A stretch of DNA of 63,862 nt from Gammaproteobacteria bacterium (lineage in GTDB: Bacteria > Pseudomonadota > Gammaproteobacteria > SZUA-140). Location of the stretch: NCBI GenBank assembly GCA_015491865.1, contig WFVD01000022.1, positions 1 through 63,862 on the forward strand, given 5' to 3'. The notes under the pieces were generated by a model. That model saw nothing but the letters and a program-made list of their open reading frames with translations. It had not been told where the DNA came from and did no database searches. Position numbers and translations under genes: made by a program. Within the stretch, counting starts at the first letter, position 1; every line of letters begins with the position of its first letter. Positions 1 to 63,862 of the stretch are shown here, piece after piece.

Positions 1-125
1 ATGGTTATTACAATAAAAAAACGTTGCGTTTCTGTTAGTGTCGTTGTATATAAGTACACTGTTGTTTAACGTTAACCAGCATTGCAGGTTTAGCGACCTG
101 AATTATCTTAGGGGAGAGTTATAAA

Positions 126-1292
126 ATGAATAAAAAACTAATTGCTTTGGCAGTTGCAGGCACGTTTGCGGGTTATGGTGCGGTGGCAAGTGCATCTACT
201 ACCGTCAGTGGTTTTACAGATATTATTTATAGCGCGGTTAATGACTCAGCGGCGGCGGCACAGCCATGTACAGCAGTCACACCGGTTACCAGTACATCAA
301 ATCCTTCACCTAATTCTTGTGGTAACAGCTCTGAGGGAAAATTTAATGCTGATGCTGAAATCGATGTGATTTCTACTGTTGGCGCTGTTACGGTTCGAGT
401 TGATGTTGATCTGCAGCTTTCTGCAGATAGTGGGGATTCTGGTAGCATTGAGCAGGCGTTGTTTGCCTGGGATTTAGGCCCGGCTACCTTGATTGGTGGT
501 GTGTTCAATAATCCAATTGGCCAGGAAGCGGAAGATGCACCTGATATTAACTTCACCTCACATAGTGTCGTCTACAACATCCTTGATCAGCAGACTGCAC
601 TTGCGGGTAATAATGTAGCAGGTGCAGCTGTTGCTGGTGCTATCGGGCCTGTAACGCTTACAGGTGCCTTGCTGAATGACATTAATCAGTCAAACGAAGA
701 GAACTCTTTAGCGTTGGTAGCAAACTACTCGCCAATAGCTGGTTTGGATCTAGAGGCAGGTTTTGTTACTCAGGCTGCGCAGGCTGATTCTGCGGCCAGA
801 CTTACTGTACCAACATCGACTGTAGATGCGGCTAGCCTTAGTGGTGCGACTATTTTTGGATCTGCTGAAGATGTTGCTAACTTTAATGTTGCATACAGCA
901 TAGCCGGAGCAACGGTTGGTCTGGATTACATGACAGCGGGCGCAATTGTTGATTCTGCATATACTATTTGGGGCGGTTATGAGTTTGGTCAGGGTTTTGC
1001 AGCCAGAGCACGACTGGAAAATGTGAGTTGGGATTCAGGTTTAGCATCTGGTGCTGGTATTCCAACGATTACAGGGCTTAGTGACTCAGAGGCGATTACC
1101 TTCTATTTCTCATATCAGGCAACTCCTAATTTGCTGATTGCTCTGGAAGTGAAGGACGGAGATACGCGTCAAGCCGCGGTTGATGGAACAAGCACTAGCG
1201 GTGTAGCTGGTGCGCTGGAAGCGGGTTTGAACTCTGTCTCTGGCTTGTCTGATGGCAATACAACCACGCTGGAATTTATCGCAACATTCTAA
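126..1292 (+). CDS. Outer-membrane porin-like beta-barrel protein
   Basis: This 388-residue secreted protein is probably a general diffusion porin. It begins with a classical signal peptide (MNKK, a hydrophobic stretch, cleavage near ASAS at about residue 24). The rest is rich in Gly, Ala and alternating hydrophobic residues and ends in an aromatic residue (LEFIATF), the usual C-terminal signal for BAM-dependent insertion. A purine-rich ribosome site (GGGGAGAG) lies about 8 bases before the ATG. Two cysteines near residues 48 and 69 may form a disulfide in a surface loop. It stands alone with its own terminator. The substrate is unknown; the barrel assignment is by composition and termini, not by homology search. 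Confidence 0.75.
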   Translation: MNKKLIALAVAGTFAGYGAVASASTTVSGFTDIIYSAVNDSAAAAQPCTAVTPVTSTSNPSPNSCGNSSEGKFNADAEIDVISTVGAVTVRVDVDLQLSADSGDSGSIEQALFAWDLGPATLIGGVFNNPIGQEAEDAPDINFTSHSVVYNILDQQTALAGNNVAGAAVAGAIGPVTLTGALLNDINQSNEENSLALVANYSPIAGLDLEAGFVTQAAQADSAARLTVPTSTVDAASLSGATIFGSAEDVANFNVAYSIAGATVGLDYMTAGAIVDSAYTIWGGYEFGQGFAARARLENVSWDSGLASGAGIPTITGLSDSEAITFYFSYQATPNLLIALEVKDGDTRQAAVDGTSTSGVAGALEAGLNSVSGLSDGNTTTLEFIATF

Positions 1293-1317
1293 TCGCAGTT
1301 TAGTTCAAGTGGTTTAA

Positions 1318-1346
1318 AAGCCAGGCCTTTATGGTCTGGCTTTTTT
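1318..1346 (+). terminator. Rho-independent terminator of the first porin gene
   Basis: A 10-bp stem (AAGCCAGGCC paired with GGTCTGGCTT, including G-T pairs) with a short loop is followed by a run of T. It begins 25 bases after the stop codon. Confidence 0.85.
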
Positions 1347-1397
1347 ATTGTGAGTTCTTTGTCCTTCGGTCTCTTTTCCCCGGTTGTTTTGATGCCT

Positions 1398-1425
1398 TTG
1401 CATTTTCAGCAATTACTGTTATAAA
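1398..1425 (+). promoter_or_regulatory. Candidate sigma-70 promoter with extended -10 for the second porin
   Basis: TTGCAT (1398-1403) is followed after 16 bases by TATAAA (1420-1425). The -10 is preceded by TG plus one base, an extended -10 element that would compensate for the weak -35. It lies 72 bases before the porin start. Confidence 0.45.
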
Positions 1426-1496
1426 TATGGTCTTCGCGCTTGAGAGGCGTTTTTTAGCTAACAATAATAGTTCTAATTACTCGGGGGAGTTGTTTC

Positions 1497-2552
1497 ATGA
1501 AGAAGAGTCTGATCACCTTGGCAGTTGCCGCAGTGGTTTCCGCGCCGATGGTTGCGAGTGCTGCTGAAGGCAGTGCAGAGGCCGAATTTTTTGGTTACAC
1601 ACAAATTACTGCTGCTATCGGCGAAGGCCAGGAAGGCAATGCGGCGGACGGTTTGCGCTTTGGTGCGGATAGTATTCGCCTCGGTTACAAAATAAAACAT
1701 GGCAAAGCGTGGGGTATGCTACAGGCGGATTTTAATAAGGCTGATAAGTCTGGTTATGAAAAAGATAACTCTGTTATTGGTGTCCCTGAGATTATTAAAG
1801 ATGCCGTTGTAGGTTATAAGCTTGCTGATGCAGCCAGAGTTCAGGCAGGTCTCTTTAAGACGCCAATCGGTATGGATTTCGCGAATCCCAGCAAACAGCT
1901 GGATATCACCAAGCGTGGTATGGAGTCATACCTGGTGCTCGAGCGTGCGGCTGGTTTGATGGTGAGTGGTCGTGAGCTGGCCGGTTTTGGTTATGACATC
2001 GGTGTGTTTAATCCTGCCCAGCGTTCTGGCGCGGTCAATTTCGGCACCGCAGGTGATGGCAGTGCCTACGTTGGGCGTGTGACGTATGACATGGATGACA
2101 CACTGCATCTTGAGGCCTCATATGGTACCAGCACACAGGATTCTGGTGCTGCTGCAGGCGCAGATGACTACACAGTATTTGATCTGGCTGGTTCCTACAA
2201 AATGGGTAGCATGACCTTTAAGGGAGAGTACGTTGCCGGTAGCAACGTAAAAGGCAAGGCGGGTTATGACGAAAGCGTTTGGTATCTGCATGGCGGTTAT
2301 GCGATCAACAAAAAGAATGAGGTTGTTATTCGTCACTATGCTGCTGACAGCAAGAAAGCTGACGGCAGCGAGACCAGTCTGGGGAATACCTACATTGGCT
2401 GGAATATCTTCCTGGCTAAAAAGAAGAAAGATGCCCGCATTCAGCTAAACTACGTGGTGGCCAGTGGTGATACCAAGACTTTTACTGGGGTTTCCAAAGC
2501 GAACGGCTACACCAGTGATGTTTTCCTGGCACAGCTCCAGGTGGGGTTCTAG
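1497..2552 (+). CDS. Porin, phosphate-selective-porin-like (OprO/OprP type)
   Basis: This 351-residue outer-membrane protein has a signal peptide ending near residue 22 (VASAAEG) and a mature region of beta-strand character ending in LQVGF, a terminal-Phe BAM signal. The segment around residues 118-127 (QAGLFKTPIG) resembles the conserved strand of OprO/OprP porins, which pass anions such as phosphate. A strong ribosome site (GGGGGAG) lies 8 bases upstream of the ATG. It is transcribed alone. No clear intrinsic terminator sits directly behind it, so it may share the one at 2753. Porin is well supported; anion selectivity is only suggested. Confidence 0.75.
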   Translation: MKKSLITLAVAAVVSAPMVASAAEGSAEAEFFGYTQITAAIGEGQEGNAADGLRFGADSIRLGYKIKHGKAWGMLQADFNKADKSGYEKDNSVIGVPEIIKDAVVGYKLADAARVQAGLFKTPIGMDFANPSKQLDITKRGMESYLVLERAAGLMVSGRELAGFGYDIGVFNPAQRSGAVNFGTAGDGSAYVGRVTYDMDDTLHLEASYGTSTQDSGAAAGADDYTVFDLAGSYKMGSMTFKGEYVAGSNVKGKAGYDESVWYLHGGYAINKKNEVVIRHYAADSKKADGSETSLGNTYIGWNIFLAKKKKDARIQLNYVVASGDTKTFTGVSKANGYTSDVFLAQLQVGF

Positions 2553-2700
2553 TATAAGCAGGCCCTGCCCGCCTCGGTTTCACGCTGCTGTTTGAGGCTG
2601 GACGGGTATTTTCCTGCTGAGTGTTAGGTTTACGGGGTTGCCGTTGGTGGAGTTTGGCATAGGAGAGAAAGATGTTCAGGTACCCCGGGCCCCAATACTA

Positions 2701-2724
2701 CTGAAGTTGATCGCAATGTTCTAA
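2701..2724 (+). pseudogene. Duplicated 3' end of a porin gene (remnant)
   Basis: Read in frame, the bases give LKLIAMF followed by a stop, closely matching LEFIATF plus stop at the end of the first porin (1269-1292). The similarity continues past the stop into the spacer (AGTGGTTTAAA in both) and into a terminator hairpin of the same layout. Upstream the match is lost. The simplest reading is the last few codons, trailer and terminator of a deleted porin paralogue. Confidence 0.55.
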
Positions 2725-2752
2725 ATCGTGATTGAGTTAAAGTGGTTTAAAG

Positions 2753-2779
2753 ACCGGGCCATCAGGCCCGGTTTTTTTA
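2753..2779 (+). terminator. Rho-independent terminator
   Basis: A perfect 8-bp stem (ACCGGGCC / GGCCCGGT) with a 4-base loop is followed by seven T residues. It sits behind the porin-tail remnant and probably also ends transcripts from the second porin. Confidence 0.85.
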
Positions 2780-2854
2780 TGCCTTAAGAAGATAGGTGGA
2801 AGGGTAAAGGTGCAAGGGATAAGAGCATGCAGTGTCAGTTTTTTATCTTTTCTC

Positions 2855-2884
2855 TTGTATCTTTTTCCTGCTCTGGGCTATAAC
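2855..2884 (+). promoter_or_regulatory. Candidate sigma-70 promoter for the third porin
   Basis: TTGTAT (2855-2860), an 18-base spacer and TATAAC (2879-2884) stand 90 bases before the GTG start. The -10 matches consensus at five of six bases; the -35 is weak. Confidence 0.35.
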
Positions 2885-2973
2885 TCCTGGACGCTAGAAA
2901 TTACACGTACGAACCGTTGGCGCTATCGATAGAATTTGCAGGCAGTGTCTTTGTTATTGAAAAGGAGAAAAGG

Positions 2974-4113
2974 GTGAATAAGAGAGGGTTAGCGCTATTC
3001 ATGGCGGTAGGAGGGTTGGTGTGTGTGCCGTTTGTCGCTCAGGCAGTAGATGTAGAGGTCTACGGTGATGCGCGGGTATCGATAGATATGTCGAAGAATG
3101 GGCAGGAGCCAGCGACTGGAAAAGAGAATAGTGCACTGTCGGTAAATAGCAATACCTCCAAGCTCGGTTTTAAAGGGAGTGAAAAGCTGAGTGATAATCT
3201 GTCTGTCATTTGGCAGTATGAGACTGAGGTTGAGCTCGATAATGGTGATCTGGCAGTTAAGGGGCGTGATACTTATGCAGGCCTGAAGGGGAGCTGGGGG
3301 TTGCTTAAAGCGGGCAAGCTGAGTAACCCGATGAAGAGTGCCTCTAGTAAAATCGATATTTTTACTAACACGCGAGCCGACCATAACCTGTTTGTTGGCT
3401 ATGTTAATGGTGTAAATACTTTTGATAACCGTTTTGCCAATACGATCTGGTACTCTACACCTACATTTGCAGGGGTCAGGCTGGATCTGTCATATACGAC
3501 AGATAGCACCGACAGTAAAGAGGATGCGTTGCCGAATAAGCTGATTTCGCCAGAAAAAAGCGTGACCAGTTTTAGCCTGAGCTATGAAAAGGGGCCGCTC
3601 TACATTGCTGTTGCGACAGAGGCTCGAAATGATGCGAAAGAGACGAGTTCAATAACGCCGGTATATGAGGATGTTTCGGCAACGAAGTTGGTGGGGCGCT
3701 GGGATTTCGGGCAGGGAACAAGGGTTGGCTTTGTTTATGAAGATGCAGAGAGTGCCGAGAGCGCGGTGTTTGATTCGACTGCTACCCCAAGGACATTGAC
3801 AACAGAGGCGACAGTGCCGGGGACGGCGCGCACGGTGTTTTATCTGAATGCGGCGCATAAGGTAGGTAATACGACGCTGAAAGCCGCCTACGGTCAGGCG
3901 GGCGATCTCGATAATTATGTGGGCACGGGCGCCTCTCATTACGCGCTGAGCCTGTTCCAGTCGTACTCCAGAAACACGCAGCTCTATATCATCTACACCG
4001 CGACCAACAACGATGCCAATGCAAAATATGGCCTGAAGGATATGGCGGGTGTCGAAGGTCAGACCGTATCGGCTTTGTCGTTCGGCCTGAATAAGCGATT
4101 CAGCAGCAAATAA
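2974..4113 (+). CDS. Gram-negative porin (Neisseria/OmpC-like family)
   Basis: This is a secreted 379-residue porin. I chose the GTG at 2974 because AAAGGAG lies 6 bases before it and because the product then begins MNKRGLALFMAVGG, a proper signal peptide cleaved after VAQA; an upstream in-frame ATG at 2917 would add an implausible tail. The mature start (VDVEVYGDARVSID) and the segment with SKLGFKGSEKLSDNLS and WQYETEVELD match the Porin_4-type trimeric porins, where these form the first strands. The protein ends SFGLNKRFSSK, so the usual terminal Phe is three residues in. It has its own promoter candidate and terminator and lies just upstream of the electron-transfer cluster. Confidence 0.82.
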   Translation: MNKRGLALFMAVGGLVCVPFVAQAVDVEVYGDARVSIDMSKNGQEPATGKENSALSVNSNTSKLGFKGSEKLSDNLSVIWQYETEVELDNGDLAVKGRDTYAGLKGSWGLLKAGKLSNPMKSASSKIDIFTNTRADHNLFVGYVNGVNTFDNRFANTIWYSTPTFAGVRLDLSYTTDSTDSKEDALPNKLISPEKSVTSFSLSYEKGPLYIAVATEARNDAKETSSITPVYEDVSATKLVGRWDFGQGTRVGFVYEDAESAESAVFDSTATPRTLTTEATVPGTARTVFYLNAAHKVGNTTLKAAYGQAGDLDNYVGTGASHYALSLFQSYSRNTQLYIIYTATNNDANAKYGLKDMAGVEGQTVSALSFGLNKRFSSK

Positions 4114-4142
4114 CAGTGGCGCGGTCAGTTCGTTCACTTGAG

Positions 4143-4170
4143 CGGGTGCCTTTGGGTGCCCGTTTTTTTT
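4143..4170 (+). terminator. Rho-independent terminator of the third porin
   Basis: CGGGTGCC pairs with GGTGCCCG (two G-T pairs) around a 4-base loop, followed directly by eight T residues. It separates the porin from the cytochrome cluster downstream. Confidence 0.8.
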
Positions 4171-4179
4171 ATGCGGAAA

Positions 4180-4208
4180 TTAAAAGGTTAGCTCGCATTA
4201 TCTAAAAT
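4180..4208 (+). promoter_or_regulatory. Candidate promoter of the electron-transfer cluster
   Basis: TTAAAA (4180-4185), a 17-base spacer and TAAAAT (4203-4208) stand about 100 bases before the first cytochrome gene, just past the porin terminator. No operator palindrome is evident nearby. Confidence 0.35.
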
Positions 4209-4306
4209 AGAGGTGCACTAGATTGCTTGGTTGTGCTATAAATTAACCCTTGTATCAGCGGCTTTTAGTGCGTTGCTGCAAGTCCGGGGGGAGAGAATAA
4301 GAAATC

Positions 4307-5146
4307 ATGACAAGGCGTGGTGGGGGAGCCCGTTTCAGCGGGCATTTGTTAGGGGGAGTCCTGGCGGGTCTATTGTTGCCTGCTATGTGTGCTGTCGCTG
4401 GCGTCTACAACACCAAACATAATCTCGGCAGTAGTGGTCTTAATGCGGCCAGTAACTTCAGTGGCACCGAGGAGATCTGCGTCTTTTGCCACACCCCACA
4501 TGGTGGCGACGCCACGGCGGCGGTACCGATCTGGAATCGGCATCTTGATCCTGGCGGTTTTCAAACGTACGACCAGATGGGCACCACCACGCTGGATGCC
4601 AACATTGAGGCGGTAGGCTCTGTTTCAATTGCCTGCCTTTCCTGTCACGACGGCTCGCAGGCGATGGATTCAGTGATCAACGAGCCGGGTTCTCTCTCCG
4701 ATAACCCCTCTTTTTCAGCGGGTGACTGGAGCGGCCAGGCGGCTGCTGTGCAGGGGCGTATCGGCCCGGTTGATGTGGTGACAAACCTGGGTAAAGACCT
4801 GACTAATGATCACCCGATCGGGGTTCAGTACGCGGGTGGCGGTTACTCGGAATCATACCCGCAGGGTCGTCCAAGAGTGGATATCGACTTCAACCCGCCT
4901 AGCTCGGAGGTGCTGAGTACGGGGCGTGTGTGGTGGGTGGATAGCCGTGAGCATCCCGAGGCATCTTTTAGTAAGCGAGATTTAAAGCTCTACTCGCGTG
5001 TAGGGACACGTGGCACGAATATCGGAGAGCTACAGCCGTATGTGGAGTGTGCATCATGTCATGACCCGCATGTGGATTATAACCCAACCTTTTTGAGGAT
5101 CGACCCGGTTGGCAGTTCGGTCTGTCTAACCTGTCATGCGAAATAG
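4307..5146 (+). CDS. Secreted tetraheme c-type cytochrome (paired CXXCH type)
   Basis: This 279-residue protein opens the electron-transfer cluster. A signal peptide covers residues 1-32 and is followed by GVYNTKHNLGSSG. Four heme-binding motifs are present: CVFCH, CLSCH, CASCH and the C-terminal CLTCH. The context CVFCHTPHGG, WNRH, NDHPIG is shared with the undecaheme cytochrome at 13599 and the pentaheme at 53326, so these are one family. Such proteins pass electrons between periplasm and cell surface. A ribosome site (GGGGGGAGAG) lies upstream of the ATG. The stop codon abuts the PPIase gene, so the two are co-translated. Its exact place in the chain is not determined by sequence. Confidence 0.85.
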   Translation: MTRRGGGARFSGHLLGGVLAGLLLPAMCAVAGVYNTKHNLGSSGLNAASNFSGTEEICVFCHTPHGGDATAAVPIWNRHLDPGGFQTYDQMGTTTLDANIEAVGSVSIACLSCHDGSQAMDSVINEPGSLSDNPSFSAGDWSGQAAAVQGRIGPVDVVTNLGKDLTNDHPIGVQYAGGGYSESYPQGRPRVDIDFNPPSSEVLSTGRVWWVDSREHPEASFSKRDLKLYSRVGTRGTNIGELQPYVECASCHDPHVDYNPTFLRIDPVGSSVCLTCHAK

Positions 5147-6124
5147 GTGATGCAGATGCGGCTGGCAGTGTTGTGTATGGTGTTGGGTTTGATGAGTGCA
5201 CCGCTGGTGGCGGATGAGGAGCTGGCAGCAGATCTGTTTGCTGTTGTGGATGGTGAGGCGATCTCACAGCAGACGTATGATCTGTTTTTACAGGTGGGCA
5301 AGCGCCAGCGCTTTTATCACGGGGATATCCCTGAGGCAGAAGCAGCGGCATTTCGCAAGGAGGTTGCGCAGCGCCTGATTGACCGTGCATTACTGCAGGC
5401 TGTTGTGCGTGAGCGCAAGATTATGCCTGATCCGGCGCAGGTGAAGGCGCAGCTTGCCTCGTTTGAGGCGCGGTACGAATCCCGCCCGCACTGGCAGGCA
5501 GAGCGTGAGGGGTTTCTAGCTGAGTTACTGCCCCAGGTAGAGGCGCGCAGCCAGCTTGAGCAGCTAGAGGCGCAGGTGCGGCAGGTGGGTGTGCTGGATG
5601 AGGCGGAAGTGAAGGCATATTACGAGGCCAATCCCGAAAAGTTTACCACCCCGGAGCGTGTGCGGGTCTCTCTGATCCTGCTGGCGGTGGAGCCGTGGGC
5701 GAAGGCGCTGCAGTGGCAGGCGGCAGTGGATGAGGCGCAGCGTTTGATAAAACAGCTGCAGCAGGGGGGTGATTTTGGTGAGATGGCGCGACTGCACTCC
5801 AGCGATGAATCGGCGCGACAGGGGGGGGATCTGGGTTACGTCCATCAGGGGATGCTGGCAGAGGAGGCGCAGCAGGTGGTTGATGCGCTCAGGCCGGGGG
5901 AGCTCTCCGTACCAGTTCGCTTGTTAAAAGGCGTTGCGATTTTCAGGGTAGAAGAGCGGGAGGCGCCTGTATTGAACCCGTTTGAAGATGTCGCTGAACG
6001 CGCACGCGCGCTGTATGCACGTGAGCTTAGTGACGAAAAGTGGCAGGGATTTATAGAGAAAATACGCAGTAGCGCGGAGGTGAGGGTGAGGGATCCGCTG
6101 CTGATGCCGGTGAACAATAAGTAG
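5147..6124 (+). CDS. Periplasmic parvulin-type peptidyl-prolyl isomerase (SurA/PpiC-like)
   Basis: This 325-residue chaperone or PPIase has a signal peptide (cleavage near LVADEE), a SurA-like helical N-domain at about 30-150 and one parvulin domain at about 165-265, recognisable by GGDFGEMARLHSSDES, QGGDLGYV and LRPGELSVPV. SurA-family proteins fold outer-membrane barrels. It lies between a cytochrome and a barrel gene, which suggests a chaperone dedicated to that barrel. The GTG at 5147 directly follows the previous stop; ATGs at 5150 and 5156 are equally possible starts, and no clear ribosome site is visible, so coupling to the upstream gene is likely. Confidence 0.85.
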   Translation: MMQMRLAVLCMVLGLMSAPLVADEELAADLFAVVDGEAISQQTYDLFLQVGKRQRFYHGDIPEAEAAAFRKEVAQRLIDRALLQAVVRERKIMPDPAQVKAQLASFEARYESRPHWQAEREGFLAELLPQVEARSQLEQLEAQVRQVGVLDEAEVKAYYEANPEKFTTPERVRVSLILLAVEPWAKALQWQAAVDEAQRLIKQLQQGGDFGEMARLHSSDESARQGGDLGYVHQGMLAEEAQQVVDALRPGELSVPVRLLKGVAIFRVEEREAPVLNPFEDVAERARALYARELSDEKWQGFIEKIRSSAEVRVRDPLLMPVNNK

Positions 6125-6191
6125 GGGGTTGTTCTGATTACCATGCGGTCGTTGCAAGTTGTGATTGTGACGTTAGATAAGTGCTGGCTAA

Positions 6192-7988
6192 ATGGCTAGG
6201 CGAATGGCAGGCTCGAGACGTTTTCGTCTGATCGCCTGTTCGGCGCTACTGTGTCCGCTCGCCGCACCCTATGCCGCGCCTGTCGATCTCTCCGGTGAAG
6301 TTGGCTACGCCTACCGCATGCTAAAAGGCGATACGGAAGAGACTGTTAGCAACCAGATGCGTGGCGCAATACAGGGCAAGAGTTATCTGTGGCAGCCGTG
6401 GATTGCAACAGTGGATGTTGGTGTGCGGTTAACACAGGATGAAACGAGTTATCGTCTGGATTCAAACCCAAATGTCAATGACAGCTCCTCGACCCTTCTG
6501 ACTGGAGACCTCAATCTGAATGTGATTCCGCAGAGCCGTTACCCGATTGCGCTCTCATTTTCGCGTAGTGATAGTCGTGTGGATACAGTGAACACGATTA
6601 CCAGTCCATTAACCGCTGTCGGAAGCCGGGAGTTTGAGACCCAGCGCTTTTCGATCAGGCAGAATATAGATGCCCGAGAAGCGGGGCGTTATCAGTGGAA
6701 TTTTGACAGCAATACATGGGATTCGACAAATAGTGAGAAATACAGCGACTGGCTACTCGGTGGCAGCGCTGACATCGGTTTTGATGATCACCGTTTCCAG
6801 TTGCGTGGTAGCTACAAAGTCATCGACCGAGCCGTGCTGAGTCAGGAATCGACCAACCTGACGCTCGGGGGGGATTATTTCTATTTTGATCCAGAAAATG
6901 CGATTCGCGTGGACACCTCAGCCGACTATTACCAATATAATACAAAAGGGAAGGCCTCTTCTGTTGTATTTAGTAATGGCGAGGTCGATACGACAAGTCA
7001 GCAGGTGTCGAGTTTTGTTTTTTGGCGTCCTGTTGATCGAAAAGTGACTGCGAGCGCAGGTGTTCGACTGTTTAATCTCAATAGTGATGCCGGCTCGAGC
7101 AATACGGGGCCGACCGCTATCAGTAACGAAACTGAACTGCTGAGTCTCAACGCAACGGCAGGGGGGCTCTACCAGTTCAGTAAAAATATCCGCTTCGATG
7201 CGAACCTGAACTTCTCAACTAATGATAATGGAAGCACGAGCAATAACGCTTATCTTGGTCGAGCGGGTGGTTTGCTACAGTCTGATATTCATGAGTTCTT
7301 TTGGGGAATGGGGTATCAGTGGTATGCTTCAGGCGCGCTGCAATATCAGGGCACCGAGACTGACGACATTACCTCAGGCAATCTCCGTCTGGGCCATGAT
7401 CTCAATCGCGCGTGGATGAATGATGATAAAAGCTCAACGATCCGTCTCTCCATAAGTCAGGCATTGAACGGAATTGCTGAGTCAGGCGATAATAATACAA
7501 ATGATGTGCGGCATGATCTCTCAATGACATTTGGCTGGGATAGTTATGGTCATGGTGGCAGTACATACGCGCAACTGACGGTTTCAGATGCGCGTACGAT
7601 TGGTGATCGGGAAAGTGATCAACAGCTGGTCAACTTTCAGCTGTCACGAACGCAGAATTTTACCCGGCGCAGCTCGCTAACAGGAAATCTGACAGGGCAG
7701 AGTGTGCGCCAGAAGTTTGATGGGCAGGATGGGGGTGAGACGTCTACAACCACCACAGGATCGCTGAGTTATCAGCATTCCAGGGTGTTTGGAGCGCCTC
7801 GACTTCGTTTTGGATCGGACGTTCGAGTCTCTCGGGCTTCCGACGATAGGGGGGTAGATCGCTCTGAATGGGAAAACCGACTGGATTATAGTGTCGGTCT
7901 AGTAGATACTAGGGCAAGTTGGCGCCTGATAGATGCTGGGGAGCAGGAATACAGTTTGGTGTACTTTCAGGTTACACGACGTTTCTGA
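6192..7988 (+). CDS. Large outer-membrane beta-barrel of the porin-cytochrome conduit
   Basis: This 598-residue protein has a signal peptide (cleavage near PYAAP) and a mature region of regularly alternating polar and hydrophobic strands, for example WDSTNSEKYSDW and RLSISQALN, ending in VYFQVTRRF with the terminal Phe of BAM substrates. Its length, the lack of cysteine in the mature part and its position among multiheme cytochromes fit the role of MtrB, PioB or Geobacter OmbB barrels, which wrap a cytochrome so electrons cross the outer membrane. I see no clear sequence match to MtrB. The role is inferred from architecture and neighbours. A second in-frame ATG at 6204 could be the start. Confidence 0.72.
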   Translation: MARRMAGSRRFRLIACSALLCPLAAPYAAPVDLSGEVGYAYRMLKGDTEETVSNQMRGAIQGKSYLWQPWIATVDVGVRLTQDETSYRLDSNPNVNDSSSTLLTGDLNLNVIPQSRYPIALSFSRSDSRVDTVNTITSPLTAVGSREFETQRFSIRQNIDAREAGRYQWNFDSNTWDSTNSEKYSDWLLGGSADIGFDDHRFQLRGSYKVIDRAVLSQESTNLTLGGDYFYFDPENAIRVDTSADYYQYNTKGKASSVVFSNGEVDTTSQQVSSFVFWRPVDRKVTASAGVRLFNLNSDAGSSNTGPTAISNETELLSLNATAGGLYQFSKNIRFDANLNFSTNDNGSTSNNAYLGRAGGLLQSDIHEFFWGMGYQWYASGALQYQGTETDDITSGNLRLGHDLNRAWMNDDKSSTIRLSISQALNGIAESGDNNTNDVRHDLSMTFGWDSYGHGGSTYAQLTVSDARTIGDRESDQQLVNFQLSRTQNFTRRSSLTGNLTGQSVRQKFDGQDGGETSTTTTGSLSYQHSRVFGAPRLRFGSDVRVSRASDDRGVDRSEWENRLDYSVGLVDTRASWRLIDAGEQEYSLVYFQVTRRF

Positions 7989-8041
7989 CAGGCGTCGTAG
8001 GCCTCATATAATAAGAGTAAATTACGAGGAGAGAGTTTGAT

Positions 8042-8479
8042 ATGTCATCTAAGATCAAGCGTAATGTATTGAAATCGATGATCATAGGGGTGTTGGCTTA
8101 TATGGGGACTCTGGGGGTCCCGCAGACTGCGCAAGCAGAATATGCCGATGTCGTGATCAATAACTATGCCGATGCGGCAGGCATGCGCCCTGCAGTTTTC
8201 CCGCACTGGTTCCACCGTATTCGTTTCCGTTGCAAGGTCTGTCATGCAGATCTGGGTTTTGCTTTTAAGGCCGGTGGCAACAAGATCACGATGGCGAAAA
8301 TCATCGACGGCAAGTTCTGTGGCGCATGTCACAATGGTGAAATCTCATGGTCAGTAGAAAACTGTGCGATGTGCCATTCGGGGGTTCCGGGGCAACCAAC
8401 CCATTTTCACGGTAGCACGGTGCAGCGTCTGATCGCGCCGGCATACAAGCCGCTTCAAGTTAAAGACACAACTAAATAA
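8042..8479 (+). CDS. Triheme c7-type cytochrome
   Basis: This 145-residue periplasmic cytochrome has a signal peptide (cleavage near AQAEY) and three motifs: CKVCH, CGACH and CAMCH. The flanking pattern (FPHWFHRIRFRCKVCH, ITMAKIIDGKFCGACHNG) is that of the c(7)-type triheme family, in which extra histidines supply the second axial ligands. Such small cytochromes shuttle electrons across the periplasm between inner-membrane donors and the outer-membrane conduit. GAGGAGAG lies upstream of the ATG. The next triheme gene follows after 12 bases. Confidence 0.9.
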   Translation: MSSKIKRNVLKSMIIGVLAYMGTLGVPQTAQAEYADVVINNYADAAGMRPAVFPHWFHRIRFRCKVCHADLGFAFKAGGNKITMAKIIDGKFCGACHNGEISWSVENCAMCHSGVPGQPTHFHGSTVQRLIAPAYKPLQVKDTTK

Positions 8480-8491
8480 GGGAAGCTAGCC

Positions 8492-9160
8492 ATGAATCAG
8501 AAAACAAAAGCTATTTCCTTGACATGTGCAGTTATGATGGCTGCATTTATGTGGAATACACAAAGTCACGCTGCCGAGGTGGGCGAGAAAGAGATGCCTT
8601 TGATGTTGGCCGAGGTTTCATCTGTCAACACCTTTAACGTTAACCTGAAAAAACCAAAGTCACGTAATCTGCCGCCCGCAGAAGATGGCATTCATGACCC
8701 GGAAAATGAAGCGACCCATTCGCTACAGCATCCGCTTGATGCCTATAAAGGGTTACCGCCAAGTGATTTCGGTAACTATGTTGATTGGGTGAAGGCGATT
8801 GACGAGGGCAAAATACGCCCACGTTGGGATCGCGCTGACCCTAACTCAGAGCCGTTTGTGATGGATCTGGATATCGTTCGTCCAGTGAAAGCCTCAGTAC
8901 CTGACGTTGTTTTTCCTCATCGACAGCACACAGAGTGGCTTTTATGTTCAAACTGCCATCCTGCGGTCTTTGTACCACAGCGCCTGGCTAACCAGATCAG
9001 TATGTCTGCTATCCTGCTCGGTCAGAAATGCGGTCTATGCCACGGTAAAGTCTCATTTCCTGTTGAGACCAAAACCTGTCGCAAGTGTCACTCCAAGCCA
9101 AAGCCTGCTGATTGGGAGCCACCTTTGAGTGAAGCGACACTGAAGAATCCTTGGAAATAA
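8492..9160 (+). CDS. Triheme c7-type cytochrome with N-terminal extension
   Basis: This 222-residue secreted cytochrome has a signal peptide to about residue 28, an extension of about 110 residues with LPPAEDGIHDPENEATH, then a c7-type triheme domain (FPHRQHTEWLLCSNCHP, CGLCHGKVSFP, CRKCHSK). The paralogue at 10626 has the same layout, including AEDGIHDPTNDAVH, so the two arose by duplication. The extension may bind a partner such as the barrel or an NHL protein; that is speculation. GGAAG lies 9 bases before the ATG. A stable hairpin follows the gene. Confidence 0.9.
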   Translation: MNQKTKAISLTCAVMMAAFMWNTQSHAAEVGEKEMPLMLAEVSSVNTFNVNLKKPKSRNLPPAEDGIHDPENEATHSLQHPLDAYKGLPPSDFGNYVDWVKAIDEGKIRPRWDRADPNSEPFVMDLDIVRPVKASVPDVVFPHRQHTEWLLCSNCHPAVFVPQRLANQISMSAILLGQKCGLCHGKVSFPVETKTCRKCHSKPKPADWEPPLSEATLKNPWK

Positions 9161-9207
9161 CCGACATAATTAGTTCGAGCTGGTACATATTCTAAGGCGA
9201 TAAAACT

Positions 9208-9236
9208 AACGCCGGACGAGCTCTTCGTCCGGCGTT
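9208..9236 (+). terminator. Strong hairpin, partial terminator or mRNA end stabiliser
   Basis: A perfect 11-bp stem (AACGCCGGACG / CGTCCGGCGTT) with a 7-base loop stands in the 135-base gap between the triheme gene and the cupredoxin gene. It lacks a T-run, so it probably attenuates or protects rather than fully terminates. Confidence 0.5.
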
Positions 9237-9295
9237 CCCTATAATGTGTTTCAGTCTGGATTAATTGTTTAGTTAATTTAAGGATTATTGAAACC

Positions 9296-10624
9296 ATGAA
9301 AATACCATTTCTGACGCACGTTCCTATGAAGCCCGGGGTGATCGCTATCCTGCTTGGTCTGGCGCTGCCGGCCCATTCTGGCGATGACTGGGGGGATGAT
9401 GAGACGCTCGAGATTGAGCGTATTTTTGTGGTTACTGCAGATGACAAGCCCACGAACCACCCCTTTTATGGTGTTGGCCATAAACGCGGTATGGATATTG
9501 ACGGCGTTCCAGGTAAAGAACTCGTGCTGACGCGCGGGAAAAACTACGCTTTCAGAGTTGATACTGATATCAAACATGACTTCTACCTGTCGACTGAAGC
9601 GGTCGGCTGGGGAGCATCAGTATTAGCGGATGGGGTTGAAGGTAATTTTACCTATGACGGCATTGTCACCATTGAAACAACGAATAAGACACCCAGAGAG
9701 TTCTATTACGCCTGTCGTAACCATAAATATATGGGCGGCAAGATCCATCTTGCAAATGCGGGGGAAGAGGATAAGGTTGAGTTAGGTAAAATCGACATCT
9801 CGAAATTACCGCCCACTAAACCACCCAGGCCCGTCTCTGAACATACTGTCAAACAGAAAATAAGCTTTGCAGATATGTTTGTTAGCCAGTCGTCGGCTGC
9901 CAAACGTGTTGGTAACAGTGACAACGACAAGGCCAAGGTGGCTTACACTGATGCCCATGACCGACTCAATAAAGCCAAAATAGCACTGGAGGCAGATGAC
10001 CTCGTGTTGGCGCTGGAAGAAGTTGATGAATCACTACGTTCAATGAGCACCGCAGCTCGACTGGTGCCAACACCAGAACAGCTAGAAGAGCAGAAATTGA
10101 AATTTGCTGCCTTAATGGAGGAAGTTAAGGTTTTTGAAGAATCATACAAACGCAATGTTGAGCGGATGGAGAAGAGCGGCCGAACCGATGTGCGTGATCA
10201 CTTGAGCTACGCAGAGCTCGAAAGTACGATCGAGGCTGCTGAAAGCCTGCGCGATATGAAAGAGATTAGCGCCGCGAACCGTTTGATGATGAATTTGCAA
10301 AGGACAATTACCACGGCATTGGGTAAGATACTTGATAACCAGACTGTGGTATATGATAAAACCTTTGAGTCACCTCAGGAAGAGTATGAGTATGAGCTGG
10401 CGCGCTACCTGAGCTATGAAGAGCTGGTACCACTGGCTATTGAGCAGAAGCGCCCATCCAAGCGGGCGATTGAATTGATGGATCAATTTGTTGTGAAAGG
10501 AAAGGATATCTATCAGCAGTCAAAACCAGTAGCAGAGCAGAAGGATTATAAGAATGCGATTCTGATGTTGCAGGGGGCAACCTTCCAGATACAACGCGCA
10601 TTACGGATGGTGGGAGTGAGATAG
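9296..10624 (+). CDS. Cupredoxin-like copper protein with helical C-terminal domain
   Basis: This 442-residue secreted protein has a signal peptide (cleavage near PAHSGDD). Residues 40-155 look like a cupredoxin: IDGVPGKELVLTRGKNYAF is a typical early strand pair, and KHDFYLST with YYACRNHKYMGGKIHL supplies an apparent type 1 copper set of His94, Cys140, His143 and Met146 in the Cys-x2-His-x2-Met spacing. Residues 185-442 are helical and TPR- or coiled-coil-like, with no copper or heme motif. It lies 1 base ahead of a triheme gene within the conduit cluster, so it may add a copper step to the electron path. The copper site is read from sequence; the redox role is inferred. Confidence 0.75.
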   Translation: MKIPFLTHVPMKPGVIAILLGLALPAHSGDDWGDDETLEIERIFVVTADDKPTNHPFYGVGHKRGMDIDGVPGKELVLTRGKNYAFRVDTDIKHDFYLSTEAVGWGASVLADGVEGNFTYDGIVTIETTNKTPREFYYACRNHKYMGGKIHLANAGEEDKVELGKIDISKLPPTKPPRPVSEHTVKQKISFADMFVSQSSAAKRVGNSDNDKAKVAYTDAHDRLNKAKIALEADDLVLALEEVDESLRSMSTAARLVPTPEQLEEQKLKFAALMEEVKVFEESYKRNVERMEKSGRTDVRDHLSYAELESTIEAAESLRDMKEISAANRLMMNLQRTITTALGKILDNQTVVYDKTFESPQEEYEYELARYLSYEELVPLAIEQKRPSKRAIELMDQFVVKGKDIYQQSKPVAEQKDYKNAILMLQGATFQIQRALRMVGVR

Positions 10625-10625
10625 C

Positions 10626-11273
10626 ATGATGCAGGCCATGAGTGAACGATCACAGAAGACACGACCAGCTGGTTGGTGGTGTGTGCTCGCGCTGATGGCC
10701 TGCTTACCCTTTAGCAAGCAGAGTCTCGCGGTGGATTCTGTTTTTTCTGATGCCTCCAAACCCTCTGAGCCGGGAATCACTGCCGTATGGTCACGTGGTC
10801 TTCACTTTCAGACAGAAGGTGAGGTGGTGCCGCTCGCTGAAGATGGGATACACGATCCGACTAATGATGCTGTTCACCTGTTACAGGAGCCATATGAATC
10901 GATGGCTGAGTTTCCTCGTGATTCGCAAGGGATCATCGACTGGGTTCAGACGTTACGCCAGGGGCTGATCGATCCCCGCATGAGCCTGACCGGTGAGGAA
11001 GAGATGTACACAGCCGATTTTGACATCATCTTTAAAAACACAGGCTCGATGCCGCATGTGCGCTTTCCACACCTGCAACATACAGAATGGCTGACCTGTG
11101 CAAACTGTCATCCATTGATCTTTATTCCTCAAAAAGGCGGGAATCCTGTCTCCATGTCTGCAATTATTCAGGGTGAATATTGTGGTGTCTGTCATGGCAA
11201 GGTCGCCTTTCCACCTACGATGAATTGTGGCCGATGTCATTCCGTTCCAAACCAAGCCAACTTACGGCGCTAA
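10626..11273 (+). CDS. Triheme c7-type cytochrome, second copy with extension
   Basis: This 215-residue paralogue of the cytochrome at 8492 has a signal peptide (cleavage near SLAVDS), the AEDGIHDPTNDAVH extension and the triheme domain FPHLQHTEWLTCANCHP, CGVCHGKVAFP, CGRCHS. It starts 1 base after the cupredoxin stop with little ribosome-site character, and its last 40 bases overlap the start of the NHL lipoprotein, so the three genes form a tightly coupled unit. It is probably a periplasmic or surface electron carrier. An alternative ATG is at 10629. Confidence 0.88.
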   Translation: MMQAMSERSQKTRPAGWWCVLALMACLPFSKQSLAVDSVFSDASKPSEPGITAVWSRGLHFQTEGEVVPLAEDGIHDPTNDAVHLLQEPYESMAEFPRDSQGIIDWVQTLRQGLIDPRMSLTGEEEMYTADFDIIFKNTGSMPHVRFPHLQHTEWLTCANCHPLIFIPQKGGNPVSMSAIIQGEYCGVCHGKVAFPPTMNCGRCHSVPNQANLRR

Positions 11274-12517
11274 TCGCGCTGTTCTCACTCCTCTTGCTTG
11301 GAGGGTGTTCAATGCTCTCCAGAGAGGGCGCACCGAGTGGTGGCAAAACGACACCAAAGCACCAGATGCTCTATGGCTGGCGTACGCTTGATGGTGGCTT
11401 TGAGGGGGGGGCGCTCACCGGCCGCAAGTATGTCCGTTTTGTTCGCCCTGTACAGGTGGCTGCGCGCGGTAACTTTGTTTTTGTAGTCGATGCGGGTGCC
11501 CAGCTGCTCTATCGTTATGATCTCTCTATTGATCAGCTTGAGGTTGTGATGGATCTTAAAGGGGTGACTGCCGGCGAGGTGTCGGATATCTATGTCTATC
11601 AGGACCACTCATTTTTACTGGTGGACCCCGATTCAGCTCGCGTACTGCATTTTAATCGCAATGGGCGACTGATTCGGGTCATTGAAGATAGCTTGAATCT
11701 GATACGCCCAGTTGCGGTCACCTACGATGAACAGATGGGGCGTCTCCTGATTGCCGATGGTTCCAGTGACGATATTCTGGTGTTTACTTCTACCGGTCAG
11801 TTGCAGGGGGTGATCGGTTCCCGCGGCCTGTCAGATGGGCGATTTCTCAATATCACAGCGATCACCACGGGCGGTGCCGGGATTTATGTCACAGCTCGCC
11901 TTGGGCATCGGGTTCAGGTGATGGGGCGCGATGGCTCCCATGTTGATACGTTTCAGCCTGATACAGTGGTGTTTCCACTGGCGGTGGCGGTAGATCGGGG
12001 GCTTAATGCCTTCGTAAGCGATTACCTCGATAACTCAATCAAGGTTTTTCGTGATGGGCTCTTTCTTGAAAGCATTGGAGGCTCAGGTTCAGGGTCCGGC
12101 CGTTTTAAACTGATTAGTGATCTCTGGTACGACGGTGGCTTTCTCTATGCGGTTGATAGCCTGAACGGACGAATCCAGATTCTGCGGGTCGAAATGGTTG
12201 AGGCTGAAGTGCCGGTTGAGATGGTTCCTCTGCCTGCTGAATCCAGTGGAGTAGTGACAGAGGGGGAAAGGGATAACACCCTGGCTGGCGAAGAAGCGCT
12301 CCCGGAAACAGTACCCGTTGACGAAAGCCAGTCGACACAGCAAGTGCTAGAGACAGCTCAGGATGAGCTTGAAAAACTTCAGGCAGAGCTGGAGAATGCG
12401 CGTGCTGAACTAGAGGCTGCGAAGGAAAAACAGGAGGGGAAAGCGCAGCTCCCTGATGCCCCTCAGCCAGCTCCATCTCAGATGGGCGCGACGCCTGATC
12501 TCAATAGTCAGGAATAA
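11234..12517 (+). CDS. NHL-repeat beta-propeller lipoprotein with coiled-coil tail
   Basis: I place the start at ATG 11234, which gives a lipoprotein signal (LLLLGGC, lipidated Cys25); a start at 11180 would add 18 residues that spoil the signal. Residues 50-330 carry NHL-type blades, each with a pattern such as RPVAVTYDEQMGRLLIADG followed by VLVFT or IKVF, forming a propeller. The last 90 residues are acidic and end in a coiled coil (DELEKLQAELENARAELEA) and a Pro-rich tail. NHL propellers bind proteins or polymers. The gene overlaps the triheme gene by 40 bases. It may scaffold the conduit on the membrane surface, but no biochemical role can be read from sequence. Confidence 0.82.
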   Translation: MSFRSKPSQLTALIALFSLLLLGGCSMLSREGAPSGGKTTPKHQMLYGWRTLDGGFEGGALTGRKYVRFVRPVQVAARGNFVFVVDAGAQLLYRYDLSIDQLEVVMDLKGVTAGEVSDIYVYQDHSFLLVDPDSARVLHFNRNGRLIRVIEDSLNLIRPVAVTYDEQMGRLLIADGSSDDILVFTSTGQLQGVIGSRGLSDGRFLNITAITTGGAGIYVTARLGHRVQVMGRDGSHVDTFQPDTVVFPLAVAVDRGLNAFVSDYLDNSIKVFRDGLFLESIGGSGSGSGRFKLISDLWYDGGFLYAVDSLNGRIQILRVEMVEAEVPVEMVPLPAESSGVVTEGERDNTLAGEEALPETVPVDESQSTQQVLETAQDELEKLQAELENARAELEAAKEKQEGKAQLPDAPQPAPSQMGATPDLNSQE

Positions 12518-12525
12518 ACATCACT

Positions 12526-13602
12526 ATGATTATGAAACCCCCATCCTGGTTGGCGGCGAGCCTATGTCTGCTCCTTGCAGGCTGCGCCTCATCGCCGGCC
12601 ACCTTAAACCTTGACCTTCAGGGTGCTGAAGGTCACCTCTGGCCATCGCCCCCAGAGGTTGCTCGCTATCAATATATTGGGCAGCTGACAGGTGAAGAGA
12701 ATTTCGTTAAAGAAAACAACGATGGTGCGATGGGGCGCAGGCTATTTGACTGGATGGTGGGGATTGTTGCGGGTGAAACGCTTCCAGTGGTGCTACAGCG
12801 ACCGCAATCAGGGGCGGTTGATCGTGATGGGCGCCTTTATGTGACGGATGTGAGCCGTGCGGCAATTTATGTTTTCGATCAACCAGCAGGCCAGCTTGAG
12901 GTGTGGGAGATAGCTGGTGAGCAGCTCCGCTTCAAAACGCCGGTTGGAATCGTTGTGATTGAAACAGACGAGGGAGGGCGGGAAATCCTGGTTGCAGATG
13001 CCGATCTCAAACGAATCGTGAGACTGGATCAGAGCGGCAAGCCTGTCGGCCATTTTGGTTCTGATGTGCTGGTCCGCCCAACAGGGCTTGCACGTGACCC
13101 CGCCACAGGCAACCTCTATGTGGCTGACACCCACGCCCATGATGTGAAAATCTTTAGTGCCGAAGGTCGCCTGCTCCGGCGAGTTGGCGCGGGAGGACGC
13201 GGTGAAGGTGAAGGGCAGTTTAATTCGCCAACCCATCTTGCTTTTGCACGCGGTCAGCTCTATGTGACCGATACACTCAATTCTCGGATTAAAGTGTTGA
13301 GTGCTGATGGCGAGTTTCTTCGTACCTTTGGTCGCCGAGGCCTCTTTGTTGGCGATTTACCCCGCCCTAAAGGAGTAACAGTCGATAAAGACGGCAATGT
13401 CTATGTGGTGGAATCCTATTATGATCATCTGTTAGTATTCAACGAAGAGGGGAATCTGCTGTTGCCAATCGGGGGCTCGGGCAGTGGCGTAGGGGAGTTT
13501 TACCTACCCGCAGGCGTCTGGACAGATCAGCGTGACAGAATATATGTGGCCGATAGTTTTAATGGTCGGGTCGTGATTTTGCAATATTTGGGGGGGGCAT
13601 GA
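12526..13602 (+). CDS. NHL-repeat beta-propeller lipoprotein
   Basis: This 358-residue lipoprotein has signal peptidase II motif LLLAGC with the lipidated Cys at residue 20. About five to six NHL blades span residues 80-355, each with a core like PTGLARDPATGNLYVADT and IKVLSADGEFLRTFG. It is related to the NHL lipoproteins at 11234 and on the minus strand at 52223. Its stop overlaps the undecaheme cytochrome start (ATGA), which implies translational coupling and probably a physical partnership with that cytochrome. The same pairing of NHL lipoprotein with multiheme cytochrome recurs at 52223-54090. Confidence 0.85.
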   Translation: MIMKPPSWLAASLCLLLAGCASSPATLNLDLQGAEGHLWPSPPEVARYQYIGQLTGEENFVKENNDGAMGRRLFDWMVGIVAGETLPVVLQRPQSGAVDRDGRLYVTDVSRAAIYVFDQPAGQLEVWEIAGEQLRFKTPVGIVVIETDEGGREILVADADLKRIVRLDQSGKPVGHFGSDVLVRPTGLARDPATGNLYVADTHAHDVKIFSAEGRLLRRVGAGGRGEGEGQFNSPTHLAFARGQLYVTDTLNSRIKVLSADGEFLRTFGRRGLFVGDLPRPKGVTVDKDGNVYVVESYYDHLLVFNEEGNLLLPIGGSGSGVGEFYLPAGVWTDQRDRIYVADSFNGRVVILQYLGGA

Positions 13603-16304
13603 GACGTCACTTTACAGGCACGTTACTGATCCTGTTTGCTGTTTTATCGACGGTAGAGCTGGCCAATGCCGCACGTATTTCAGATATTTCAAATACCAAA
13701 CATAACTTTTCTGCCACGGTTGCTCCGAGCGAGACGACACGCGATGCCAGTGCCGTATCTGAGTCCCAGATCTGTGCTTTTTGTCATACCCCGCATGGTG
13801 CCACCAACGAAGCGCGAACGCCGCTCTGGAATCGCACCCTCTCAAATGCGACCTACACCCCTTACTCATCAACCTCTCTGGATGCCACTGATCTGGGGCA
13901 GCCTGAAGGAAAATCAAAACTCTGTCTCTCATGTCATGACGGCACCCTTGCGCTCGGTTCGGTCAATGTACTGAACCGTGAGGAGCTAAAGAAAGAGGGG
14001 CGCAGCCTACCATTTCAGGGGACACGTCCTGATGGAACTATTCCTGATGGGCTGGGTGAGACCACTGGCTTTACCCGCCGTATTGGTGTTGATCTGAGTA
14101 ATGATCATCCGATCTCGTTTACCTTCGACAGCGCGCAGGCGGCACGCGACGGCGAGTTATTTAACCCTGCCGCTGAGTCGCACATCAAAGAGCGTCGCCC
14201 CGGTAGTGGCCCGCCATTTCCACAGGCGCAGCATACGGGCGTGGAAGGGTATTTGCCGCTCGAAGATGGGCAGGTGGAATGCATCACCTGTCATGACCCC
14301 CATATTCGCTCGGATGATCCAAATGAAGGGAACATCAAGTTTCTGCGTGTTAACCGTCTGCAGCGTAATGCCGAGCCTGTTGATAAGCAGTTTAATGCGG
14401 ATAACGATATCATCTGTATTGCCTGTCATGACAAAGCGGGCTGGGTCGGCTCTGCTCACGCCAATCGCCTGGCGGCTGATGAACGATATGAAGTGAGCGC
14501 CGGTGACCTGCGTGAATTCCCGCGTGATACACAGGTGTGGCAGGCGGCGTGTCTGAATTGTCATGATCCACACACCGTCCAGGGTTCACGCCGTATTTTA
14601 CGCGAGGGGACGGATGGCCCAACGACCATCGATCCAGTGACCGGTGCCAAATTTAAACAGGGCGGTGATCATGCAATCGAAGAGGTCTGCTTTGCCTGCC
14701 ACTCGCCGGATGGCGGGGTGTTAGCGGGTCAGGGAGGGATAGGTTTCCAGGTACCCGATGTGAAAACAGACTTTGTGACTCCGGGCAACACCCATATGCC
14801 GCTTCAGAGCGCCGACCAACGCGCAGGGCGTGAAGTCCATTCAATCGGTACCGGCAGTGACGGGCCTGAAGGGTTGACGCGAGGGCAGGACTTTGTCGAG
14901 TCACCCGAAAACCTGGGTAAAGGTAACCTGATGAATCGCCATGTGGAATGTACGGATTGCCATAATCCACATCGTGTTGCAAAAAACCGTATGTTTAATG
15001 CTAATAATGCGATTCCAGATGAGGCCGGTACTCACCCGCATACACCGGCCGATATCGCTGCCAATGGTCTGGCGATGCATAGCAACCTGGCATCGGGTGT
15101 GTTACGCGGCATCACCGGAGTCGAGCCGGTTTACGGCTCAGCCGCATTTGGTAGTGAGCCGATCAGTTTTACCCTGAAGCGTGGTGACCCCGGCACAGGC
15201 GGGAGGACGGATGTGGATGCACCATATGTGACGCGTGAGTATCAGGTCTGCCTCAAGTGCCATTCAAACTACGCCTACGACACCCCACCACCGTTAGGGC
15301 TGCATGGCGGCAGTACCCCTGTAGGAACCAACGAAATGTTTGAATACACTAACCAGGCGATGGAGTATCAGGCGCCGCCTTCGCATATGGGGGAGGCGAG
15401 TTCATTTCCGACGCCTGGCTGGGGGCCGTTTGCCGGTGTCGATGCGTTTGGTAATGACGTGAATTTTGAGACGGGAAACCATCGTTCATGGCATCCCGTT
15501 ATGGATAGAACAGGCCGTACGGCTGGCGCAGGTAATATTGCGGGCGGTGAGCGGCGGGCTGCCTCAGATGTCTGGCGTACGCCGTTTAATATTAACGGGG
15601 CGGTTGGTAATCAGACGATGTACTGCACGGACTGTCACGGTAATAACACCGCGAATGATACGGTGATCCCTAATGGTGGCGTTAATGGTGAGGTGTGGGG
15701 GCCGCATGGATCACAGAATAACTTCCTGTTAAAAGGACCGTGGGATGATCAGACAGGGCGGGCGCAACCCGATGGCCTCTGTTTTAGGTGTCACGATTAT
15801 GATCAGTATGGGCGTGATATTCTGGGTGCGACCAATGATGCCACCTTGAGCGGGCCTGATGCGATGGCGAGTGGCTTTAAAGCATCCGGTGGTAGCTCTG
15901 GTTGTCTGAACTTCCGTACAGTAAATTTACATCTGGGTCACAACAATTCAGTTGGCCTGGGTGTTAATAATTTTCGTTGTACCCTGTGTCATATTGCAGT
16001 GCCTCATGGCTGGAAAAACAAGGTGTTCCTTGCCAACTTAAATGATGTGGGGGAGGAGGCTGGGTTGGCTCCAGGCACCCAGGTGCGCTATTTAGGCTTC
16101 TCAGGTAATACCAATAAACCCAATGGTACTGGGCGTTATTATGCGGGTCCTTATTACAACGGCGCAGCGCTGAAGGTCGATACCTTTTCGCGAAGCGGTC
16201 TCTGGACAGATGCGAATTGTGGCTCTTCAGGGACACCTGGAAACGGAATCAAGGGGTTTGGCTGGATGACTAGCCTAGATGAGACATGCGCAAATCTCCC
16301 ATAA
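13599..16304 (+). CDS. Undecaheme (11 CXXCH) secreted cytochrome c
   Basis: This 901-residue protein has a cleaved signal peptide (about residues 1-24, LANA). Eleven heme motifs occur in order: CAFCH, CLSCH, CITCH, CIACH, CLNCH, CFACH, CTDCH, CLKCH, CTDCH, CFRCH and CTLCH. Many are followed by xPH, the paired-CXXCH family pattern. The N-terminal block (ISNTKHNFS, CAFCHTPHGA, LSNDHPIS) is shared with the tetraheme protein at 4307. It is the largest electron carrier here and the natural candidate for the outer-surface terminal reductase or oxidase. No lipobox or transmembrane anchor is seen, so it must be held by partners. The start overlaps the NHL gene and the end overlaps resB by 19 bases. 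Confidence 0.9.
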   Translation: MRRHFTGTLLILFAVLSTVELANAARISDISNTKHNFSATVAPSETTRDASAVSESQICAFCHTPHGATNEARTPLWNRTLSNATYTPYSSTSLDATDLGQPEGKSKLCLSCHDGTLALGSVNVLNREELKKEGRSLPFQGTRPDGTIPDGLGETTGFTRRIGVDLSNDHPISFTFDSAQAARDGELFNPAAESHIKERRPGSGPPFPQAQHTGVEGYLPLEDGQVECITCHDPHIRSDDPNEGNIKFLRVNRLQRNAEPVDKQFNADNDIICIACHDKAGWVGSAHANRLAADERYEVSAGDLREFPRDTQVWQAACLNCHDPHTVQGSRRILREGTDGPTTIDPVTGAKFKQGGDHAIEEVCFACHSPDGGVLAGQGGIGFQVPDVKTDFVTPGNTHMPLQSADQRAGREVHSIGTGSDGPEGLTRGQDFVESPENLGKGNLMNRHVECTDCHNPHRVAKNRMFNANNAIPDEAGTHPHTPADIAANGLAMHSNLASGVLRGITGVEPVYGSAAFGSEPISFTLKRGDPGTGGRTDVDAPYVTREYQVCLKCHSNYAYDTPPPLGLHGGSTPVGTNEMFEYTNQAMEYQAPPSHMGEASSFPTPGWGPFAGVDAFGNDVNFETGNHRSWHPVMDRTGRTAGAGNIAGGERRAASDVWRTPFNINGAVGNQTMYCTDCHGNNTANDTVIPNGGVNGEVWGPHGSQNNFLLKGPWDDQTGRAQPDGLCFRCHDYDQYGRDILGATNDATLSGPDAMASGFKASGGSSGCLNFRTVNLHLGHNNSVGLGVNNFRCTLCHIAVPHGWKNKVFLANLNDVGEEAGLAPGTQVRYLGFSGNTNKPNGTGRYYAGPYYNGAALKVDTFSRSGLWTDANCGSSGTPGNGIKGFGWMTSLDETCANLP

Positions 16305-17353
16305 GGGGTACGTTGCGAACGCTCGCATCAACCAGGTTAACACTGCTGTGGATGTTGCTGTTAGCGATCGGGGCCGCACTTAGTTACGACAACCCTGCCG
16401 ATACTTCTATCTGGGTGCTAGTCGTACCGATGTTGTTGCTGGCGGTTAACCTGATCGCGGCGATCATTAGCAATCCTCGAATAAACCGTCGCGGTGGTCT
16501 GCTGGTTTTTCATCTGGGGCTGTTAGGGATCGTGTTACTGGCAGCCATTGGCCGCCTTAGCCATATGGAAGGGCGCGTTGAGATTGTCACTGGCAGCGAG
16601 TTTACTCGCGAGTCACTAAGTGATGTTCGTAGCGGGCCACTGCATAACGGGGCACTTGATCAGGTTCGCTTTGTGCAGGGGCCCTTTACGGTTGAGTATC
16701 GTGCACGGATGATGCGTGGCCTGACCCATAGTTACGTCGCGATCCCCGATAGTGAGGGGGGGTGGCGTGAACTTGTCGTGGGTGATGACCGTCCACTGCT
16801 GCTTGAAGGGTACCGCTTCTATACAACTTTCAACAAAGGCTTTGCACCTATCCTGAGCTGGATCGCAGACGATGGCCGGCCGGTCGAGACCGGTGCCGTT
16901 CATATGCCATCATACCCACTGTTTGATTTTAAACAGTCCAATAGCTGGACGCCGCAGGGGGGTGAAGAGATCAAGTTTTGGCTACAGCTGGAGACCGGCT
17001 TGACAGACAAGGAGGCGTGGGTACTTGATGGTCGCAATGCAACAGGCACACTCGTGGTGAATGTTGCCGGGGAGCGCACGGAACTCCTGCCGGGGCAGAG
17101 TGTCGAAATGCCGGGTGGAACATTGCGCTATGAACAGCTCTCCACCTGGATGGGGTACAAACTATTTTATGACCCTACTTTACAGTGGATGTTCCTGACG
17201 GCATTTATGACGGTGGTGGGTCTTGGCGTACATTTTTGGCGCAAACTCACGACCGAACCGTTAGGGCTGGATGATAAACAACAGGCGAAGCGGCGTAAGA
17301 TCGCACAGGATTCAACAGCCGTATCGCGTGCAAAAACAGTGCAGGAGAGTTAG
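16286..17353 (+). CDS. ccsB: System II cytochrome c biogenesis protein ResB/CcsB
   Basis: This 355-residue inner-membrane protein has three N-terminal membrane segments (about residues 18-35, 42-62 and 72-90, the last with FHLGLLGIVLL), a periplasmic domain of about 200 residues and a final membrane helix at about 305-322. This matches ResB/Ccs1, which with CcsA exports heme and attaches it to apocytochromes. The length is near that of a short-form ResB. It overlaps the undecaheme gene by 19 bases and is followed after 4 bases by ccsA, so maturation factors are made with their large substrate. Assignment rests on topology, neighbour and weak motifs. Confidence 0.82.
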   Translation: MRKSPIRGTLRTLASTRLTLLWMLLLAIGAALSYDNPADTSIWVLVVPMLLLAVNLIAAIISNPRINRRGGLLVFHLGLLGIVLLAAIGRLSHMEGRVEIVTGSEFTRESLSDVRSGPLHNGALDQVRFVQGPFTVEYRARMMRGLTHSYVAIPDSEGGWRELVVGDDRPLLLEGYRFYTTFNKGFAPILSWIADDGRPVETGAVHMPSYPLFDFKQSNSWTPQGGEEIKFWLQLETGLTDKEAWVLDGRNATGTLVVNVAGERTELLPGQSVEMPGGTLRYEQLSTWMGYKLFYDPTLQWMFLTAFMTVVGLGVHFWRKLTTEPLGLDDKQQAKRRKIAQDSTAVSRAKTVQES

Positions 17354-17357
17354 TGTC

Positions 17358-18227
17358 ATGACAGAGTTACCATGGTTATATGCAGGGCTGCTGGCTTACG
17401 CATTGGCAACAGTGGTTGCGATGGTGGGGATTGGTCGGTTGAGTAGCGCAGTCGCTGCCACGGCCCCCTCGCTAGCGGCAGCAGGCATATCGGAAAGCCA
17501 GCGAAATAATGAAAGGCTGGTGCTTGCATTAATGACCGCTGGGGTGGTGCTGCTGGTGGTCACATTAGCTGATCGTTGGGTTCGCATTGGACATGGCCCG
17601 TTTGTTAATCTGTTTGAGCTGCTGATTAGCCAGCTTTTTAGTCTGGGGCTGGTATACACGATCGCTTACTGGCGAATCCCTGTGCTGCGAACCACCGCTG
17701 TCGTGGTGTTGCCACTGATGTGGGTACTGGGTGTCTGGGTGCTGGCGCTGGAGCCTTCAGACAGTGTCTTTCCTCCAACATATCATAACCCCTGGTTGTG
17801 GGCGCATGTTGGCTTTGGAAAGTTTTTCCTGGCCTTCAGTCTTATCGGTACAGGCTTGGCCGGCGTGATTTTACTGCGTGGTAGGCCCTTTTTCAGGCGG
17901 CTGTTCAGCCACCTGCCGAATGATGTGATTCTCGATAAGCTGGCGTGGCGATTTATGCTGCTGGCGCTGGTGTTTGATAGCCTGATGTTGATCGCCGGCG
18001 CGGTCTGGGCGCAGGACGCCTGGGGACGCTACTGGGCATGGGATGCGCTGGAGACCTCATCGTTCCTCAATTGGCTGTTACTGGGTGCGGCGATTCATGC
18101 CCGAACCACTTATAAAGTGCCGATTCGACTCGGTGCAATTTTGATCATCAGCGTTTTTGTGTTTGCATTTGTCACCTATTTTGGGACCCCCTTTTACAGT
18201 GAGGCCGCACATAAAGGTGTTATCTAG
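17358..18227 (+). CDS. ccsA: System II heme handling protein CcsA/ResC
   Basis: This 289-residue multi-spanning protein carries the tryptophan-rich heme-binding signature WGRYWAWDALETSSF of the CcsA/CcmC/CcmF superfamily. Conserved histidines lie on each side, at WAHVGFGKFF and AAIHARTTYK, plus GHGPFVNLFELL near residue 80. I chose the ATG at 17358, preceded by GGAGAG, because the 29 residues from an earlier in-frame start are basic and non-membrane. With ResB it should form a periplasmic c-heme synthetase. The cell also encodes a complete System I operon from 31813, so this pair appears dedicated to the multiheme cluster. Confidence 0.9.
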   Translation: MTELPWLYAGLLAYALATVVAMVGIGRLSSAVAATAPSLAAAGISESQRNNERLVLALMTAGVVLLVVTLADRWVRIGHGPFVNLFELLISQLFSLGLVYTIAYWRIPVLRTTAVVVLPLMWVLGVWVLALEPSDSVFPPTYHNPWLWAHVGFGKFFLAFSLIGTGLAGVILLRGRPFFRRLFSHLPNDVILDKLAWRFMLLALVFDSLMLIAGAVWAQDAWGRYWAWDALETSSFLNWLLLGAAIHARTTYKVPIRLGAILIISVFVFAFVTYFGTPFYSEAAHKGVI

Positions 18228-18273
18228 TGCGCTACGAAATAGCCTTGACGATCTACTACCGGGGATGAGCTGA

Positions 18274-19068
18274 GTGGCTGGTAAGCAGAAAAGCAGTAAT
18301 GAATCGACAGTCACGACGCTATCCATTGTGATGATAGTGATAGTGAGCGCGGCCATTGTGATGTTGATGATGCGCGAAGACCCAGCTCAGAGGGGGATGG
18401 CGATGGTGCTGGAGAGACCAGCCAGCTCATCACTACCAACGCAAGCGAGCGCGTTGCCGGTTGACGTTGGGTCGAATGGTGCCGCATCGGAGCAATCAGC
18501 ACCTGAAATCGCCAGCGAGCAGCAGCAAACTGTTCCAGCTGCACCGCTGAGCGCCGAAGAAAAACGTATTGCTGAAATCACAACCCGCTTTGAGCAGGGG
18601 GTGGTGATGCTGCACGCCAAAGAGTTTGAGCACGCCGCAACCGCCTTTCACCGCGTCATGGAACTATCGCCGCGCATGCCTGAAGTCTATGTGAATATGG
18701 GTTATGCGAAACTGGGGCAGGCACTGCCGCGTGAGGCGCTGGTCTTTTTTGAGACCGCCACAAGGCTAAAACCAGAGCAGGCCAACGCATACTGGGGGAT
18801 GGCCGTCGCTCTGGAAAGCAGTGGTGATCTGGCGGGTGCATTAGGAGCGATGCGCACCTTTTTACATCTCTCGCCCGGCAATGATAATTTCGCGCGCCGC
18901 GCCCGCTCTGCCCTGTGGGAGTGGGAAGAGACACTCGCACGTGGGCCGCTGGCAGAGGAAGAGAAAGAGTTCCTGGAGCGTGGTGCACTACAGTGGGAGT
19001 CGCGCAATACCCCGCGTGATGAGGCTGATAGTGGCGAGCAACCCCTGCAGGTACAGCCCATTCAATAA
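18274..19068 (+). CDS. Membrane-anchored TPR protein
   Basis: This 264-residue protein has one N-terminal membrane helix (about 14-33), a low-complexity periplasmic linker rich in Ala, Ser and Pro, and about three TPR units between residues 105 and 215, seen as EHAATAFHRVMELSP, AYWGMAVALESSGD and similar repeats. The product starts at GTG 18274 behind GGGGATGAG. It lies just after ccsBA, where a TPR protein could hold apocytochromes in the way CcmI does for System I. That role is inferred from position only. Confidence 0.72.
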   Translation: MAGKQKSSNESTVTTLSIVMIVIVSAAIVMLMMREDPAQRGMAMVLERPASSSLPTQASALPVDVGSNGAASEQSAPEIASEQQQTVPAAPLSAEEKRIAEITTRFEQGVVMLHAKEFEHAATAFHRVMELSPRMPEVYVNMGYAKLGQALPREALVFFETATRLKPEQANAYWGMAVALESSGDLAGALGAMRTFLHLSPGNDNFARRARSALWEWEETLARGPLAEEEKEFLERGALQWESRNTPRDEADSGEQPLQVQPIQ

Positions 19069-19135
19069 GATCTCCTTGCACGATACAATTTGCACCTGTT
19101 TCGTATAAAGGTCTTAATAAACTGAGTTTTGAGAC

Positions 19136-19777
19136 ATGAAACGCCTGACAACTATTTTTCTAAGCCTGTTTTTGATGACCACTGCGGTACAGGTAGCTGC
19201 ATCACCAATAATTTTTCAGGAAGGGGTGAGCTACAGAGCGATCAAAGGTGCCAGCTCAACCTATCAAGGCGGGAAGGTCGATGTCGTGGAGATGTTGTGG
19301 TACGGCTGCCAGACCTGTTACGTGATGCAGCCAGAGCTGGAACAGTGGGCTAAAAATGCAGGGCAACGCATTGCGTACCGAAAGATGCCGGCGGTAACAG
19401 AAGAGAGTATGGTCTTACTGGCTAGGGCATATTATGCAGCCGAAGTGTTAGGGGTGAAGGAGCGGATACACAAGCCACTGTTTGCCGCGATTCATGAATC
19501 ACGGCGGCAGATCGCCAGCGAAGCCGATGTGATTGAGTTTTTTGAAGAACAGGGAGTCGCAGCGCAAGACTTTGAGCGGGCACTAAACAGTCATTATGTC
19601 AGTGGTAAATTACGTCGCGCCAGGATGATGAGTGAACGTTACGGGATCAATGGTGCGCCATCTGTGATTGTCGATGGACAGTACCTGGTTGATCCTTCGA
19701 TGGTATCCAGCCCACGTCGCTTTATCGAGGTGATTGATTTTCTAGTGACCCGAGCGCTCACAACGAAACGCCCTTAA
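19136..19777 (+). CDS. DsbA-like thiol:disulfide oxidoreductase with CQTC active site
   Basis: This 213-residue periplasmic protein has a signal peptide (cleavage near VAASP). A thioredoxin-fold active site WYGCQTCY (Cys58, Cys61) and a cis-proline loop GINGAPSVIVDG place it in the DsbA family, which introduces disulfides into exported proteins. The usual DsbA dipeptide is Pro-His; Gln-Thr should shift its redox potential. As the last gene of the cytochrome cluster it may handle the cysteines of CXXCH motifs before heme attachment. It stands 67 bases after the TPR gene with a modest ribosome site (GAG), so it could also have its own promoter. Confidence 0.82.
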   Translation: MKRLTTIFLSLFLMTTAVQVAASPIIFQEGVSYRAIKGASSTYQGGKVDVVEMLWYGCQTCYVMQPELEQWAKNAGQRIAYRKMPAVTEESMVLLARAYYAAEVLGVKERIHKPLFAAIHESRRQIASEADVIEFFEEQGVAAQDFERALNSHYVSGKLRRARMMSERYGINGAPSVIVDGQYLVDPSMVSSPRRFIEVIDFLVTRALTTKRP

Positions 19778-19831
19778 TAGCAACTGTTATAGCGCGATGG
19801 CACAAGCCAATATACAGCTACTACGTGGTTG

Positions 19832-22564
19832 CTACTGCGCAGGGTCCAACCATAGTTGAGGCTTAGCCAGTGCATAGCCCTGTGCATAATCGACTCCCAT
19901 GGATATTAGTACCTGTTTAATCTCAGTGCTCTCAACAAACTCTGCAATGGTCTCAATCCCCATCACATGGCTAATCTGCACGATGGATGAGACCATTACC
20001 CTGTCAACTTCATCGCCAAGCATGTCTTTGACAAACGCCCCCTCTATTTTCACGTAATCTACAGGAAGATTCTTCAGGTAGCAGAATGAGCTAAGGCCAC
20101 TGCCGAAATCATCAAGTGCAAATTTACACCCTAGCGCTTTTAATTCATGCATGAAGGACACTGCGGATGCCAGATCGATAATCGCGGCGGTCTCTGTTAT
20201 TTCAAAGCAGATTTTCCCAGGGGATATCTTGCTGTTTATGATCTCCTGCGTCGCAAATTCCAGGAACCCTTCATCACTAATCGATTTGCCTGAAAGGTTA
20301 ATGTTATAGATGAAGTTATTATCCGCCTCTGATGCAATCTTTTCGATCGCGTTTTGAAATACCCAGCGGTCAATAGAGGGCATTAAACTGTATCTTTCCG
20401 CGGCAGGAATAAAGGCCATCGGTGAAACCAGCTCTCCGGCGGCATCGCGCATGCGAATTAACACCTCATAGTGTGGGGGAGACTGGCGGGGCTGGATAGG
20501 TAGAATTAACTGGCGGTATAGCTGAAAACGGTGGTTCTCAAAGGCGTCATGTATCTTATGGGCCCAGTGCATTTCACCCTGTCTGATACTGAGCTCTTCG
20601 TCAGTAATGGTGTAGACGCAGATCCGATTGCGTCCTTTGTCTTTCGCCATATAGCAGGCCGAGTCAGCGGCACTTAACAGATCGGACGCTGTGCCTATCT
20701 CTTTATCTATGTTGACCAGCCCTATACTGGCGCCGACCGTAAAGGTTCTCTCTTCCCATACAAAGCGGCTCTCTTTTAGTGAGTTGTGTAATGATGAAGT
20801 GATCTCCATGGCTTTATCAAGATCGCAGTTAAATAGTATTAAGCCAAACTCATCGCCACCAAGTCGCGCCAGTATATCTGACGCTCTTATTTTTGCTTTT
20901 AGTAAGGAGGTGACCTGCTTTAGCAGTTTGTCACCAACCACATGACCGCAAGTATCATTGATCACTTTAAACTGATCCAGATCAATGTAGCAAAGTACGT
21001 CGCCGAGTGGTGACTGGTTGCTAGCCGCTAATGAGCTTTCAAGCTGATTTTCAAATTCCCGTCGATTTAAGAGGCCGGTTAACGCGTCATGACGGGCTTG
21101 ATACGACAGTAATTTCTCCATGCGACGCTCTTGAGTGACGTTGCGAAAGACAATAACGACACCGACGGCTTCTCCATCTCGGTTGCGTATGCTTGATGCG
21201 GTTAAGTGAATCGAATACTGTTTTCCATTGCGCTTGTTGAGTGTCAGTTTGACGTTTTTCAATTTCTCCTTTGATGCAGAGGCGATCTCATTTAGCCCCA
21301 GCTTAAGGGGCTCGCCTGTGGCGGCATCAAATACTCTGAAAACAGATGTGAGCGGTTTATTCAGCGCCTCGACACTGCTATAGCCAGTGAAGTGCTCCGC
21401 AACTTCATTCATGTACTCTATTTTTCCCGCCACATCGGTGGTGATTACACCGTCAGCGATCGAATGCAGCGTAACCTCAGCCAGATCCTTTTCCTTGAAT
21501 AGCGCATCCTGGGCGCGCTCATTTTCAATATCATGCAGCAGGTCGCCCCTAAGCACGCGACGAGATAATATAGACATTGTGATAGCAAAGATCAGAATGA
21601 TACTCGGCGTAAAGATATCGAGATCCTTAAAGCGTAAGTGTTTGCTGACTTCAAACATAAATGGATGAGAACTATCACCATGGTTCATTTCCAGCTTACG
21701 CGTGATGGATGGTAATAGCTGACTTAAGAGGGGTACCGCCTCACTTCTTTTATGATATAGCATGTTAGCCTGATCAGCGCTGTTTCCCCCCATATAGTGG
21801 AATAAAATAGAGGTATCACTATTATCAAGGTCATCCAGCACATCCGCTAATAACTTTTTTATTGAGACAACGATAGAAAAAACACCATCTACCTGGCTCG
21901 TGCGATCGGTCGTAGTTTTAGGGATCACCTTCCCTTTATAAACCGCCTTAAGCACATAAAAAAAACGCTCACCATTAAAGATGGTCTGTGGTGGTGAAGT
22001 GACCGTCTTTCCCGATGCGATCGCCTGTTGAATTGAGGGGTACAGGACAGGATCAGATAGTGCATCTACGCCTAGTGCTGGAACAGTATAGGGCTCTAGT
22101 GGTTCGATGAAGGTGATTGGAAAGTAAGTTTTTTTGTCTTCAACAATAGCCCTTCCTGTTCGTTTATCTCGGATTGCAAATGTGGCATAACCATCCTCCT
22201 GCTTGTTTTGTTCAAAAGAAGCCCTCTCCTGACGGTCTATACGTGGCATGTATTCCAGGGCGTAAATGTGCGGATAATTTTCGAGCATATCCCTGGCAAA
22301 GACAGTTAGCTCACTGGCGCTTGCATTAAGTTTTGAGTGGTGCCAGCCTGCCAGTGCAGAAACAACTGCATTATTTGTATTTAACCTGTTTTGTAGTTGA
22401 GAGTGTGCAGCATCGACTTGTTCATTAAAAGCGCGCTGCAGATTAGCTATGTTAATTTGAAAAACAATGGCGATTAACATCCCCGCAACGATGGTGCACA
22501 GTACCAGTGCTATCGATAAGCGATAGCGGTATGCAGCCCTGTATTTTTTCTCATTCAGAGGCAT
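19832..22564 (-). CDS. CHASE-PAS-GGDEF-EAL c-di-GMP enzyme
   Basis: This 910-residue inner-membrane signalling enzyme has a membrane helix at about 17-40, an extracytoplasmic CHASE domain (about 60-290, with YPHIYALEYMPRI), a second helix at about 318-335, PAS (about 360-480, IADGVITTDVAGKIEYMN), GGDEF (LGGDEFGLIL intact, so cyclase activity is possible) and EAL. The EAL signature reads EVL, but the other catalytic residues look intact (NINLSG, EITET, DDFGSGLSSF, YVKIEG, ETIAEF). It may therefore both make and degrade c-di-GMP. Its start overlaps the end of the binding-protein gene by 14 bases, so the periplasmic protein probably delivers the ligand signal. Confidence 0.9.
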   Translation of the reverse strand: MPLNEKKYRAAYRYRLSIALVLCTIVAGMLIAIVFQINIANLQRAFNEQVDAAHSQLQNRLNTNNAVVSALAGWHHSKLNASASELTVFARDMLENYPHIYALEYMPRIDRQERASFEQNKQEDGYATFAIRDKRTGRAIVEDKKTYFPITFIEPLEPYTVPALGVDALSDPVLYPSIQQAIASGKTVTSPPQTIFNGERFFYVLKAVYKGKVIPKTTTDRTSQVDGVFSIVVSIKKLLADVLDDLDNSDTSILFHYMGGNSADQANMLYHKRSEAVPLLSQLLPSITRKLEMNHGDSSHPFMFEVSKHLRFKDLDIFTPSIILIFAITMSILSRRVLRGDLLHDIENERAQDALFKEKDLAEVTLHSIADGVITTDVAGKIEYMNEVAEHFTGYSSVEALNKPLTSVFRVFDAATGEPLKLGLNEIASASKEKLKNVKLTLNKRNGKQYSIHLTASSIRNRDGEAVGVVIVFRNVTQERRMEKLLSYQARHDALTGLLNRREFENQLESSLAASNQSPLGDVLCYIDLDQFKVINDTCGHVVGDKLLKQVTSLLKAKIRASDILARLGGDEFGLILFNCDLDKAMEITSSLHNSLKESRFVWEERTFTVGASIGLVNIDKEIGTASDLLSAADSACYMAKDKGRNRICVYTITDEELSIRQGEMHWAHKIHDAFENHRFQLYRQLILPIQPRQSPPHYEVLIRMRDAAGELVSPMAFIPAAERYSLMPSIDRWVFQNAIEKIASEADNNFIYNINLSGKSISDEGFLEFATQEIINSKISPGKICFEITETAAIIDLASAVSFMHELKALGCKFALDDFGSGLSSFCYLKNLPVDYVKIEGAFVKDMLGDEVDRVMVSSIVQISHVMGIETIAEFVESTEIKQVLISMGVDYAQGYALAKPQLWLDPAQ

Positions 22565-23507
22565 AAACTTTTTTGCTTTTAATGAGGAATGATTCGGGCA
22601 GTGTTACTTTGCTGCTGTTCAGTAAAGAGACATTAATGAGCATATCCCACTGCTGGTTAGGGATGATAGGGATATCGCGTGGCTTTGCTCCAGCGAGAAT
22701 CTCCAACGCGACTTTAGCAGCCCAGATTCCCTGTTCTTGGGGTACTTTGGTCATACCGAGGATCGCATATTGCACCATCCATTCATATGCAGTCAGGCTC
22801 AGGGTGCGACCATTCTCCTGAACGATGGCATAGGCTTTCTTGTCATCCCAGTCATTGATCCCAGATTTAGTTCCTAGAATGATGAAATCACCGTTTTGAG
22901 CTTCCTGAAAAGCCTGCTGCCACTCAAGGAGTGACCTGCTTAATCGATTAATGAGCTTGATGTTATATTTCCTTGCGGCTCGCTGGTAGCGATAAAAGCT
23001 CTTTTCTTCGGTTAATGTATCAGCGCCCAAATAGTAGGCAACAGTCGCCTGAGGATTGACTGATTTGACCAGTTCATACATCTGCCGGATAGGGGCAACC
23101 TCAATCATGCCGGTAGCGTTATCGTATGGATAGCCGTATTCGGCGACTGTCCAGTTGATGCCACAGAAGACAAAAGGCAGGTCACTGTTCCGGAAATAAG
23201 GTTTCACCAGGTATTTGGAGGCATTATCGTCAGCCACAATGACGACATCTGGTTTCCACTGCTCAATAAACGCTTTTATCTCAAGTGCTTTTGCAGTGAT
23301 ATATGCTGTACTCTTATTGCGCTTGGTATCCATGTTGATCTGTTTGAAGTCGCATTGCCCGACCAGGACCTCTCGTACACCTTCCTCAATACCATCTGCC
23401 CAGTCATAACCCTGATGGTAGGATGAGACAAACAGGCATTTCTCAGCATTGGCACTTTGAAGTGTCATCAACACTAACGCCAGAGTTAGAAGCAGCCTGC
23501 GTGTCAT
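22551..23507 (-). CDS. Periplasmic ABC-type substrate-binding protein (sensor partner)
   Basis: This 318-residue secreted protein has a signal peptide (cleavage near SANAEK) and the pattern of the ABC_sub_bind family: CLFVSSYHQGYDWADGI, PDVVIVADDNASKYL, LPFVFCGINW. Many members lack a cognate permease and feed membrane sensors. Here no permease is present and the stop overlaps the start of a CHASE-GGDEF-EAL gene by 14 bases, so a signalling role is more likely than transport. The ligand is unknown. A hairpin (TGCGG / CCGCA) and AT-rich -10-like elements lie upstream, but I cannot name one promoter. Confidence 0.8.
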   Translation of the reverse strand: MTRRLLLTLALVLMTLQSANAEKCLFVSSYHQGYDWADGIEEGVREVLVGQCDFKQINMDTKRNKSTAYITAKALEIKAFIEQWKPDVVIVADDNASKYLVKPYFRNSDLPFVFCGINWTVAEYGYPYDNATGMIEVAPIRQMYELVKSVNPQATVAYYLGADTLTEEKSFYRYQRAARKYNIKLINRLSRSLLEWQQAFQEAQNGDFIILGTKSGINDWDDKKAYAIVQENGRTLSLTAYEWMVQYAILGMTKVPQEQGIWAAKVALEILAGAKPRDIPIIPNQQWDMLINVSLLNSSKVTLPESFLIKSKKVYASE

Positions 23508-23853
23508 ACTAGTTATCTCGTCTCATCTTGCTTCGGCGTACCATGTGCGGTACATAGCCGCATAGAACAGGGGAGTATACGCCAGTTTAAAGGTGTGGTG
23601 ATATTATATATTTAGATGGGTGGCATCGCGACTTTGTTAACCACCGGAAAATAAAGGTAAAATAGAGTTATTCTATGGTGGGTAGTGATTGTGGGCAAGT
23701 ACAGTACATCATCAAAAGCGTCATGAAGGGTGTCAGTTGCTTGAAAGTTGAAACGTGGGGTTGGGCCTTTTTTCAGAGATTCACTTGAGGTTCTGCATGA
23801 TGAATGCGGATGGAAAAATAGCAGGGCAGCACCCAGGTTGAAAATAGAAGCCT
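23508..23853 (-). other. Intergenic region without a gene
   Basis: This 346-base stretch between the small protein gene and the binding-protein gene holds no convincing coding sequence. Near the small gene's stop is a short hairpin (AAATAGA / TCTATTT, 23842-23859). Nearer the binding-protein gene are AT-rich -10-like elements read on the minus strand (TATAAT at 23608-23603) without good -35 boxes. Confidence 0.6.
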
Positions 23854-24060
23854 CTATTTGAAGTTCTGATAACTGTTGGGATCAAGTAACAGGCTCTTTA
23901 CTGTATCACTCGCCTGATCATGGGTGAATTCCACAGCGGTCAGTATTGCCAGTGCACTGGCCTCATCTTTTTCGATAAGTGCCTTTGAAAAAGCATCCAG
24001 TGAACCGGCCTGAGTCAGGCGGTCAGTTAACGACATTCCCATGTATTGCTTTGTGTTCAT
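23854..24060 (-). CDS. Small protein of unknown function
   Basis: This is a predicted 68-residue acidic, helical cytoplasmic protein beginning MNTKQYMGMSLTDRLTQ. I prefer the ATG at 24060 because GGATTAAAAGA stands before it; an in-frame ATG at 24096 gives an 80-residue form with a basic leader. There is no signal peptide, cysteine or known motif. The sequence is ordered and non-repetitive (EKDEASALAILTAVEFTH), and a promoter with an extended -10 lies upstream, so it is probably real. I do not recognise the family. Confidence 0.5.
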   Translation of the reverse strand: MNTKQYMGMSLTDRLTQAGSLDAFSKALIEKDEASALAILTAVEFTHDQASDTVKSLLLDPNSYQNFK

Positions 24061-24086
24061 TCTTTTAATCCAGTGCTTAAAGTTTG

Positions 24087-24116
24087 ATAGTAGCAATTAT
24101 TTAAATATTCCTGCAA
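24087..24116 (-). promoter_or_regulatory. Candidate promoter of the small protein gene
   Basis: Read on the minus strand, TTGCAG, an 18-base spacer and TACTAT preceded by TGC (an extended -10) end 27 bases before the ATG at 24060. An interrupted palindrome CCTG-CAATA-CAGG overlaps the -35. Confidence 0.38.
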
Positions 24117-24443
24117 TACAGGCTGTTCAGTATAAATCTGGCGGCTATTTGTAATAGCTCATAGGTCGGTGGTGGGTGCTGTGATCCCAGCGTCAATAGA
24201 TCAGAGGTTCCCTCGTTTATTGATAGCACCGTTGATAGCTAACTCAGATTTATTTGATGAATCTACGATACGAAAAGTACCAGCTGACCGCTGGTTCCCA
24301 GGGCGTAGTGGTGATAGTTTTCGGCTCGTTGGAATTTGATCTATTAATTCTAAGCGTGGTTCGAGTGGGTTTGTAATAATGTTGAGCGGGAATATGAGGC
24401 CTCTTTGGATATGTTTTCAAAGGGACTGTAGCATCCAATGTGA
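24117..24443. other. Intergenic region, no gene seen
   Basis: This is about 330 bases between batD and the small gene. It has short open frames on the minus strand but none with a ribosome site or protein-like composition, no tRNA-like fold and no clear batD terminator. Confidence 0.5.
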
Positions 24444-26087
24444 TTAGTGGATTGCTGTAAACGACTCAGGTCGCCACATGTCATGCTGTTCCTGAGTGGT
24501 GTTTTTATCTCTAATATTTTTGATGATTCGGTCAACATCATCTATTAAGTGATCTATGGGCCGTTGTTTTTCCTGTGGCCCGTAGCAGTATAGTTGCACC
24601 TGTTGAACGACTGTGCGCATTTCATCATCAATACCGTATTGTGATTCCCATTGAGTAAGCCCCTGTTCAAGCGTTGGTGTACCAAATGCAGCAAGCAGTC
24701 TGTTATGCAGTGGGTGTTTAGAGTGAGCTGCCTGTGCTATTGGTTTGATGGTTACGTTTCTTGAGTTGAAATTCGTTCTTCGTTGTTTCCACCACACCAA
24801 TAGCGTACCGGCCCATATCAGTGCAAATGCCAATGTTGCCACTTGCCATGGTAGTGCCGCGTTGTTGGTGTCGTTTGTATTGTTGAGTTGACTTGTTATT
24901 TCAGCCGTAGCCTCAACTGGCAGTAGTGAACTGGCGGTTACTGGTATTGCCGCAGGTATCACATTGAACTGCTGTCCTTGTAGTACTACTTCATTCATCT
25001 CTGATCGTTCAGGGTCAAAGTAGGGAATGCGCAGATCCGGTAGCTGATAGTTGCCCACCTCCAGCGGCATGATGTAGTAGCGGTAGGTGACTTTAGTGGT
25101 GCCATCATCGCTTCCTTCAACTGCCGTGCGAACACCACTCTCCGCATAGACCTTAAGTCCCTCAGGGAACGGCAGTGCAGGTGCTGCCTGTGAAAGATTG
25201 ATGATGTTGGTGGGTGCCTGCAGTGTGATCGTTAACTGAAAATTATGGTGCTGCTTCACCTCCGTTTCAATGGCCGACTGTGCTAGCGATGGTTTACCGA
25301 CAAGTGTGTGTCGCGGCACCTCTTCGGGGAGCGGTAAGACATCAATGGTGATGTCTTTAAAAGGAAAACGTAGCTTTTTTCCAGCTTCAGTTTCGACCCA
25401 TATATCGGGTAAAAAGAGTTTGATCGTCTGATTAATGGCAGGTGCCACCGACCATGCCGTGCGTGTGATATTGTAGCTAACACCATTATACAGCTCTGCT
25501 CGGTCGGATTGTGGCAGCTGGCTGAGCTGTATCTGAAGTTTGGGTTCACTTTCAATTGCCCCCCCGAGTTTTGCACTTTTAAGCGCCACACGGTGATAGA
25601 GATCGAGGTAGACTATGGTCTGTTCGCGTAACCAGAGTGCTGACTTTAGAACGCCGCTGCGGGTAAACACTTCCGGGATATCTTCAGCCGTTGCCTTGTG
25701 CACCGTGATGGTGATGGGGGTAGAGCTTTCACCATCGACACTGAAGGGGGGGATGGTAAACTTTCCGGCCCCTTTAGGAAAAAGTGTCACGACTATTTCT
25801 GAGCTTGAACGACCACGGTTGCGGAAAGGGCTATAACGATTGCTTGCCTGCGGGATGCCGAGTTCGAAATTGTCGGTAAGTATTGATAGATCAATGTTGG
25901 GGTTGATCCCGGTGGCGCGCAGCCGGGTGTCGCTATTGATCAATGCGAGCGTCAGCGTTAAGTGTTCGTTACTAACAAGTTCTTTTTTATCAACACGCGC
26001 CTCCAGTGTGGCAGCAAGCAGCGTGGTGCTAAACAGAGAGAGCAGAAGCGCTGCAATGAACGTGTGAAATAGATGCCCCTTTACCAC
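24444..26087 (-). CDS. batD: BatD-like membrane protein
   Basis: This 547-residue protein has a signal peptide (cleavage near LLAATL), tandem Ig-like beta domains at about 25-390 typical of BatD (ATLEARVDKKELVSNEHLTL near the mature start, then NRGRSSSEIVVTLFPKGAG), a membrane helix at about 415-435 (LIWAGTLLVWW) and a cytoplasmic tail of about 110 residues. BatD works with BatA and BatB VWA proteins, thought to sit in a membrane complex driven by the MoxR ATPase. It is the last gene of the moxR operon and its start overlaps the batB stop by 7 bases. Confidence 0.88.
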   Translation of the reverse strand: MVKGHLFHTFIAALLLSLFSTTLLAATLEARVDKKELVSNEHLTLTLALINSDTRLRATGINPNIDLSILTDNFELGIPQASNRYSPFRNRGRSSSEIVVTLFPKGAGKFTIPPFSVDGESSTPITITVHKATAEDIPEVFTRSGVLKSALWLREQTIVYLDLYHRVALKSAKLGGAIESEPKLQIQLSQLPQSDRAELYNGVSYNITRTAWSVAPAINQTIKLFLPDIWVETEAGKKLRFPFKDITIDVLPLPEEVPRHTLVGKPSLAQSAIETEVKQHHNFQLTITLQAPTNIINLSQAAPALPFPEGLKVYAESGVRTAVEGSDDGTTKVTYRYYIMPLEVGNYQLPDLRIPYFDPERSEMNEVVLQGQQFNVIPAAIPVTASSLLPVEATAEITSQLNNTNDTNNAALPWQVATLAFALIWAGTLLVWWKQRRTNFNSRNVTIKPIAQAAHSKHPLHNRLLAAFGTPTLEQGLTQWESQYGIDDEMRTVVQQVQLYCYGPQEKQRPIDHLIDDVDRIIKNIRDKNTTQEQHDMWRPESFTAIH

Positions 26088-27877
26088 GGTTTCTCCTCAG
26101 CTTTTAATTGCACATCACTCTCCTGAAGCGAGAAACGTTGCCGCATAAATTGATGGCCAAGTTTTTTATTGATCGCCTGGGCCTGTTGTAGTGCATTATC
26201 CCAGTTAACAGAGGGGCTGTCGCTCTGTTGGCCTGTCGGCAGTGGCTGTTCTGTGGTGTCACGTTTATGCTGCGTACGTTGCTGATGCTGCTCATCTGTG
26301 TGGGGTTCCGCCTGCGGGTTGGGTTGGCTGCTCTGCGGCGCTGTGTTGGGCAGTGCTGCTGATTGCAGTTCTGCTCTGTTATCATGTGTAGCGTGCATGG
26401 TTGCCATAGGTGGTTTTTGTTGCGCTTTTTTCTGTTCTCCCCCCTGCTGCACGCGGGCTTTATTGATCAAGTTGAGGTTGCGTGCTGCGCGTGAGAAGTG
26501 ACGTTGCAGGCGAAGCGCTTCTTCAAATGATTCAGCCGCGGCGTCCAGCTCTCCGAGTTGAGTGAGTGCATTGCCACGGTTGAAAAGTGCCTGAGCACGC
26601 TGCTCGTCATTGCTTGCCAGCTGTTGCGCACGTGCAAAGGCGTCGGCTGCAGTCCGCCACTCCTGTTGTCGATAAGCGGCGGCACCATAACCGAGTTGCG
26701 CGCGATAACTCTCTATTTCACTATAAAGATAGGCCGCTTCGGCAAAACGCCCTTCGTTGAGCGCTCGGTAGGCCTGTGACTCATGCCAGAGATCAAAAAT
26801 TGTACTGGCCTCTGTGGGTGGTGGCGCTGAAAATATCAACAGTGGTGCGATGACTATTGCGATATTGCCGCGCAACTGTTTGATCGATGAGATCAGGAAT
26901 AGAAAGATCGCGATCCCCATCAGCCATGGAAAGAGCTGAAACTGCTGCGGCTGGTAGGCGGCTCGATAGTGGTTAAGGGGTTCGAGTCTATCGAGTTCAC
27001 GGAAGATGATCTCCCACTCGTGGTCATCATTGCTGATGGGGGTGTAGATACCGCCGCTGGCGCTGGCAAGCCGTTGCAGGTGGTTGCTATCGAGTCGTGA
27101 GACCACCGGCTCTCTGTTGTGATGCAGCCGCATGCCGCGCTCATTTAGAATCATGCCGCCGGTGGCTGTACCGATGCCGACGACCAGCAGCGGAATCTCT
27201 TTTTTGCCCAGCCGCCGGGCTGCGTTTAGGTCTGCTTTCGGGTTAAAACTCTCACCGTCGGTAAGCAGCACAATGGCACGCCCTTTTTTCTGGCTATGGT
27301 CGAGCAGTTGCATCGCTCGTTCAAGTGCCTGCGTCAGGTTAGACCCCAGTTTTCTTGTCAGGGTGGTATCCAGCGCGTCGCTGAAGTGATGCAGTGTGTC
27401 ACGATCCGCGGTTAACGGTAGCACTTTATAGGCGTTGGCGGAGTAGGCGATCAGGGCGGTGCGATCCGCTTTTAGTCTGGCGGTAAAGTCGCGCAGCTCA
27501 AGTCTGGCCCGCTCCAGGCGCGTGGGCGCGATATCGTCTGCAGCCATCGAAGGGGAGATGTCAACGATTACGGCGATGTCGATACTGCGTGCGATGGTTG
27601 TCTCACGGCCATCGCTAAAGTATGGTCCGCTTGCGGCGAGCGCAATCAACCCCCATGCAATCAGCGCGGGCCACGAGGTTAAATAATCGCGATGTGGTTG
27701 AGATGGCTGGGTAAGCAGCCAGCGCCACAGATCGGGTGCAATAAACCGGGCCAGTCTTCTCTGATGCTGCCTGCTGCGTGGGCGCAGTCGCTGCACAATC
27801 ATGAGGCATAGCGGTACTGCCAGTAGCAGTAGCCACCACGGCTGACGCAGCGTTAGCTGTTCCAGGGTTTCGATCAC
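26081..27877 (-). CDS. batB: BatB-type VWA protein fused to TPR (BatB/BatC)
   Basis: This 598-residue membrane protein has two N-terminal helices (about 15-30 and 68-85), a von Willebrand A domain (about 95-290) with MIDAS motif DISPSMAADD and LTDGES, then helices near 320-350, TPR units at about 380-460 (ALFNRGNALTQLGELDAAAE) and a Gln-, His- and Pro-rich tail. In many bacteria the VWA part (BatB) and the TPR part (BatC) are separate; here they are one chain. It overlaps batA by 4 bases and batD by 7. The MIDAS motif suggests metal-dependent binding of a protein partner. Confidence 0.9.
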   Translation of the reverse strand: MIETLEQLTLRQPWWLLLLAVPLCLMIVQRLRPRSRQHQRRLARFIAPDLWRWLLTQPSQPHRDYLTSWPALIAWGLIALAASGPYFSDGRETTIARSIDIAVIVDISPSMAADDIAPTRLERARLELRDFTARLKADRTALIAYSANAYKVLPLTADRDTLHHFSDALDTTLTRKLGSNLTQALERAMQLLDHSQKKGRAIVLLTDGESFNPKADLNAARRLGKKEIPLLVVGIGTATGGMILNERGMRLHHNREPVVSRLDSNHLQRLASASGGIYTPISNDDHEWEIIFRELDRLEPLNHYRAAYQPQQFQLFPWLMGIAIFLFLISSIKQLRGNIAIVIAPLLIFSAPPPTEASTIFDLWHESQAYRALNEGRFAEAAYLYSEIESYRAQLGYGAAAYRQQEWRTAADAFARAQQLASNDEQRAQALFNRGNALTQLGELDAAAESFEEALRLQRHFSRAARNLNLINKARVQQGGEQKKAQQKPPMATMHATHDNRAELQSAALPNTAPQSSQPNPQAEPHTDEQHQQRTQHKRDTTEQPLPTGQQSDSPSVNWDNALQQAQAINKKLGHQFMRQRFSLQESDVQLKAEEKPW

Positions 27878-28881
27878 GGTAACACCTGTTGACGCAGGTG
27901 GCGTTCATTGAGCAGCAGTAGCGAGAGCGCCAGTAGCAGTGGCAGCCAGAACCACTCATCGCGTGGTATCAGAGAGGGGTCGTCGATCTGGGCCGGTTCC
28001 AGCTGGTTGATGTCGCTAAAGATTGCCTGCAATGTCTGAGTATCATTCGCATGAAAGTACTGCCCACCGGTTTCACTGGCGATTCTCTGTAGCAGCGTTT
28101 CATTAAGTGGTAGCTCAGTGTAGAGAGGCTGCTGCATCGGTCCGCGTGGAAAAGCGACGGTGCTGTTGGTGCCGACGCCAATGGTGTAGATGCGCAGTTT
28201 ATATGCCTGCGCTAACAGAATGGCTGACTCAGGGGTGACATGGCCGGCAGTATGGCTGCCATCGGTGAGTAATATCAGGATGCGCGATCTGGCAGCACGT
28301 TCCCTCATATGGTCTGCAGCGAGTGCGATGGCATCACCGAGTGCGGTGCGCTCTCCGGCAAGGCCGTTACGGATTTCGCTGAGGAAGTCGTGCGCCAGGG
28401 AGAGGTCAGTGGTGAGCGGCATAAAGGTGAAGGCGTCTTCCGCAAAGGCGATCAGCCCGATACGATCACCCTCTCGCTGCGCTAAAAAATTCTGTCCCAT
28501 CGCCTTTGAAATATCGATGCGACTGGTAATGCGTCCTTCGTGAATAAAATCCTGTGCCAGCATTGAACCTGAGATGTCAACGGCCAGCATTATGTCGTGG
28601 CCAGGGCGCTGTATCGGTTCATCGTTATGGAGCCATTGCGGGCGTGCAGCGCTGGCAAAGAGCAGCACACAGCCGAGTAGCCACAACCATGGTAGTCGGC
28701 GCTGTTTATTGGTAGTGCTGGCGAGCTGTATCAGGAGTTCCGTCTGACTATGGCGAATGGCAGCGACATTATCGCTGTTTACAGTTGAGGTGGCAGGCCG
28801 CTCTGATCGAACAGTGAACCGCCACAGCAGATAGGGTAGTGGTAATAGTAGAAGCCAGTAAGGGGAGGCGAACTCAAACAT
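27874..28881 (-). CDS. batA: BatA-type VWA membrane protein
   Basis: This 335-residue protein has membrane helices near each end (SPYWLLLLPLPYLLW and FWLPLLLALSLLLL) around a von Willebrand A domain with intact MIDAS residues (DISGSMLAQD, LTDGSHT). I chose the ATG at 28881, preceded by AAGGTGAG, over the one at 28902; it overlaps the DUF4381 stop by 8 bases. BatA and BatB are the VWA pair of the aerotolerance (Bat) operon, probably acting with MoxR as a chaperone-like assembly in the envelope. Confidence 0.9.
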   Translation of the reverse strand: MFEFASPYWLLLLPLPYLLWRFTVRSERPATSTVNSDNVAAIRHSQTELLIQLASTTNKQRRLPWLWLLGCVLLFASAARPQWLHNDEPIQRPGHDIMLAVDISGSMLAQDFIHEGRITSRIDISKAMGQNFLAQREGDRIGLIAFAEDAFTFMPLTTDLSLAHDFLSEIRNGLAGERTALGDAIALAADHMRERAARSRILILLTDGSHTAGHVTPESAILLAQAYKLRIYTIGVGTNSTVAFPRGPMQQPLYTELPLNETLLQRIASETGGQYFHANDTQTLQAIFSDINQLEPAQIDDPSLIPRDEWFWLPLLLALSLLLLNERHLRQQVLP

Positions 28882-29425
28882 CGCGCTCACCTTGCTTTTC
28901 ACCTGTCGCGGACTGTTGCGATCTCGTTAACCACTCTCTCAACTGGTTAAAGGTGGCCGTAGTGAGTGGTTGTGTGGCCTGCGCCCTGTAACGTAGCTGC
29001 TCAAATAGTGTGATGGTCTGTTGCCACTCGAGCGGGTTATCTACTAGTTGTGGTGGGCAGTGGCTGGCGAGTTGCGGTAGATTGAGTCCAAGGCGTAGCA
29101 GGGTAGTGAGGTGGTACGCTGTTTCGCGCGTATCGATATCACCATTCGACCAGGCCTGCTCAACGGCAGTTAGACGTTCAAGCGCCTCATGGGCGGTATC
29201 AACGGCGGCTATTGGTTGTGATTGCCGGCTGCGATGGCGGCGATGTAGATAGCGCAGTGCGCTAACGATCAGTAGCACAGCCAGCAGCGTAACTGCGGCT
29301 GGCCACAGCGCTGGCTCGGCTGGCGGCGTGATGTCGGCCAGCTGCTCAAGAAATGCATCGTTGTTGATCGGCGCCAGCATTGATGTCGTGGCGATTGCTG
29401 GTGAATCAAGTGTTGTCTCTTTCAT
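28874..29425 (-). CDS. DUF4381 membrane protein of the Bat operon
   Basis: This 183-residue protein has one membrane helix at about 42-62 (PAAVTLLAVLLIVSALRYL), a basic stop-transfer sequence (HRRHRSRQ) and a helical cytoplasmic domain with ETAYHLTTLLRLGLN and LEWQQTITLFEQLRYR. It fits DUF4381, which is found between DUF58 and batA genes. Its start overlaps the DUF58 stop by 4 bases. No catalytic motif is seen; a structural or adaptor role is likely. Confidence 0.8.
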   Translation of the reverse strand: MKETTLDSPAIATTSMLAPINNDAFLEQLADITPPAEPALWPAAVTLLAVLLIVSALRYLHRRHRSRQSQPIAAVDTAHEALERLTAVEQAWSNGDIDTRETAYHLTTLLRLGLNLPQLASHCPPQLVDNPLEWQQTITLFEQLRYRAQATQPLTTATFNQLREWLTRSQQSATGEKQGERDV

Positions 29426-30330
29426 TGCAGTTGCGCCAGCTGCTGTAATGTATCGCGGTGGTTGTAGAGCGTATGCAAGGGTAGCTGGCTACGCAGGCAG
29501 AGCTGCCTGATCGCCTGATGGCGCTGCTGCATCGCATCGGCATAGGCGTCACGCAGTGAGCGTCTGTTAGTGTCGATGATGCTGCTTTTACCGCTTAAAG
29601 GTGAGACCAGGCGAATCTTGCCACACGCCTCAAGCTGCTCTTCAGCAGGGTCAGTAATGCGCAGTGCGACGGGTTCAAAACGTGCGGCAATCTCGAGTAG
29701 TGAAGGGTGGTGCTTTTCTTCGATGCCGTGCAGGTCGCTAATGAACAGTAGCGAGCTGCCGCGTTCTGCTCTCTGGCTGATCTGTTCCAGAAGCCTGCTG
29801 AGATCGATGGCGTCACTGCTCTGTTCTGCCTCCAGTGGTGCCGTGGCCGCCTGTAGCAAAGGTAGTGCCCCTTCGATGGTTGATGATGCGGCAAAAAACT
29901 GCGTTTCGCTGTCGAGCACAACACCGGCGACCCGTTCACGTGCGGCAAGAGCAGAGAAGGCGAGGAGCGCGGCGCAGCGTGCGGCGGTGGTCACCTTGAG
30001 TTCAACCCGGCTCCCAAAGCGCATCGAAGGGCGGCGGTCGATCGCTAAAAAGAGTGTGCGCTGGCGCTCGGCAAGAAACACCTTGCTGGTCGGTTTGCCG
30101 CTGCGAGCCGTGGCGCGCCAGTCCATATGGCGGATTTCATCCCCTGGCTGGTAGGGGCGCACATCGTGTAGCTCCATGCCGTGGCCGCGGTGGAGTGAGA
30201 GGAAGGCGCCCGCATAGGGGGTATCGAGTAGCCGCATCTGGCGATGGCGGCGTAGCAGCACCTGCTGCTGCAGCTTCTCCAGCTCGGCCGTGGAGAGCAG
30301 TGCGTCCTGATGGTGGGCGTCACGCATCAC
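29422..30330 (-). CDS. DUF58 protein of the MoxR/Bat operon
   Basis: This 302-residue cytoplasmic protein shows the DUF58 signature: HRGHGMELHDVRPYQPGDE, DWRATARSGKP, VFLAERQRTLFLAIDRRPSM and RFGSR. The latter half has the VWA-like fold with a degenerate MIDAS (DRRPSM), followed by LLFISDLHG. DUF58 proteins almost always pair with MoxR ATPases and are thought to be their adaptors or substrates. It begins 6 bases after the moxR stop. Confidence 0.9.
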   Translation of the reverse strand: MMRDAHHQDALLSTAELEKLQQQVLLRRHRQMRLLDTPYAGAFLSLHRGHGMELHDVRPYQPGDEIRHMDWRATARSGKPTSKVFLAERQRTLFLAIDRRPSMRFGSRVELKVTTAARCAALLAFSALAARERVAGVVLDSETQFFAASSTIEGALPLLQAATAPLEAEQSSDAIDLSRLLEQISQRAERGSSLLFISDLHGIEEKHHPSLLEIAARFEPVALRITDPAEEQLEACGKIRLVSPLSGKSSIIDTNRRSLRDAYADAMQQRHQAIRQLCLRSQLPLHTLYNHRDTLQQLAQLQ

Positions 30331-30336
30331 GAGTGT

Positions 30337-31284
30337 TCAGGGAATCGGCACCACATCGGTGATGCGTTCGATCAGTTGGCGACAATCGGCCCCTTCGGCA
30401 CGCGCCGAGAAGCTGAGGGCGATGCGGTGGTTGAGCACATCGTGCGCCAGTTCGATGATGTCACCGGGTTCGACAAAATCACGCCCTTTTAAGTAGGCGC
30501 GGGCGCGACTGGTCTGCGCTAGCGCCAGGGTGGCGCGTGGAGAGGCGCCGCGTGCCAGCAGGGGAGTAAGCGCCTCGTCCCAGGGTGATGGGTCACGTGT
30601 CGCACCGACCAGGGTGACGATGTAGCGTTCCAGCATTTCGTCAATGTACACCTTATTCACCGCTTCGCGCGCGCTGCTGACCTGGGCTGCGGTGATGGCG
30701 GCTCTGTTGTGGGCGCTGTTGTCGGCCTGTTGCGCCCGTCGCAGTATCGCCAGCTCTTCATCTGCGCTGGGGTAATCGATGAGTGTTTTCATCATAAAGC
30801 GGTCGAGCTGCGCCTCCGGCAGTGGGTAGGTGCCCTCCTGCTCAATCGAGTTCTGGGTGGCGATTACCATAAAGATATCGGGCAGCGGGCGGGTGACACC
30901 GCCCACGGTGACCTGACGTTCCTGCATCGCCTCCAGCAGTGCCGACTGTACCTTGGGTGGCGCACGGTTGATTTCATCAGCAAGAATGATCTCGTTGAAG
31001 ATGGGGCCCGCGATAAACTGGAAATGGCCGTCCTGTGGTACAAAGATATCCGAGCCGGTAATGTCGCCGGGAATCAGGTCCGGCGTGAACTGGATACGCT
31101 GAAACGGCATCGCCATGCCGCTGGCGAGCTGCTGAACCGCGCTGGTTTTGGCCAGCCCGGGTAGCCCTTCAAGTAGCATGTGACCGTTGGCCAGCACACC
31201 GGTCAGCAGGCGTTCGATGAGCGTCGCCTGTCCGACGATGGTGGTTTCAATGTGCGCCTTGAGCGCGCTAAAGTCATTTTTCAT
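30337..31284 (-). CDS. moxR: MoxR-family AAA+ ATPase
   Basis: This 315-residue ATPase has Walker A GLPGLAKT (about 41-48), the MoxR-specific run FQRIQFTPDLIPGDITG, Walker B IILADEINRAPP, sensor 1 in VIATQNSIEQEGTYPLPEAQ and a C-terminal helical lid. It heads a six-gene operon with DUF58, DUF4381, batA, batB and batD. MoxR proteins remodel or help assemble specific protein complexes. A possible promoter on the minus strand (CTGTCA, 17 bases, TAGAAT at 31299-31294) would place the transcript start within a few bases of the ATG, and no ribosome site is visible, so the message could be nearly leaderless. Confidence 0.93.
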   Translation of the reverse strand: MKNDFSALKAHIETTIVGQATLIERLLTGVLANGHMLLEGLPGLAKTSAVQQLASGMAMPFQRIQFTPDLIPGDITGSDIFVPQDGHFQFIAGPIFNEIILADEINRAPPKVQSALLEAMQERQVTVGGVTRPLPDIFMVIATQNSIEQEGTYPLPEAQLDRFMMKTLIDYPSADEELAILRRAQQADNSAHNRAAITAAQVSSAREAVNKVYIDEMLERYIVTLVGATRDPSPWDEALTPLLARGASPRATLALAQTSRARAYLKGRDFVEPGDIIELAHDVLNHRIALSFSARAEGADCRQLIERITDVVPIP

Positions 31285-31812
31285 AACCGCAAGATTCTAG
31301 ACTATCTGTAGAAAATTGACAGGCGGCTCTTGTTGCTGTCGAACTGGCAAGCTTCAGGATCGAAAAAATGGGGTTATTAAAGAGTGTAAAAATGAACTGT
31401 TCGCATGGAATGACAGGTTTTAATCGTATTTTTCGGAGCGACTCAGGGCCGGGTGCAATGTCTGGGGGAAGGTCGTATAATCGGTGCTCTTTGCGTTTTA
31501 CAGGTGATGATTAGAATCAATGTAATGCGTGGATATTGTGGTATTAGCAGGCGGATAAGCCGGGGTTGGAGTGCTGTTTTGGAGGGGTTGATGTGCATGG
31601 CCTGGTCAGTTTTCTGAACGCCCGGGTTCCTGCTGCAGGTATAGACGTCGGTTTAGATGTGTCATCGCTATGTATCTCAACGCGGTCAAGAAGAATATCC
31701 CTTTAAAAACAGGGACTTTAGGTTTTGTTGGAATTTTTTCAGGGGTCGGGTATTTTGGCAGCATTTATGTATAATCGACGCTCTTTTGGGTTGAGAAGCC
31801 AAGTGCATTGCG
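31285..31812. other. Divergent intergenic region between moxR and ccmA
   Basis: This 528-base region has no supported gene. It contains a possible moxR promoter near its left end and two perfect TATAAT boxes reading rightward (31476-31481 and 31770-31775), both followed by CG-nn-GCTCTTT. A 36-codon open frame from 31507 has no proper ribosome site. The first TATAAT could drive a small RNA or a long ccm leader; the sequence does not decide. Confidence 0.6.
31770..31775 (+). promoter_or_regulatory. Candidate -10 element of the ccm operon
   Basis: A perfect TATAAT lies 37 bases before the ccmA ATG, with AT-rich sequence upstream but no good -35 hexamer at normal spacing. It shares the downstream CGxxGCTCTTT context with the TATAAT at 31476. 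Confidence 0.45.
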
Positions 31813-32487
31813 ATGGATAAAGCGCTGCTTGAAATCAGAGAGCTGGAATGTGTGCGTGGCGATAAGCAGCTCTTTAAGGGGCTCTCTTTTTCACTGGGAG
31901 CTGGTTCGTTGCTCCATGTGCATGGCCCGAATGGAAGCGGCAAGACGACGCTGCTACGCGCCATTGCTGGATTAGTGCTGCAGGAGAGCGGTGAGATTTG
32001 CTGGAATGGTGAGCAGATCGGCAAACAGAAAGATGAGTTTAATCGTGAGCTGCTCTATCTTGGTCACCACTATGGGCTCAAGTTTGAACTGACCGGCTAT
32101 GAGAATTTGAAGGTGTTTGCCAACCTGAGTGGCTCGGATATTAGCGAGCATGAAGTGGAGGCGGCACTGATGCGTTTTGGTCTGGCGCACTGTGTTGAGC
32201 TGCCGGTGAAGGTGCTGTCGCAGGGGCAGAAACGTCGCGTTGCGCTGGCGCGCCTGCTGTTGCAGTCGTCGAAGCTATGGATACTGGATGAGCCTTTTGT
32301 GGCGCTGGATGCAGCAGCGGTGGAGCTGCTACTGGATGTGATTAAGGCGCATGTCGCCGCGGGTGGCATGGTGATTCTGACCACCCATCAGGAAGTGGCG
32401 GTTGAAGTGGGTGCTTTGCAGCATCTGCATCTTGGGCAGGCGCAGCCCACTCAGACGAGACAGACTGCGATGGCGGAGCAGTACTGA
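31813..32487 (+). CDS. ccmA: CcmA, ATPase of the heme exporter
   Basis: This 224-residue ABC ATPase has Walker A GPNGSGKT (about 39-46), signature LSQGQKRRVALARLL, Walker B LWILDEPFVALD and H-loop TTHQE. With CcmB, CcmC and CcmD it releases heme-loaded CcmE at the inner membrane in System I cytochrome c maturation. The length matches family members. It opens the ccm operon; its stop overlaps the ccmB start (TGATG). Confidence 0.95.
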   Translation: MDKALLEIRELECVRGDKQLFKGLSFSLGAGSLLHVHGPNGSGKTTLLRAIAGLVLQESGEICWNGEQIGKQKDEFNRELLYLGHHYGLKFELTGYENLKVFANLSGSDISEHEVEAALMRFGLAHCVELPVKVLSQGQKRRVALARLLLQSSKLWILDEPFVALDAAAVELLLDVIKAHVAAGGMVILTTHQEVAVEVGALQHLHLGQAQPTQTRQTAMAEQY

Positions 32488-33155
32488 TGCTGGCGACACT
32501 GAGATGCATGGTGATGCGAGACCTGACGCTGGCGATGCGCCACCGTTCAGATGTACTGACGACGGTGTTCTTTTTTATCATCGTCGTGAGCCTCTTCCCA
32601 CTCGGTGTAGGGCCTGAGGCGGCGCTGTTAAAAGAGATGGCGGCGGGGGTGGTTTGGGTAGCGGCGCTGCTGGCCTCGATGTTGTCGCTGACCCGTCTGT
32701 TTGCAGACGATTACAACGACGGCACGCTGGAGCAGCTGCTGCTGGTGCCGCAGTCGCTGTCGCTGATTGTGCTCGGCAAGGTGCTGGCGCACTGGATTAT
32801 TTCAGGCCTGCCACTGGTAGTGATGTCGCCGCTGCTGGGGCTGCAGTTTGGGCTGGAAGGGGACGAGCTGATGATGTTGATGGTGACCCTGTTGCTGGGG
32901 ACACCCGTGCTAAGCCTGCTGGGCGCGATCGGCGCGGCGCTGACGCTGGGGTTGCGGGGCGGGGGGGTGCTGGTCTCGCTGCTGGTGTTACCGCTCTATA
33001 TTCCTGTGCTGATTTTTGGTGCAGGTGCGGTCACCGCAAGTGCGGCAGGGATGGGGGCCGATGGCCACCTCTCTTTGATGGGCGCAATATTATTACTGGC
33101 GCTAGTGCTTGCGCCGTGGGCCTCGGCGGCAGCGCTGCGAATTTCGGTGGAATAG
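32487..33155 (+). CDS. ccmB: CcmB, membrane subunit of the heme exporter
   Basis: This 222-residue integral membrane protein has six predicted helices and the CcmB start pattern (CMVMRDLTLAMRHRSDVLTTVFFF), followed by LTRLFADDYNDGTLEQLLL. It forms the membrane channel part of CcmAB. It is translated from an ATG overlapping the ccmA stop by one base. Confidence 0.95.
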   Translation: MLATLRCMVMRDLTLAMRHRSDVLTTVFFFIIVVSLFPLGVGPEAALLKEMAAGVVWVAALLASMLSLTRLFADDYNDGTLEQLLLVPQSLSLIVLGKVLAHWIISGLPLVVMSPLLGLQFGLEGDELMMLMVTLLLGTPVLSLLGAIGAALTLGLRGGGVLVSLLVLPLYIPVLIFGAGAVTASAAGMGADGHLSLMGAILLLALVLAPWASAAALRISVE

Positions 33156-33202
33156 CTTTTTATTAAGCGGAATTGACTTAAAATATAGAGAAGATATGCA
33201 TC

Positions 33203-33949
33203 GTGTTTAACTTGTTTAAATATTCATCACCAGCGACCTTCTACCCATTAGCGGGAAGATTGGCGGTCGGCTTTGGTATCGCTTCTGCGATCTTATTGGT
33301 GATCGGGCTCTACATGAGTTTCTTTGTGGCCCCAACCGATTACAAACAGGGCGAAGGGTATCGCATCATGTTTATTCATGTGCCGGCGGCGTGGATGTCG
33401 ATGTTGATCTATGTAGTGATGGCCTGCTGGGCAGCGGCCGGGATGATCTGGCATACGCGTCTCTCATCAATGATGGCCTCATCACTCGCGCCCACCGGTG
33501 CAATGTTCACCTTTATTGCGCTGTGGACCGGTGCACTGTGGGGCAAGCCGATGTGGGGTGCCTGGTGGGTGTGGGATGCGCGCCTCACCTCTGAATTGAT
33601 TCTGCTGTTTCTCTATGTGGGGTTTATGGCGCTGGAGTCGGCCATTGATGACCCACGTCGTGCCGCCCGCGCCAGTGGCTTGCTGGCGCTGGTGGGTGTG
33701 ATCAATGTCCCTATCATCTACTACTCCGTACAGTGGTGGAACACCTTGCACCAGGGGAGCTCGATTAAAGTAGTCGATGGCGGCGTTGAGACCAGCATGT
33801 CCGAGATTATGGTCTGGACACTGTTGGTGATGACCTTTGCCTGCTGGTTTTACACCATCGCAGTCGCACTATGTCGTGTACGCAGTATCATCCTTGAGCG
33901 CGAATCGGGCGCATCGTGGGTGAAGGCGTTATTGCAGGAGAGAAAATGA
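33203..33949 (+). CDS. ccmC: CcmC, heme-to-CcmE transfer protein
   Basis: This 248-residue membrane protein has six helices and the tryptophan-rich heme site WGAWWVWDARLTSELI (about 115-130), with flanking histidines FIHVPAAW and SVQWWNTLHQGSS that coordinate heme. It loads heme on CcmE. The start is GTG 33203, giving MFNLFKYSSPATFY as in other CcmC proteins; the nearby ATG at 33195 is out of frame. Confidence 0.95.
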   Translation: MFNLFKYSSPATFYPLAGRLAVGFGIASAILLVIGLYMSFFVAPTDYKQGEGYRIMFIHVPAAWMSMLIYVVMACWAAAGMIWHTRLSSMMASSLAPTGAMFTFIALWTGALWGKPMWGAWWVWDARLTSELILLFLYVGFMALESAIDDPRRAARASGLLALVGVINVPIIYYSVQWWNTLHQGSSIKVVDGGVETSMSEIMVWTLLVMTFACWFYTIAVALCRVRSIILERESGASWVKALLQERK

Positions 33950-34119
33950 TGAGCGAATGGCTGGCGATGGGTGGCCACGGTTTATATATCTGGGGGTCAT
34001 ACGCGGTAGCGGCCCTCTTTATGATTGTTGAAGTGATCCTGGTGGTGCGCCGCAGACGTAGTCTGATGCAGCGACTGGGGCGTATGATTCGAATGAAAGA
34101 TTCAGAGGTATCGGGATGA
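33946..34119 (+). CDS. ccmD: CcmD, small membrane component
   Basis: This 57-residue single-helix protein (MMSEWLAMGGHGLYIWGSYAVA, then a basic tail RRRRSLMQRL) matches CcmD, which stabilises CcmC with CcmE. AGGAGAG precedes the ATG pair at 33946/33949, either of which can be the start. It overlaps ccmC by 4 bases and ccmE by 4. Confidence 0.9.
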   Translation: MMSEWLAMGGHGLYIWGSYAVAALFMIVEVILVVRRRRSLMQRLGRMIRMKDSEVSG

Positions 34120-34622
34120 AGTCTAGACATAAGCGCATGGTATTTATAGTTGTTGGTCTTGCCGCATTAGCTGGCGCGGTGGGGCTGATCATGAACGCCT
34201 TGCAGAGTAATATTAACCATTTCTTTAGCCCGACCGAAGTGCACGCGAATGCAGCACCAACCGACCGCTCTTTTCGTCTCGGTGGTCTGGTTGAGGTCGA
34301 CAGTGTTCAGCGTGAAGATGATGGGCTGACCGTCCACTTTCGGGTGACGGATAATGCGGAAACAGTGCCGGTAACCTACACCGGCATTTTACCCGACCTG
34401 TTTCGAGAAGGTGAAGGCGTTGTTGCTCAGGGTAAAATCACCAGCGATGGGGTATTCATGGCAGATGAAGTGCTTGCCAAACATGATGAAACTTATATGC
34501 CGCCGGAGGTTGCAGAGGCGCTTGAAAAGGCCGAGCTAGCGAAAGCTGAGGCGGCTAACGGGGCAACGGCCGTCGAGCCTGCAGCCGTTCAGCCCGCAGC
34601 ACAGCCACAAGAGGGAATATAA
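34116..34622 (+). CDS. ccmE: CcmE, periplasmic heme chaperone
   Basis: This 168-residue protein has an N-terminal membrane anchor (about 8-28), an OB-fold domain (FRLGGLVEVDSV, VPVTYTGILPDLFREGEGVV) and the heme-binding motif LAKHDETYMPP, where His123 binds heme covalently and the Tyr of DETY supports it. The C-terminal tail is Ala-, Glu- and Pro-rich. It carries heme from CcmC to CcmF/CcmH. Confidence 0.96.
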   Translation: MKSRHKRMVFIVVGLAALAGAVGLIMNALQSNINHFFSPTEVHANAAPTDRSFRLGGLVEVDSVQREDDGLTVHFRVTDNAETVPVTYTGILPDLFREGEGVVAQGKITSDGVFMADEVLAKHDETYMPPEVAEALEKAELAKAEAANGATAVEPAAVQPAAQPQEGI

Positions 34623-34623
34623 G

Positions 34624-36642
34624 ATGATACCTGAAATTGGACATTACGCGCTGATCCTGGCGCTATCGATGGCAATCATTCAGTCGGTGTTACCGCTGAT
34701 CGGTGCGCAGCAGGCAAAGGCGTCATGGATTGCGGTCGCACGCCCGGCGGCACAGGGGCAGTTTGCTTTTGTACTGGTCTCCTTTGGTTGTCTGACTTAC
34801 GCCTTTATCACCAACGATTTTTCGGTGCAGTACGCTGCCAGCCACTCAAATTCACAACTGCCGATTGAGTACCGTATCGCAGCGGTATGGGGCGGCCATG
34901 AAGGTTCACTCTTATTATGGGCGCTGATGCTGGCAGGCTGGACCTTTGCTGTTTCTATTCTGAGTAAAAACCTGCCGGATGAGATGGTGGCCCGCGTGAT
35001 TGGTGTTCTCGGACTGGTCTCTGTCGGTTTTCTGCTTTTCTTACTACTAACCTCTAATCCATTTGATCGCCTGATCCCTGCAGCGCTGGATGGGCGCGAC
35101 CTGAATCCACTGCTACAGGATCCCGGTCTGATCATCCATCCACCAATGCTATACATGGGGTATGTCGGATTTTCTGTGGCATTTGCATTTGCGATAGCGG
35201 CGCTGTTGAGTGGCCGACTGGATGCCGCATGGGCACGCTGGTCTCGTCCCTGGACCACCGCTGCGTGGTGCTTTCTCACCATCGGCATCGCACTGGGCAG
35301 CTGGTGGGCCTATTATGAGCTTGGCTGGGGTGGATGGTGGTTCTGGGATCCGGTCGAGAACGCATCATTCATGCCGTGGCTGATTGGTACTGCATTGATT
35401 CACTCACTGGCTGTTACCGAGAAGCGTGGCAGCTTCAAGAACTGGACGGTGCTACTGGCGATCATCGCCTTCTCAATGAGCCTGCTGGGTACCTTCCTGG
35501 TTCGCTCGGGCGTGCTGACTTCGGTTCACGCCTTTGCTACCGACCCTGCGCGTGGCGTCTATATTCTTGGTTTTCTCGCGGTTACGATTGGTGGCTCGCT
35601 CTTCCTCTACGCCGTACGGGCACCGAGTGTCAGCAAGGGTGGTGAATTCTCAATGCTTTCGCGTGAGACCCTGCTGCTGAGCAACAACGTGTTACTGGTG
35701 GTGGCGTGTGGCACGGTACTCCTGGGGACACTCTATCCGCTGCTACTCGACGCACTGGATATGGGCAAGATCTCAGTGGGGCCTCCCTATTTTAATTCAG
35801 TCTTTGTGCCGCTGATGATGCCGCTGCTGTTTCTGATCGGCCTCGCCCCTTTTGTGCGCTGGAAAAAAGCGAACCTGGGGGAGTTGGCCCGTCTGCTACG
35901 CTGGGCTTTCTGTGTCGCGCTGGTGGTTGCGTTGCTGTTGCCATTCACGATGGGAGAGTGGCACTGGATGGTGAGCCTGAGCCTGTTGATGGCGATGTGG
36001 ATAATCGTCACCGCCATGCTCGGTTTCATACGCCGCGTGAAGCGTGGTAACGGCCTGAAAGGGATCTCGATGAGCTACTACGGGATGCAGATTGGTCATC
36101 TTGGGATGGCTGTTTTTGTGATCGGCGTGGCGATGATTGGCGGTTACCAGACTGAAAAAGATGTGCGTATGGAGATCGGCGATGTCACCACCGTCGGAGG
36201 ATACACTTTCCGCTTTGATGGTGTGGTTGAGCAGGCGGGTCCTAACTATCAGGCGACACGTGGTTATATCCAGGTGATGAAGGATGGCAAAAACGTGATG
36301 TTGATGCACCCTGAAAAACGTATCTATAACGTTCAGACGATGCCGATGACCGAAGCAGCTATCGACAGCGGCTTTACACGTGATCTTTATGTCTCGTTGG
36401 GCGAGCCGGTGAGCGGTGGCGCATGGAGTGTGCGTATCTACCACAAGCCATTTGTGAACTGGATCTGGGGTGGCTGTGCGTTGATGGCACTGGGTGGGCT
36501 ATTTGCCATCTGCGATCGTCGTTACCGCATCGCTTCTCGTCAGCGTAAAGAGGCAGAGAAGAGAAAAATGGCAACGGCCAACCAGGGGAGCAGCGGTGAT
36601 GTCACAGGTACTGCTGCGGTTGCGAGAGAGGCGAAGGCCTAA
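34624..36642 (+). CDS. ccmF: CcmF, cytochrome c heme lyase subunit
   Basis: This 672-residue protein has about 15 helices and the tryptophan-rich signature WGGWWFWDPVENASFMPWL, the mark of CcmF. Conserved histidines occur at WGGHEGSLLLW, IIHPPMLYMGY and SVHAFATDP. It takes heme from CcmE and ligates it to the CXXCH motif with CcmH and CcmI. It lies 1 base after ccmE and overlaps ccmG by one base. Confidence 0.97.
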   Translation: MIPEIGHYALILALSMAIIQSVLPLIGAQQAKASWIAVARPAAQGQFAFVLVSFGCLTYAFITNDFSVQYAASHSNSQLPIEYRIAAVWGGHEGSLLLWALMLAGWTFAVSILSKNLPDEMVARVIGVLGLVSVGFLLFLLLTSNPFDRLIPAALDGRDLNPLLQDPGLIIHPPMLYMGYVGFSVAFAFAIAALLSGRLDAAWARWSRPWTTAAWCFLTIGIALGSWWAYYELGWGGWWFWDPVENASFMPWLIGTALIHSLAVTEKRGSFKNWTVLLAIIAFSMSLLGTFLVRSGVLTSVHAFATDPARGVYILGFLAVTIGGSLFLYAVRAPSVSKGGEFSMLSRETLLLSNNVLLVVACGTVLLGTLYPLLLDALDMGKISVGPPYFNSVFVPLMMPLLFLIGLAPFVRWKKANLGELARLLRWAFCVALVVALLLPFTMGEWHWMVSLSLLMAMWIIVTAMLGFIRRVKRGNGLKGISMSYYGMQIGHLGMAVFVIGVAMIGGYQTEKDVRMEIGDVTTVGGYTFRFDGVVEQAGPNYQATRGYIQVMKDGKNVMLMHPEKRIYNVQTMPMTEAAIDSGFTRDLYVSLGEPVSGGAWSVRIYHKPFVNWIWGGCALMALGGLFAICDRRYRIASRQRKEAEKRKMATANQGSSGDVTGTAAVAREAKA

Positions 36643-37175
36643 TGGTTCGCTATCTAAAATACCTGACCCCTCTGGTGGTATTCCTGGTGGTGGTGTGGTT
36701 TTTGGGGCGTGGCCTCTACCTGAACCCGCGTGAAGTCCCGTCGCCACTCGTGGATAAGCCCGCACCGGTATTTAGTGTGGCCGATCTGCACCGACCAGAG
36801 CGTCAGTTTTCGTCTGAAAAAATGATGGGCCAGGTCTGGATTCTTAATGTCTGGGCGTCGTGGTGTCGCGCCTGTCGTGACGAGCATCCACTGTTTGTTG
36901 ACCTGGGGCGTAAAAATATTGTGCCGATTGTTGGTCTGAACTACAAAGATCAACGGGGGGATGCACTTGAGTGGCTGCGTGCGCTGGGTGACCCTTATGT
37001 GGCCAGCGCCTATGATGTCGATGGTCGCGTGGGAATGGACTTCGGGGTCTACGGGGTACCCGAAACCTACGTCATCGATAAGCAGGGGATCATTCGCTAT
37101 AAGCACATCGGCCCGGTCACCGCTAAATCATTAGAGACGAAGGTGGTGGCCTTAGTGAAGGAGTTACAGCAATGA
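36642..37175 (+). CDS. ccmG: CcmG/DsbE thiol-disulfide protein with CRAC active site
   Basis: This 177-residue membrane-anchored thioredoxin-like protein has an N-terminal helix (about 8-26), active site VWASWCRACRDEHP (Cys75, Cys78) and cis-Pro region GVYGVPETYVIDKQG, as in CcmG. It reduces apocytochrome cysteines before heme attachment. The active-site dipeptide Arg-Ala is less common than the Pro-Thr or Val-Pro of other CcmG proteins. It overlaps ccmF and ccmH. Confidence 0.94.
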   Translation: MVRYLKYLTPLVVFLVVVWFLGRGLYLNPREVPSPLVDKPAPVFSVADLHRPERQFSSEKMMGQVWILNVWASWCRACRDEHPLFVDLGRKNIVPIVGLNYKDQRGDALEWLRALGDPYVASAYDVDGRVGMDFGVYGVPETYVIDKQGIIRYKHIGPVTAKSLETKVVALVKELQQ

Positions 37176-37636
37176 AACGTGCACTTGCCTGTTTGATGCT
37201 GCTGTCGGCAGTGCTGGCCCCACCACTGCTGACGGCAAAAGAAGCGGCTCTGATGGCTGAGGATCCGGTACTGGAGAAACGGGTGATGGCGCTGGCACAT
37301 GAGCTGCGCTGCCTGGTGTGCCAGAATCAGTCACTGGGCGACTCTCACTCAGACTTTGCCATTGATCTGCGTACCGAAATGCGAGAACAGATGAAACAGG
37401 GTAAAAATGATGACCAGGTGGTGGACTTTATGGTGGAGCGCTACGGGGACTTTATCCGTTTCCGCCCGCCAGTTAAATCGACTACCTTTTTATTGTGGTT
37501 TGGCCCGTTTATCTTATTGGTGATCGGTGCGGCAGTGCTTTTTATTAGTCTGAAAAAGCGTAAGCGCAGTGTTAAAACAACGCCGTTGAATGATGAGGAG
37601 CGTAAGCGCGCTGAAGCATTGTTAGGCGATAAATAA
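37172..37636 (+). CDS. ccmH: CcmH, apocytochrome thiol reductase
   Basis: This 154-residue protein has a signal peptide or anchor (to about residue 22), the CcmH motif LRCLVCQNQS (Cys47, Cys50), the helix-bundle domain to about 105 (VERYGDFIRFRPP) and a membrane helix (LLWFGPFILLVIGAAVLF). It keeps CXXCH cysteines reduced and works with CcmF. Its length matches the short two-part CcmH/CcmI arrangement. Confidence 0.95.
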   Translation: MKRALACLMLLSAVLAPPLLTAKEAALMAEDPVLEKRVMALAHELRCLVCQNQSLGDSHSDFAIDLRTEMREQMKQGKNDDQVVDFMVERYGDFIRFRPPVKSTTFLLWFGPFILLVIGAAVLFISLKKRKRSVKTTPLNDEERKRAEALLGDK

Positions 37637-37731
37637 GAATCGGCCGGCTATTTTTAGCCAATAATGTGAGTGTAACCAGTGAAGTGTCAAGCCAGCAGAG
37701 CAGCAGGGCGGATGCAGAGGAAATTTAAGGC

Positions 37732-39021
37732 ATGATTATTTTTTGGATTGTGGCAGCGTTGCTGACGGTTGCAGCGTTGCTGTTTTTATTACCGCCATTA
37801 CTGCAGTCGAGGCAGCAGCAGGATGAGGTGGTGATCGAACAGGATGCACTCAATGTTTCCATTTATAAAGATCAGATTATTGAGCTGGAACAGGATCTGT
37901 TAAATGATGTGATCACCGAAGATCAGTTCGAGCAGGGCAAGCAGGAGCTGGAGCATCGCCTGCTAGAAGATGTTAGCGCAGAGCCCGGTAAGCCGCGCGA
38001 TAAAACGATTACAGGTGTTAGTAAAATAACGGCTGGCATCGTGACCACAGTGGTGATTGCCTCCTCGCTATCGCTCTATATGTCTCTTGGTAAACCCGCG
38101 TTAGTTGCGCCAGCGTCCGAAACAATGGCACCCAAGGTTGCTGATGAGATGACGCCGCAGGAGATGACAGACCAGATCGCAATGATGGTGAGCCAGCTTT
38201 CAGCACGTTTAGAAGAAGACCCCAGCGATGTCCAGGGGTGGGCGATGTTGGGGCGTTCCTATTACGCCCTGAGTCGTTACGGTGATGCGGTCGCTGCTTT
38301 CTCAAAGGCTGTTTCGATTGTTGATAACGACGCACAGTTGTTGACCGATTACGCCGATGCAATGGCGATGAGTAGCGGAGAGCAGACCCTTGAAGGGCGT
38401 CCAATGGAGCTAATTATGCGTGCGCTCAATCTCGATCCTGATAATCAGAAAGCGCTCTGGTTAGCGGGTACCGCTGCCTACGAACGGGCTGATTTTGAAT
38501 CGGCCCTGATCTACTGGCGCCGTATTCTTGCGACGCTGGATCCCAATTCACAAACCGCACAGACCATGGCGGGTAACATCGCCGAGACTGAACAGCTGTT
38601 GATGGCGCAGCGTGCGAACGGAAATGGTGCAGCAGCGCCCTCTTCAACGGCTGCTACCGCAGCGACTGCGAGTGATGGCGCTAAAATAAGTGGTGTGGTA
38701 ACAGTTTCACAATCACTGGCAGCCGAGGTGCTACCGACAGATACCGTTTATATCTTTGCGCGTGCGATGCAGGGGCCTCGTATGCCGCTGGCCATTCTGA
38801 AAACCGAGGCGGGCAAGATGCCAATCGAATTTACCCTTGATGACTCGATGGCAATGGATGCCTCGATGAACCTTTCGACCACCAGCGAAGTGGTGGTGAC
38901 GGCACGCATCTCACGTAGCGGTGACGCCACCCCCCAGAGTGGCGATATGCAGGGTCGTTTGCAGAATGTGAAGATTGGTGCGACGGGTATCGAAATCGTC
39001 ATTGACGAGGTGCTCCCTTAA
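37732..39021 (+). CDS. ccmI: CcmI, apocytochrome-binding TPR protein
   Basis: This 429-residue protein has two helices (about 3-22 and 104-122) flanking a cytoplasmic loop with a leucine-zipper-like segment (NVSIYKDQIIELEQDLLND), then periplasmic TPR repeats (about 160-280, GWAMLGRSYYALSRYGDAV) and a C-terminal beta domain (about 310-429). CcmI holds the C-terminus of apocytochromes for the lyase complex. GAGGAAAT precedes the ATG. It follows ccmH after 95 bases. Confidence 0.93.
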   Translation: MIIFWIVAALLTVAALLFLLPPLLQSRQQQDEVVIEQDALNVSIYKDQIIELEQDLLNDVITEDQFEQGKQELEHRLLEDVSAEPGKPRDKTITGVSKITAGIVTTVVIASSLSLYMSLGKPALVAPASETMAPKVADEMTPQEMTDQIAMMVSQLSARLEEDPSDVQGWAMLGRSYYALSRYGDAVAAFSKAVSIVDNDAQLLTDYADAMAMSSGEQTLEGRPMELIMRALNLDPDNQKALWLAGTAAYERADFESALIYWRRILATLDPNSQTAQTMAGNIAETEQLLMAQRANGNGAAAPSSTAATAATASDGAKISGVVTVSQSLAAEVLPTDTVYIFARAMQGPRMPLAILKTEAGKMPIEFTLDDSMAMDASMNLSTTSEVVVTARISRSGDATPQSGDMQGRLQNVKIGATGIEIVIDEVLP

Positions 39022-39099
39022 CCGGTCATCTCATCGACGCTATCTATATTAAACTGAGGTGTGCAGCGGCCCACGGCCACGAACAATGCGGAGATTACG

Positions 39100-39657
39100 G
39101 TGTACCGAGCACTCTTATTGCCACTGTTGATGCTGGCGTTAACGGCGTGTGACAGGGAGCAGACCGTCGAGTCTCAGCATCGCATCATGCCGGGCGAGCC
39201 ATTTCCAGAGGTGGTGTTACCCGGGCTGGATCGAGACGATCTTTCGCTATCACAGCTGCGCGGCAAGGTGGTGGTGCTCAATGTCTGGGCAACCTGGTGC
39301 CCCCCCTGCCGGCGTGAGTTACCGAGCCTGCAACGGTTGGGTGAGCTGCTGGATAACGAACGCTTCCAGGTGGTGGGGTTGTCGGTCGATGATAACCGGC
39401 ATGAGCCGCGCGAATACCTGATTGATCGCAAAATCAAGCTGGAGAGCTACATCGATCTGGATATGTCGATAGCGAATCGCCTGGGGGTGGTGGTCTTTCC
39501 CGATACCTTTCTGATCGGCCGTGATGGGCGTCTGTTGATGAGTATTGAAGGCGAGCGTGAGTGGGACAGCCCACAGGTGATCGCGGCACTGGAAGCCGCT
39601 TTTACGGGGGATGTGGCGGCGTTACAGGGCGCTCTCCACCAGGATGTGAGAGAATAG
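39100..39657 (+). CDS. TlpA/ResA-like thioredoxin lipoprotein
   Basis: This 185-residue periplasmic thiol protein has a lipoprotein signal (MLALTAC, lipidated Cys17) and a thioredoxin fold with VWATWCPPCRREL (Cys67, Cys70), then VFPDTFLIGRDG containing the cis-Pro. I chose the GTG at 39100 because GGAG stands upstream and the lipoprotein signal then begins properly; a GTG at 39061 would add 13 residues. Such proteins reduce disulfides, including those in apocytochromes. It is the first of four genes that extend the ccm region and may serve the adjacent cytochrome. Confidence 0.88.
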   Translation: MYRALLLPLLMLALTACDREQTVESQHRIMPGEPFPEVVLPGLDRDDLSLSQLRGKVVVLNVWATWCPPCRRELPSLQRLGELLDNERFQVVGLSVDDNRHEPREYLIDRKIKLESYIDLDMSIANRLGVVVFPDTFLIGRDGRLLMSIEGEREWDSPQVIAALEAAFTGDVAALQGALHQDVRE

Positions 39658-39695
39658 CATCGAAAAATTATTGGTGATGACAACCAGCGAGGGGC

Positions 39696-40043
39696 GTGAT
39701 CGTGAGCAGTGCAAATTTGCTAAAAATAGTTGGCCACAGTGGTCGAGGTGTCGTACTGATCTGCTGTGCAATGTTGATCGGCATACCGCAGGCGGTGGCG
39801 GGTGACCCGGTCAATGGCGGCAAGATCTATAATCAGCAGTGTAAAAAATGTCACGGGGCTAGTGGTAAGAGCGTGTTGCCTGGCGTCGCCGACTTTTCAC
39901 GCGGCGAGGGGCTGCTGAAGGCCGATAGCGAGCTGCTGAAAAAGATTAGAAACGGTAGCGGTATGATGCCAGCCTACCGCGGTACCCTCAAGGATAATGA
40001 GATCCTGGATGTGATCACCTACCTGAGAAAGCTGCGTCGATGA
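39696..40043 (+). CDS. Monoheme class I cytochrome c
   Basis: This 115-residue periplasmic cytochrome has a signal peptide (cleavage near AVAGDP), CKKCH at residues 49-53 and a probable axial Met in NGSGMMPAYRG. The fold (GGKIYNQQCKKCHGASG, LLKKIRNGSG, ILDVITYLRKL) is that of small class I carriers. It starts at GTG 39696 behind GAGGGGC and its stop overlaps the start of the propeller lipoprotein (ATGA), so the two are coupled and perhaps partner. Confidence 0.9.
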   Translation: MIVSSANLLKIVGHSGRGVVLICCAMLIGIPQAVAGDPVNGGKIYNQQCKKCHGASGKSVLPGVADFSRGEGLLKADSELLKKIRNGSGMMPAYRGTLKDNEILDVITYLRKLRR

Positions 40044-41263
40044 GTGTGCGTGTAACCCTGCTTTCGCTGACATGTTCGTCAGCGCTGCTTCTGAGCGCCT
40101 GTTCCAGTCCTGATGATGCCGCGACCACATCGAACGAGCACACACCAGCGGCATTGACGCAGCAGAGCGACGAGGCGGTTGATCCCACAGTAAACCCCTC
40201 ACCATCGCTAACAGAAAAGAGCAGCATCGCCCCCTCTGTCACCCCCGCGGAACGCACGCGTAGTACCCTGCCGCGTGTACTGGAGTCCTTTGGTGTGGGG
40301 GATAATGTTTTTGTGCGCTCGCTGGCCGTCGACACCCACGACAGTGCGGTCTGGGTCGGCACCTCTGCGGGTGTGCTTGAGATCGACCTCGATAGCTACG
40401 ACATGCGTGCGATCTACTCTCGCAGTGACGGCCTTGCCAACGAATATGTCTTCAGCATCATGGTGGATAGCGAGGGAAATAAATGGTTTGGCACCAATGG
40501 TGGCGGTATGACGCGCTACCGTGATGGTGAATGGAAAACCTTTTTCCCGATGCATGGCCTGGCAGATTACTGGGTCTACTCCTTTGGTGAATCAAAAGAG
40601 GGCAGTCTGTGGGTGGGTACCTGGGGCGGTGCTAATCAGTTTGATCGCGAAAATGATCAATTCACCGCAACCTATGTTAAAGAGCTGGTCAATGAGTGGG
40701 TCTATGACATCGCGAGAGATCAGCAGGGGCGCATGTGGCTCGGTACCGAAGGGGGTGTCTCGATGTTTGATGGCAGCCGTTGGCACGCTTTTACACATGA
40801 AGATGGGGTCGGTGCACCGAATAAAAACAATCTCCCCGTTAGCCAGAACACAGGGCTGGGAACACGTGAGCGGCATGACCTGAGTGTGCTGGCAGAAGGA
40901 GAGCAGACCTATAATCCCGGTTACGTCTTCTCACTGTACGCCGCACAGGATGGAAAGATCTGGGCTGGCACCTGGGGTGGTGGCGTGAGTTTTTATGACG
41001 GCAAAAGGTGGCATAGCCTGACGACGGAAGATGGCCTGGCCGGCAATATTGTCTATAGCATCGCTGAGGATAGCGAGGGTGTGTTTTGGTTCGGCACCAA
41101 CCAAGGGCTCTCTCGTTTTGATGGCAAGGCGTGGCAGACCTTTACAAAGGGGGTCGGCAACGGTTTGATTGATGACAACGTCTATGCGGTCATGACGCAC
41201 CCTTCCGGCGAGGTGTGGGTTGGCACACGCGGCGGCGTCACCCGCATCGGTTATGGTGAGTAA
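40040..41263 (+). CDS. Seven-bladed Reg_prop-type propeller lipoprotein
   Basis: This 407-residue lipoprotein (LLLSAC, Cys21) has a Pro- and Ser-rich linker, then seven repeats each with a W-x-G-T-x-x-G core: VWVGTSAGV, KWFGTNGGG, LWVGTWGGA, MWLGTEGGV, IWAGTWGGG, FWFGTNQGL and VWVGTRGGV. This is the Reg_prop blade pattern found in sensor domains of hybrid histidine kinases, but here it stands alone with no kinase. It is coupled to the monoheme cytochrome and followed by a similar propeller. The blades may bind a polymer, a protein or a redox partner; the ligand is unknown. Confidence 0.85.
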   Translation: MSVRVTLLSLTCSSALLLSACSSPDDAATTSNEHTPAALTQQSDEAVDPTVNPSPSLTEKSSIAPSVTPAERTRSTLPRVLESFGVGDNVFVRSLAVDTHDSAVWVGTSAGVLEIDLDSYDMRAIYSRSDGLANEYVFSIMVDSEGNKWFGTNGGGMTRYRDGEWKTFFPMHGLADYWVYSFGESKEGSLWVGTWGGANQFDRENDQFTATYVKELVNEWVYDIARDQQGRMWLGTEGGVSMFDGSRWHAFTHEDGVGAPNKNNLPVSQNTGLGTRERHDLSVLAEGEQTYNPGYVFSLYAAQDGKIWAGTWGGGVSFYDGKRWHSLTTEDGLAGNIVYSIAEDSEGVFWFGTNQGLSRFDGKAWQTFTKGVGNGLIDDNVYAVMTHPSGEVWVGTRGGVTRIGYGE

Positions 41264-41316
41264 CCATCTGCTGAGTCTGCCTTCTACTGGAATAAATCGA
41301 ATAAAAAGGTGAAACA

Positions 41317-42675
41317 GTGAATCTAAATTTCAAGGCGTTAGCGGTGGTGGTGATTATCATGGGGCTGATGGTGGTTGGCGGATATAAGCTGGGCACACAG
41401 CAGGCCAGCAATGAAATCGCCAAACAGAAGGGGCTGCCAGCAGTCGCTCATCAGAATATGAGTGCAGGTGAGTTACCACCGGGCGCGCAGGTGCCGTTAA
41501 ACCATCCACCGATAGATAGTACCGCACCGGCTGCAGCCCCTGCCGCATCGATGAGTACTTTTCCCCAGCCATCGACACCGCAGGCAGATCTTGCGGGGAT
41601 GGGAGGGAGTGCCGCGACCCCGGTAGCGCAACTGACGGGTGATAGTCCGTTTGCCCACTTTCGGGTCGGCAACCGAAATGTGAAGGGGTTGGCGATTGAT
41701 GGCCAGTACGTCTGGATTGGCACCTCTGGTGGTGTGATCCGCTACAACACCATCGATGACAAATACGATGTTTTTGATAACCGCATCGAGGGGGTGCTTT
41801 CCAATGGTGTTTTTCATGTGAGCCGCATCGATAATAGATTGGCTGTTGGTACATATGGTGGTGGCCTCTCTGTGATGGATCTCGACACTAGTGTCTGGAC
41901 GAATTACAACATCCCCAATGGACTGGCCGATCAGTTTGTTTACGACCTGCAGAAAACCAGTAATGGTGATATCTGGATTGCGACCTGGTCTGGCGCCAAC
42001 CGTATCCGTGGCGGTGATCTTGATGACAACGCGAAGTGGGATATGTTTACCGTTGAGAATACCGATGGCGGCATCCCAAACCCTTGGGTTTACGGCGTTG
42101 AAGAGGGGTTGAATGGCGATATCTGGCTTGCGACGGAAGAGGGGCTGGCGCTCTATCGCGGAGGCAAGTGGCAGAACTGGCAGCATAAAGATGGTCTGGG
42201 TGCGCCGATTGAGGTTGTCCGCGATGCGATCACCTCCAGGAATGATCCCGCTAAAGCATCGCAACATCACGCGCGTCAAAAGAGTGAGCAGGGGCTGGAA
42301 GATGTTGATATCGCCTATAACCCAAACTACATCATTTCGCTTGCGGTCGATAGTGACGGCATCGTCTGGGCAGGTACCTGGGGGGGGGGGCTGGCTCGTT
42401 TCGATGGTGAGAACTGGACCAACTACACCACTGCTGACGGCCTGCCTGGCAACCATATTTTCATGTTACATATCGACAGCGATGGCCAGCTATGGATCGG
42501 CACCAGCAAAGGGCTCGCACGCTTTAAACAGAACGGCGCCGGGTTTGATGTGATGACCACCGCTGATGGCCTTTATGCCAATAATGTTTTTTCACTGGCG
42601 AAAGCCGATAACGGCACCATCTGGGTTGGTAGTTTTGGTGGTGTTGCGAAACTGAGTGGGCCGATTAATCACTGA
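41317..42675 (+). CDS. Seven-bladed Reg_prop-type propeller, membrane-anchored
   Basis: This 452-residue protein has an N-terminal anchor (FKALAVVVIIMGLMVVGGY), a Pro- and Ala-rich linker to about residue 105 and seven blades: VWIGTSGGV, LAVGTYGGG, IWIATWSGA, IWLATEEGL, IWAGTWGGG, LWIGTSKGL and IWVGSFGGV. It is a paralogue of the upstream lipoprotein, including the insert between blades four and five. The start is GTG 41317 behind AAGGTG. The signal has no lipobox, so it probably stays in the inner membrane while its sister is lipidated, giving a matched pair on either side of the periplasm. Confidence 0.82.
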   Translation: MNLNFKALAVVVIIMGLMVVGGYKLGTQQASNEIAKQKGLPAVAHQNMSAGELPPGAQVPLNHPPIDSTAPAAAPAASMSTFPQPSTPQADLAGMGGSAATPVAQLTGDSPFAHFRVGNRNVKGLAIDGQYVWIGTSGGVIRYNTIDDKYDVFDNRIEGVLSNGVFHVSRIDNRLAVGTYGGGLSVMDLDTSVWTNYNIPNGLADQFVYDLQKTSNGDIWIATWSGANRIRGGDLDDNAKWDMFTVENTDGGIPNPWVYGVEEGLNGDIWLATEEGLALYRGGKWQNWQHKDGLGAPIEVVRDAITSRNDPAKASQHHARQKSEQGLEDVDIAYNPNYIISLAVDSDGIVWAGTWGGGLARFDGENWTNYTTADGLPGNHIFMLHIDSDGQLWIGTSKGLARFKQNGAGFDVMTTADGLYANNVFSLAKADNGTIWVGSFGGVAKLSGPINH

Positions 42676-42852
42676 TGTGTAGATATTATGGAGGCTGCCG
42701 CTACACTGTTTTGCGGTAGCATGAGGGGTGTGTATGTACAGGGTCTGATCTGTTTTAAGGTGCTACCGCACGATTACAGACGTCGATTGAGGCCCTTTTT
42801 TATAGTGTTTTTTGCTCGACGTCATAACTCAACAATTGATAGTTCGTTTGAC

Positions 42853-42881
42853 CCTGAATAGTAACTTCCCTACTATTCAGG
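42853..42881 (+). promoter_or_regulatory. Perfect 11-bp hairpin upstream of the heme-sensor gene
   Basis: CCTGAATAGTA and its exact complement TACTATTCAGG flank a 7-base loop (ACTTCCC), ending 24 bases before the TTG start. It has no T-run. It could be a protein operator, a leader hairpin that controls translation, or a weak terminator of the upstream genes. Confidence 0.5.
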
Positions 42882-42905
42882 TATGAGGCTATCAGAGATC
42901 TTGAT

Positions 42906-45380
42906 TTGAAAAGTCTAAGCACTCGCATCGCTGTTGTCATCTCTTCTATTCTGATTGGCCTGCTGCTAACGGTTGGTTCTTCGGTAGAGCACCAACTGAC
43001 TCAATCTATCAAGAGCGAAGATATCGCTCAGACAAAGACCCACGCCCGCACCATGCTGGCGAGTCTGCAAACCCTGATGTTAAATGGCCAGGGTGTGCTG
43101 GCGCGTGAGTGGCTCGAGCGTATGCGACGGGAGCCGGGAATCGTCTCCATTGATGTGCTGCGCCAGGATGGCGCAGAGGCCTTTACTGATACTTCAACCA
43201 TTGAGGCGGTGAACCGCTTTCTGCAGCAGCCACGTTTTAGTCGTCAACCGGTGGCTCCCTCGCATCAGGCCGGAGGCCAGGAGCTGGCGCAGATTAGCCG
43301 CGCACTGGCAGGCAATGTGGTGGTAGATGAACGCCAGGCGGCGCAGCTCGTGGTCTATATGCCGATCAAGGCGCAGCTCGAATGTCTCGCCTGTCATGGT
43401 TACGATGATTCACAGATGCGTGGCGTTCTCAAGCTCGCAGTATCCACTGCCGGAGCAAGTGAAAAGATTCACGCCATGCGGCTCAATCTATGGGGGATGT
43501 CGACGCTAGTGGTGGTGGTACTGGCCCTGGTGTTGCTTTTTGCCCTGCGTCAGAGTGTCTTTCGTCCCATCGCCTCGCTGCGAGATGCCCTCTGGAAGGT
43601 CGGCAGAGGGGATCGTAATGTCACACTGCCAGTGCACCGGCAGGATGAGCTGGGTGAGTTAAGCGCGGTATTCAATCGCATGCAGCAGCAGCTAAGCGCG
43701 ACTGAGACACGTATCGGTGCGGTGATGAATAGCGTGGTTGAGACCATCATCGTGATTGATGATCACGGCCTGATTGAGCAGGTGAACCCGGCGGCTGAGA
43801 AGCTGTTTGGTTATCGTGAAATAGAACTCATTGGCCAGAGTGTGGCGATGCTGATGTCGCCCAACTTTCGACCTGAACATGAGCGTGCGATCGAGCACTA
43901 CCTGGCTGAAGGGGTGGGTGTGCAATCAGAACGTAACCGGGAAAGTGAATGTCTGCGTAAGGACGGCTCTGTTTTTCCTGCAGAGATTACGATCAGCGAG
44001 ATGTATGTGGACGATCACTGTCGTTTTATCTGTATCGTACGTGATGTCACAGAGCGCAAGGAGTACATTGACGCAATTGAGTACCAGGCGCTGCATGATG
44101 CGCTGACCGGGCTACCCAATCGGGTCCTGTTAATCGATCGGTTGCAGCAGGGGGTCCGCAATGCAAAGCGTGGGCAGCAGACACTCGCGCTACTGTTGAT
44201 CGACCTGGATCACTTTAAGGAAGTTAATGACACCCTGGGACACCACAACGGCGATATTATTCTAAAACTCTCTGCTGAGCGGATGGCAACCGTGCTGCGC
44301 GGTTCAGATACCGTCGCTCGTCTCGGTGGCGACGAGTTTGCAGTATTACTTCCGGGAACCGATCAGGCGCATGCAGAGCAGATCGCAGAAAAAGTGCGTG
44401 GTGTGCTCGAGCAGCCGTGCCAGCTGGAAGGGCATACTTTTTACGTGGGTGCCAGCATTGGTATCGCCATCTATCCCGAGCATGGCGATGATGATGTGAT
44501 GCTAATGCAGCACGCGGATGTGGCAATGTATGTTGCAAAGCGCGGGAAGTTTGGTCACGCCGTTTATAAAGAGGAGCAGAACCATAGCTCCCTTTCACAG
44601 CTTTCATTGATGAATGAATTGCGTGCTGCGATCGATAATGAAGAGTTAATGCTCTGCTATCAGCCGGTCATTGCGCTGTCGACGGGGTGTATCAGCGGTG
44701 TTGAGGCGCTGATTCGCTGGCAGCACCCCACCAAAGGGTTGCTCTACCCGGATGACTTTATCCCGATCTCTGAACAGACCGGCCTCATCGGGCCGTTGAC
44801 ACTGTGGGTGTTTGAGCGGGCGATGTCACAGAGCTGTGAGTGGAGTGAGCTGGGGCTGGAACTGCGTGTCTCGGTTAACCTCTCTGCACGCAATCTGCAC
44901 GATGCCAGGTTTCCTGGGCAGGTTACAGAGTTGATAGAGGCGGGTGGTGTTAATGCTGAGCGGCTACGTCTTGAGATCACTGAAAGTGCGCTTATCACCG
45001 ACCCGGAATACACCACCAGCATCCTCAACAACCTCGGCGCGATGGGGGTGCATATCTCAATAGATGATTTTGGCACCGGCTATTCATCGCTCGCCTATCT
45101 GAAGCAGCTACCGATTGATGAGATCAAGATTGATCGTTCATTTGTGACCAGTATGCTGGAAAATGAAAGTGATGAGGTGATTGTCCGTTCAACCATCGAT
45201 CTGGCGCATAATATCGGCATGAAAGTGGTCGCAGAAGGAGTTGAGCAGCAGGCGCTCTATGACAAAGTGCTATCGCTTGGTTGCGATGCCGTGCAGGGGT
45301 TTCATATGGGCAGGCCGATGCCACCGGCAGGGTTTTTACGTTGGCTAAAAGAGTCACCGTGGGGGCTGAATAAAAAGTAG
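42906..45380 (+). CDS. c-type heme sensor fused to HAMP-PAS-GGDEF-EAL
   Basis: This 824-residue inner-membrane signalling protein has helices at about 8-24 and 192-212 bracketing a periplasmic domain. Near the end of that domain is a c-type heme motif, LECLACHGYDD (Cys160, Cys163, His164; bases 43383-43397). HAMP follows, then PAS (about 270-395), GGDEF with intact LGGDEFAVLL, and EAL with intact residues (VEALIRWQHP, SVNLSARN, LEITESAL, IDDFGTGYSSL, EGVEQ). A covalent heme suggests sensing of redox potential, oxygen or NO. The start codon is TTG without a clear ribosome site. It lies just after the ccm and cytochrome genes. Confidence 0.9.
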   Translation: MKSLSTRIAVVISSILIGLLLTVGSSVEHQLTQSIKSEDIAQTKTHARTMLASLQTLMLNGQGVLAREWLERMRREPGIVSIDVLRQDGAEAFTDTSTIEAVNRFLQQPRFSRQPVAPSHQAGGQELAQISRALAGNVVVDERQAAQLVVYMPIKAQLECLACHGYDDSQMRGVLKLAVSTAGASEKIHAMRLNLWGMSTLVVVVLALVLLFALRQSVFRPIASLRDALWKVGRGDRNVTLPVHRQDELGELSAVFNRMQQQLSATETRIGAVMNSVVETIIVIDDHGLIEQVNPAAEKLFGYREIELIGQSVAMLMSPNFRPEHERAIEHYLAEGVGVQSERNRESECLRKDGSVFPAEITISEMYVDDHCRFICIVRDVTERKEYIDAIEYQALHDALTGLPNRVLLIDRLQQGVRNAKRGQQTLALLLIDLDHFKEVNDTLGHHNGDIILKLSAERMATVLRGSDTVARLGGDEFAVLLPGTDQAHAEQIAEKVRGVLEQPCQLEGHTFYVGASIGIAIYPEHGDDDVMLMQHADVAMYVAKRGKFGHAVYKEEQNHSSLSQLSLMNELRAAIDNEELMLCYQPVIALSTGCISGVEALIRWQHPTKGLLYPDDFIPISEQTGLIGPLTLWVFERAMSQSCEWSELGLELRVSVNLSARNLHDARFPGQVTELIEAGGVNAERLRLEITESALITDPEYTTSILNNLGAMGVHISIDDFGTGYSSLAYLKQLPIDEIKIDRSFVTSMLENESDEVIVRSTIDLAHNIGMKVVAEGVEQQALYDKVLSLGCDAVQGFHMGRPMPPAGFLRWLKESPWGLNKK

Positions 45381-45406
45381 CTTCTGCCTGTGGCGCGTGG
45401 CCGCTG

Positions 45407-45435
45407 CTCACAACATAGCCGCGCGCCGATATAAT
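45407..45435 (+). promoter_or_regulatory. Candidate bioA promoter
   Basis: CTCACA (45407-45412, four of six to consensus), a 17-base spacer and a perfect TATAAT (45430-45435) lie 39 bases before the bioA start. I see no BirA-type operator. Confidence 0.5.
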
Positions 45436-45473
45436 ACGCTTTATCATAAAACTGTTATCAATACCGGAGTACC

Positions 45474-46760
45474 TTGCAAGTGGATGTGCAACAGCTGATC
45501 GCGCTCGACAACGCGCATGTATGGCACCCCTATAGTGCGGTCGGTACCGACCTGCGGACCTTTCCGGTGGCCTCAGCAGATGGGGTGCGCCTTAAACTTG
45601 CCGACGGGCGTGAATTGATCGACGGCATGTCATCATGGTGGTCCGCCATCCATGGTTATAACCATCCAGTGCTCAATCGGGCGCTGCAAGTACAGATTGG
45701 GAAGATGTCCCATGTGATGTTTGGCGGGTTGACTCATCAACCCGCCGTGGCGCTGGCGGCGCGCTTGATTGAATTAACGCCGCCACCATTGCAGACGGTT
45801 TTCTTTTCCGATTCCGGTTCGGTCTCGGTTGAAGTTGCGATGAAGATGGCGATTCAGTATTGGTATGCCAAAGGGCGGCCGGCCCGGCAGCGGTTTCTGA
45901 CGCTACGCAGTGGCTATCACGGCGACACCTTCGGTGCAATGTCGGTGTGTGACCCTGTGACCGGCATGCATACGCTATTTAGCGACGTGCTCGTGCGGCA
46001 GCACTTTGTTGATGCGCCGCGCTGTCGTTTTGGTGAGGCCTGCGACGGTACTGAGCTGGCATCGTTCCGGCAGCAGCTCGAACAGCATGGTAATAATATT
46101 GCCGCTGTGATTCTGGAACCGATTGTGCAGGCGGCAGGAGGTATGAATTTTTACGCTGCTGATTACCTGAAACGTGTGCGTAAGCTATGTGATGAGTTCG
46201 GTGTACTGCTGGTCTGTGATGAGATCGCCACCGGCTTTGGTCGAACCGGCAAGCTCTTTGCCTGTGAACATGCGGGCATCTCACCGGATATTATGTGTGT
46301 CGGTAAGGCGTTGACCGGTGGTTATCTAACATTGGCGGCAACCTTAACAACGGAAGAGGTGAGCGCGACAATTAGCAGCGGCGAGCCGGGGTTATTTATG
46401 CACGGCCCGACCTTTATGGCCAACCCGCTCGCCTGTGCAGCTGCGCTGGCGAGTCTGAAGCTGCTCACCGATTCGGGCTGGATGGCAAATATCGCACGCA
46501 TTGAAGCAGCGCTGCAAACAGGGCTGGCGCCGTGTCGTGAGTTACCCTCAGTTGCCGATGTGCGTGTGCTGGGTGCCATTGGTGTGGTCGAATTAAAAGA
46601 GCCTGTCGATATGAAAACAGTTCAGCCGCTCTTTGTTGATCATGGCATCTGGGTGCGGCCGTTTGGCAGGCTGGTCTATCTGATGCCCCCTTATGTGATC
46701 TCGGATGAGGATCTTGCGCTGTTGACGCAGGCGCTGTTGCGGGTGTTAAGCCGCTGTTGA
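45474..46760 (+). CDS. bioA: BioA, adenosylmethionine-8-amino-7-oxononanoate transaminase
   Basis: This 428-residue PLP enzyme of biotin synthesis converts KAPA to DAPA with S-adenosylmethionine as amino donor. Signatures are HVWHPYSAV at the start, DGMSSWWSAIHGYNHP, SGYHGDTFGAMSV, CDEIATGFGRTGKLFACEH and the PLP-lysine region CVGKALTGG. The length is that of the family. The start is probably TTG 45474, with GGAG 5 bases before; GTG 45480 is an alternative. It is monocistronic here, without other bio genes, which is common when bioBFHCD lie elsewhere. Confidence 0.95.
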   Translation: MQVDVQQLIALDNAHVWHPYSAVGTDLRTFPVASADGVRLKLADGRELIDGMSSWWSAIHGYNHPVLNRALQVQIGKMSHVMFGGLTHQPAVALAARLIELTPPPLQTVFFSDSGSVSVEVAMKMAIQYWYAKGRPARQRFLTLRSGYHGDTFGAMSVCDPVTGMHTLFSDVLVRQHFVDAPRCRFGEACDGTELASFRQQLEQHGNNIAAVILEPIVQAAGGMNFYAADYLKRVRKLCDEFGVLLVCDEIATGFGRTGKLFACEHAGISPDIMCVGKALTGGYLTLAATLTTEEVSATISSGEPGLFMHGPTFMANPLACAAALASLKLLTDSGWMANIARIEAALQTGLAPCRELPSVADVRVLGAIGVVELKEPVDMKTVQPLFVDHGIWVRPFGRLVYLMPPYVISDEDLALLTQALLRVLSRC

Positions 46761-46840
46761 GTCTGGTGTACCCACTCGCTTCTCTCTCTTTCATGCCGCG
46801 ACTCTCCATGGGTTTCGTGCTCTCCATGGTTGTTGAAAAT

Positions 46841-46869
46841 TAGACAGGCTGCCCCTTACATGTAATAAT
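46841..46869 (+). promoter_or_regulatory. Promoter of the yjfI operon
   Basis: TAGACA (46841-46846), a 17-base spacer and AATAAT (46864-46869) each match sigma-70 consensus at five of six bases. A start near 46876 would give a leader of about 27 bases before the ATG at 46903. Confidence 0.6.
46856..46865. promoter_or_regulatory. Operator palindrome 1 (TTACATGTAA)
   Basis: A perfect 10-bp palindrome overlaps the spacer and first bases of the -10 of the yjfI promoter. It is identical to a second copy whose centre is exactly 21 bp (two helical turns) downstream. Confidence 0.65.
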
Positions 46870-46876
46870 CCATCGC

Positions 46877-46886
46877 TTACATGTAA
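46877..46886. promoter_or_regulatory. Operator palindrome 2 (TTACATGTAA)
   Basis: The second perfect copy of the 10-bp palindrome covers the predicted transcription start. With copy 1 it forms a larger dyad, since the outer flanks CCC and GGG are complementary. A dimeric repressor could bind both sites on one DNA face. Confidence 0.65.
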
Positions 46887-46902
46887 GGGACTTGATTTCG
46901 CT

Positions 46903-47556
46903 ATGGGTGTTAAAAAGACATCGGCCTTTTATCAGCGGCAGCACAGGCAGCGCATGCGTAACCAGGGCTTTGTAAAAAAAGAGGTCTGGATTTTGCCGCA
47001 GCATGCGGCTTTACTGACACAGTTCGAAAAGCAGTTACGCCAGCCGTTGGCGCAGGAATTAATTTTTTCAAAGTTTAGTAAAGGAGGTTTGATTTCAATG
47101 ACACAACCAAGTCTATGGGCAATCGTCGGTCTGCATGATGCGTTGCAGAAAGAGGCGCTGTTTCAGAGTGGCGAAGCGACAGCGGAACTTGTTCAGGGTG
47201 CAGACCCTTCTATTTTAATCACACTGAATGAGTATGGAGAGCTGCCGGTCTATCTCACCATTGCGGGTGAGCAGATCATTGTCGAGTCACTCATGTGGCC
47301 AAAATCTGATATCACAGATGTTGCTGGATTTAATGAGGAGGTGCTGCGCACTCACAAGCTGTTTCCGCTGTCGACGATCAGCCTCGACCTGCTCCCTGAT
47401 GGCAATGAATATTACACAATGTTCGGCGCGCTTTCGGCCACATCGCTGCTGGAGAATGTGGTCTTTGAGGTAGAGACGCTCGCTGATAATGTGATTAAAG
47501 CGGCGGATGCCTACGGGCAATTCCTGAAACACGACACATCAGTAGTAGAGGTTTAA
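46903..47556 (+). CDS. yjfI: YjfI family (DUF2170) with basic N-terminal DNA-binding-like region
   Basis: This 217-residue protein has two parts. Residues 1-60 (GVKKTSAFYQRQHRQRMRNQ, then a KKEVWILPQHAALL segment) are basic and have the strand-helix-helix look of a ribbon-helix-helix or antitoxin-like domain. Residues 65-217 match DUF2170/YjfI (WAIVGLHDALQKEALF, LPVYLTIAGEQIIVESLMWP, HKLFPLSTISLD). It heads the operon and follows two palindromic operators, which suggests an autorepressor. Its stop is 2 bases before the PspA-family gene. The DNA-binding part is an inference from composition and context. Confidence 0.82.
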   Translation: MGVKKTSAFYQRQHRQRMRNQGFVKKEVWILPQHAALLTQFEKQLRQPLAQELIFSKFSKGGLISMTQPSLWAIVGLHDALQKEALFQSGEATAELVQGADPSILITLNEYGELPVYLTIAGEQIIVESLMWPKSDITDVAGFNEEVLRTHKLFPLSTISLDLLPDGNEYYTMFGALSATSLLENVVFEVETLADNVIKAADAYGQFLKHDTSVVEV

Positions 47557-47558
47557 AC

Positions 47559-48254
47559 ATGAGTATCTGGATGAAAGTGGTGACCGCTATTCGCGGTGGT
47601 GTGAATGAGGCTGGTGAGGCGATCGCTGACAATCAGGCGTTGCGTATCCTGGATCAGGAGATTCGTGATGCAGACAGTGAGTTGAAGCGTTCAAAAGATG
47701 CGCTGGCGGATATTATGGCAAAGCAGAAGCTGGGGCAGAAGAAGGTTGATGGCCTTGCGGCAAAGATCAAGGAGTATGAGGGGTACGTGCTTCAGGCACT
47801 GGCAAAAAATGATGAAGCGCTGGCAACCGAAGTAGCTGCAAAAATTGCAGAATTTGAGCAACAGAAGGAGAGTGAGCAGGCGCTGGTAAGCGGCTTTGCT
47901 GATAGTGTTGCTCAGTTACGCAAGGCGGTTGGCCATTCCGAGGGAAACCTGAGGCGACTTAAACAGCAGGTTGATATTGTGAAGGCGACTGAAAGTGTGC
48001 AAAAGGCGCAGATGGCCGTCTCTCAGCGCCATGGTGGTGCGAATACAAAAATGCGTACCGCGCTAGATTCTCTGGATCGCATTAAGCAGCAGCAGGAAGC
48101 GCGTTCAGCACGGATGGAGGCTGCAAGTGAACTGGCGAATGATGGCGATGGTGCAGAAGCATCACTGGATCAGAAACTGAAAGCGGCAGGCATTGCCGGT
48201 AGCACGACAAGCGGCGCAGATATACTCGCACGCCTTAAGGCGAAGCAGGGCTAA
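47559..48254 (+). CDS. yjfJ: PspA/IM30-family protein (YjfJ type)
   Basis: This 231-residue protein is almost entirely helical and coiled-coil (QEIRDADSELKRSKDALADI, EGNLRRLKQQVDIVKA) and matches the PspA/IM30/Vipp1 fold, whose members coat and stabilise stressed membranes as oligomers. The first helix (SIWMKVVTAIRGGVNEAGEA) is the usual membrane-binding one. It lies between DUF2170 and an ion channel gene, as in many yjf-like operons. Regulation is probably shared from the promoter at 46841. Confidence 0.9.
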   Translation: MSIWMKVVTAIRGGVNEAGEAIADNQALRILDQEIRDADSELKRSKDALADIMAKQKLGQKKVDGLAAKIKEYEGYVLQALAKNDEALATEVAAKIAEFEQQKESEQALVSGFADSVAQLRKAVGHSEGNLRRLKQQVDIVKATESVQKAQMAVSQRHGGANTKMRTALDSLDRIKQQQEARSARMEAASELANDGDGAEASLDQKLKAAGIAGSTTSGADILARLKAKQG

Positions 48255-48302
48255 GCTGGATAGCGATAGGTCGATGATGCTGATCCCCTGGAGCGTCTGA
48301 CG

Positions 48303-49376
48303 GTGCCGATTCTGAGTCGGCTGGTTCGCCAGTTCAATAGCCTGCTGCTGAACATGAGCTGGATGGGGCTCACCGTTCTGGTGAGCGTTCACTTCTTCTC
48401 ATCATGGTTTCTGTTGTGGCTCGCAGGGGAGGAGGCGCTCGTTGCGCCGGATCTGTTCTGGTATTTCTATATGGTGACATCCACGACAGTCGGGTATGGT
48501 GACTACTCACCCGTTACTGCGATGGGGCGTGCCGTGGTTAGCTTCTGGTTGATGACGGGAGGGATTACACTATTCGCGGCGGTGATTGGTAAGGTCACTC
48601 AATTTCTAATCGAACTATGGAGAAAACGTATGCGAGGTCGCGGGGATTACGCCTACCTTTCCGATCATGTTGTTATCCTCGGCTGGCATGATGACCGTAC
48701 ACCGTACATGGTGGAACAGATTCTGGGTGACAAACGGCGGGACCAGAAAGAGATTGTACTCTGCTCTACGCGGAAGATGGAAAACCCACTGCCTGACCAG
48801 ACCCATTTTGTACAGGGTGAGTCGCTAACCGGGGCTGATCTGCTACAGCGAGCAGGCATTAAAACAGCCAGTCGAATAATCATTTATGGTGACAGCGATG
48901 AACAGACGCTGGCGATCGGCCTGGCAGTAAGTGCCGCTAAAACAGCCGCACACATCGTCGCCCATTTTGATTCTGATGAGATGGCGATCCTGTTTAAATC
49001 GCACTGCACGCAGGCAGAATGTACGGCGAGTATTTCGCTGGAGCTGATTGTACGTTCAGCGCAGGACCCCGGCTCATCGCGTATTCAGACACAGCTACTC
49101 TCGACATTAAGCGGTCCGACGCAATACTGTCTTCAGGTGCCCGATTCGTTTACAGGGTGTTGTTATGGGACACTCTTTTATGTGTTAAAAGAGCAGCATG
49201 AGGCGACAGCCTTTGGGGTTGCAGAGACGCGCACTGGCGATGATCTTGAGTTGAACCCCGCTAAGGAGTCGTTAGTGCTGGCGGGGCAGTATATTTACTT
49301 TATGTCACCCGAGCGTATTCGTGCCGAGGAAATGGATTGGCAGGCGCTTGGTCAGGCCGCTTCAGGAGCCACTTAA
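48303..49376 (+). CDS. Potassium channel with RCK/TrkA-N domain
   Basis: This 357-residue protein has two membrane helices (about 17-40 and 80-105) around a K+ selectivity filter, TTVGYGDYSPVT, then a cytoplasmic RCK domain with nucleotide-binding start DHVVILGWHDDRTPYM and IIYGDSDEQTLAIGL. It is thus a two-helix ligand-gated K+ channel like MthK. The start is GTG 48303, with GGAG upstream. It lies 48 bases after yjfJ; the yjfK start overlaps its stop. A channel beside a PspA protein suggests a response to membrane leakage. Confidence 0.92.
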   Translation: MPILSRLVRQFNSLLLNMSWMGLTVLVSVHFFSSWFLLWLAGEEALVAPDLFWYFYMVTSTTVGYGDYSPVTAMGRAVVSFWLMTGGITLFAAVIGKVTQFLIELWRKRMRGRGDYAYLSDHVVILGWHDDRTPYMVEQILGDKRRDQKEIVLCSTRKMENPLPDQTHFVQGESLTGADLLQRAGIKTASRIIIYGDSDEQTLAIGLAVSAAKTAAHIVAHFDSDEMAILFKSHCTQAECTASISLELIVRSAQDPGSSRIQTQLLSTLSGPTQYCLQVPDSFTGCCYGTLFYVLKEQHEATAFGVAETRTGDDLELNPAKESLVLAGQYIYFMSPERIRAEEMDWQALGQAASGAT

Positions 49377-50029
49377 TGCTGGGTCGATGGTTTAACAGAA
49401 AAAAAACCGAGGCGAAAGAGCCACCATTGCCTTCTCCCTTTAATCTGCGCCTCAAGGCTGGAGTTGACATCGATCCGATTCCGTTTGCAATGATCAGGGA
49501 TAAGCTTCACTTCACACTGCCGGCAGAGACCCAGATTGTAGAGGCCCAGGGTAAGGTAGATCTGGGGGGCGGTGCCTATCTAAGCCGCTATTACACTTGT
49601 GATGACGCCTTTATCCAGGTCAATACAACTGGCGGATTTGATGAGCAGCATGTCGATGACATCAAGCTATTTGTCTTTGAGGAGACAATCACCCCGGCCA
49701 CTCAGGCGGAGTGGGAAGCGTGGACGGGTAAAGAGAGCAAAATTGGGGATGAAACCTTTACCTTTAATGGTGTTGAGTATGGCCGCGTGTGGATGGCGCA
49801 AAGCGAAGGCTCGATTGTGCCGGTTGAGTTTGAGGAAGAGGTGACTAATCTGATTGAAAACGAATCACCCTACACTGTTGTCCATTTGGCAATGTTATAT
49901 GAGCGCCTGATCCCCGAGATTGAACGCTATGAATATCTACTGGTTTCTGCTGAACATACCCATAGCGATGCTAATATCGTATTGAGTCTTGGTGTTGATC
50001 TCGATCCACAAGCCTTTGTTGTGACCTAA
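49376..50029 (+). CDS. yjfK: DUF2491 protein (YjfK family)
   Basis: This 217-residue cytoplasmic protein begins MLGRWFNRKK at an ATG overlapping the channel stop (TAATG), behind CAGGAG. An upstream in-frame start at 49337 would lie inside the channel gene and is rejected. The mix of strands and acidic helices (YLSRYYTCDDAFIQVNTTGG, VEYGRVWMAQSEG, VVHLAMLYERLI) agrees with DUF2491/YjfK, a family of unknown function found in PspA-containing yjf operons. Confidence 0.85.
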   Translation: MLGRWFNRKKTEAKEPPLPSPFNLRLKAGVDIDPIPFAMIRDKLHFTLPAETQIVEAQGKVDLGGGAYLSRYYTCDDAFIQVNTTGGFDEQHVDDIKLFVFEETITPATQAEWEAWTGKESKIGDETFTFNGVEYGRVWMAQSEGSIVPVEFEEEVTNLIENESPYTVVHLAMLYERLIPEIERYEYLLVSAEHTHSDANIVLSLGVDLDPQAFVVT

Positions 50030-50047
50030 ATAAAAAGGGAAATATTA

Positions 50048-50458
50048 ATGGATGCTGTAACAACTTATTTATCCGGTCTACCTCAGTTTTTTGCCTATTT
50101 TGTTTCAGCACTGATTCTGACATTCCTTTACGCCTTTATTTATAGCAAATTGACACCGCATAAAGAGTGGACGCTGATTAAGGCGAATGTGCCTGCGGCG
50201 GCGATCGCCTTTAGTGGTAGCCTGCTGGGGTTTGTCATTGCACTCGCAAGTGCGATCTCGAATTCGGTCAACTTGATCGACTGCTGGCTGTGGGGGCTGG
50301 TTGCGTTGATTGTTCAGCTTGGTACCTTTTTCTGTGTACGACTCTTTATGCCCAGGATTTCAGAGCGCCTGGCGAATAACGAACTGGCTGCGGGTACCTG
50401 GCTTGCGGCCGCCTCGTTAGGCGCCGGACTGCTTAATGCCGCCAGTCTCACCTATTGA
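50048..50458 (+). CDS. yjfL: DUF350 membrane protein (YjfL family)
   Basis: This 136-residue protein has four predicted helices (about 15-33, 50-70, 78-98 and 112-132), containing FSGSLLGFVIALASAISNS and IDCWLWGLVALIVQL, typical of DUF350/YjfL. Members are small membrane proteins of unknown function. A ribosome site (AAAGGGAAA) precedes the ATG. It is followed after 9 bases by the DUF1190 lipoprotein gene. Confidence 0.88.
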   Translation: MDAVTTYLSGLPQFFAYFVSALILTFLYAFIYSKLTPHKEWTLIKANVPAAAIAFSGSLLGFVIALASAISNSVNLIDCWLWGLVALIVQLGTFFCVRLFMPRISERLANNELAAGTWLAAASLGAGLLNAASLTY

Positions 50459-50467
50459 GGTGGTGTG

Positions 50468-51022
50468 ATGAAACGGTCAAAAAAATTAACATTGGCGGTG
50501 ATGGGGCTGGCCCCGATTGCGTTAACTGCATGCAGTGAAAAGCCGGTTGATATGCTGGTTTATAAAACGCTCAATGAGTGCGGCAGTGATGTCTATTACA
50601 GCCCGCAAGCGTGTAAAACTGAATTTGATAAAGCGCTTAAGACGCACCGTTCTGCCGCGCCCAGATATGCAAAGCTGTCAGCATGCGAGTCTGACTTTGG
50701 GCGTAACCGCTGTGAGTCGATGGGGCGCTTCTATCTGCCGATGATCGCCGCTTACATGCTGCCTGTTCCCGAGCAGCATCGTAGTGGTGGTTACTACGGC
50801 GGCGGTTTTGGTCAGCCGCTTTACCGTACCCGTGGCGGCAACAGCTACCGTACGGGTGATAATTATGAGGTTGGCCGCTCGGGTAAAAGCGGTAAAGTCA
50901 GTACGGTGCCATCCCGAACAAAAGCCCCTTCTATTAAAACAAGAACCGTATCGCGTGGAGGCTTTGGTTCTCAGGCTGCGGCGCGCGGCAGTTGGGGAGG
51001 CGGGAAGGGTTTTGGCGGTTAA
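50468..51022 (+). CDS. yjfM: DUF1190 lipoprotein (YjfM family)
   Basis: This 184-residue lipoprotein (PIALTAC, Cys22) has a Cys-containing domain (YKTLNECGSDVYYSPQACKT, LSACESDFGRNRCE) followed by a flexible Gly-, Arg- and Ser-rich tail (about 110-184). It fits DUF1190/YjfM, surface or periplasmic lipoproteins with even numbers of cysteines likely to form disulfides. GAGGTGG stands before the ATG at 50468; a GTG at 50465 is also possible. Confidence 0.85.
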   Translation: MKRSKKLTLAVMGLAPIALTACSEKPVDMLVYKTLNECGSDVYYSPQACKTEFDKALKTHRSAAPRYAKLSACESDFGRNRCESMGRFYLPMIAAYMLPVPEQHRSGGYYGGGFGQPLYRTRGGNSYRTGDNYEVGRSGKSGKVSTVPSRTKAPSIKTRTVSRGGFGSQAAARGSWGGGKGFGG

Positions 51023-51040
51023 CTGCTGGCGTTGTCAGTT

Positions 51041-52201
51041 ATGAAGCGGATTAAAATAGAAGAGCGCCACGACTGGAAGCAGTTGGCACGGCAGCTTGGT
51101 TTTAAGTTTCACACCATTGATAGCGAGCCTTACTGGGATGAGTCGGCCTATTACCGCTTTACGCTCGCGCAGGTCGAAAATCATATTGAGGATCCCAGTG
51201 CTGAGATTCATGCGATGTGTCTCGATCTGGTTGATCGTGCCGTCGCGGATGAGATGTTGCTGGAGCAGCTTTGCATTCCACCACACTACTGGGATCACAT
51301 CCGTGAGAGCTGGTTGCGTGGTGACAAACAGCTCTACGGCCGGATGGACTTTAGTTATAACGGTGAAGGCCCTGCCTGTTTTTATGAATACAACGCCGAC
51401 ACACCAACATCGCTTTATGAGAGCGCATTCTTTCAGTGGGTGTGGCTGGAGCAGTGTATCGAACGCGGGCTAATACCTGCAGCGAGCGATCAGTTTAACG
51501 CTATTCAGGAGCATTTAATTGCCGCTCTGGCGGAAATCGATCCGCCGACACCACTCTATTTTTCATGCTGCAAAGAGAGCGAAGAAGATCGTGGCACGGT
51601 GCAGTATATGGAAGATTGCGCGGTGCAGGCGGGTTTGAAAACCCGCTTTGTCTATATTGAGGATATCGGCATCAGCCCTGACGGCGAGTTTACCGATAGC
51701 GACAGCAACACCATTCCTGCCCTGTTTAAACTTTACCCGTGGGAATTTATGATGGCCGAGAGGTTTGGCCCCTCTATTCCAGAGAGTCAGACCTGGTTTA
51801 TCGAGCCGGTATGGAAGGCGCTGCTTTCAAACAAAGGGATTCTGCCCTTGTTGTGGCAGCGCCATCCCGGTCATCCTAATCTCTTAGAGGCCTACTTTGA
51901 AGAGGCGCAACATCAGGGGAAGATGGCAGCAGGCTGGGTGCGCAAGCCGCTATTCTCGCGGGAAGGGAGCAATATTAGCGTCGTGATTGATGGTGATCTC
52001 TGTGAAAAGGTCGATGGCCCCTACGATGATGGCGCTTATATCAGGCAGCGCTACGCGCCTCCACCAGCCTTTGGTGAGCAGTACACCATTGTGGGTAGCT
52101 GGATTGTGGCTGACCGTGCGGTGGGGATGAGTATTCGAGAGGATAGCTCCGTGATCACAAAGGACACCTCCCGTTTTATACCGCATGTGATCCTGGAGTG
52201 A
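51041..52201 (+). CDS. yjfC: Glutathionylspermidine synthase-like ATP-grasp protein (YjfC family)
   Basis: This 386-residue cytoplasmic ATP-grasp ligase resembles the C-terminal synthetase half of Gsp: FSYNGEGPACFYEYNADTPT, LYPWEFMMAERFG, IEPVWKALLSNKGILPLLW, GWVRKPLFSREGSNI and YTIVGSWIVADRAVGMSIRE. It probably forms an amide bond between a peptide and an amine such as a polyamine, using ATP; the true substrates are unknown. It lacks the amidase domain of E. coli Gss. I chose the ATG at 51041; a TTG at 51032 is less likely. It is the last gene of the operon and converges with the NHL gene. Confidence 0.88.
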   Translation: MKRIKIEERHDWKQLARQLGFKFHTIDSEPYWDESAYYRFTLAQVENHIEDPSAEIHAMCLDLVDRAVADEMLLEQLCIPPHYWDHIRESWLRGDKQLYGRMDFSYNGEGPACFYEYNADTPTSLYESAFFQWVWLEQCIERGLIPAASDQFNAIQEHLIAALAEIDPPTPLYFSCCKESEEDRGTVQYMEDCAVQAGLKTRFVYIEDIGISPDGEFTDSDSNTIPALFKLYPWEFMMAERFGPSIPESQTWFIEPVWKALLSNKGILPLLWQRHPGHPNLLEAYFEEAQHQGKMAAGWVRKPLFSREGSNISVVIDGDLCEKVDGPYDDGAYIRQRYAPPPAFGEQYTIVGSWIVADRAVGMSIREDSSVITKDTSRFIPHVILE

Positions 52202-52222
52202 TAGCGGCTTGGCCAGGAGGTG

Positions 52223-53341
52223 TTAATCGTCGCGTGCTATCGGGTCTGCGGCAAATCCCTCATCTGCGCCAAGCGTAACCGGACGGAAGATATCTATTTT
52301 GCGGAAGAACTGATCGACAATATAGACGCGGCCATCTTCGTCGACATCGACGCTGGAGGGCAGCATATAGCGGCCAGGGATGCCGGACTGGCCACGTTCT
52401 CCCATGAACATCAACAGCTCTCCTTGTTCATTAAAAATCTGCACGTTGCCAAAGGCGCTATCGATAACGTAGATATTGCCATCCAGATCGCTGGCGATAC
52501 CTTTGGGGCGGGCGAACTGGCCGGGATAGCGGCCGATGGAGCCGAAGGTGAGCCGGAAGCTGTCATCTTTATTAAATGCCTGCACACGGAAGTTGCCGCC
52601 ATCGACCACATACCAGCCACCGTTGATGGTGCTGGTGATCTGGAGTGGCAGGTTGAACTCCCCCTCCTGGGTGCCACGCTTGCCGATGGTTTTGCTCACT
52701 TCGCCAGTGGCCAGGTCAAATACGACTACGTTGTGCGAATCTGATTCAACGCCGCCGGTATCCACCACATAAAGGCGTCTGCCGTCGTTACTCACGGCAA
52801 CATCGGTGGGGCGAGTGAACACCTTTTTGCTGCCCATGCGGCGCACAAACTGGCCGTTGGCATCGTACTCGACGATGCGCAGTGCGCTGATGTCGGCGAC
52901 AAAGAGGTGGCCGTTGGGGGCGACATCGATCCCGAGTGGCTTGCTCAGTGAGCCGGGTCTGGTGGTACCAATCTGGTTAAAACGTTTACCGGGGATGTCA
53001 AAGAGCAGGATCGCACGTTGCACCGAGTCGCTGACATAGACCTTGCCCTGGTGGACGGCGACATCGAACGGTTTCACCATCCCCAGCGTCTGGCGCGCCT
53101 CACCGGTGGCAAATAGGCGAAATTTCTCTTTACCGCTGAGCTCTTCGATATCATCGTTATAGAGCAGGGTGCGTTCAAAGATAAAACGTGGTTCCGCCGG
53201 TGGCGGCGGATAGCTCGGAGGTTCAAACGGTGGCGCCTGCCTGGGAGCGGTGGTGCAGCCTGCCAGTAGTAGCGTAGCGGCGGTGATGATGGCGGCGATC
53301 CGCTTTAAACACAGGCGGCCTGATGTTATTTGATATGGCAT
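52223..53341 (-). CDS. NHL-repeat lipoprotein, partner of the pentaheme cytochrome
   Basis: This 372-residue lipoprotein (LLLAGC) has a Pro-rich linker (PPFEPPSYPPPPAEPRF) and about six NHL blades (GMVKPFDVAVHQGKVYVSD, RPTDVAVSNDGRRLYVVD, RPKGIASDLDGNIYVIDS). It is related to the NHL lipoproteins at 11234 and 12526. Its start overlaps the stop of the pentaheme cytochrome gene by 16 bases, so the two are coupled. The pair looks like a second copy of the NHL and multiheme unit of the main cluster. Confidence 0.85.
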   Translation of the reverse strand: MPYQITSGRLCLKRIAAIITAATLLLAGCTTAPRQAPPFEPPSYPPPPAEPRFIFERTLLYNDDIEELSGKEKFRLFATGEARQTLGMVKPFDVAVHQGKVYVSDSVQRAILLFDIPGKRFNQIGTTRPGSLSKPLGIDVAPNGHLFVADISALRIVEYDANGQFVRRMGSKKVFTRPTDVAVSNDGRRLYVVDTGGVESDSHNVVVFDLATGEVSKTIGKRGTQEGEFNLPLQITSTINGGWYVVDGGNFRVQAFNKDDSFRLTFGSIGRYPGQFARPKGIASDLDGNIYVIDSAFGNVQIFNEQGELLMFMGERGQSGIPGRYMLPSSVDVDEDGRVYIVDQFFRKIDIFRPVTLGADEGFAADPIARDD

Positions 53342-54090
53342 GTTTCACACAATCGGTCGGCGCGGTCACGCAGGAGCACCTGAATGTCTGGATTGTGAAC
53401 GTTGTGGCAGGAGGCGCATTCGACCCGCTCGTCGTAGAGTTTAACCCCGTTATCAAAACCGTAAGGGCCGTCGGGCTCTCTGAAGTCGAGGTCTGCAGAG
53501 CTTAGCCCCGCGTAGCGCATTGAGATTGGATGGTCATTGGTGAGGTCTGTGCCGATATGTTTGATCGCAATGTTATGGGCAACACGGCCGTTGTGGCACT
53601 TGGCGCAGTTCATGGTGTTGTTGTCGCCATTGATGCGCAGGTGCATCGCCGCATCATCGCTGCTACGCCAGCCGTTGGGGCGAAAGACGGTCATATCGAC
53701 CCCCATGGTGCCGTCGTGGCAGGAGAGACAGAGCAGGCTGATCGGACTGGGCGCCTTCACCTTGTTATCCAGCGTGCGGCTATTGTAGAGGTCGTAACTG
53801 TGTTCAGTGGCCGGCCTGAAGCGGTTCCACCCTTCGATGCCGCCAAACGGGGTAGAGTCAGCCCCATCCTGTTCGGGTGGGATGTGGCAGTAGACGCATG
53901 GGGAGCCGTAGTCTGAGAAGGCGACCCCGGACATCGCCACCACGCCGACCCGTTTGTTGAGCCCGGTGAAGTCGTGTTTGGTGCCGAGGATGGTGTTGGT
54001 ACCTTCGGCGGCGAGCGCAGAAAACGACACGCCGACCCCTAGTGAGAGGGCTACAACTAAACGAATAAATTGGCTAAGTCGCTGTTTCAC
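53326..54090 (-). CDS. Secreted pentaheme c-type cytochrome
   Basis: This 254-residue protein has a signal peptide (cleavage near SALAAEG) and five heme motifs: CVYCH, CLSCH, CAKCH, CASCH and CETCH. The order of landmarks (NTILGTKHDFTG, CVYCHIPP, WNRFRP, CLSCHDGT, LTNDHPISMRYAG, VECASCHNVH, LCETCHIK) parallels the tetraheme protein at 4307, with one extra heme. It is divergently placed from the hexa-domain cytochrome and coupled to the NHL lipoprotein. It is probably a periplasmic or surface carrier. Confidence 0.9.
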   Translation of the reverse strand: MKQRLSQFIRLVVALSLGVGVSFSALAAEGTNTILGTKHDFTGLNKRVGVVAMSGVAFSDYGSPCVYCHIPPEQDGADSTPFGGIEGWNRFRPATEHSYDLYNSRTLDNKVKAPSPISLLCLSCHDGTMGVDMTVFRPNGWRSSDDAAMHLRINGDNNTMNCAKCHNGRVAHNIAIKHIGTDLTNDHPISMRYAGLSSADLDFREPDGPYGFDNGVKLYDERVECASCHNVHNPDIQVLLRDRADRLCETCHIK

Positions 54091-54257
54091 TTAATTTATA
54101 TCCTTGAGCGGCGCACTCTCTCAACGGTTGGCTGCCCAGGATCCCCTCCCTGGTTGCACTACGTCGATTTTGCAGTCTCGGCTGCTTATTTAGCGAACAA
54201 GAATAAAGCTATCATTGGCGTGGCGCAACTATTTGTTTTGCGTCACAATACGCAGCT

Positions 54258-55661
54258 ATGAATGGACAGAAATATTACCGGGTTTATCCACTATTACTCG
54301 CTGGTGCGTTTGTTTCGGCGTTATTTTCTCCCGTCACGGCGCAGGCGATGCCGGGCATGACGGCGGCAGGGGGTGTCGGGGCGAGTCCCTCGTCCAGGGT
54401 CGCTGCTTTTGCCGAATTTGAGCCGCTCTACCGACAGCACTGTGCGGCGTGTCATGGCGATAACGGTGATGGTAAAAGTCGCGCCCAACGCGGGTTGCGC
54501 CCACCACCGCGTGACTTTACTACCGCTGAGGCGTGGCAGGAGCTAGATCGTGCCCGCATGATCAGGGCCGTCACGCATGGCCGCCCGAACACTGCGATGG
54601 TCGGCTGGGAAGGGCGACTCGATGTGACCCAGATCGCCGGTGTGGTCGATTATGTGCGCAGCGCCTTTATGCGTGACCCTGCCTTACTAGCGGCGGCGCA
54701 GGAGCTCTCTGATCCGCTGTCAGCGACATTGGAACCACTCAATAGCAGTAAGCGCGCGGGGAGCAGTGGGCGTGATATCTATAAGCGTAACTGTTCAGCG
54801 TGTCATGGCGATAAAGGAAACGGTTCGACCTGGACCCAGAGCGGGCTTAACCCGCCGCCACGCGACTTTACCGCTAGTGAAGCGCGTGATTATCTGACGC
54901 GAGAACGGATGATCACGTCGGTCACATACGGGCGTAGTGGTACGGCGATGATGCCGTTTAATTCGCGTCTCTCGGCGGATGAGATCAGTGCCGTGGTCGA
55001 TTATATCCGTGCCGATTTCATGCGACTCGCAGCCGCTTCGAGCGGTGAGGAGTCACCGCGTTCCGCCGCGCCGCATCAGCGTCAACATCCCGGGCGTGGC
55101 CACGCCGCCGGTGCGATGCCGCTGGCAGCGGGCCAGCCACCGCCTGCGACTCACGGTTCACCGCCACCCCCTGCGTGGGTGGCGTCGGATATGTCACGTC
55201 AGCTACCCCACGGGTTAACGGGCGATATAGCAGCGGGGCGCGATTTTTACATGGCCAACTGTTTCACCTGTCACGGTGTACGCGGCGATGGGCACGGCCC
55301 GCGCTCTGCATTTATCACCCCGCGTCCGCGTAATTTTCTGGGTGAACGTGCGCGTAATACGCTGAATCGTCCGGCGCTGTTTCGTGCCATTGCGGTTGGC
55401 CTGCCGGGCACCGTAATGCCGTCGTGGAATAAGGTGCTTAGCAATCAGGAGATCGCGAATGTAACGGAGTTTGTTTTCCAGACCTTTATTCAGCGCGAGC
55501 ACGGTGAAGGCAAAGGGGCGCAGTCAGCTGCTGCAACAGCAACGGAGTCTTCTGTCGTGCCGGGAAAGCCATCGGCGACAACGAGCGCACCGCCAGCAGT
55601 GGAGAGGTCGGCGGCTACCAGCACAACAGTGCAGCCGGTGAGTCCGCCGGTGGACGAGTAG
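54258..55661 (+). CDS. Three-domain cytochrome c, 5' part of a frameshifted six-domain gene
   Basis: This 467-residue product has a signal peptide (cleavage near AQAMPG) and three class I-like cytochrome c domains with CAACH, CSACH and CFTCH, each with a likely axial Met (GRPNTAMVGW, GRSGTAMMPF, LPGTVMPSWN) and a PPPRDFT or RPRNFL element. A Ser-, Thr- and Ala-rich linker follows, then a stop at 55659. A fourth domain of the same kind starts in another frame immediately after the stop, without a start codon, so the original gene was longer. No ribosome site is evident before the ATG. It stands divergent from the pentaheme gene. Confidence 0.82.
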   Translation: MNGQKYYRVYPLLLAGAFVSALFSPVTAQAMPGMTAAGGVGASPSSRVAAFAEFEPLYRQHCAACHGDNGDGKSRAQRGLRPPPRDFTTAEAWQELDRARMIRAVTHGRPNTAMVGWEGRLDVTQIAGVVDYVRSAFMRDPALLAAAQELSDPLSATLEPLNSSKRAGSSGRDIYKRNCSACHGDKGNGSTWTQSGLNPPPRDFTASEARDYLTRERMITSVTYGRSGTAMMPFNSRLSADEISAVVDYIRADFMRLAAASSGEESPRSAAPHQRQHPGRGHAAGAMPLAAGQPPPATHGSPPPPAWVASDMSRQLPHGLTGDIAAGRDFYMANCFTCHGVRGDGHGPRSAFITPRPRNFLGERARNTLNRPALFRAIAVGLPGTVMPSWNKVLSNQEIANVTEFVFQTFIQREHGEGKGAQSAAATATESSVVPGKPSATTSAPPAVERSAATSTTVQPVSPPVDE

Positions 55662-56587
55662 CAGCCACGTTTGGGCGTAACGTCTATAACAACTACTGTT
55701 ACTTCTGCCACGGTTACAGTGGCGATGCAAAAACCCTGGCGGCCACCTATCTGAATCCACCGCCGCGAAATTTCACAGCGATGCAGCTGTCGGATCTTTC
55801 ACGTGAGGCGATGATCAAAGTGGTCACTGAGGGCCGCGAAGGTAGTGCGATGATGTCCTTTGCTGCGGTGCTGAATCGTGCTGAGATTGAGGCGGTGGTC
55901 GATTATGTGCGCGATGTCTTTATTGCGGGTGATGGCATCAATACCCGTTATCACATTCCTGCGAACGGCTGGGAAGATCATCAGCGCTATGCGCCAGCCT
56001 TTCCATTTGCGACGGGCGAGATCGCACTTGATACGCCGCTGGAGCAGTTAACCCCGTTACAGCAAGAAGGGCGTCAACTCTTTATTAGCGCCTGTGTCAC
56101 CTGTCATGATCGCTCAAAAGTTGAAGAAGAAGGTGAATGGTGGAGTCCGCGTGCCGTCTCATTTCCGCGCGGTGGCTACTCAAATAAGGCACCACCAACA
56201 GAGGCTTTGACGTTTGAGCGCGACCTTGATGCGCTTTCATCGGCAACACCCTTTGCCAGGCACGAGATAGCACCCGAGGTGGTGGGGCTGACGCCACAGC
56301 AGCGGCTTGGCGAGCGGATCTTTCAGGCCAACTGTGCTTTTTGTCACGGTGCGACGGCGACAGGGCGAAACTGGGTGGGTAGTTTTTTACAGCCGCCTCC
56401 GCGAGACCTGACCGATGTAGAGGCGATGGCCGGGATGACGCATCAACGTCTCACCAAAGTGATCACAGAGGGGCTTGTTGATACCTCAATGCCCGCCTGG
56501 CGTGGGGTGTTGAGTCGTGAAGAGATCGATGCGGTAGCAGCTTATGTGATACGGGTTTTTGTGCCGCATAGCGATCGCATCCAGTAA
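55661..56587 (+). CDS. Three further cytochrome c domains, 3' part of the frameshifted gene
   Basis: In this frame 55661 onward gives TFGRNVYNNYCYFCHGYSGD, then PPPRNFTAMQ, a GSAMMSF axial-Met segment and two more heme motifs, CVTCH and CAFCH. The open frame extends back to 55508 but has no ATG, GTG or TTG before the CYFCH domain; the first ATG (55781) would remove that heme and leave no signal peptide. The frame is one base out from the upstream gene; adding one base (or removing two) near 55640-55660 would fuse them into one chain of six hemes. The middle domain (CVTCH) lacks an obvious Met ligand. This is a natural mutation, a sequence error or rarely a programmed frameshift. Confidence 0.75.
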   Translation, partial: AATFGRNVYNNYCYFCHGYSGDAKTLAATYLNPPPRNFTAMQLSDLSREAMIKVVTEGREGSAMMSFAAVLNRAEIEAVVDYVRDVFIAGDGINTRYHIPANGWEDHQRYAPAFPFATGEIALDTPLEQLTPLQQEGRQLFISACVTCHDRSKVEEEGEWWSPRAVSFPRGGYSNKAPPTEALTFERDLDALSSATPFARHEIAPEVVGLTPQQRLGERIFQANCAFCHGATATGRNWVGSFLQPPPRDLTDVEAMAGMTHQRLTKVITEGLVDTSMPAWRGVLSREEIDAVAAYVIRVFVPHSDRIQ

Positions 56588-56686
56588 CACTGCGTCTCTT
56601 TGTGATCGGCGTTGGTGTTTTCCTTCGCGCTCATGGCGTATCATTACCGGCTCGCCTTTTTAGCATTTAACATTTGGGAAGTAGTG

Positions 56687-57730
56687 ATGAGCAGTAGAGC
56701 GATTAAAGTGGCAGTTGTCGGTGGCACAGGTTATACCGGTGTTGAGTGTCTGCGCCTGCTGGTTAATCATCCCGATGTTGAGATCGTATCGGTCACCTCG
56801 CGTTCTGAGGCGGGGCAGGCGGTAGTGGGTATGTATCCTAACCTGCGGGGGTATCTTGATCTCGCCTTTTCTGAGCCTGAAATGGCGACGTTGTCTGCAG
56901 CTGATGTGGTCTTCTTTGCAACGCCGAATGGTACTGCGATGCAGATGGTGCCTGAGTTGCTGGCGGCGGGTGTGCGGGTGATCGATCTCGCAGCAGATTT
57001 TCGCATTAAAGATGTGGTGCTGTGGCAGCAGTGGTACGGCATGGAGCACGCCTGCCCTGAGCTACTGGTGGAGGCGGTTTATGGGCTGCCAGAAGTCAAC
57101 CGTGAAGCGATACGCACAGCGCGGCTGGTGGCCAACCCCGGCTGTTATCCCACAGCGGTACAGCTTGGCTTTTTACCATTGATTGAGCGTGGTCTGACTG
57201 CTACTGAGAGCCTGATCGCCGATGTGAAATCGGGTGTCAGTGGTGCGGGCAGGCAGGCGAATGTCGGCACACTGCTGTGTGAATCGAGCGAAAGCATGCG
57301 TGCCTATGCGGTGGCGGGGCACCGTCATCTACCGGAGGTGCGGCAAGGGCTTGAACTGGCTGCAAACGGAGAGGTGGGGCTCACTTTTGTGCCGCATCTG
57401 ACACCGATGATTCGCGGTATCCACGCCACGCTTTATGCGAAGGTCAGTGATCATGAGGTTGATCTACAGGGTTTATATGAACAGCGTTATCAGGATGAGC
57501 CGTTCGTTGATCTATTACCGGCGGGAGCTCTGCCTGAAACGCGCTCAGTGAAGGGGAGTAATATGTGTCGCATCGCAATCGTACGCCCTCAAAATGAGGA
57601 TGTAGTGGTGGTGTTATCAGTGATTGATAACCTGGTTAAAGGGGCGGCGGGGCAGGCGGTTCACAATATGAATATCATGTTTGGCCTTGATGAGCGTGCT
57701 GGATTAAATTCAGTTGCCTTGATGCCTTAG
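56687..57730 (+). CDS. argC: ArgC, N-acetyl-gamma-glutamyl-phosphate reductase
   Basis: This 347-residue NADPH-dependent enzyme catalyses the third step of arginine synthesis. The start is ATG 56687 behind GGGAAG; earlier in-frame starts give a hydrophobic extension not seen in the family. Signatures are [15 protein letters not shown] (dinucleotide fold), [28 protein letters not shown] (catalytic Cys), [25 protein letters not shown] and MCRIAIVRP. It opens the conserved block leading to tyrS. Confidence 0.97.
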
Positions 57731-57775
57731 GCCCGGCTCTTGATCACTAGCGATAAAAGCTGGAGTAGTTGACTG

Positions 57776-58504
57776 GTGGCAGCGAAAGGCTCAAAGCATG
57801 TCATTGTTAAGCACCATCATCCACTCAAAAAAGCGTTGTGCTATTTAGGGATTGTGGTGGCGTTGCTGGCGAGCGGCTGGTGGCTGTTTGATTATGGTCG
57901 CAGTCGGGCGGGGTTTGAAAGCAGCCTCGCGAGTGAAGAGCGTGACCGCCTGAGAGAGCGTATTCAGCAGCTTGAGGAAGAGACCGCGTCGTTACGGGCG
58001 CAAAAGGCGGTTCATGAGCGTGCGCGTGAGATCGATCGCCTCGCCTATGATCAGATCGATAACTCCCTGAAGGCGCAGCAGAGTGAACTGCTGGAACTTA
58101 AGGAAGAGGTTATTTTCTACCGTGGGATTGTTGGCTCTTCGGACCAGGTACGAGGCCTTCAGCTACTGAGCTTTCGACTGGAGAGCAATGGAGGAAAACG
58201 GAATTTTCGCTATCGTCTGATCCTGAATCAGCTAGAAAAAAATAATCGGGTGATCAAGGGGCGGGTTCGATTGACGTTGATTGGCCTGCAAGGTGATCAA
58301 CAAGTTGAGCTATCGCACGCCGATATTACGAAAAAAGGTGGTAAGGGAGAGCTGTTCCGTTTTAAATATTTTCAGGAACTCGATGGCGATATCCTGCTGC
58401 CTGATGGGTTTGTGCCGTTAAGGATTAAGGTGAAGGCGAGGTCGAGTGGGAAGAAGCCGAAGTCGATTGAACGAATCTACAGCTGGTCAGATTTAATAAA
58501 CTGA
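57776..58504 (+). CDS. Membrane-anchored coiled-coil protein (DUF6776-like)
   Basis: This 242-residue protein has a basic N-terminus, one membrane helix (about 20-38, LCYLGIVVALLASGWWLF), a long coiled coil (about 50-115, RDRLRERIQQLEEETASLRA) and a C-terminal beta domain. It matches the unnamed family found between argC and bactofilin genes in gammaproteobacteria, possibly a partner of the bactofilin next to it. The start is GTG 57776 with GGAG upstream. The function is unknown; topology suggests a periplasmic beta domain on a stalk. Confidence 0.78.
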   Translation: MAAKGSKHVIVKHHHPLKKALCYLGIVVALLASGWWLFDYGRSRAGFESSLASEERDRLRERIQQLEEETASLRAQKAVHERAREIDRLAYDQIDNSLKAQQSELLELKEEVIFYRGIVGSSDQVRGLQLLSFRLESNGGKRNFRYRLILNQLEKNNRVIKGRVRLTLIGLQGDQQVELSHADITKKGGKGELFRFKYFQELDGDILLPDGFVPLRIKVKARSSGKKPKSIERIYSWSDLIN

Positions 58505-58538
58505 TTAATTAAAGACGAATTTTAAGAAGGAGCACGTT

Positions 58539-58964
58539 ATGTGGGGTGGTGGAAAACAGAAGCCAGAGAAAGTGGATACCCTGATTGGTCAGCAGACAGA
58601 GTTGCGTGGCGATGTGGTCTTTAGCGGTGGCCTGCATGTGGATGGCAAGATCAAAGGGAGCGTGATCGCCGAAGAGGGTGGTCCGGCAGTGCTGGTGCTG
58701 AGCGAGCACGGCATGATTGAGGGTGAGATTCGGGTCCCTTATATCGTTGTTAACGGGATTGTGATCGGTGATATTCATATCTCTGAGACGGCTGAGCTGG
58801 CACCACATGCGCGCGTGACGGGCAATGTTTATTACAATCGTATCGAGATGTCGATGGGGGCGGAGGTGAATGGTAATCTGGTTCACCTTGAGGAGCCTGC
58901 AAAAGAGCGGGAGGGGGGTGTTCCGTCTGAGATGCGGGAGCTATTATCAGAGGTTGAGTCCTGA
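58539..58964 (+). CDS. Bactofilin
   Basis: This 141-residue cytoskeletal protein is built of short right-handed beta-helix turns (LIGQQTELRGDVVFSGGLHV, GKIKGSV, GMIEGEIRVPYIVVNG) and is typical of bactofilins, which polymerise without nucleotide and help position wall and envelope enzymes. AAGAAGGAG precedes the ATG. It lies 34 bases after the coiled-coil gene, in the same transcript. A periplasmic M23 peptidase further on is a frequent bactofilin companion. Confidence 0.92.
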   Translation: MWGGGKQKPEKVDTLIGQQTELRGDVVFSGGLHVDGKIKGSVIAEEGGPAVLVLSEHGMIEGEIRVPYIVVNGIVIGDIHISETAELAPHARVTGNVYYNRIEMSMGAEVNGNLVHLEEPAKEREGGVPSEMRELLSEVES

Positions 58965-59045
58965 AGAGGGGATGCAATTCTTGATAGAAAAGGTAGGGTA
59001 TGCAATAATTGCGCGATACTAATTGTATGTTAAGGAATTTTGAAA

Positions 59046-59408
59046 ATGAGTGCTGTATCACCTGAAATGCCTCCACCACCCCCTTCGCTGGTTTTTACCG
59101 ACGCTGCTGCGGCGAAGGTGAAGAGCCTGATCGAAGAAGAGGGCAATGATGCGCTAAAGCTGCGTGTCTTTATCTCTGGCGGCGGTTGCTCCGGTTTTCA
59201 GTACGGCTTTACCTTTGATGAAGAGGTGAATGATGGTGATACGCTGGTCGAAAATGGCGGCGTGACACTACTGGTTGATCCGATGAGTTTTCAGTACCTG
59301 AGCGGTGCTGAGATCGATTATTCCGAAAGCATTGAAGGGGCTCAGTTTGTGATCCGGAACCCCAATGCAACCACTACTTGCGGTTGCGGCTCATCATTTA
59401 GTGTATGA
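59046..59408 (+). CDS. erpA: ErpA, iron-sulfur cluster insertion protein
   Basis: This 120-residue A-type Fe-S carrier has the three conserved cysteines, in [12 protein letters not shown] and in the C-terminal [10 protein letters not shown]. The Pro-rich start ([17 protein letters not shown]) is a usual extension. ErpA passes Fe-S clusters to target enzymes. The start is ATG 59046, with AAGGA upstream; a TTG two codons earlier is unlikely. Confidence 0.96.
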
Positions 59409-59452
59409 GCACAGGGTAAAATGGCAGGGGTAGCGCGAAAGAACAGCCCCTT

Positions 59453-60574
59453 TTACCGCTCCTCTTTTCCCTTTCCCAGATAGACCCCACCTAAAACAAC
59501 AGGCCTGGATGCTCCTGTGACCGCTGGCAGGTTGCCGGGGCGAGCTGCGAGTCTCTCTTTGGCGAGCCATGCAAAGGCGATCGCCTCAACCCAGTCGGGA
59601 GAGATTCCGAGTTCACGGGTCGAGGTGACTTTGTGTCTGGGTAGCTCGGCCTCCAGCTGCTGCATGACTGTTTCGTTGTGCACGCCGCCGCCACAGATAT
59701 ATAGCGCCTCTGCCGCTGGGTGATGTTCTTTGACCGCCTGAGCGATAGTGCTGGCCGTGAGCTGGCAGAGTGTTGCCTGTACCGATTCTGGCGAGAGCTG
59801 CTGCTGGTACGTTTCGAGCTGTCGATCGAGCCATTCGATATTAAAATGCTCACGTCCGGTGCTCTTGGGTGGCAGCTGCATAAAATAGCCATCCTGCAGC
59901 AGCTGGTTTAAGAGGGGCTGTTCAACTTTGCCACTTTTTGCCCATCTACCCTTTTCATCGAAAGGTTGTTTGAGATGGCGCATTGTCCAGCCGTCCATCA
60001 AAATATTACCGGGACCTGTGTCGAAGCCGCTGACAACTGTATCGGCGTTAGCGGGCAGGTGGGTGATGTTAGCGATGCCTCCGATGTTCACAATCACACG
60101 ATCCTCGCTATTGGAGCGGAAGACTGCGTTATGAAATGCCGGGACGAGTGGAGCCCCTTCGCCGCCAGCGGCAAGGTCGCGGCGTCGAAAGTCAGCAACA
60201 GTGGTGATACCGCTGTGCTCGGCAATGAGGTTGGCATCGCCGATCTGTAGTGAACAGCCGCTCTCCGGGTAGTGGCGAATGGTCTGTCCGTGGCTGCCGA
60301 TGGCGCAGACTGCTGTCGCATCAATGCTGGCCTTCTTTAATAGCGTGTTCGCTGCTTCAGCAAACAGCTTACCCATCCGCTGGTCAAGCATGAGCATCAG
60401 GGTGAGTTCGTTGTGGCAACCTTCGCTTAACATCAGCAGTTGCTGGCGCAGCTTTGGTTCGATCGGGTGGCTGTGGGTGGCGATTAATAGTGGCTGTTGT
60501 GCAAAACCAACCAGTGCGGCATCGACCGCATCGATGCTGGTGCCTGACATCAGGCCGATGAAGAGTCCATTCAT
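59453..60574 (-). CDS. anmK: AnmK, anhydro-N-acetylmuramic acid kinase
   Basis: This 373-residue enzyme hydrolyses and phosphorylates anhydroMurNAc from wall recycling. Signatures are FIGLMSGTSIDAVDAAL (phosphate loop), AIGSHGQTIRHYP, TTVADFRRRDLAAGGEGAPLVP, FDTGPGNILMDGW and LYICGGGVHNETVMQQL. The length matches the family. It is transcribed on the minus strand behind the M23 peptidase gene, the same neighbours as in Pseudomonas. Confidence 0.97.
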   Translation of the reverse strand: MNGLFIGLMSGTSIDAVDAALVGFAQQPLLIATHSHPIEPKLRQQLLMLSEGCHNELTLMLMLDQRMGKLFAEAANTLLKKASIDATAVCAIGSHGQTIRHYPESGCSLQIGDANLIAEHSGITTVADFRRRDLAAGGEGAPLVPAFHNAVFRSNSEDRVIVNIGGIANITHLPANADTVVSGFDTGPGNILMDGWTMRHLKQPFDEKGRWAKSGKVEQPLLNQLLQDGYFMQLPPKSTGREHFNIEWLDRQLETYQQQLSPESVQATLCQLTASTIAQAVKEHHPAAEALYICGGGVHNETVMQQLEAELPRHKVTSTRELGISPDWVEAIAFAWLAKERLAARPGNLPAVTGASRPVVLGGVYLGKGKEER

Positions 60575-60855
60575 GGTTTTAGCGCCTTGTGAATACTAAT
60601 AAACACCGTCGCGACGGCAGCCTCTGTTCCGCAGGGCCAGGTGTATCGAGTGTGGTGCGCTTGTTTTACATGCACGAGATGCCGCATCGGCCTGCAGAAA
60701 AAGGGCCTCTTCCCTTCGGGGTGCACCCCGGAACAGGTGATGGGGCGTTGCTCGTCGTTCACCTGGAATCACCAAGCTTCTCTCCTCGCGCTTTGCCTGG
60801 CCCGTTATGGGACGGCAATGCGGCGCTGTTGTTAGTGTTAACAGGCCCAGTGCTG
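60575..60855 (-). other. Gap between M23 peptidase and anmK
   Basis: There is no gene here. A perfect 14-bp palindrome (CGGGGTGCACCCCG, 60717-60730) is the only notable element, possibly an attenuating hairpin between the two cell-wall genes. Confidence 0.5.
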
Positions 60856-62271
60856 TTAGTTGTTCAGTGCAATGGTGTTACGTGTCAGCGCATTGAGCTG
60901 TGCCAGGAAAGGGCGGCTCTTTTGATTGAAATCGGCGCGGTACTTTTTAGGCAGTGGCCCTGCATCGGGCAGCTTAACGGTGAGCGGGTTTCGCACCGCG
61001 CCATTAAGTCTGAATTCATAATGGAGGTGTGGGCCGGTCGCAAGCCCGGTGCTGCCGACATAACCGATAATCTGCCCCTGTTTAACACGCTTGCCATTTT
61101 TCATGCCGCGAGCGTAGTTATTCATATGGGCGTAGCGAGTGCTGTAACGGCTGCCGTGTTGGATGATGATGGTTTTACCGTAGCCCCCTTTACGTCCAAG
61201 ATGCACAATCTTGCCATCACCTGTAGCACGAATCGGAGTGCCGCGTGGGGCGGCATAATCGACCCCTTTATGGGCACGGATTTTATTGAGTACGGGGTGT
61301 TTTCGTTTCAAATTAAAGCGCGAGCTGATGCGCGAAAACTCGACCGGGGTACGCAGGAATGCCTTGCGCATGCTTTTACCGTCAGGCGAGTAGTAGTCGC
61401 TATTGCCCTGGCTATCAGTGTAGCGAACGGCACGGTAGCTTTTGCCCCGATTATTAAACTCGGCTGCGAGGATCTTTCCATTGCGCAGTTTTTTGCCTTC
61501 GAGAAACAGCTCTTCATAGATGACGGTGAAGCGATCGCCCTGGCGAATGTCGAGAGCGAAGTCGATATCCCAGCCGAAGATCCCCGCCATTTCCATTGTA
61601 AGGTTATCCGATAACCCCGCTTTTTTGGCGGCAAGAAAGAGGGAGCTCTCAATGGTGCCGCTGCTGTGTGCGGTTCGGGTTTCGATGTGATGTTTTTCAG
61701 TGGTGGCACTATAGCGCCCCGCATCATCTGCGCGTCGAGTGATATGCAGCGTTTCTGTCTGGTCAATGTCGTAGCTGAGCGCGGCTAACTGTTTGTCATC
61801 GGTAATGTTGAGACGCAGTTTATCTCCCGGGAAGAGGCGGGTGAGCACTTTAGCCTCTTTGCCTAACGACAGCACCTGGTGAAGCTGCTGGGGGCTAAGG
61901 CCCGCGCGGCTGAAGATCAATGAAAGATTATCGCCATTTTTGACGGTCACCTCTGTCCAGTTGTCTGCAGGGAGTGCGGGGGTTGCCGTGACTTTAGCTG
62001 CCCGATGCTGTTGTGGCAGTGCGAGAGGCTTTGAGATGTGTGTGGCTGGTAGCGCCTGGGGTGTCGTGTCGGTGTTGCTGCTTTCAGTGGGGGGAGTGGT
62101 TGCCGTGCTACGAATCGCCTCGGCATCGTTAGTGATTATCAGTAGTGTGACAGCAAGTGAGAGTACACCACCCGCAAGCATAAATAGATAGTGATGTTTG
62201 CGTCTATTACTGGTCGGCGTTGCAGGCAGTCTTGCCTTATAGTCACGCCCTATTAACGGTGAGTGCTTCAC
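60856..62271 (-). CDS. M23 family peptidoglycan endopeptidase (MepM-like)
   Basis: This 471-residue protein has an N-terminal membrane anchor (about 28-46), a Pro- and Thr-rich linker, an OapA/LysM-like region at about 105-155 (VTVKNGDNLSLIFSRAGLS), a middle domain at about 200-310 and the M23 metallopeptidase domain at about 330-430. The zinc ligands are seen in KIRAHKGVDYAAPRGTPI (His, Asp) and GPHLHYEF (His). It cuts peptide cross-links in the wall and probably also supports cell shape with the bactofilin. The same gene precedes tyrS in Pseudomonas. Confidence 0.95.
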   Translation of the reverse strand: MKHSPLIGRDYKARLPATPTSNRRKHHYLFMLAGGVLSLAVTLLIITNDAEAIRSTATTPPTESSNTDTTPQALPATHISKPLALPQQHRAAKVTATPALPADNWTEVTVKNGDNLSLIFSRAGLSPQQLHQVLSLGKEAKVLTRLFPGDKLRLNITDDKQLAALSYDIDQTETLHITRRADDAGRYSATTEKHHIETRTAHSSGTIESSLFLAAKKAGLSDNLTMEMAGIFGWDIDFALDIRQGDRFTVIYEELFLEGKKLRNGKILAAEFNNRGKSYRAVRYTDSQGNSDYYSPDGKSMRKAFLRTPVEFSRISSRFNLKRKHPVLNKIRAHKGVDYAAPRGTPIRATGDGKIVHLGRKGGYGKTIIIQHGSRYSTRYAHMNNYARGMKNGKRVKQGQIIGYVGSTGLATGPHLHYEFRLNGAVRNPLTVKLPDAGPLPKKYRADFNQKSRPFLAQLNALTRNTIALNN

Positions 62272-62482
62272 AAAATTCCCTTATCCATGTTTTGCGTACC
62301 TTATCGTGACTCTTATCGCAGGTCAATTAAATGGCGCGGCGACAGTTACCCTAAAAATGATACTATCTCGCAGCCTGGTTGCTGGTATCGCCATAGTCAG
62401 GCCAAATTTCTTACGCTGGTTGCTGGTTTATCGTGTAAGAGGCGAGAATTCTTAAATTTTATACTTGATTAAAGGTGTGGAG

Positions 62483-63685
62483 ATGGGTGCGATAAATGAA
62501 GCGCTGGCGTTGATTCGGCGTGGCGCTGAAGAAATTTTGGCGGATGGTGAGCTGGAGGCGCGCCTGAAAGAGGGGCGGCCGCTGAGGATTAAGGCGGGAT
62601 TTGATCCAACCGCGCCTGATCTGCATCTTGGCCATACCGTTTTGATTAATAAGCTGCGTCAATTTCAGGATCTAGGGCATGAAATCCTCTTTCTGATTGG
62701 GGATTTTACCGGCATGATTGGTGACCCAACCGGTAAAAATATGACCCGCAAACCGCTTACCCGGGAAGAGGTGGTAGAAAATGCGCAATCTTATAAGGCG
62801 CAGGTGTTCAAAATCCTCGATCCAGAGAAGACACAGGTGATGTTTAATTCCGAGTGGATGGGGAAGATGAGCGCGGCGGATCTAATACAGCTGGCAGCTA
62901 AACATACTGTGGCACGCATGCTGGAGCGCGATGATTTCAATAAACGTTATAACGGTGGGCAGCCGATCGCGATTCATGAATTCCTCTACCCGCTGGTACA
63001 GGGGTATGATTCGGTAGCGATGAAGGCGGATGTGGAGATTGGTGGCACCGATCAAAAGTTCAATTTGCTGGTTGGGCGTGAGCTGCAGAAACATTATGGT
63101 CAGAAGCCGCAGGTGGTGTTGACCATGCCTATTCTTGAAGGGCTGGATGGAGTGCAGAAGATGTCCAAATCGCTCAATAACTATATCGGCATTAATGAAC
63201 CGCCCAATGAGATGTTCGGTAAAATCATGTCGATCTCGGATGAGTTGATGTGGCGCTATTTCGAGCTGCTGAGCTTTCGCCCAATGGCAGAGATTGCGCG
63301 GCTCAGGCGGCGGGTTGAAGAGGGTGCCAATCCGCGTGATATAAAATTCTTGCTAGGAGAAGAGATCGTCAGTCGCTTTCATAGCAAGGCAGAAGGGGTG
63401 GCCGCACGTGAAGCCTTTGTTGCCCGTTTTCAGAAGGGCGGGTTGCCAGATGAGATTCCGGAGCAGACCATTCATATTGATGGTACGGGTCTGGCGATCG
63501 CTAATATATTGAAAGAAGCGGGGCTGACCAAAAGTACCTCTGAGTCAATCCGCATGATCAAACAGGGGGCGGTCAGGCTCGATGGCGAGCGCGTCGAGGA
63601 TGGAAAGCGAGAGATAGCGCCAGGTTCAGAGCACATCTTCCAGGTAGGTAAACGGCGTATTGCCAGGGTCTCCTTGACGGGATAG
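62483..63685 (+). CDS. tyrS: TyrS, tyrosyl-tRNA synthetase
   Basis: This 400-residue class I synthetase has the HIGH-like motif [10 protein letters not shown], the tyrosine pocket around [20 protein letters not shown] in [14 protein letters not shown] and a C-terminal S4 RNA-binding domain ([20 protein letters not shown]). I chose the ATG at 62483, preceded by AAGGTG; the TTG at 62465 would add six residues. It is the last housekeeping gene before the expected rRNA operon. No T-box or other leader control is visible. Confidence 0.97.
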
Positions 63686-63726
63686 TGGAGGCCAGAAAAC
63701 TATTTCATCAATATTCCAGAAACTGC

Positions 63727-63754
63727 TTGCGGCGTGGTTGTTGATGGGTATAAT
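63727..63754 (+). promoter_or_regulatory. Candidate sigma-70 promoter downstream of tyrS
   Basis: TTGCGG (63727-63732), a 16-base spacer and a perfect TATAAT (63749-63754) are followed by a GC-rich start region (TCGCGGCTCT). In related genomes an rRNA operon follows tyrS, so this is a possible rrn promoter. Confidence 0.5.
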
Positions 63755-63852
63755 TCGCGGCTCTGGTTTGGCGGGTGCTTTGTAAGGGGTGTCTGTTTCT
63801 TCGCATTTTCGTGGGGTGCTGCGTAAGTGCATGGAGAGCCGGAAAAAAAGGA

Positions 63853-63858
63853 TTGACG
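63853..63858 (+). promoter_or_regulatory. Candidate -35 element at the window edge
   Basis: TTGACG preceded by an A-rich tract lies at the end of the window, the layout of an rRNA P1 or P2 -35 with an upstream element. The -10 would be outside the window. Confidence 0.4.
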
Positions 63859-63862
63859 GGTG

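Follow-up and report, generated by a model that had tools for sequence, protein, structure and literature searches.

The gene cluster at positions 4307–19777 of the analyzed window (the whole stretch of 63,862 nucleotides) is a new member of the known Uet system, because its gene order and heme counts match those published for uetABCDEFGHIJ, and it is very probably the uet operon itself, encoding the Uet electron conduit (Table 1). The less expected part of this known set, with which bacteria such as Tenderia probably take up extracellular electrons, is its small outer cytochrome, UetA, which falls in the family of OmcE, the subunit that Geobacter polymerizes into electrical nanowires. As a whole, the cluster probably specifies an outer-membrane conduit together with its own heme-attachment helper, and this conduit would terminate extracellularly in a cytochrome filament of the OmcE type.

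As originally predicted, fourteen plus-strand ORFs occupy this region, and five of the encoded proteins carry 24 CXXCH motifs (4, 3, 3, 3 and 11), compared with a mean of 0.07 and a maximum of 2 when the residues of the same five proteins were shuffled in 1000 trials. Pfam and NCBIfam searches recovered the PPIC-type isomerase, the NHL repeats in two lipobox proteins and the ResB, CcsA (Cytochrom_C_asm), TPR and DSBA domains that had been recognized from the sequence, together with three c7-type trihemes (TIGR04257). The barrel and the cupredoxin protein had no match in Pfam, and the barrel had none in NCBIfam.

Table 1. Genes of the uet cluster and of the second locus in the window.
Gene	Coordinates	Strand	Assignment	Details
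uetA	4307..5146	+	OmcE-family tetraheme cytochrome, nanowire-subunit homologue	Signal peptide; 4 CXXCH
uetB	5147..6124	+	Periplasmic SurA/PpiC-type peptidyl-prolyl isomerase	Rotamase E 3.2e-17; SurA_N_3
uetC	6192..7988	+	Outer-membrane beta-barrel, 28 predicted strands	AlphaFold2 mean pLDDT 83.1
uetD	8042..8479	+	Triheme c7-type cytochrome	TIGR04257 nanowire_3heme 64 bits, cut-off 40
uetE	8492..9160	+	Triheme c7-type cytochrome, N-terminal extension	TIGR04257 59.5 bits
uetF	9296..10624	+	Cupredoxin-like domain + helical TPR-like domain	Ligand set H94, C140, H143, M146
uetG	10626..11273	+	Triheme c7-type cytochrome	TIGR04257 64.5 bits
uetH	11234..12517	+	NHL-propeller lipoprotein	NHL + DUF5128 barely above cut-off; lipobox LLLGGC; likely start 11234 (ATG), ORF open from 11180
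uetI	12526..13602	+	NHL-propeller lipoprotein	NHL E 1.7e-25; lipobox LLLAGC
uetJ	13599..16304	+	Undecaheme cytochrome: OmcE-like tetraheme domain + heptaheme region	11 CXXCH
resB	16286..17353	+	Short ResB/CcsB-like protein	PF05140 E 1.9e-12
ccsA	17358..18227	+	CcsA-like heme lyase	PF01578 E 1.3e-22; WWD motif WGRYWAWD; likely start 17358, ORF open from 17271
TPR gene	18274..19068	+	TPR protein	TPR_2 E 4.9e-9; kept in most complete class clusters
dsbA	19136..19777	+	DsbA-like thiol oxidoreductase	PF01323 E 2.1e-16; active site CQTC; lineage-specific
I' (second locus)	52223..53341	-	NHL-propeller lipoprotein	NHL E 5.3e-19
A' (second locus)	53326..54090	-	OmcE-like pentaheme cytochrome	7TFS E 1.3e-14; CHIPP, distal His absent
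Cytochrome c gene (second locus)	54258..55661	+	Divergent cytochrome c, three monoheme domains	Cytochrome_CBB3 x3

The published Uet order runs from UetA (tetraheme) through UetB (isomerase), UetC (barrel), UetDEG (trihemes) and UetHI (NHL) to UetJ (undecaheme) (PMC10734462), and the name uetABCDEFGHIJ is used in PMC12575090. Among the locus tags of Ca. Tenderia electrophaga (PMC5371394), the trihemes Tel_16515/16520 correspond to D and E here, the TPR protein 16525 to F, the triheme 16530 to G and the undecaheme 16545 to J. The earlier guess of an undecaheme (uet) type was therefore correct, the match being to the published gene list and the Tenderia locus-tag order, by description rather than by sequence alignment. 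Most of 20 clusters fetched from the class were colinear for A-B-C-D-E-F-G-H-I-J-ResB-CcsA, and the TPR gene came next after CcsA wherever the stretch extended that far, with one locus excepted; uetJ is followed by ResB, CcsA and TPR in most complete clusters. DsbA is not part of this conserved run, a homologue being found at the same place only in loci L053, L058 and L070, all from one family. Moreover, among 369 sampled genomes of the class, UetC and strong UetJ (E<1e-40) were each present in 40, and the two sets of 40 are identical; barrel and undecaheme cytochrome, whose separate occurrence had been named beforehand as the finding that would speak against a module, therefore travel together.

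UetA matched PDB entries 7TFS (OmcE; E 2.3e-24) and 9yuq (E 6.4e-26), and the UetA family profile matched 7TFS over its full length (E 3e-73), with 32% identity between UetA and OmcE. From Geobacterales through to the UetA of the window, H38, H169, H255 and all four CXXCH motifs are invariant, H65 is retained throughout the listed sequences of UetA and of the OmcE type, and all candidates for the ligand that joins subunits are conserved in UetA. Judged from its sequence, UetA is a full-length OmcE relative with all heme ligands retained. By the same kind of comparison, the N-terminus of UetJ is a second OmcE-like domain (residues 12–241 against 7TFS, E 9.6e-18), and in L096, L124 and L125 the OmcE-like and heptaheme parts of UetJ are two separate genes. 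Thirteen histidines outside the CXXCH motifs are invariant across 61 UetJ homologues, for 11 hemes. An argument for UetJ as a cap based on one spare histidine is not decisive, as the surplus is two, and the spare-ligand count is therefore no more than suggestive. A confident fold of UetJ was not obtained with AlphaFold2 (mean pLDDT just 31.6), so the model lends no support to its placement.

An unlinked three-gene locus at 52–56 kb encodes the OmcE-like pentaheme cytochrome A', an NHL lipoprotein (I') and a triheme cytochrome. Of the 369 genomes, 32 had strong A' homologues, and all 32 are among the 40 with Uet, to which the A'-NHL-triheme locus is confined. I' adjoins A' in 30/30 loci checked and a triheme homologue lies beside A' in 28/30; Rhodocyclales-type clusters have an A'-NHL pair directly upstream of uetA. 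A' lacks the distal histidine after its first CXXCH (CHIPP), the equivalent of H65 being missing in the A' type only (10/10 four-heme and 30/30 five-heme forms), and the A' types form two fully supported clades in the tree. By analogy with His16 of OmcS, this histidine is the putative inter-subunit ligand, and A', with one ligand absent in every copy examined, would be a natural test of that model. The second locus also means that deleting uetA-J alone may leave part of the system. The module had been called self-contained, a term that is too strong because System I is also present in the genome and the cluster is accompanied by the unlinked second locus.

The N-terminal domain of UetF is cupredoxin-like, with a predicted type 1 copper ligand set. 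The four His-Cys-His-Met ligands are invariant in 15 aligned UetF homologues, 11 of which matched PF25489, and the profile match of the region to pseudoazurin was weak (E 0.63). The H-C-H-M motif was present in UetF of 17/17 clusters of the window's type and absent from all named OmcE-query loci, Rhodocyclales-type clusters included. The cupredoxin had been regarded as a possible extra part, which is ruled out by its position within UetF in all 17 clusters.

Regarding maturation, the cluster resembles System II (CcsBA) in its ResB and CcsA domains with a WWD motif. It differs from it in that its ResB, at 355 aa, is short (covering 150–365 of 486 profile positions), no CcsX/ResA or CcdA thiol-reduction partners were detected among the cluster genes with Pfam, and a full System I is found in the same genome. 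The proposal of a dedicated System II thus holds for the presence of ResB and CcsA in the cluster and needs a caveat because of the complete System I ccm operon at 31813–39657 of the same contig.

In the arrangement that we favor, UetB, System I and the ResB/CcsA pair would help to fold and heme-load the exported cytochromes, and the NHL lipoproteins may be assembly or anchoring factors. Trihemes D, E and G, plus cupredoxin F where present, would carry electrons across the periplasm, and UetC would form a 28-strand barrel wide enough to hold a cytochrome inside. Outside the cell, UetA would polymerize as OmcE does, each subunit giving a histidine to a heme of its neighbor; on the conserved ligands, filament formation by UetA is somewhat favored. 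UetJ, which combines an OmcE-like domain with seven further hemes, may link the filament to the barrel or cap one end, and A', with one conserved ligand absent, may serve as a starter or as a chain end, the latter being a rather doubtful role. A more specific proposal, put forward tentatively, regards Uet as the counterpart of the OmcE nanowire for taking up electrons. In it, an operon widespread in proteobacteria would build an OmcE-family filament on a 28-strand barrel, with UetJ as the junction and the unlinked pentaheme paralogue A', devoid of the bridging histidine, as end piece.

A plain porin-cytochrome conduit free of filaments, with UetC holding UetJ or a triheme, UetA monomeric at the surface and the OmcE likeness reflecting ancestry, is a possible arrangement, not the one we expect. 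Uet has been modeled in print as a porin-cytochrome complex (PMC10734462), and a Foldseek search with the UetC model gave MtrB (6r2q_B) the top TM score (0.46) among the matches listed. Many large barrels scored similarly, so strand count alone was used, which places 28-strand UetC in the size class of MtrB. However, UetA retains all of the OmcE ligands, among them the histidine that A' alone lacks, and the types of partner genes are akin to those of omcE loci, both of which argue against a conduit free of filaments.

Electron flow through this conduit is probably inward, since the genome encodes RuBisCO and Uet has been described from electroautotrophs. The same conduit running outward here, to reduce metals or electrodes, is unlikely: OmcE operates outward in Geobacter (PMC12307469), undecaheme cytochromes have also been reported in a manganese reducer (PMC13264449) and conduits of such type can reverse (PMC10734462), whereas RuBisCO and the occurrence of Uet in cathode and Fe(II) oxidizers (PMC5371394, PMC10734462, PMC12575090) point the other way, neither being proof of direction. 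Finally, the reading of the cluster as unrelated neighboring genes is refuted by an order kept across many families and the exact co-occurrence of UetC and UetJ, although promoter-like sites within the cluster (7985–8012 and TATAAT near 9240), of which the D-E segment has one of its own, would be compatible with sub-operon transcripts.

These results touch on the assembly of cytochrome nanowires, on their attachment to the cell and on the way in which electroautotrophs obtain electrons from solids. Should UetA prove to be a filament subunit of the OmcE type, the Uet operon would provide a short, conserved set of candidate genes for assembly.

OmcE nanowires were missing from the comparisons made in the original prediction. 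Most Geobacterales omcE loci contain a ResB-sized gene, CcsA, 8–9-heme cytochromes, NHL and OmcE, often with a second NHL, and in most of them there is a barrel-like ORF of 711–778 aa. Both neighborhoods thus have NHL, ccsBA and a barrel-like gene in common, and OmcE has homologues in UetA, the N-terminal part of UetJ and A'. The omcE loci differ from Uet in carrying cytochromes with 8 and 9 hemes in place of the trihemes and UetJ, and no UetB isomerase was seen at those examined. Homology between UetC and the omcE-adjacent barrels finds no support in hhalign (probability 0.4 on its 0–100 scale); with no detectable homology between their barrels, the clusters may share parts through convergence. 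Some OmcE relatives may be monomers, and homology to a filament subunit is no proof of polymerization.

With MtrCAB, PioAB and MtoAB, the cluster shares a big outer-membrane barrel plus multiheme cytochromes. Membership in the Mtr/Pio/Mto group is ruled out, in line with the predicted difference from MtrCAB and Pio: profile searches did not find PF11854 (MtrB_PioB) in UetC or the whole genome, and UetA and UetJ scored 25 and 41 bits for the DmsE-family decaheme (TIGR03508, cut-off 192) and 17 and 15 bits for the OmcA/MtrC family (TIGR03507, cut-off 209). The closest likeness in gene set, A-J order and heme counts (4, 3, 3, 3, 11) is to Uet of Ca. Tenderia electrophaga and Gallionella, to whose description in PMC10734462, PMC5371394 and PMC12575090 this cluster adds a conserved unit extending through ResB, CcsA and TPR, a UetF with a cupredoxin-like domain, and an unlinked second locus.

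Fourteen genes, all on the plus strand, fill the Uet cluster, with gaps or overlaps mostly below 70 bases and never above 135. Five of the encoded proteins carry 24 CXXCH motifs (4, 3, 3, 3 and 11), compared to a mean of 0.07 in a shuffled-sequence control, reproducing both the same-strand gene count and the motif count of the original prediction. Domain searches recognised the isomerase, the trihemes, the NHL proteins, ResB, CcsA, the TPR protein and the DsbA-like protein, and returned no family match for the barrel UetC. An AlphaFold2 model of good confidence gave UetC 28 strands; among the Foldseek matches listed the best TM-score was that of MtrB (0.46), which a second aligner tied with many other barrels. 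The inverted repeat between uetE and uetF (see table) may mark the end or protection of a D-E transcript and the start of F.

Coordinates of features in the window and, where a locus number is given, in homologous loci from other genomes
Feature	Position	Strand	Remarks
Three consecutive porin-like genes	126-4113		Immediately 5' of uetA
Terminator-like hairpin	4140-4165		After porin-like genes, 5' of uetA
Uet cluster	4307-19777	+	
Strong promoter-like match	7985-8012		CTGACA-16-TATAAT, 11/12; just 5' of uetD
Perfect 12-bp inverted repeat	9208-9250		AACGCCGGACGA..TCGTCCGGCGTT, then TATAAT
CHASE-PAS-GGDEF-EAL cyclic-di-GMP protein	19832-22564	-	Convergent with cluster end
System I ccm operon	31813-39657	+	Full, ccmA to ccmI
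Second locus, whole	52223-55661		Unlinked to Uet cluster; A', NHL lipoprotein, triple-domain cytochrome c
A', OmcE-like	53326-54090	-	Five CXXCH
Split UetJ equivalents	L096:14070-15970, L124:9953-11853, L125:9974-11862		Adjoin NHL; UetB-like isomerase nearby
TPR and NHL genes, Bacillus sp. 7884-1	L127:5459-7131		Near weak OmcE-like match, possibly contaminant or chance

The outcome that was to undo the proposed module, barrel and undecaheme protein mostly apart, failed to appear. UetC is present in 40 of 369 class genomes, exactly those with a strong match to the undecaheme UetJ (E<1e-40); the remaining 14 UetJ matches are weak, partial in coverage and without UetC. UetJ was also found beyond this class in a phylum sample. 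Most complete clusters among the 20 fetched retain the order A-B-C-D-E-F-G-H-I-J-ResB-CcsA-TPR, and the DsbA-like gene occurs in only three loci, all of one family.

The cupredoxin-like domain, put forward earlier as a possible extra part, is not one: it is the N-terminal domain of UetF, with its motif in all 17 clusters of the window type and H94, C140, H143 and M146 invariant in the homologue alignment; Rhodocyclales-type UetF consists of the helical part alone, without that motif. Dedicated, self-contained heme maturation held in part: "dedicated" is a fair reading because the ResB/CcsA pair travels with the cluster, but the cluster does not have to be self-sufficient, since the genome holds a full System I on the same contig and one further CcsA-like gene outside the cluster.

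UetA, the tetraheme, matched structure 7TFS, the Geobacter nanowire subunit OmcE (PMC11936953; PMC12954529), with E 2.3e-24 as a single sequence and 3e-73 over the full chain with a family profile, and the search reached OmcS at 2e-6. In OmcE and OmcS filaments alike, one heme takes a ligand from across the interface between subunits (PMC12307469). UetA and the OmcE of Geobacterales share, without variation, all eight heme cysteines, the four CXXCH histidines, H38, H169 and H255, and H65 (CHTPH) is retained in every UetA and OmcE form listed. We take the OmcS cross-interface ligand to be His16, directly after the first CXXCH, the same place as H65. Residues 12-241 of UetJ form another OmcE-like domain; UetJ looks like a fusion, judging by tetraheme and heptaheme halves that are separate genes in one Nitrospirota and two Desulfuromonadales-type loci. 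A different cluster type (L105, L108, L118, L119, L121 and L126; Gammaproteobacteria, Polarisedimenticolaceae) combines genes for an 18-24-heme cytochrome (~780-1020 aa), an OmcE-like protein with 5 hemes and NHL; contigs that extend far enough add an 11-heme protein of ~700 aa.

A search of the same genome for paired CXXCH found A', an OmcE-like pentaheme cytochrome reading CVYCHIPP where UetA has CVFCHTPH. An NHL lipoprotein gene lies 3' of it, and a divergent neighbouring gene encodes a cytochrome c made up of three monoheme domains. Strong A' homologues occur in 32 of the 369 genomes, all among the 40 with Uet. All 30 of 30 loci lack a histidine behind the first CXXCH and have the NHL gene adjacent, with the cytochrome c beside A' in 28. 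Rhodocyclales-type clusters carry a four-heme A' with its NHL partner immediately upstream of uetA, lacking the same histidine in 10/10 sequences; each A' group forms its own fully supported clade. A' may be a filament subunit that could accept a bridging ligand but not give one, and so a chain end.

The best-supported model is a conduit across the outer membrane, in which UetC would act with UetJ and the trihemes, ending in an OmcE-type filament built of UetA. The data establish which genes are present, their order and co-occurrence, their homologies and the conservation of ligands; we infer that UetA polymerises, where each part sits and that electrons flow inward, the last from RuBisCO in the genome and the biology of the Uet hosts already described, both circumstantial. 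For specialists, the parts that merit attention are the kinship with OmcE and the second locus.

Named Geobacterales omcE loci read, with small variations, ResB-like, CcsA, 9-heme, 8-heme, NHL, OmcE, (NHL), barrel-like; CcsA and a gene of ResB size are present there too, and homology of their barrel to UetC was undetectable. The published Uet set, uetABCDEFGHIJ (PMC12575090), comprises tetraheme UetA, isomerase UetB, barrel UetC, trihemes UetDEG, NHL proteins UetHI and undecaheme UetJ (PMC10734462). The Tenderia trihemes are Tel_16515, 16520 and 16530, which rank among that organism's most highly expressed genes; Tel_16525 codes for a TPR protein and Tel_16545 for the undecaheme (PMC5371394). 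As the tags step by five, the order is D, E, F, G, (H, I), J, as in our cluster, a likeness of part list and locus-tag order drawn from description rather than sequence. Because part list and order agree, the suspected uet type was right: the cluster is real, conserved and a new member of the published Uet system.
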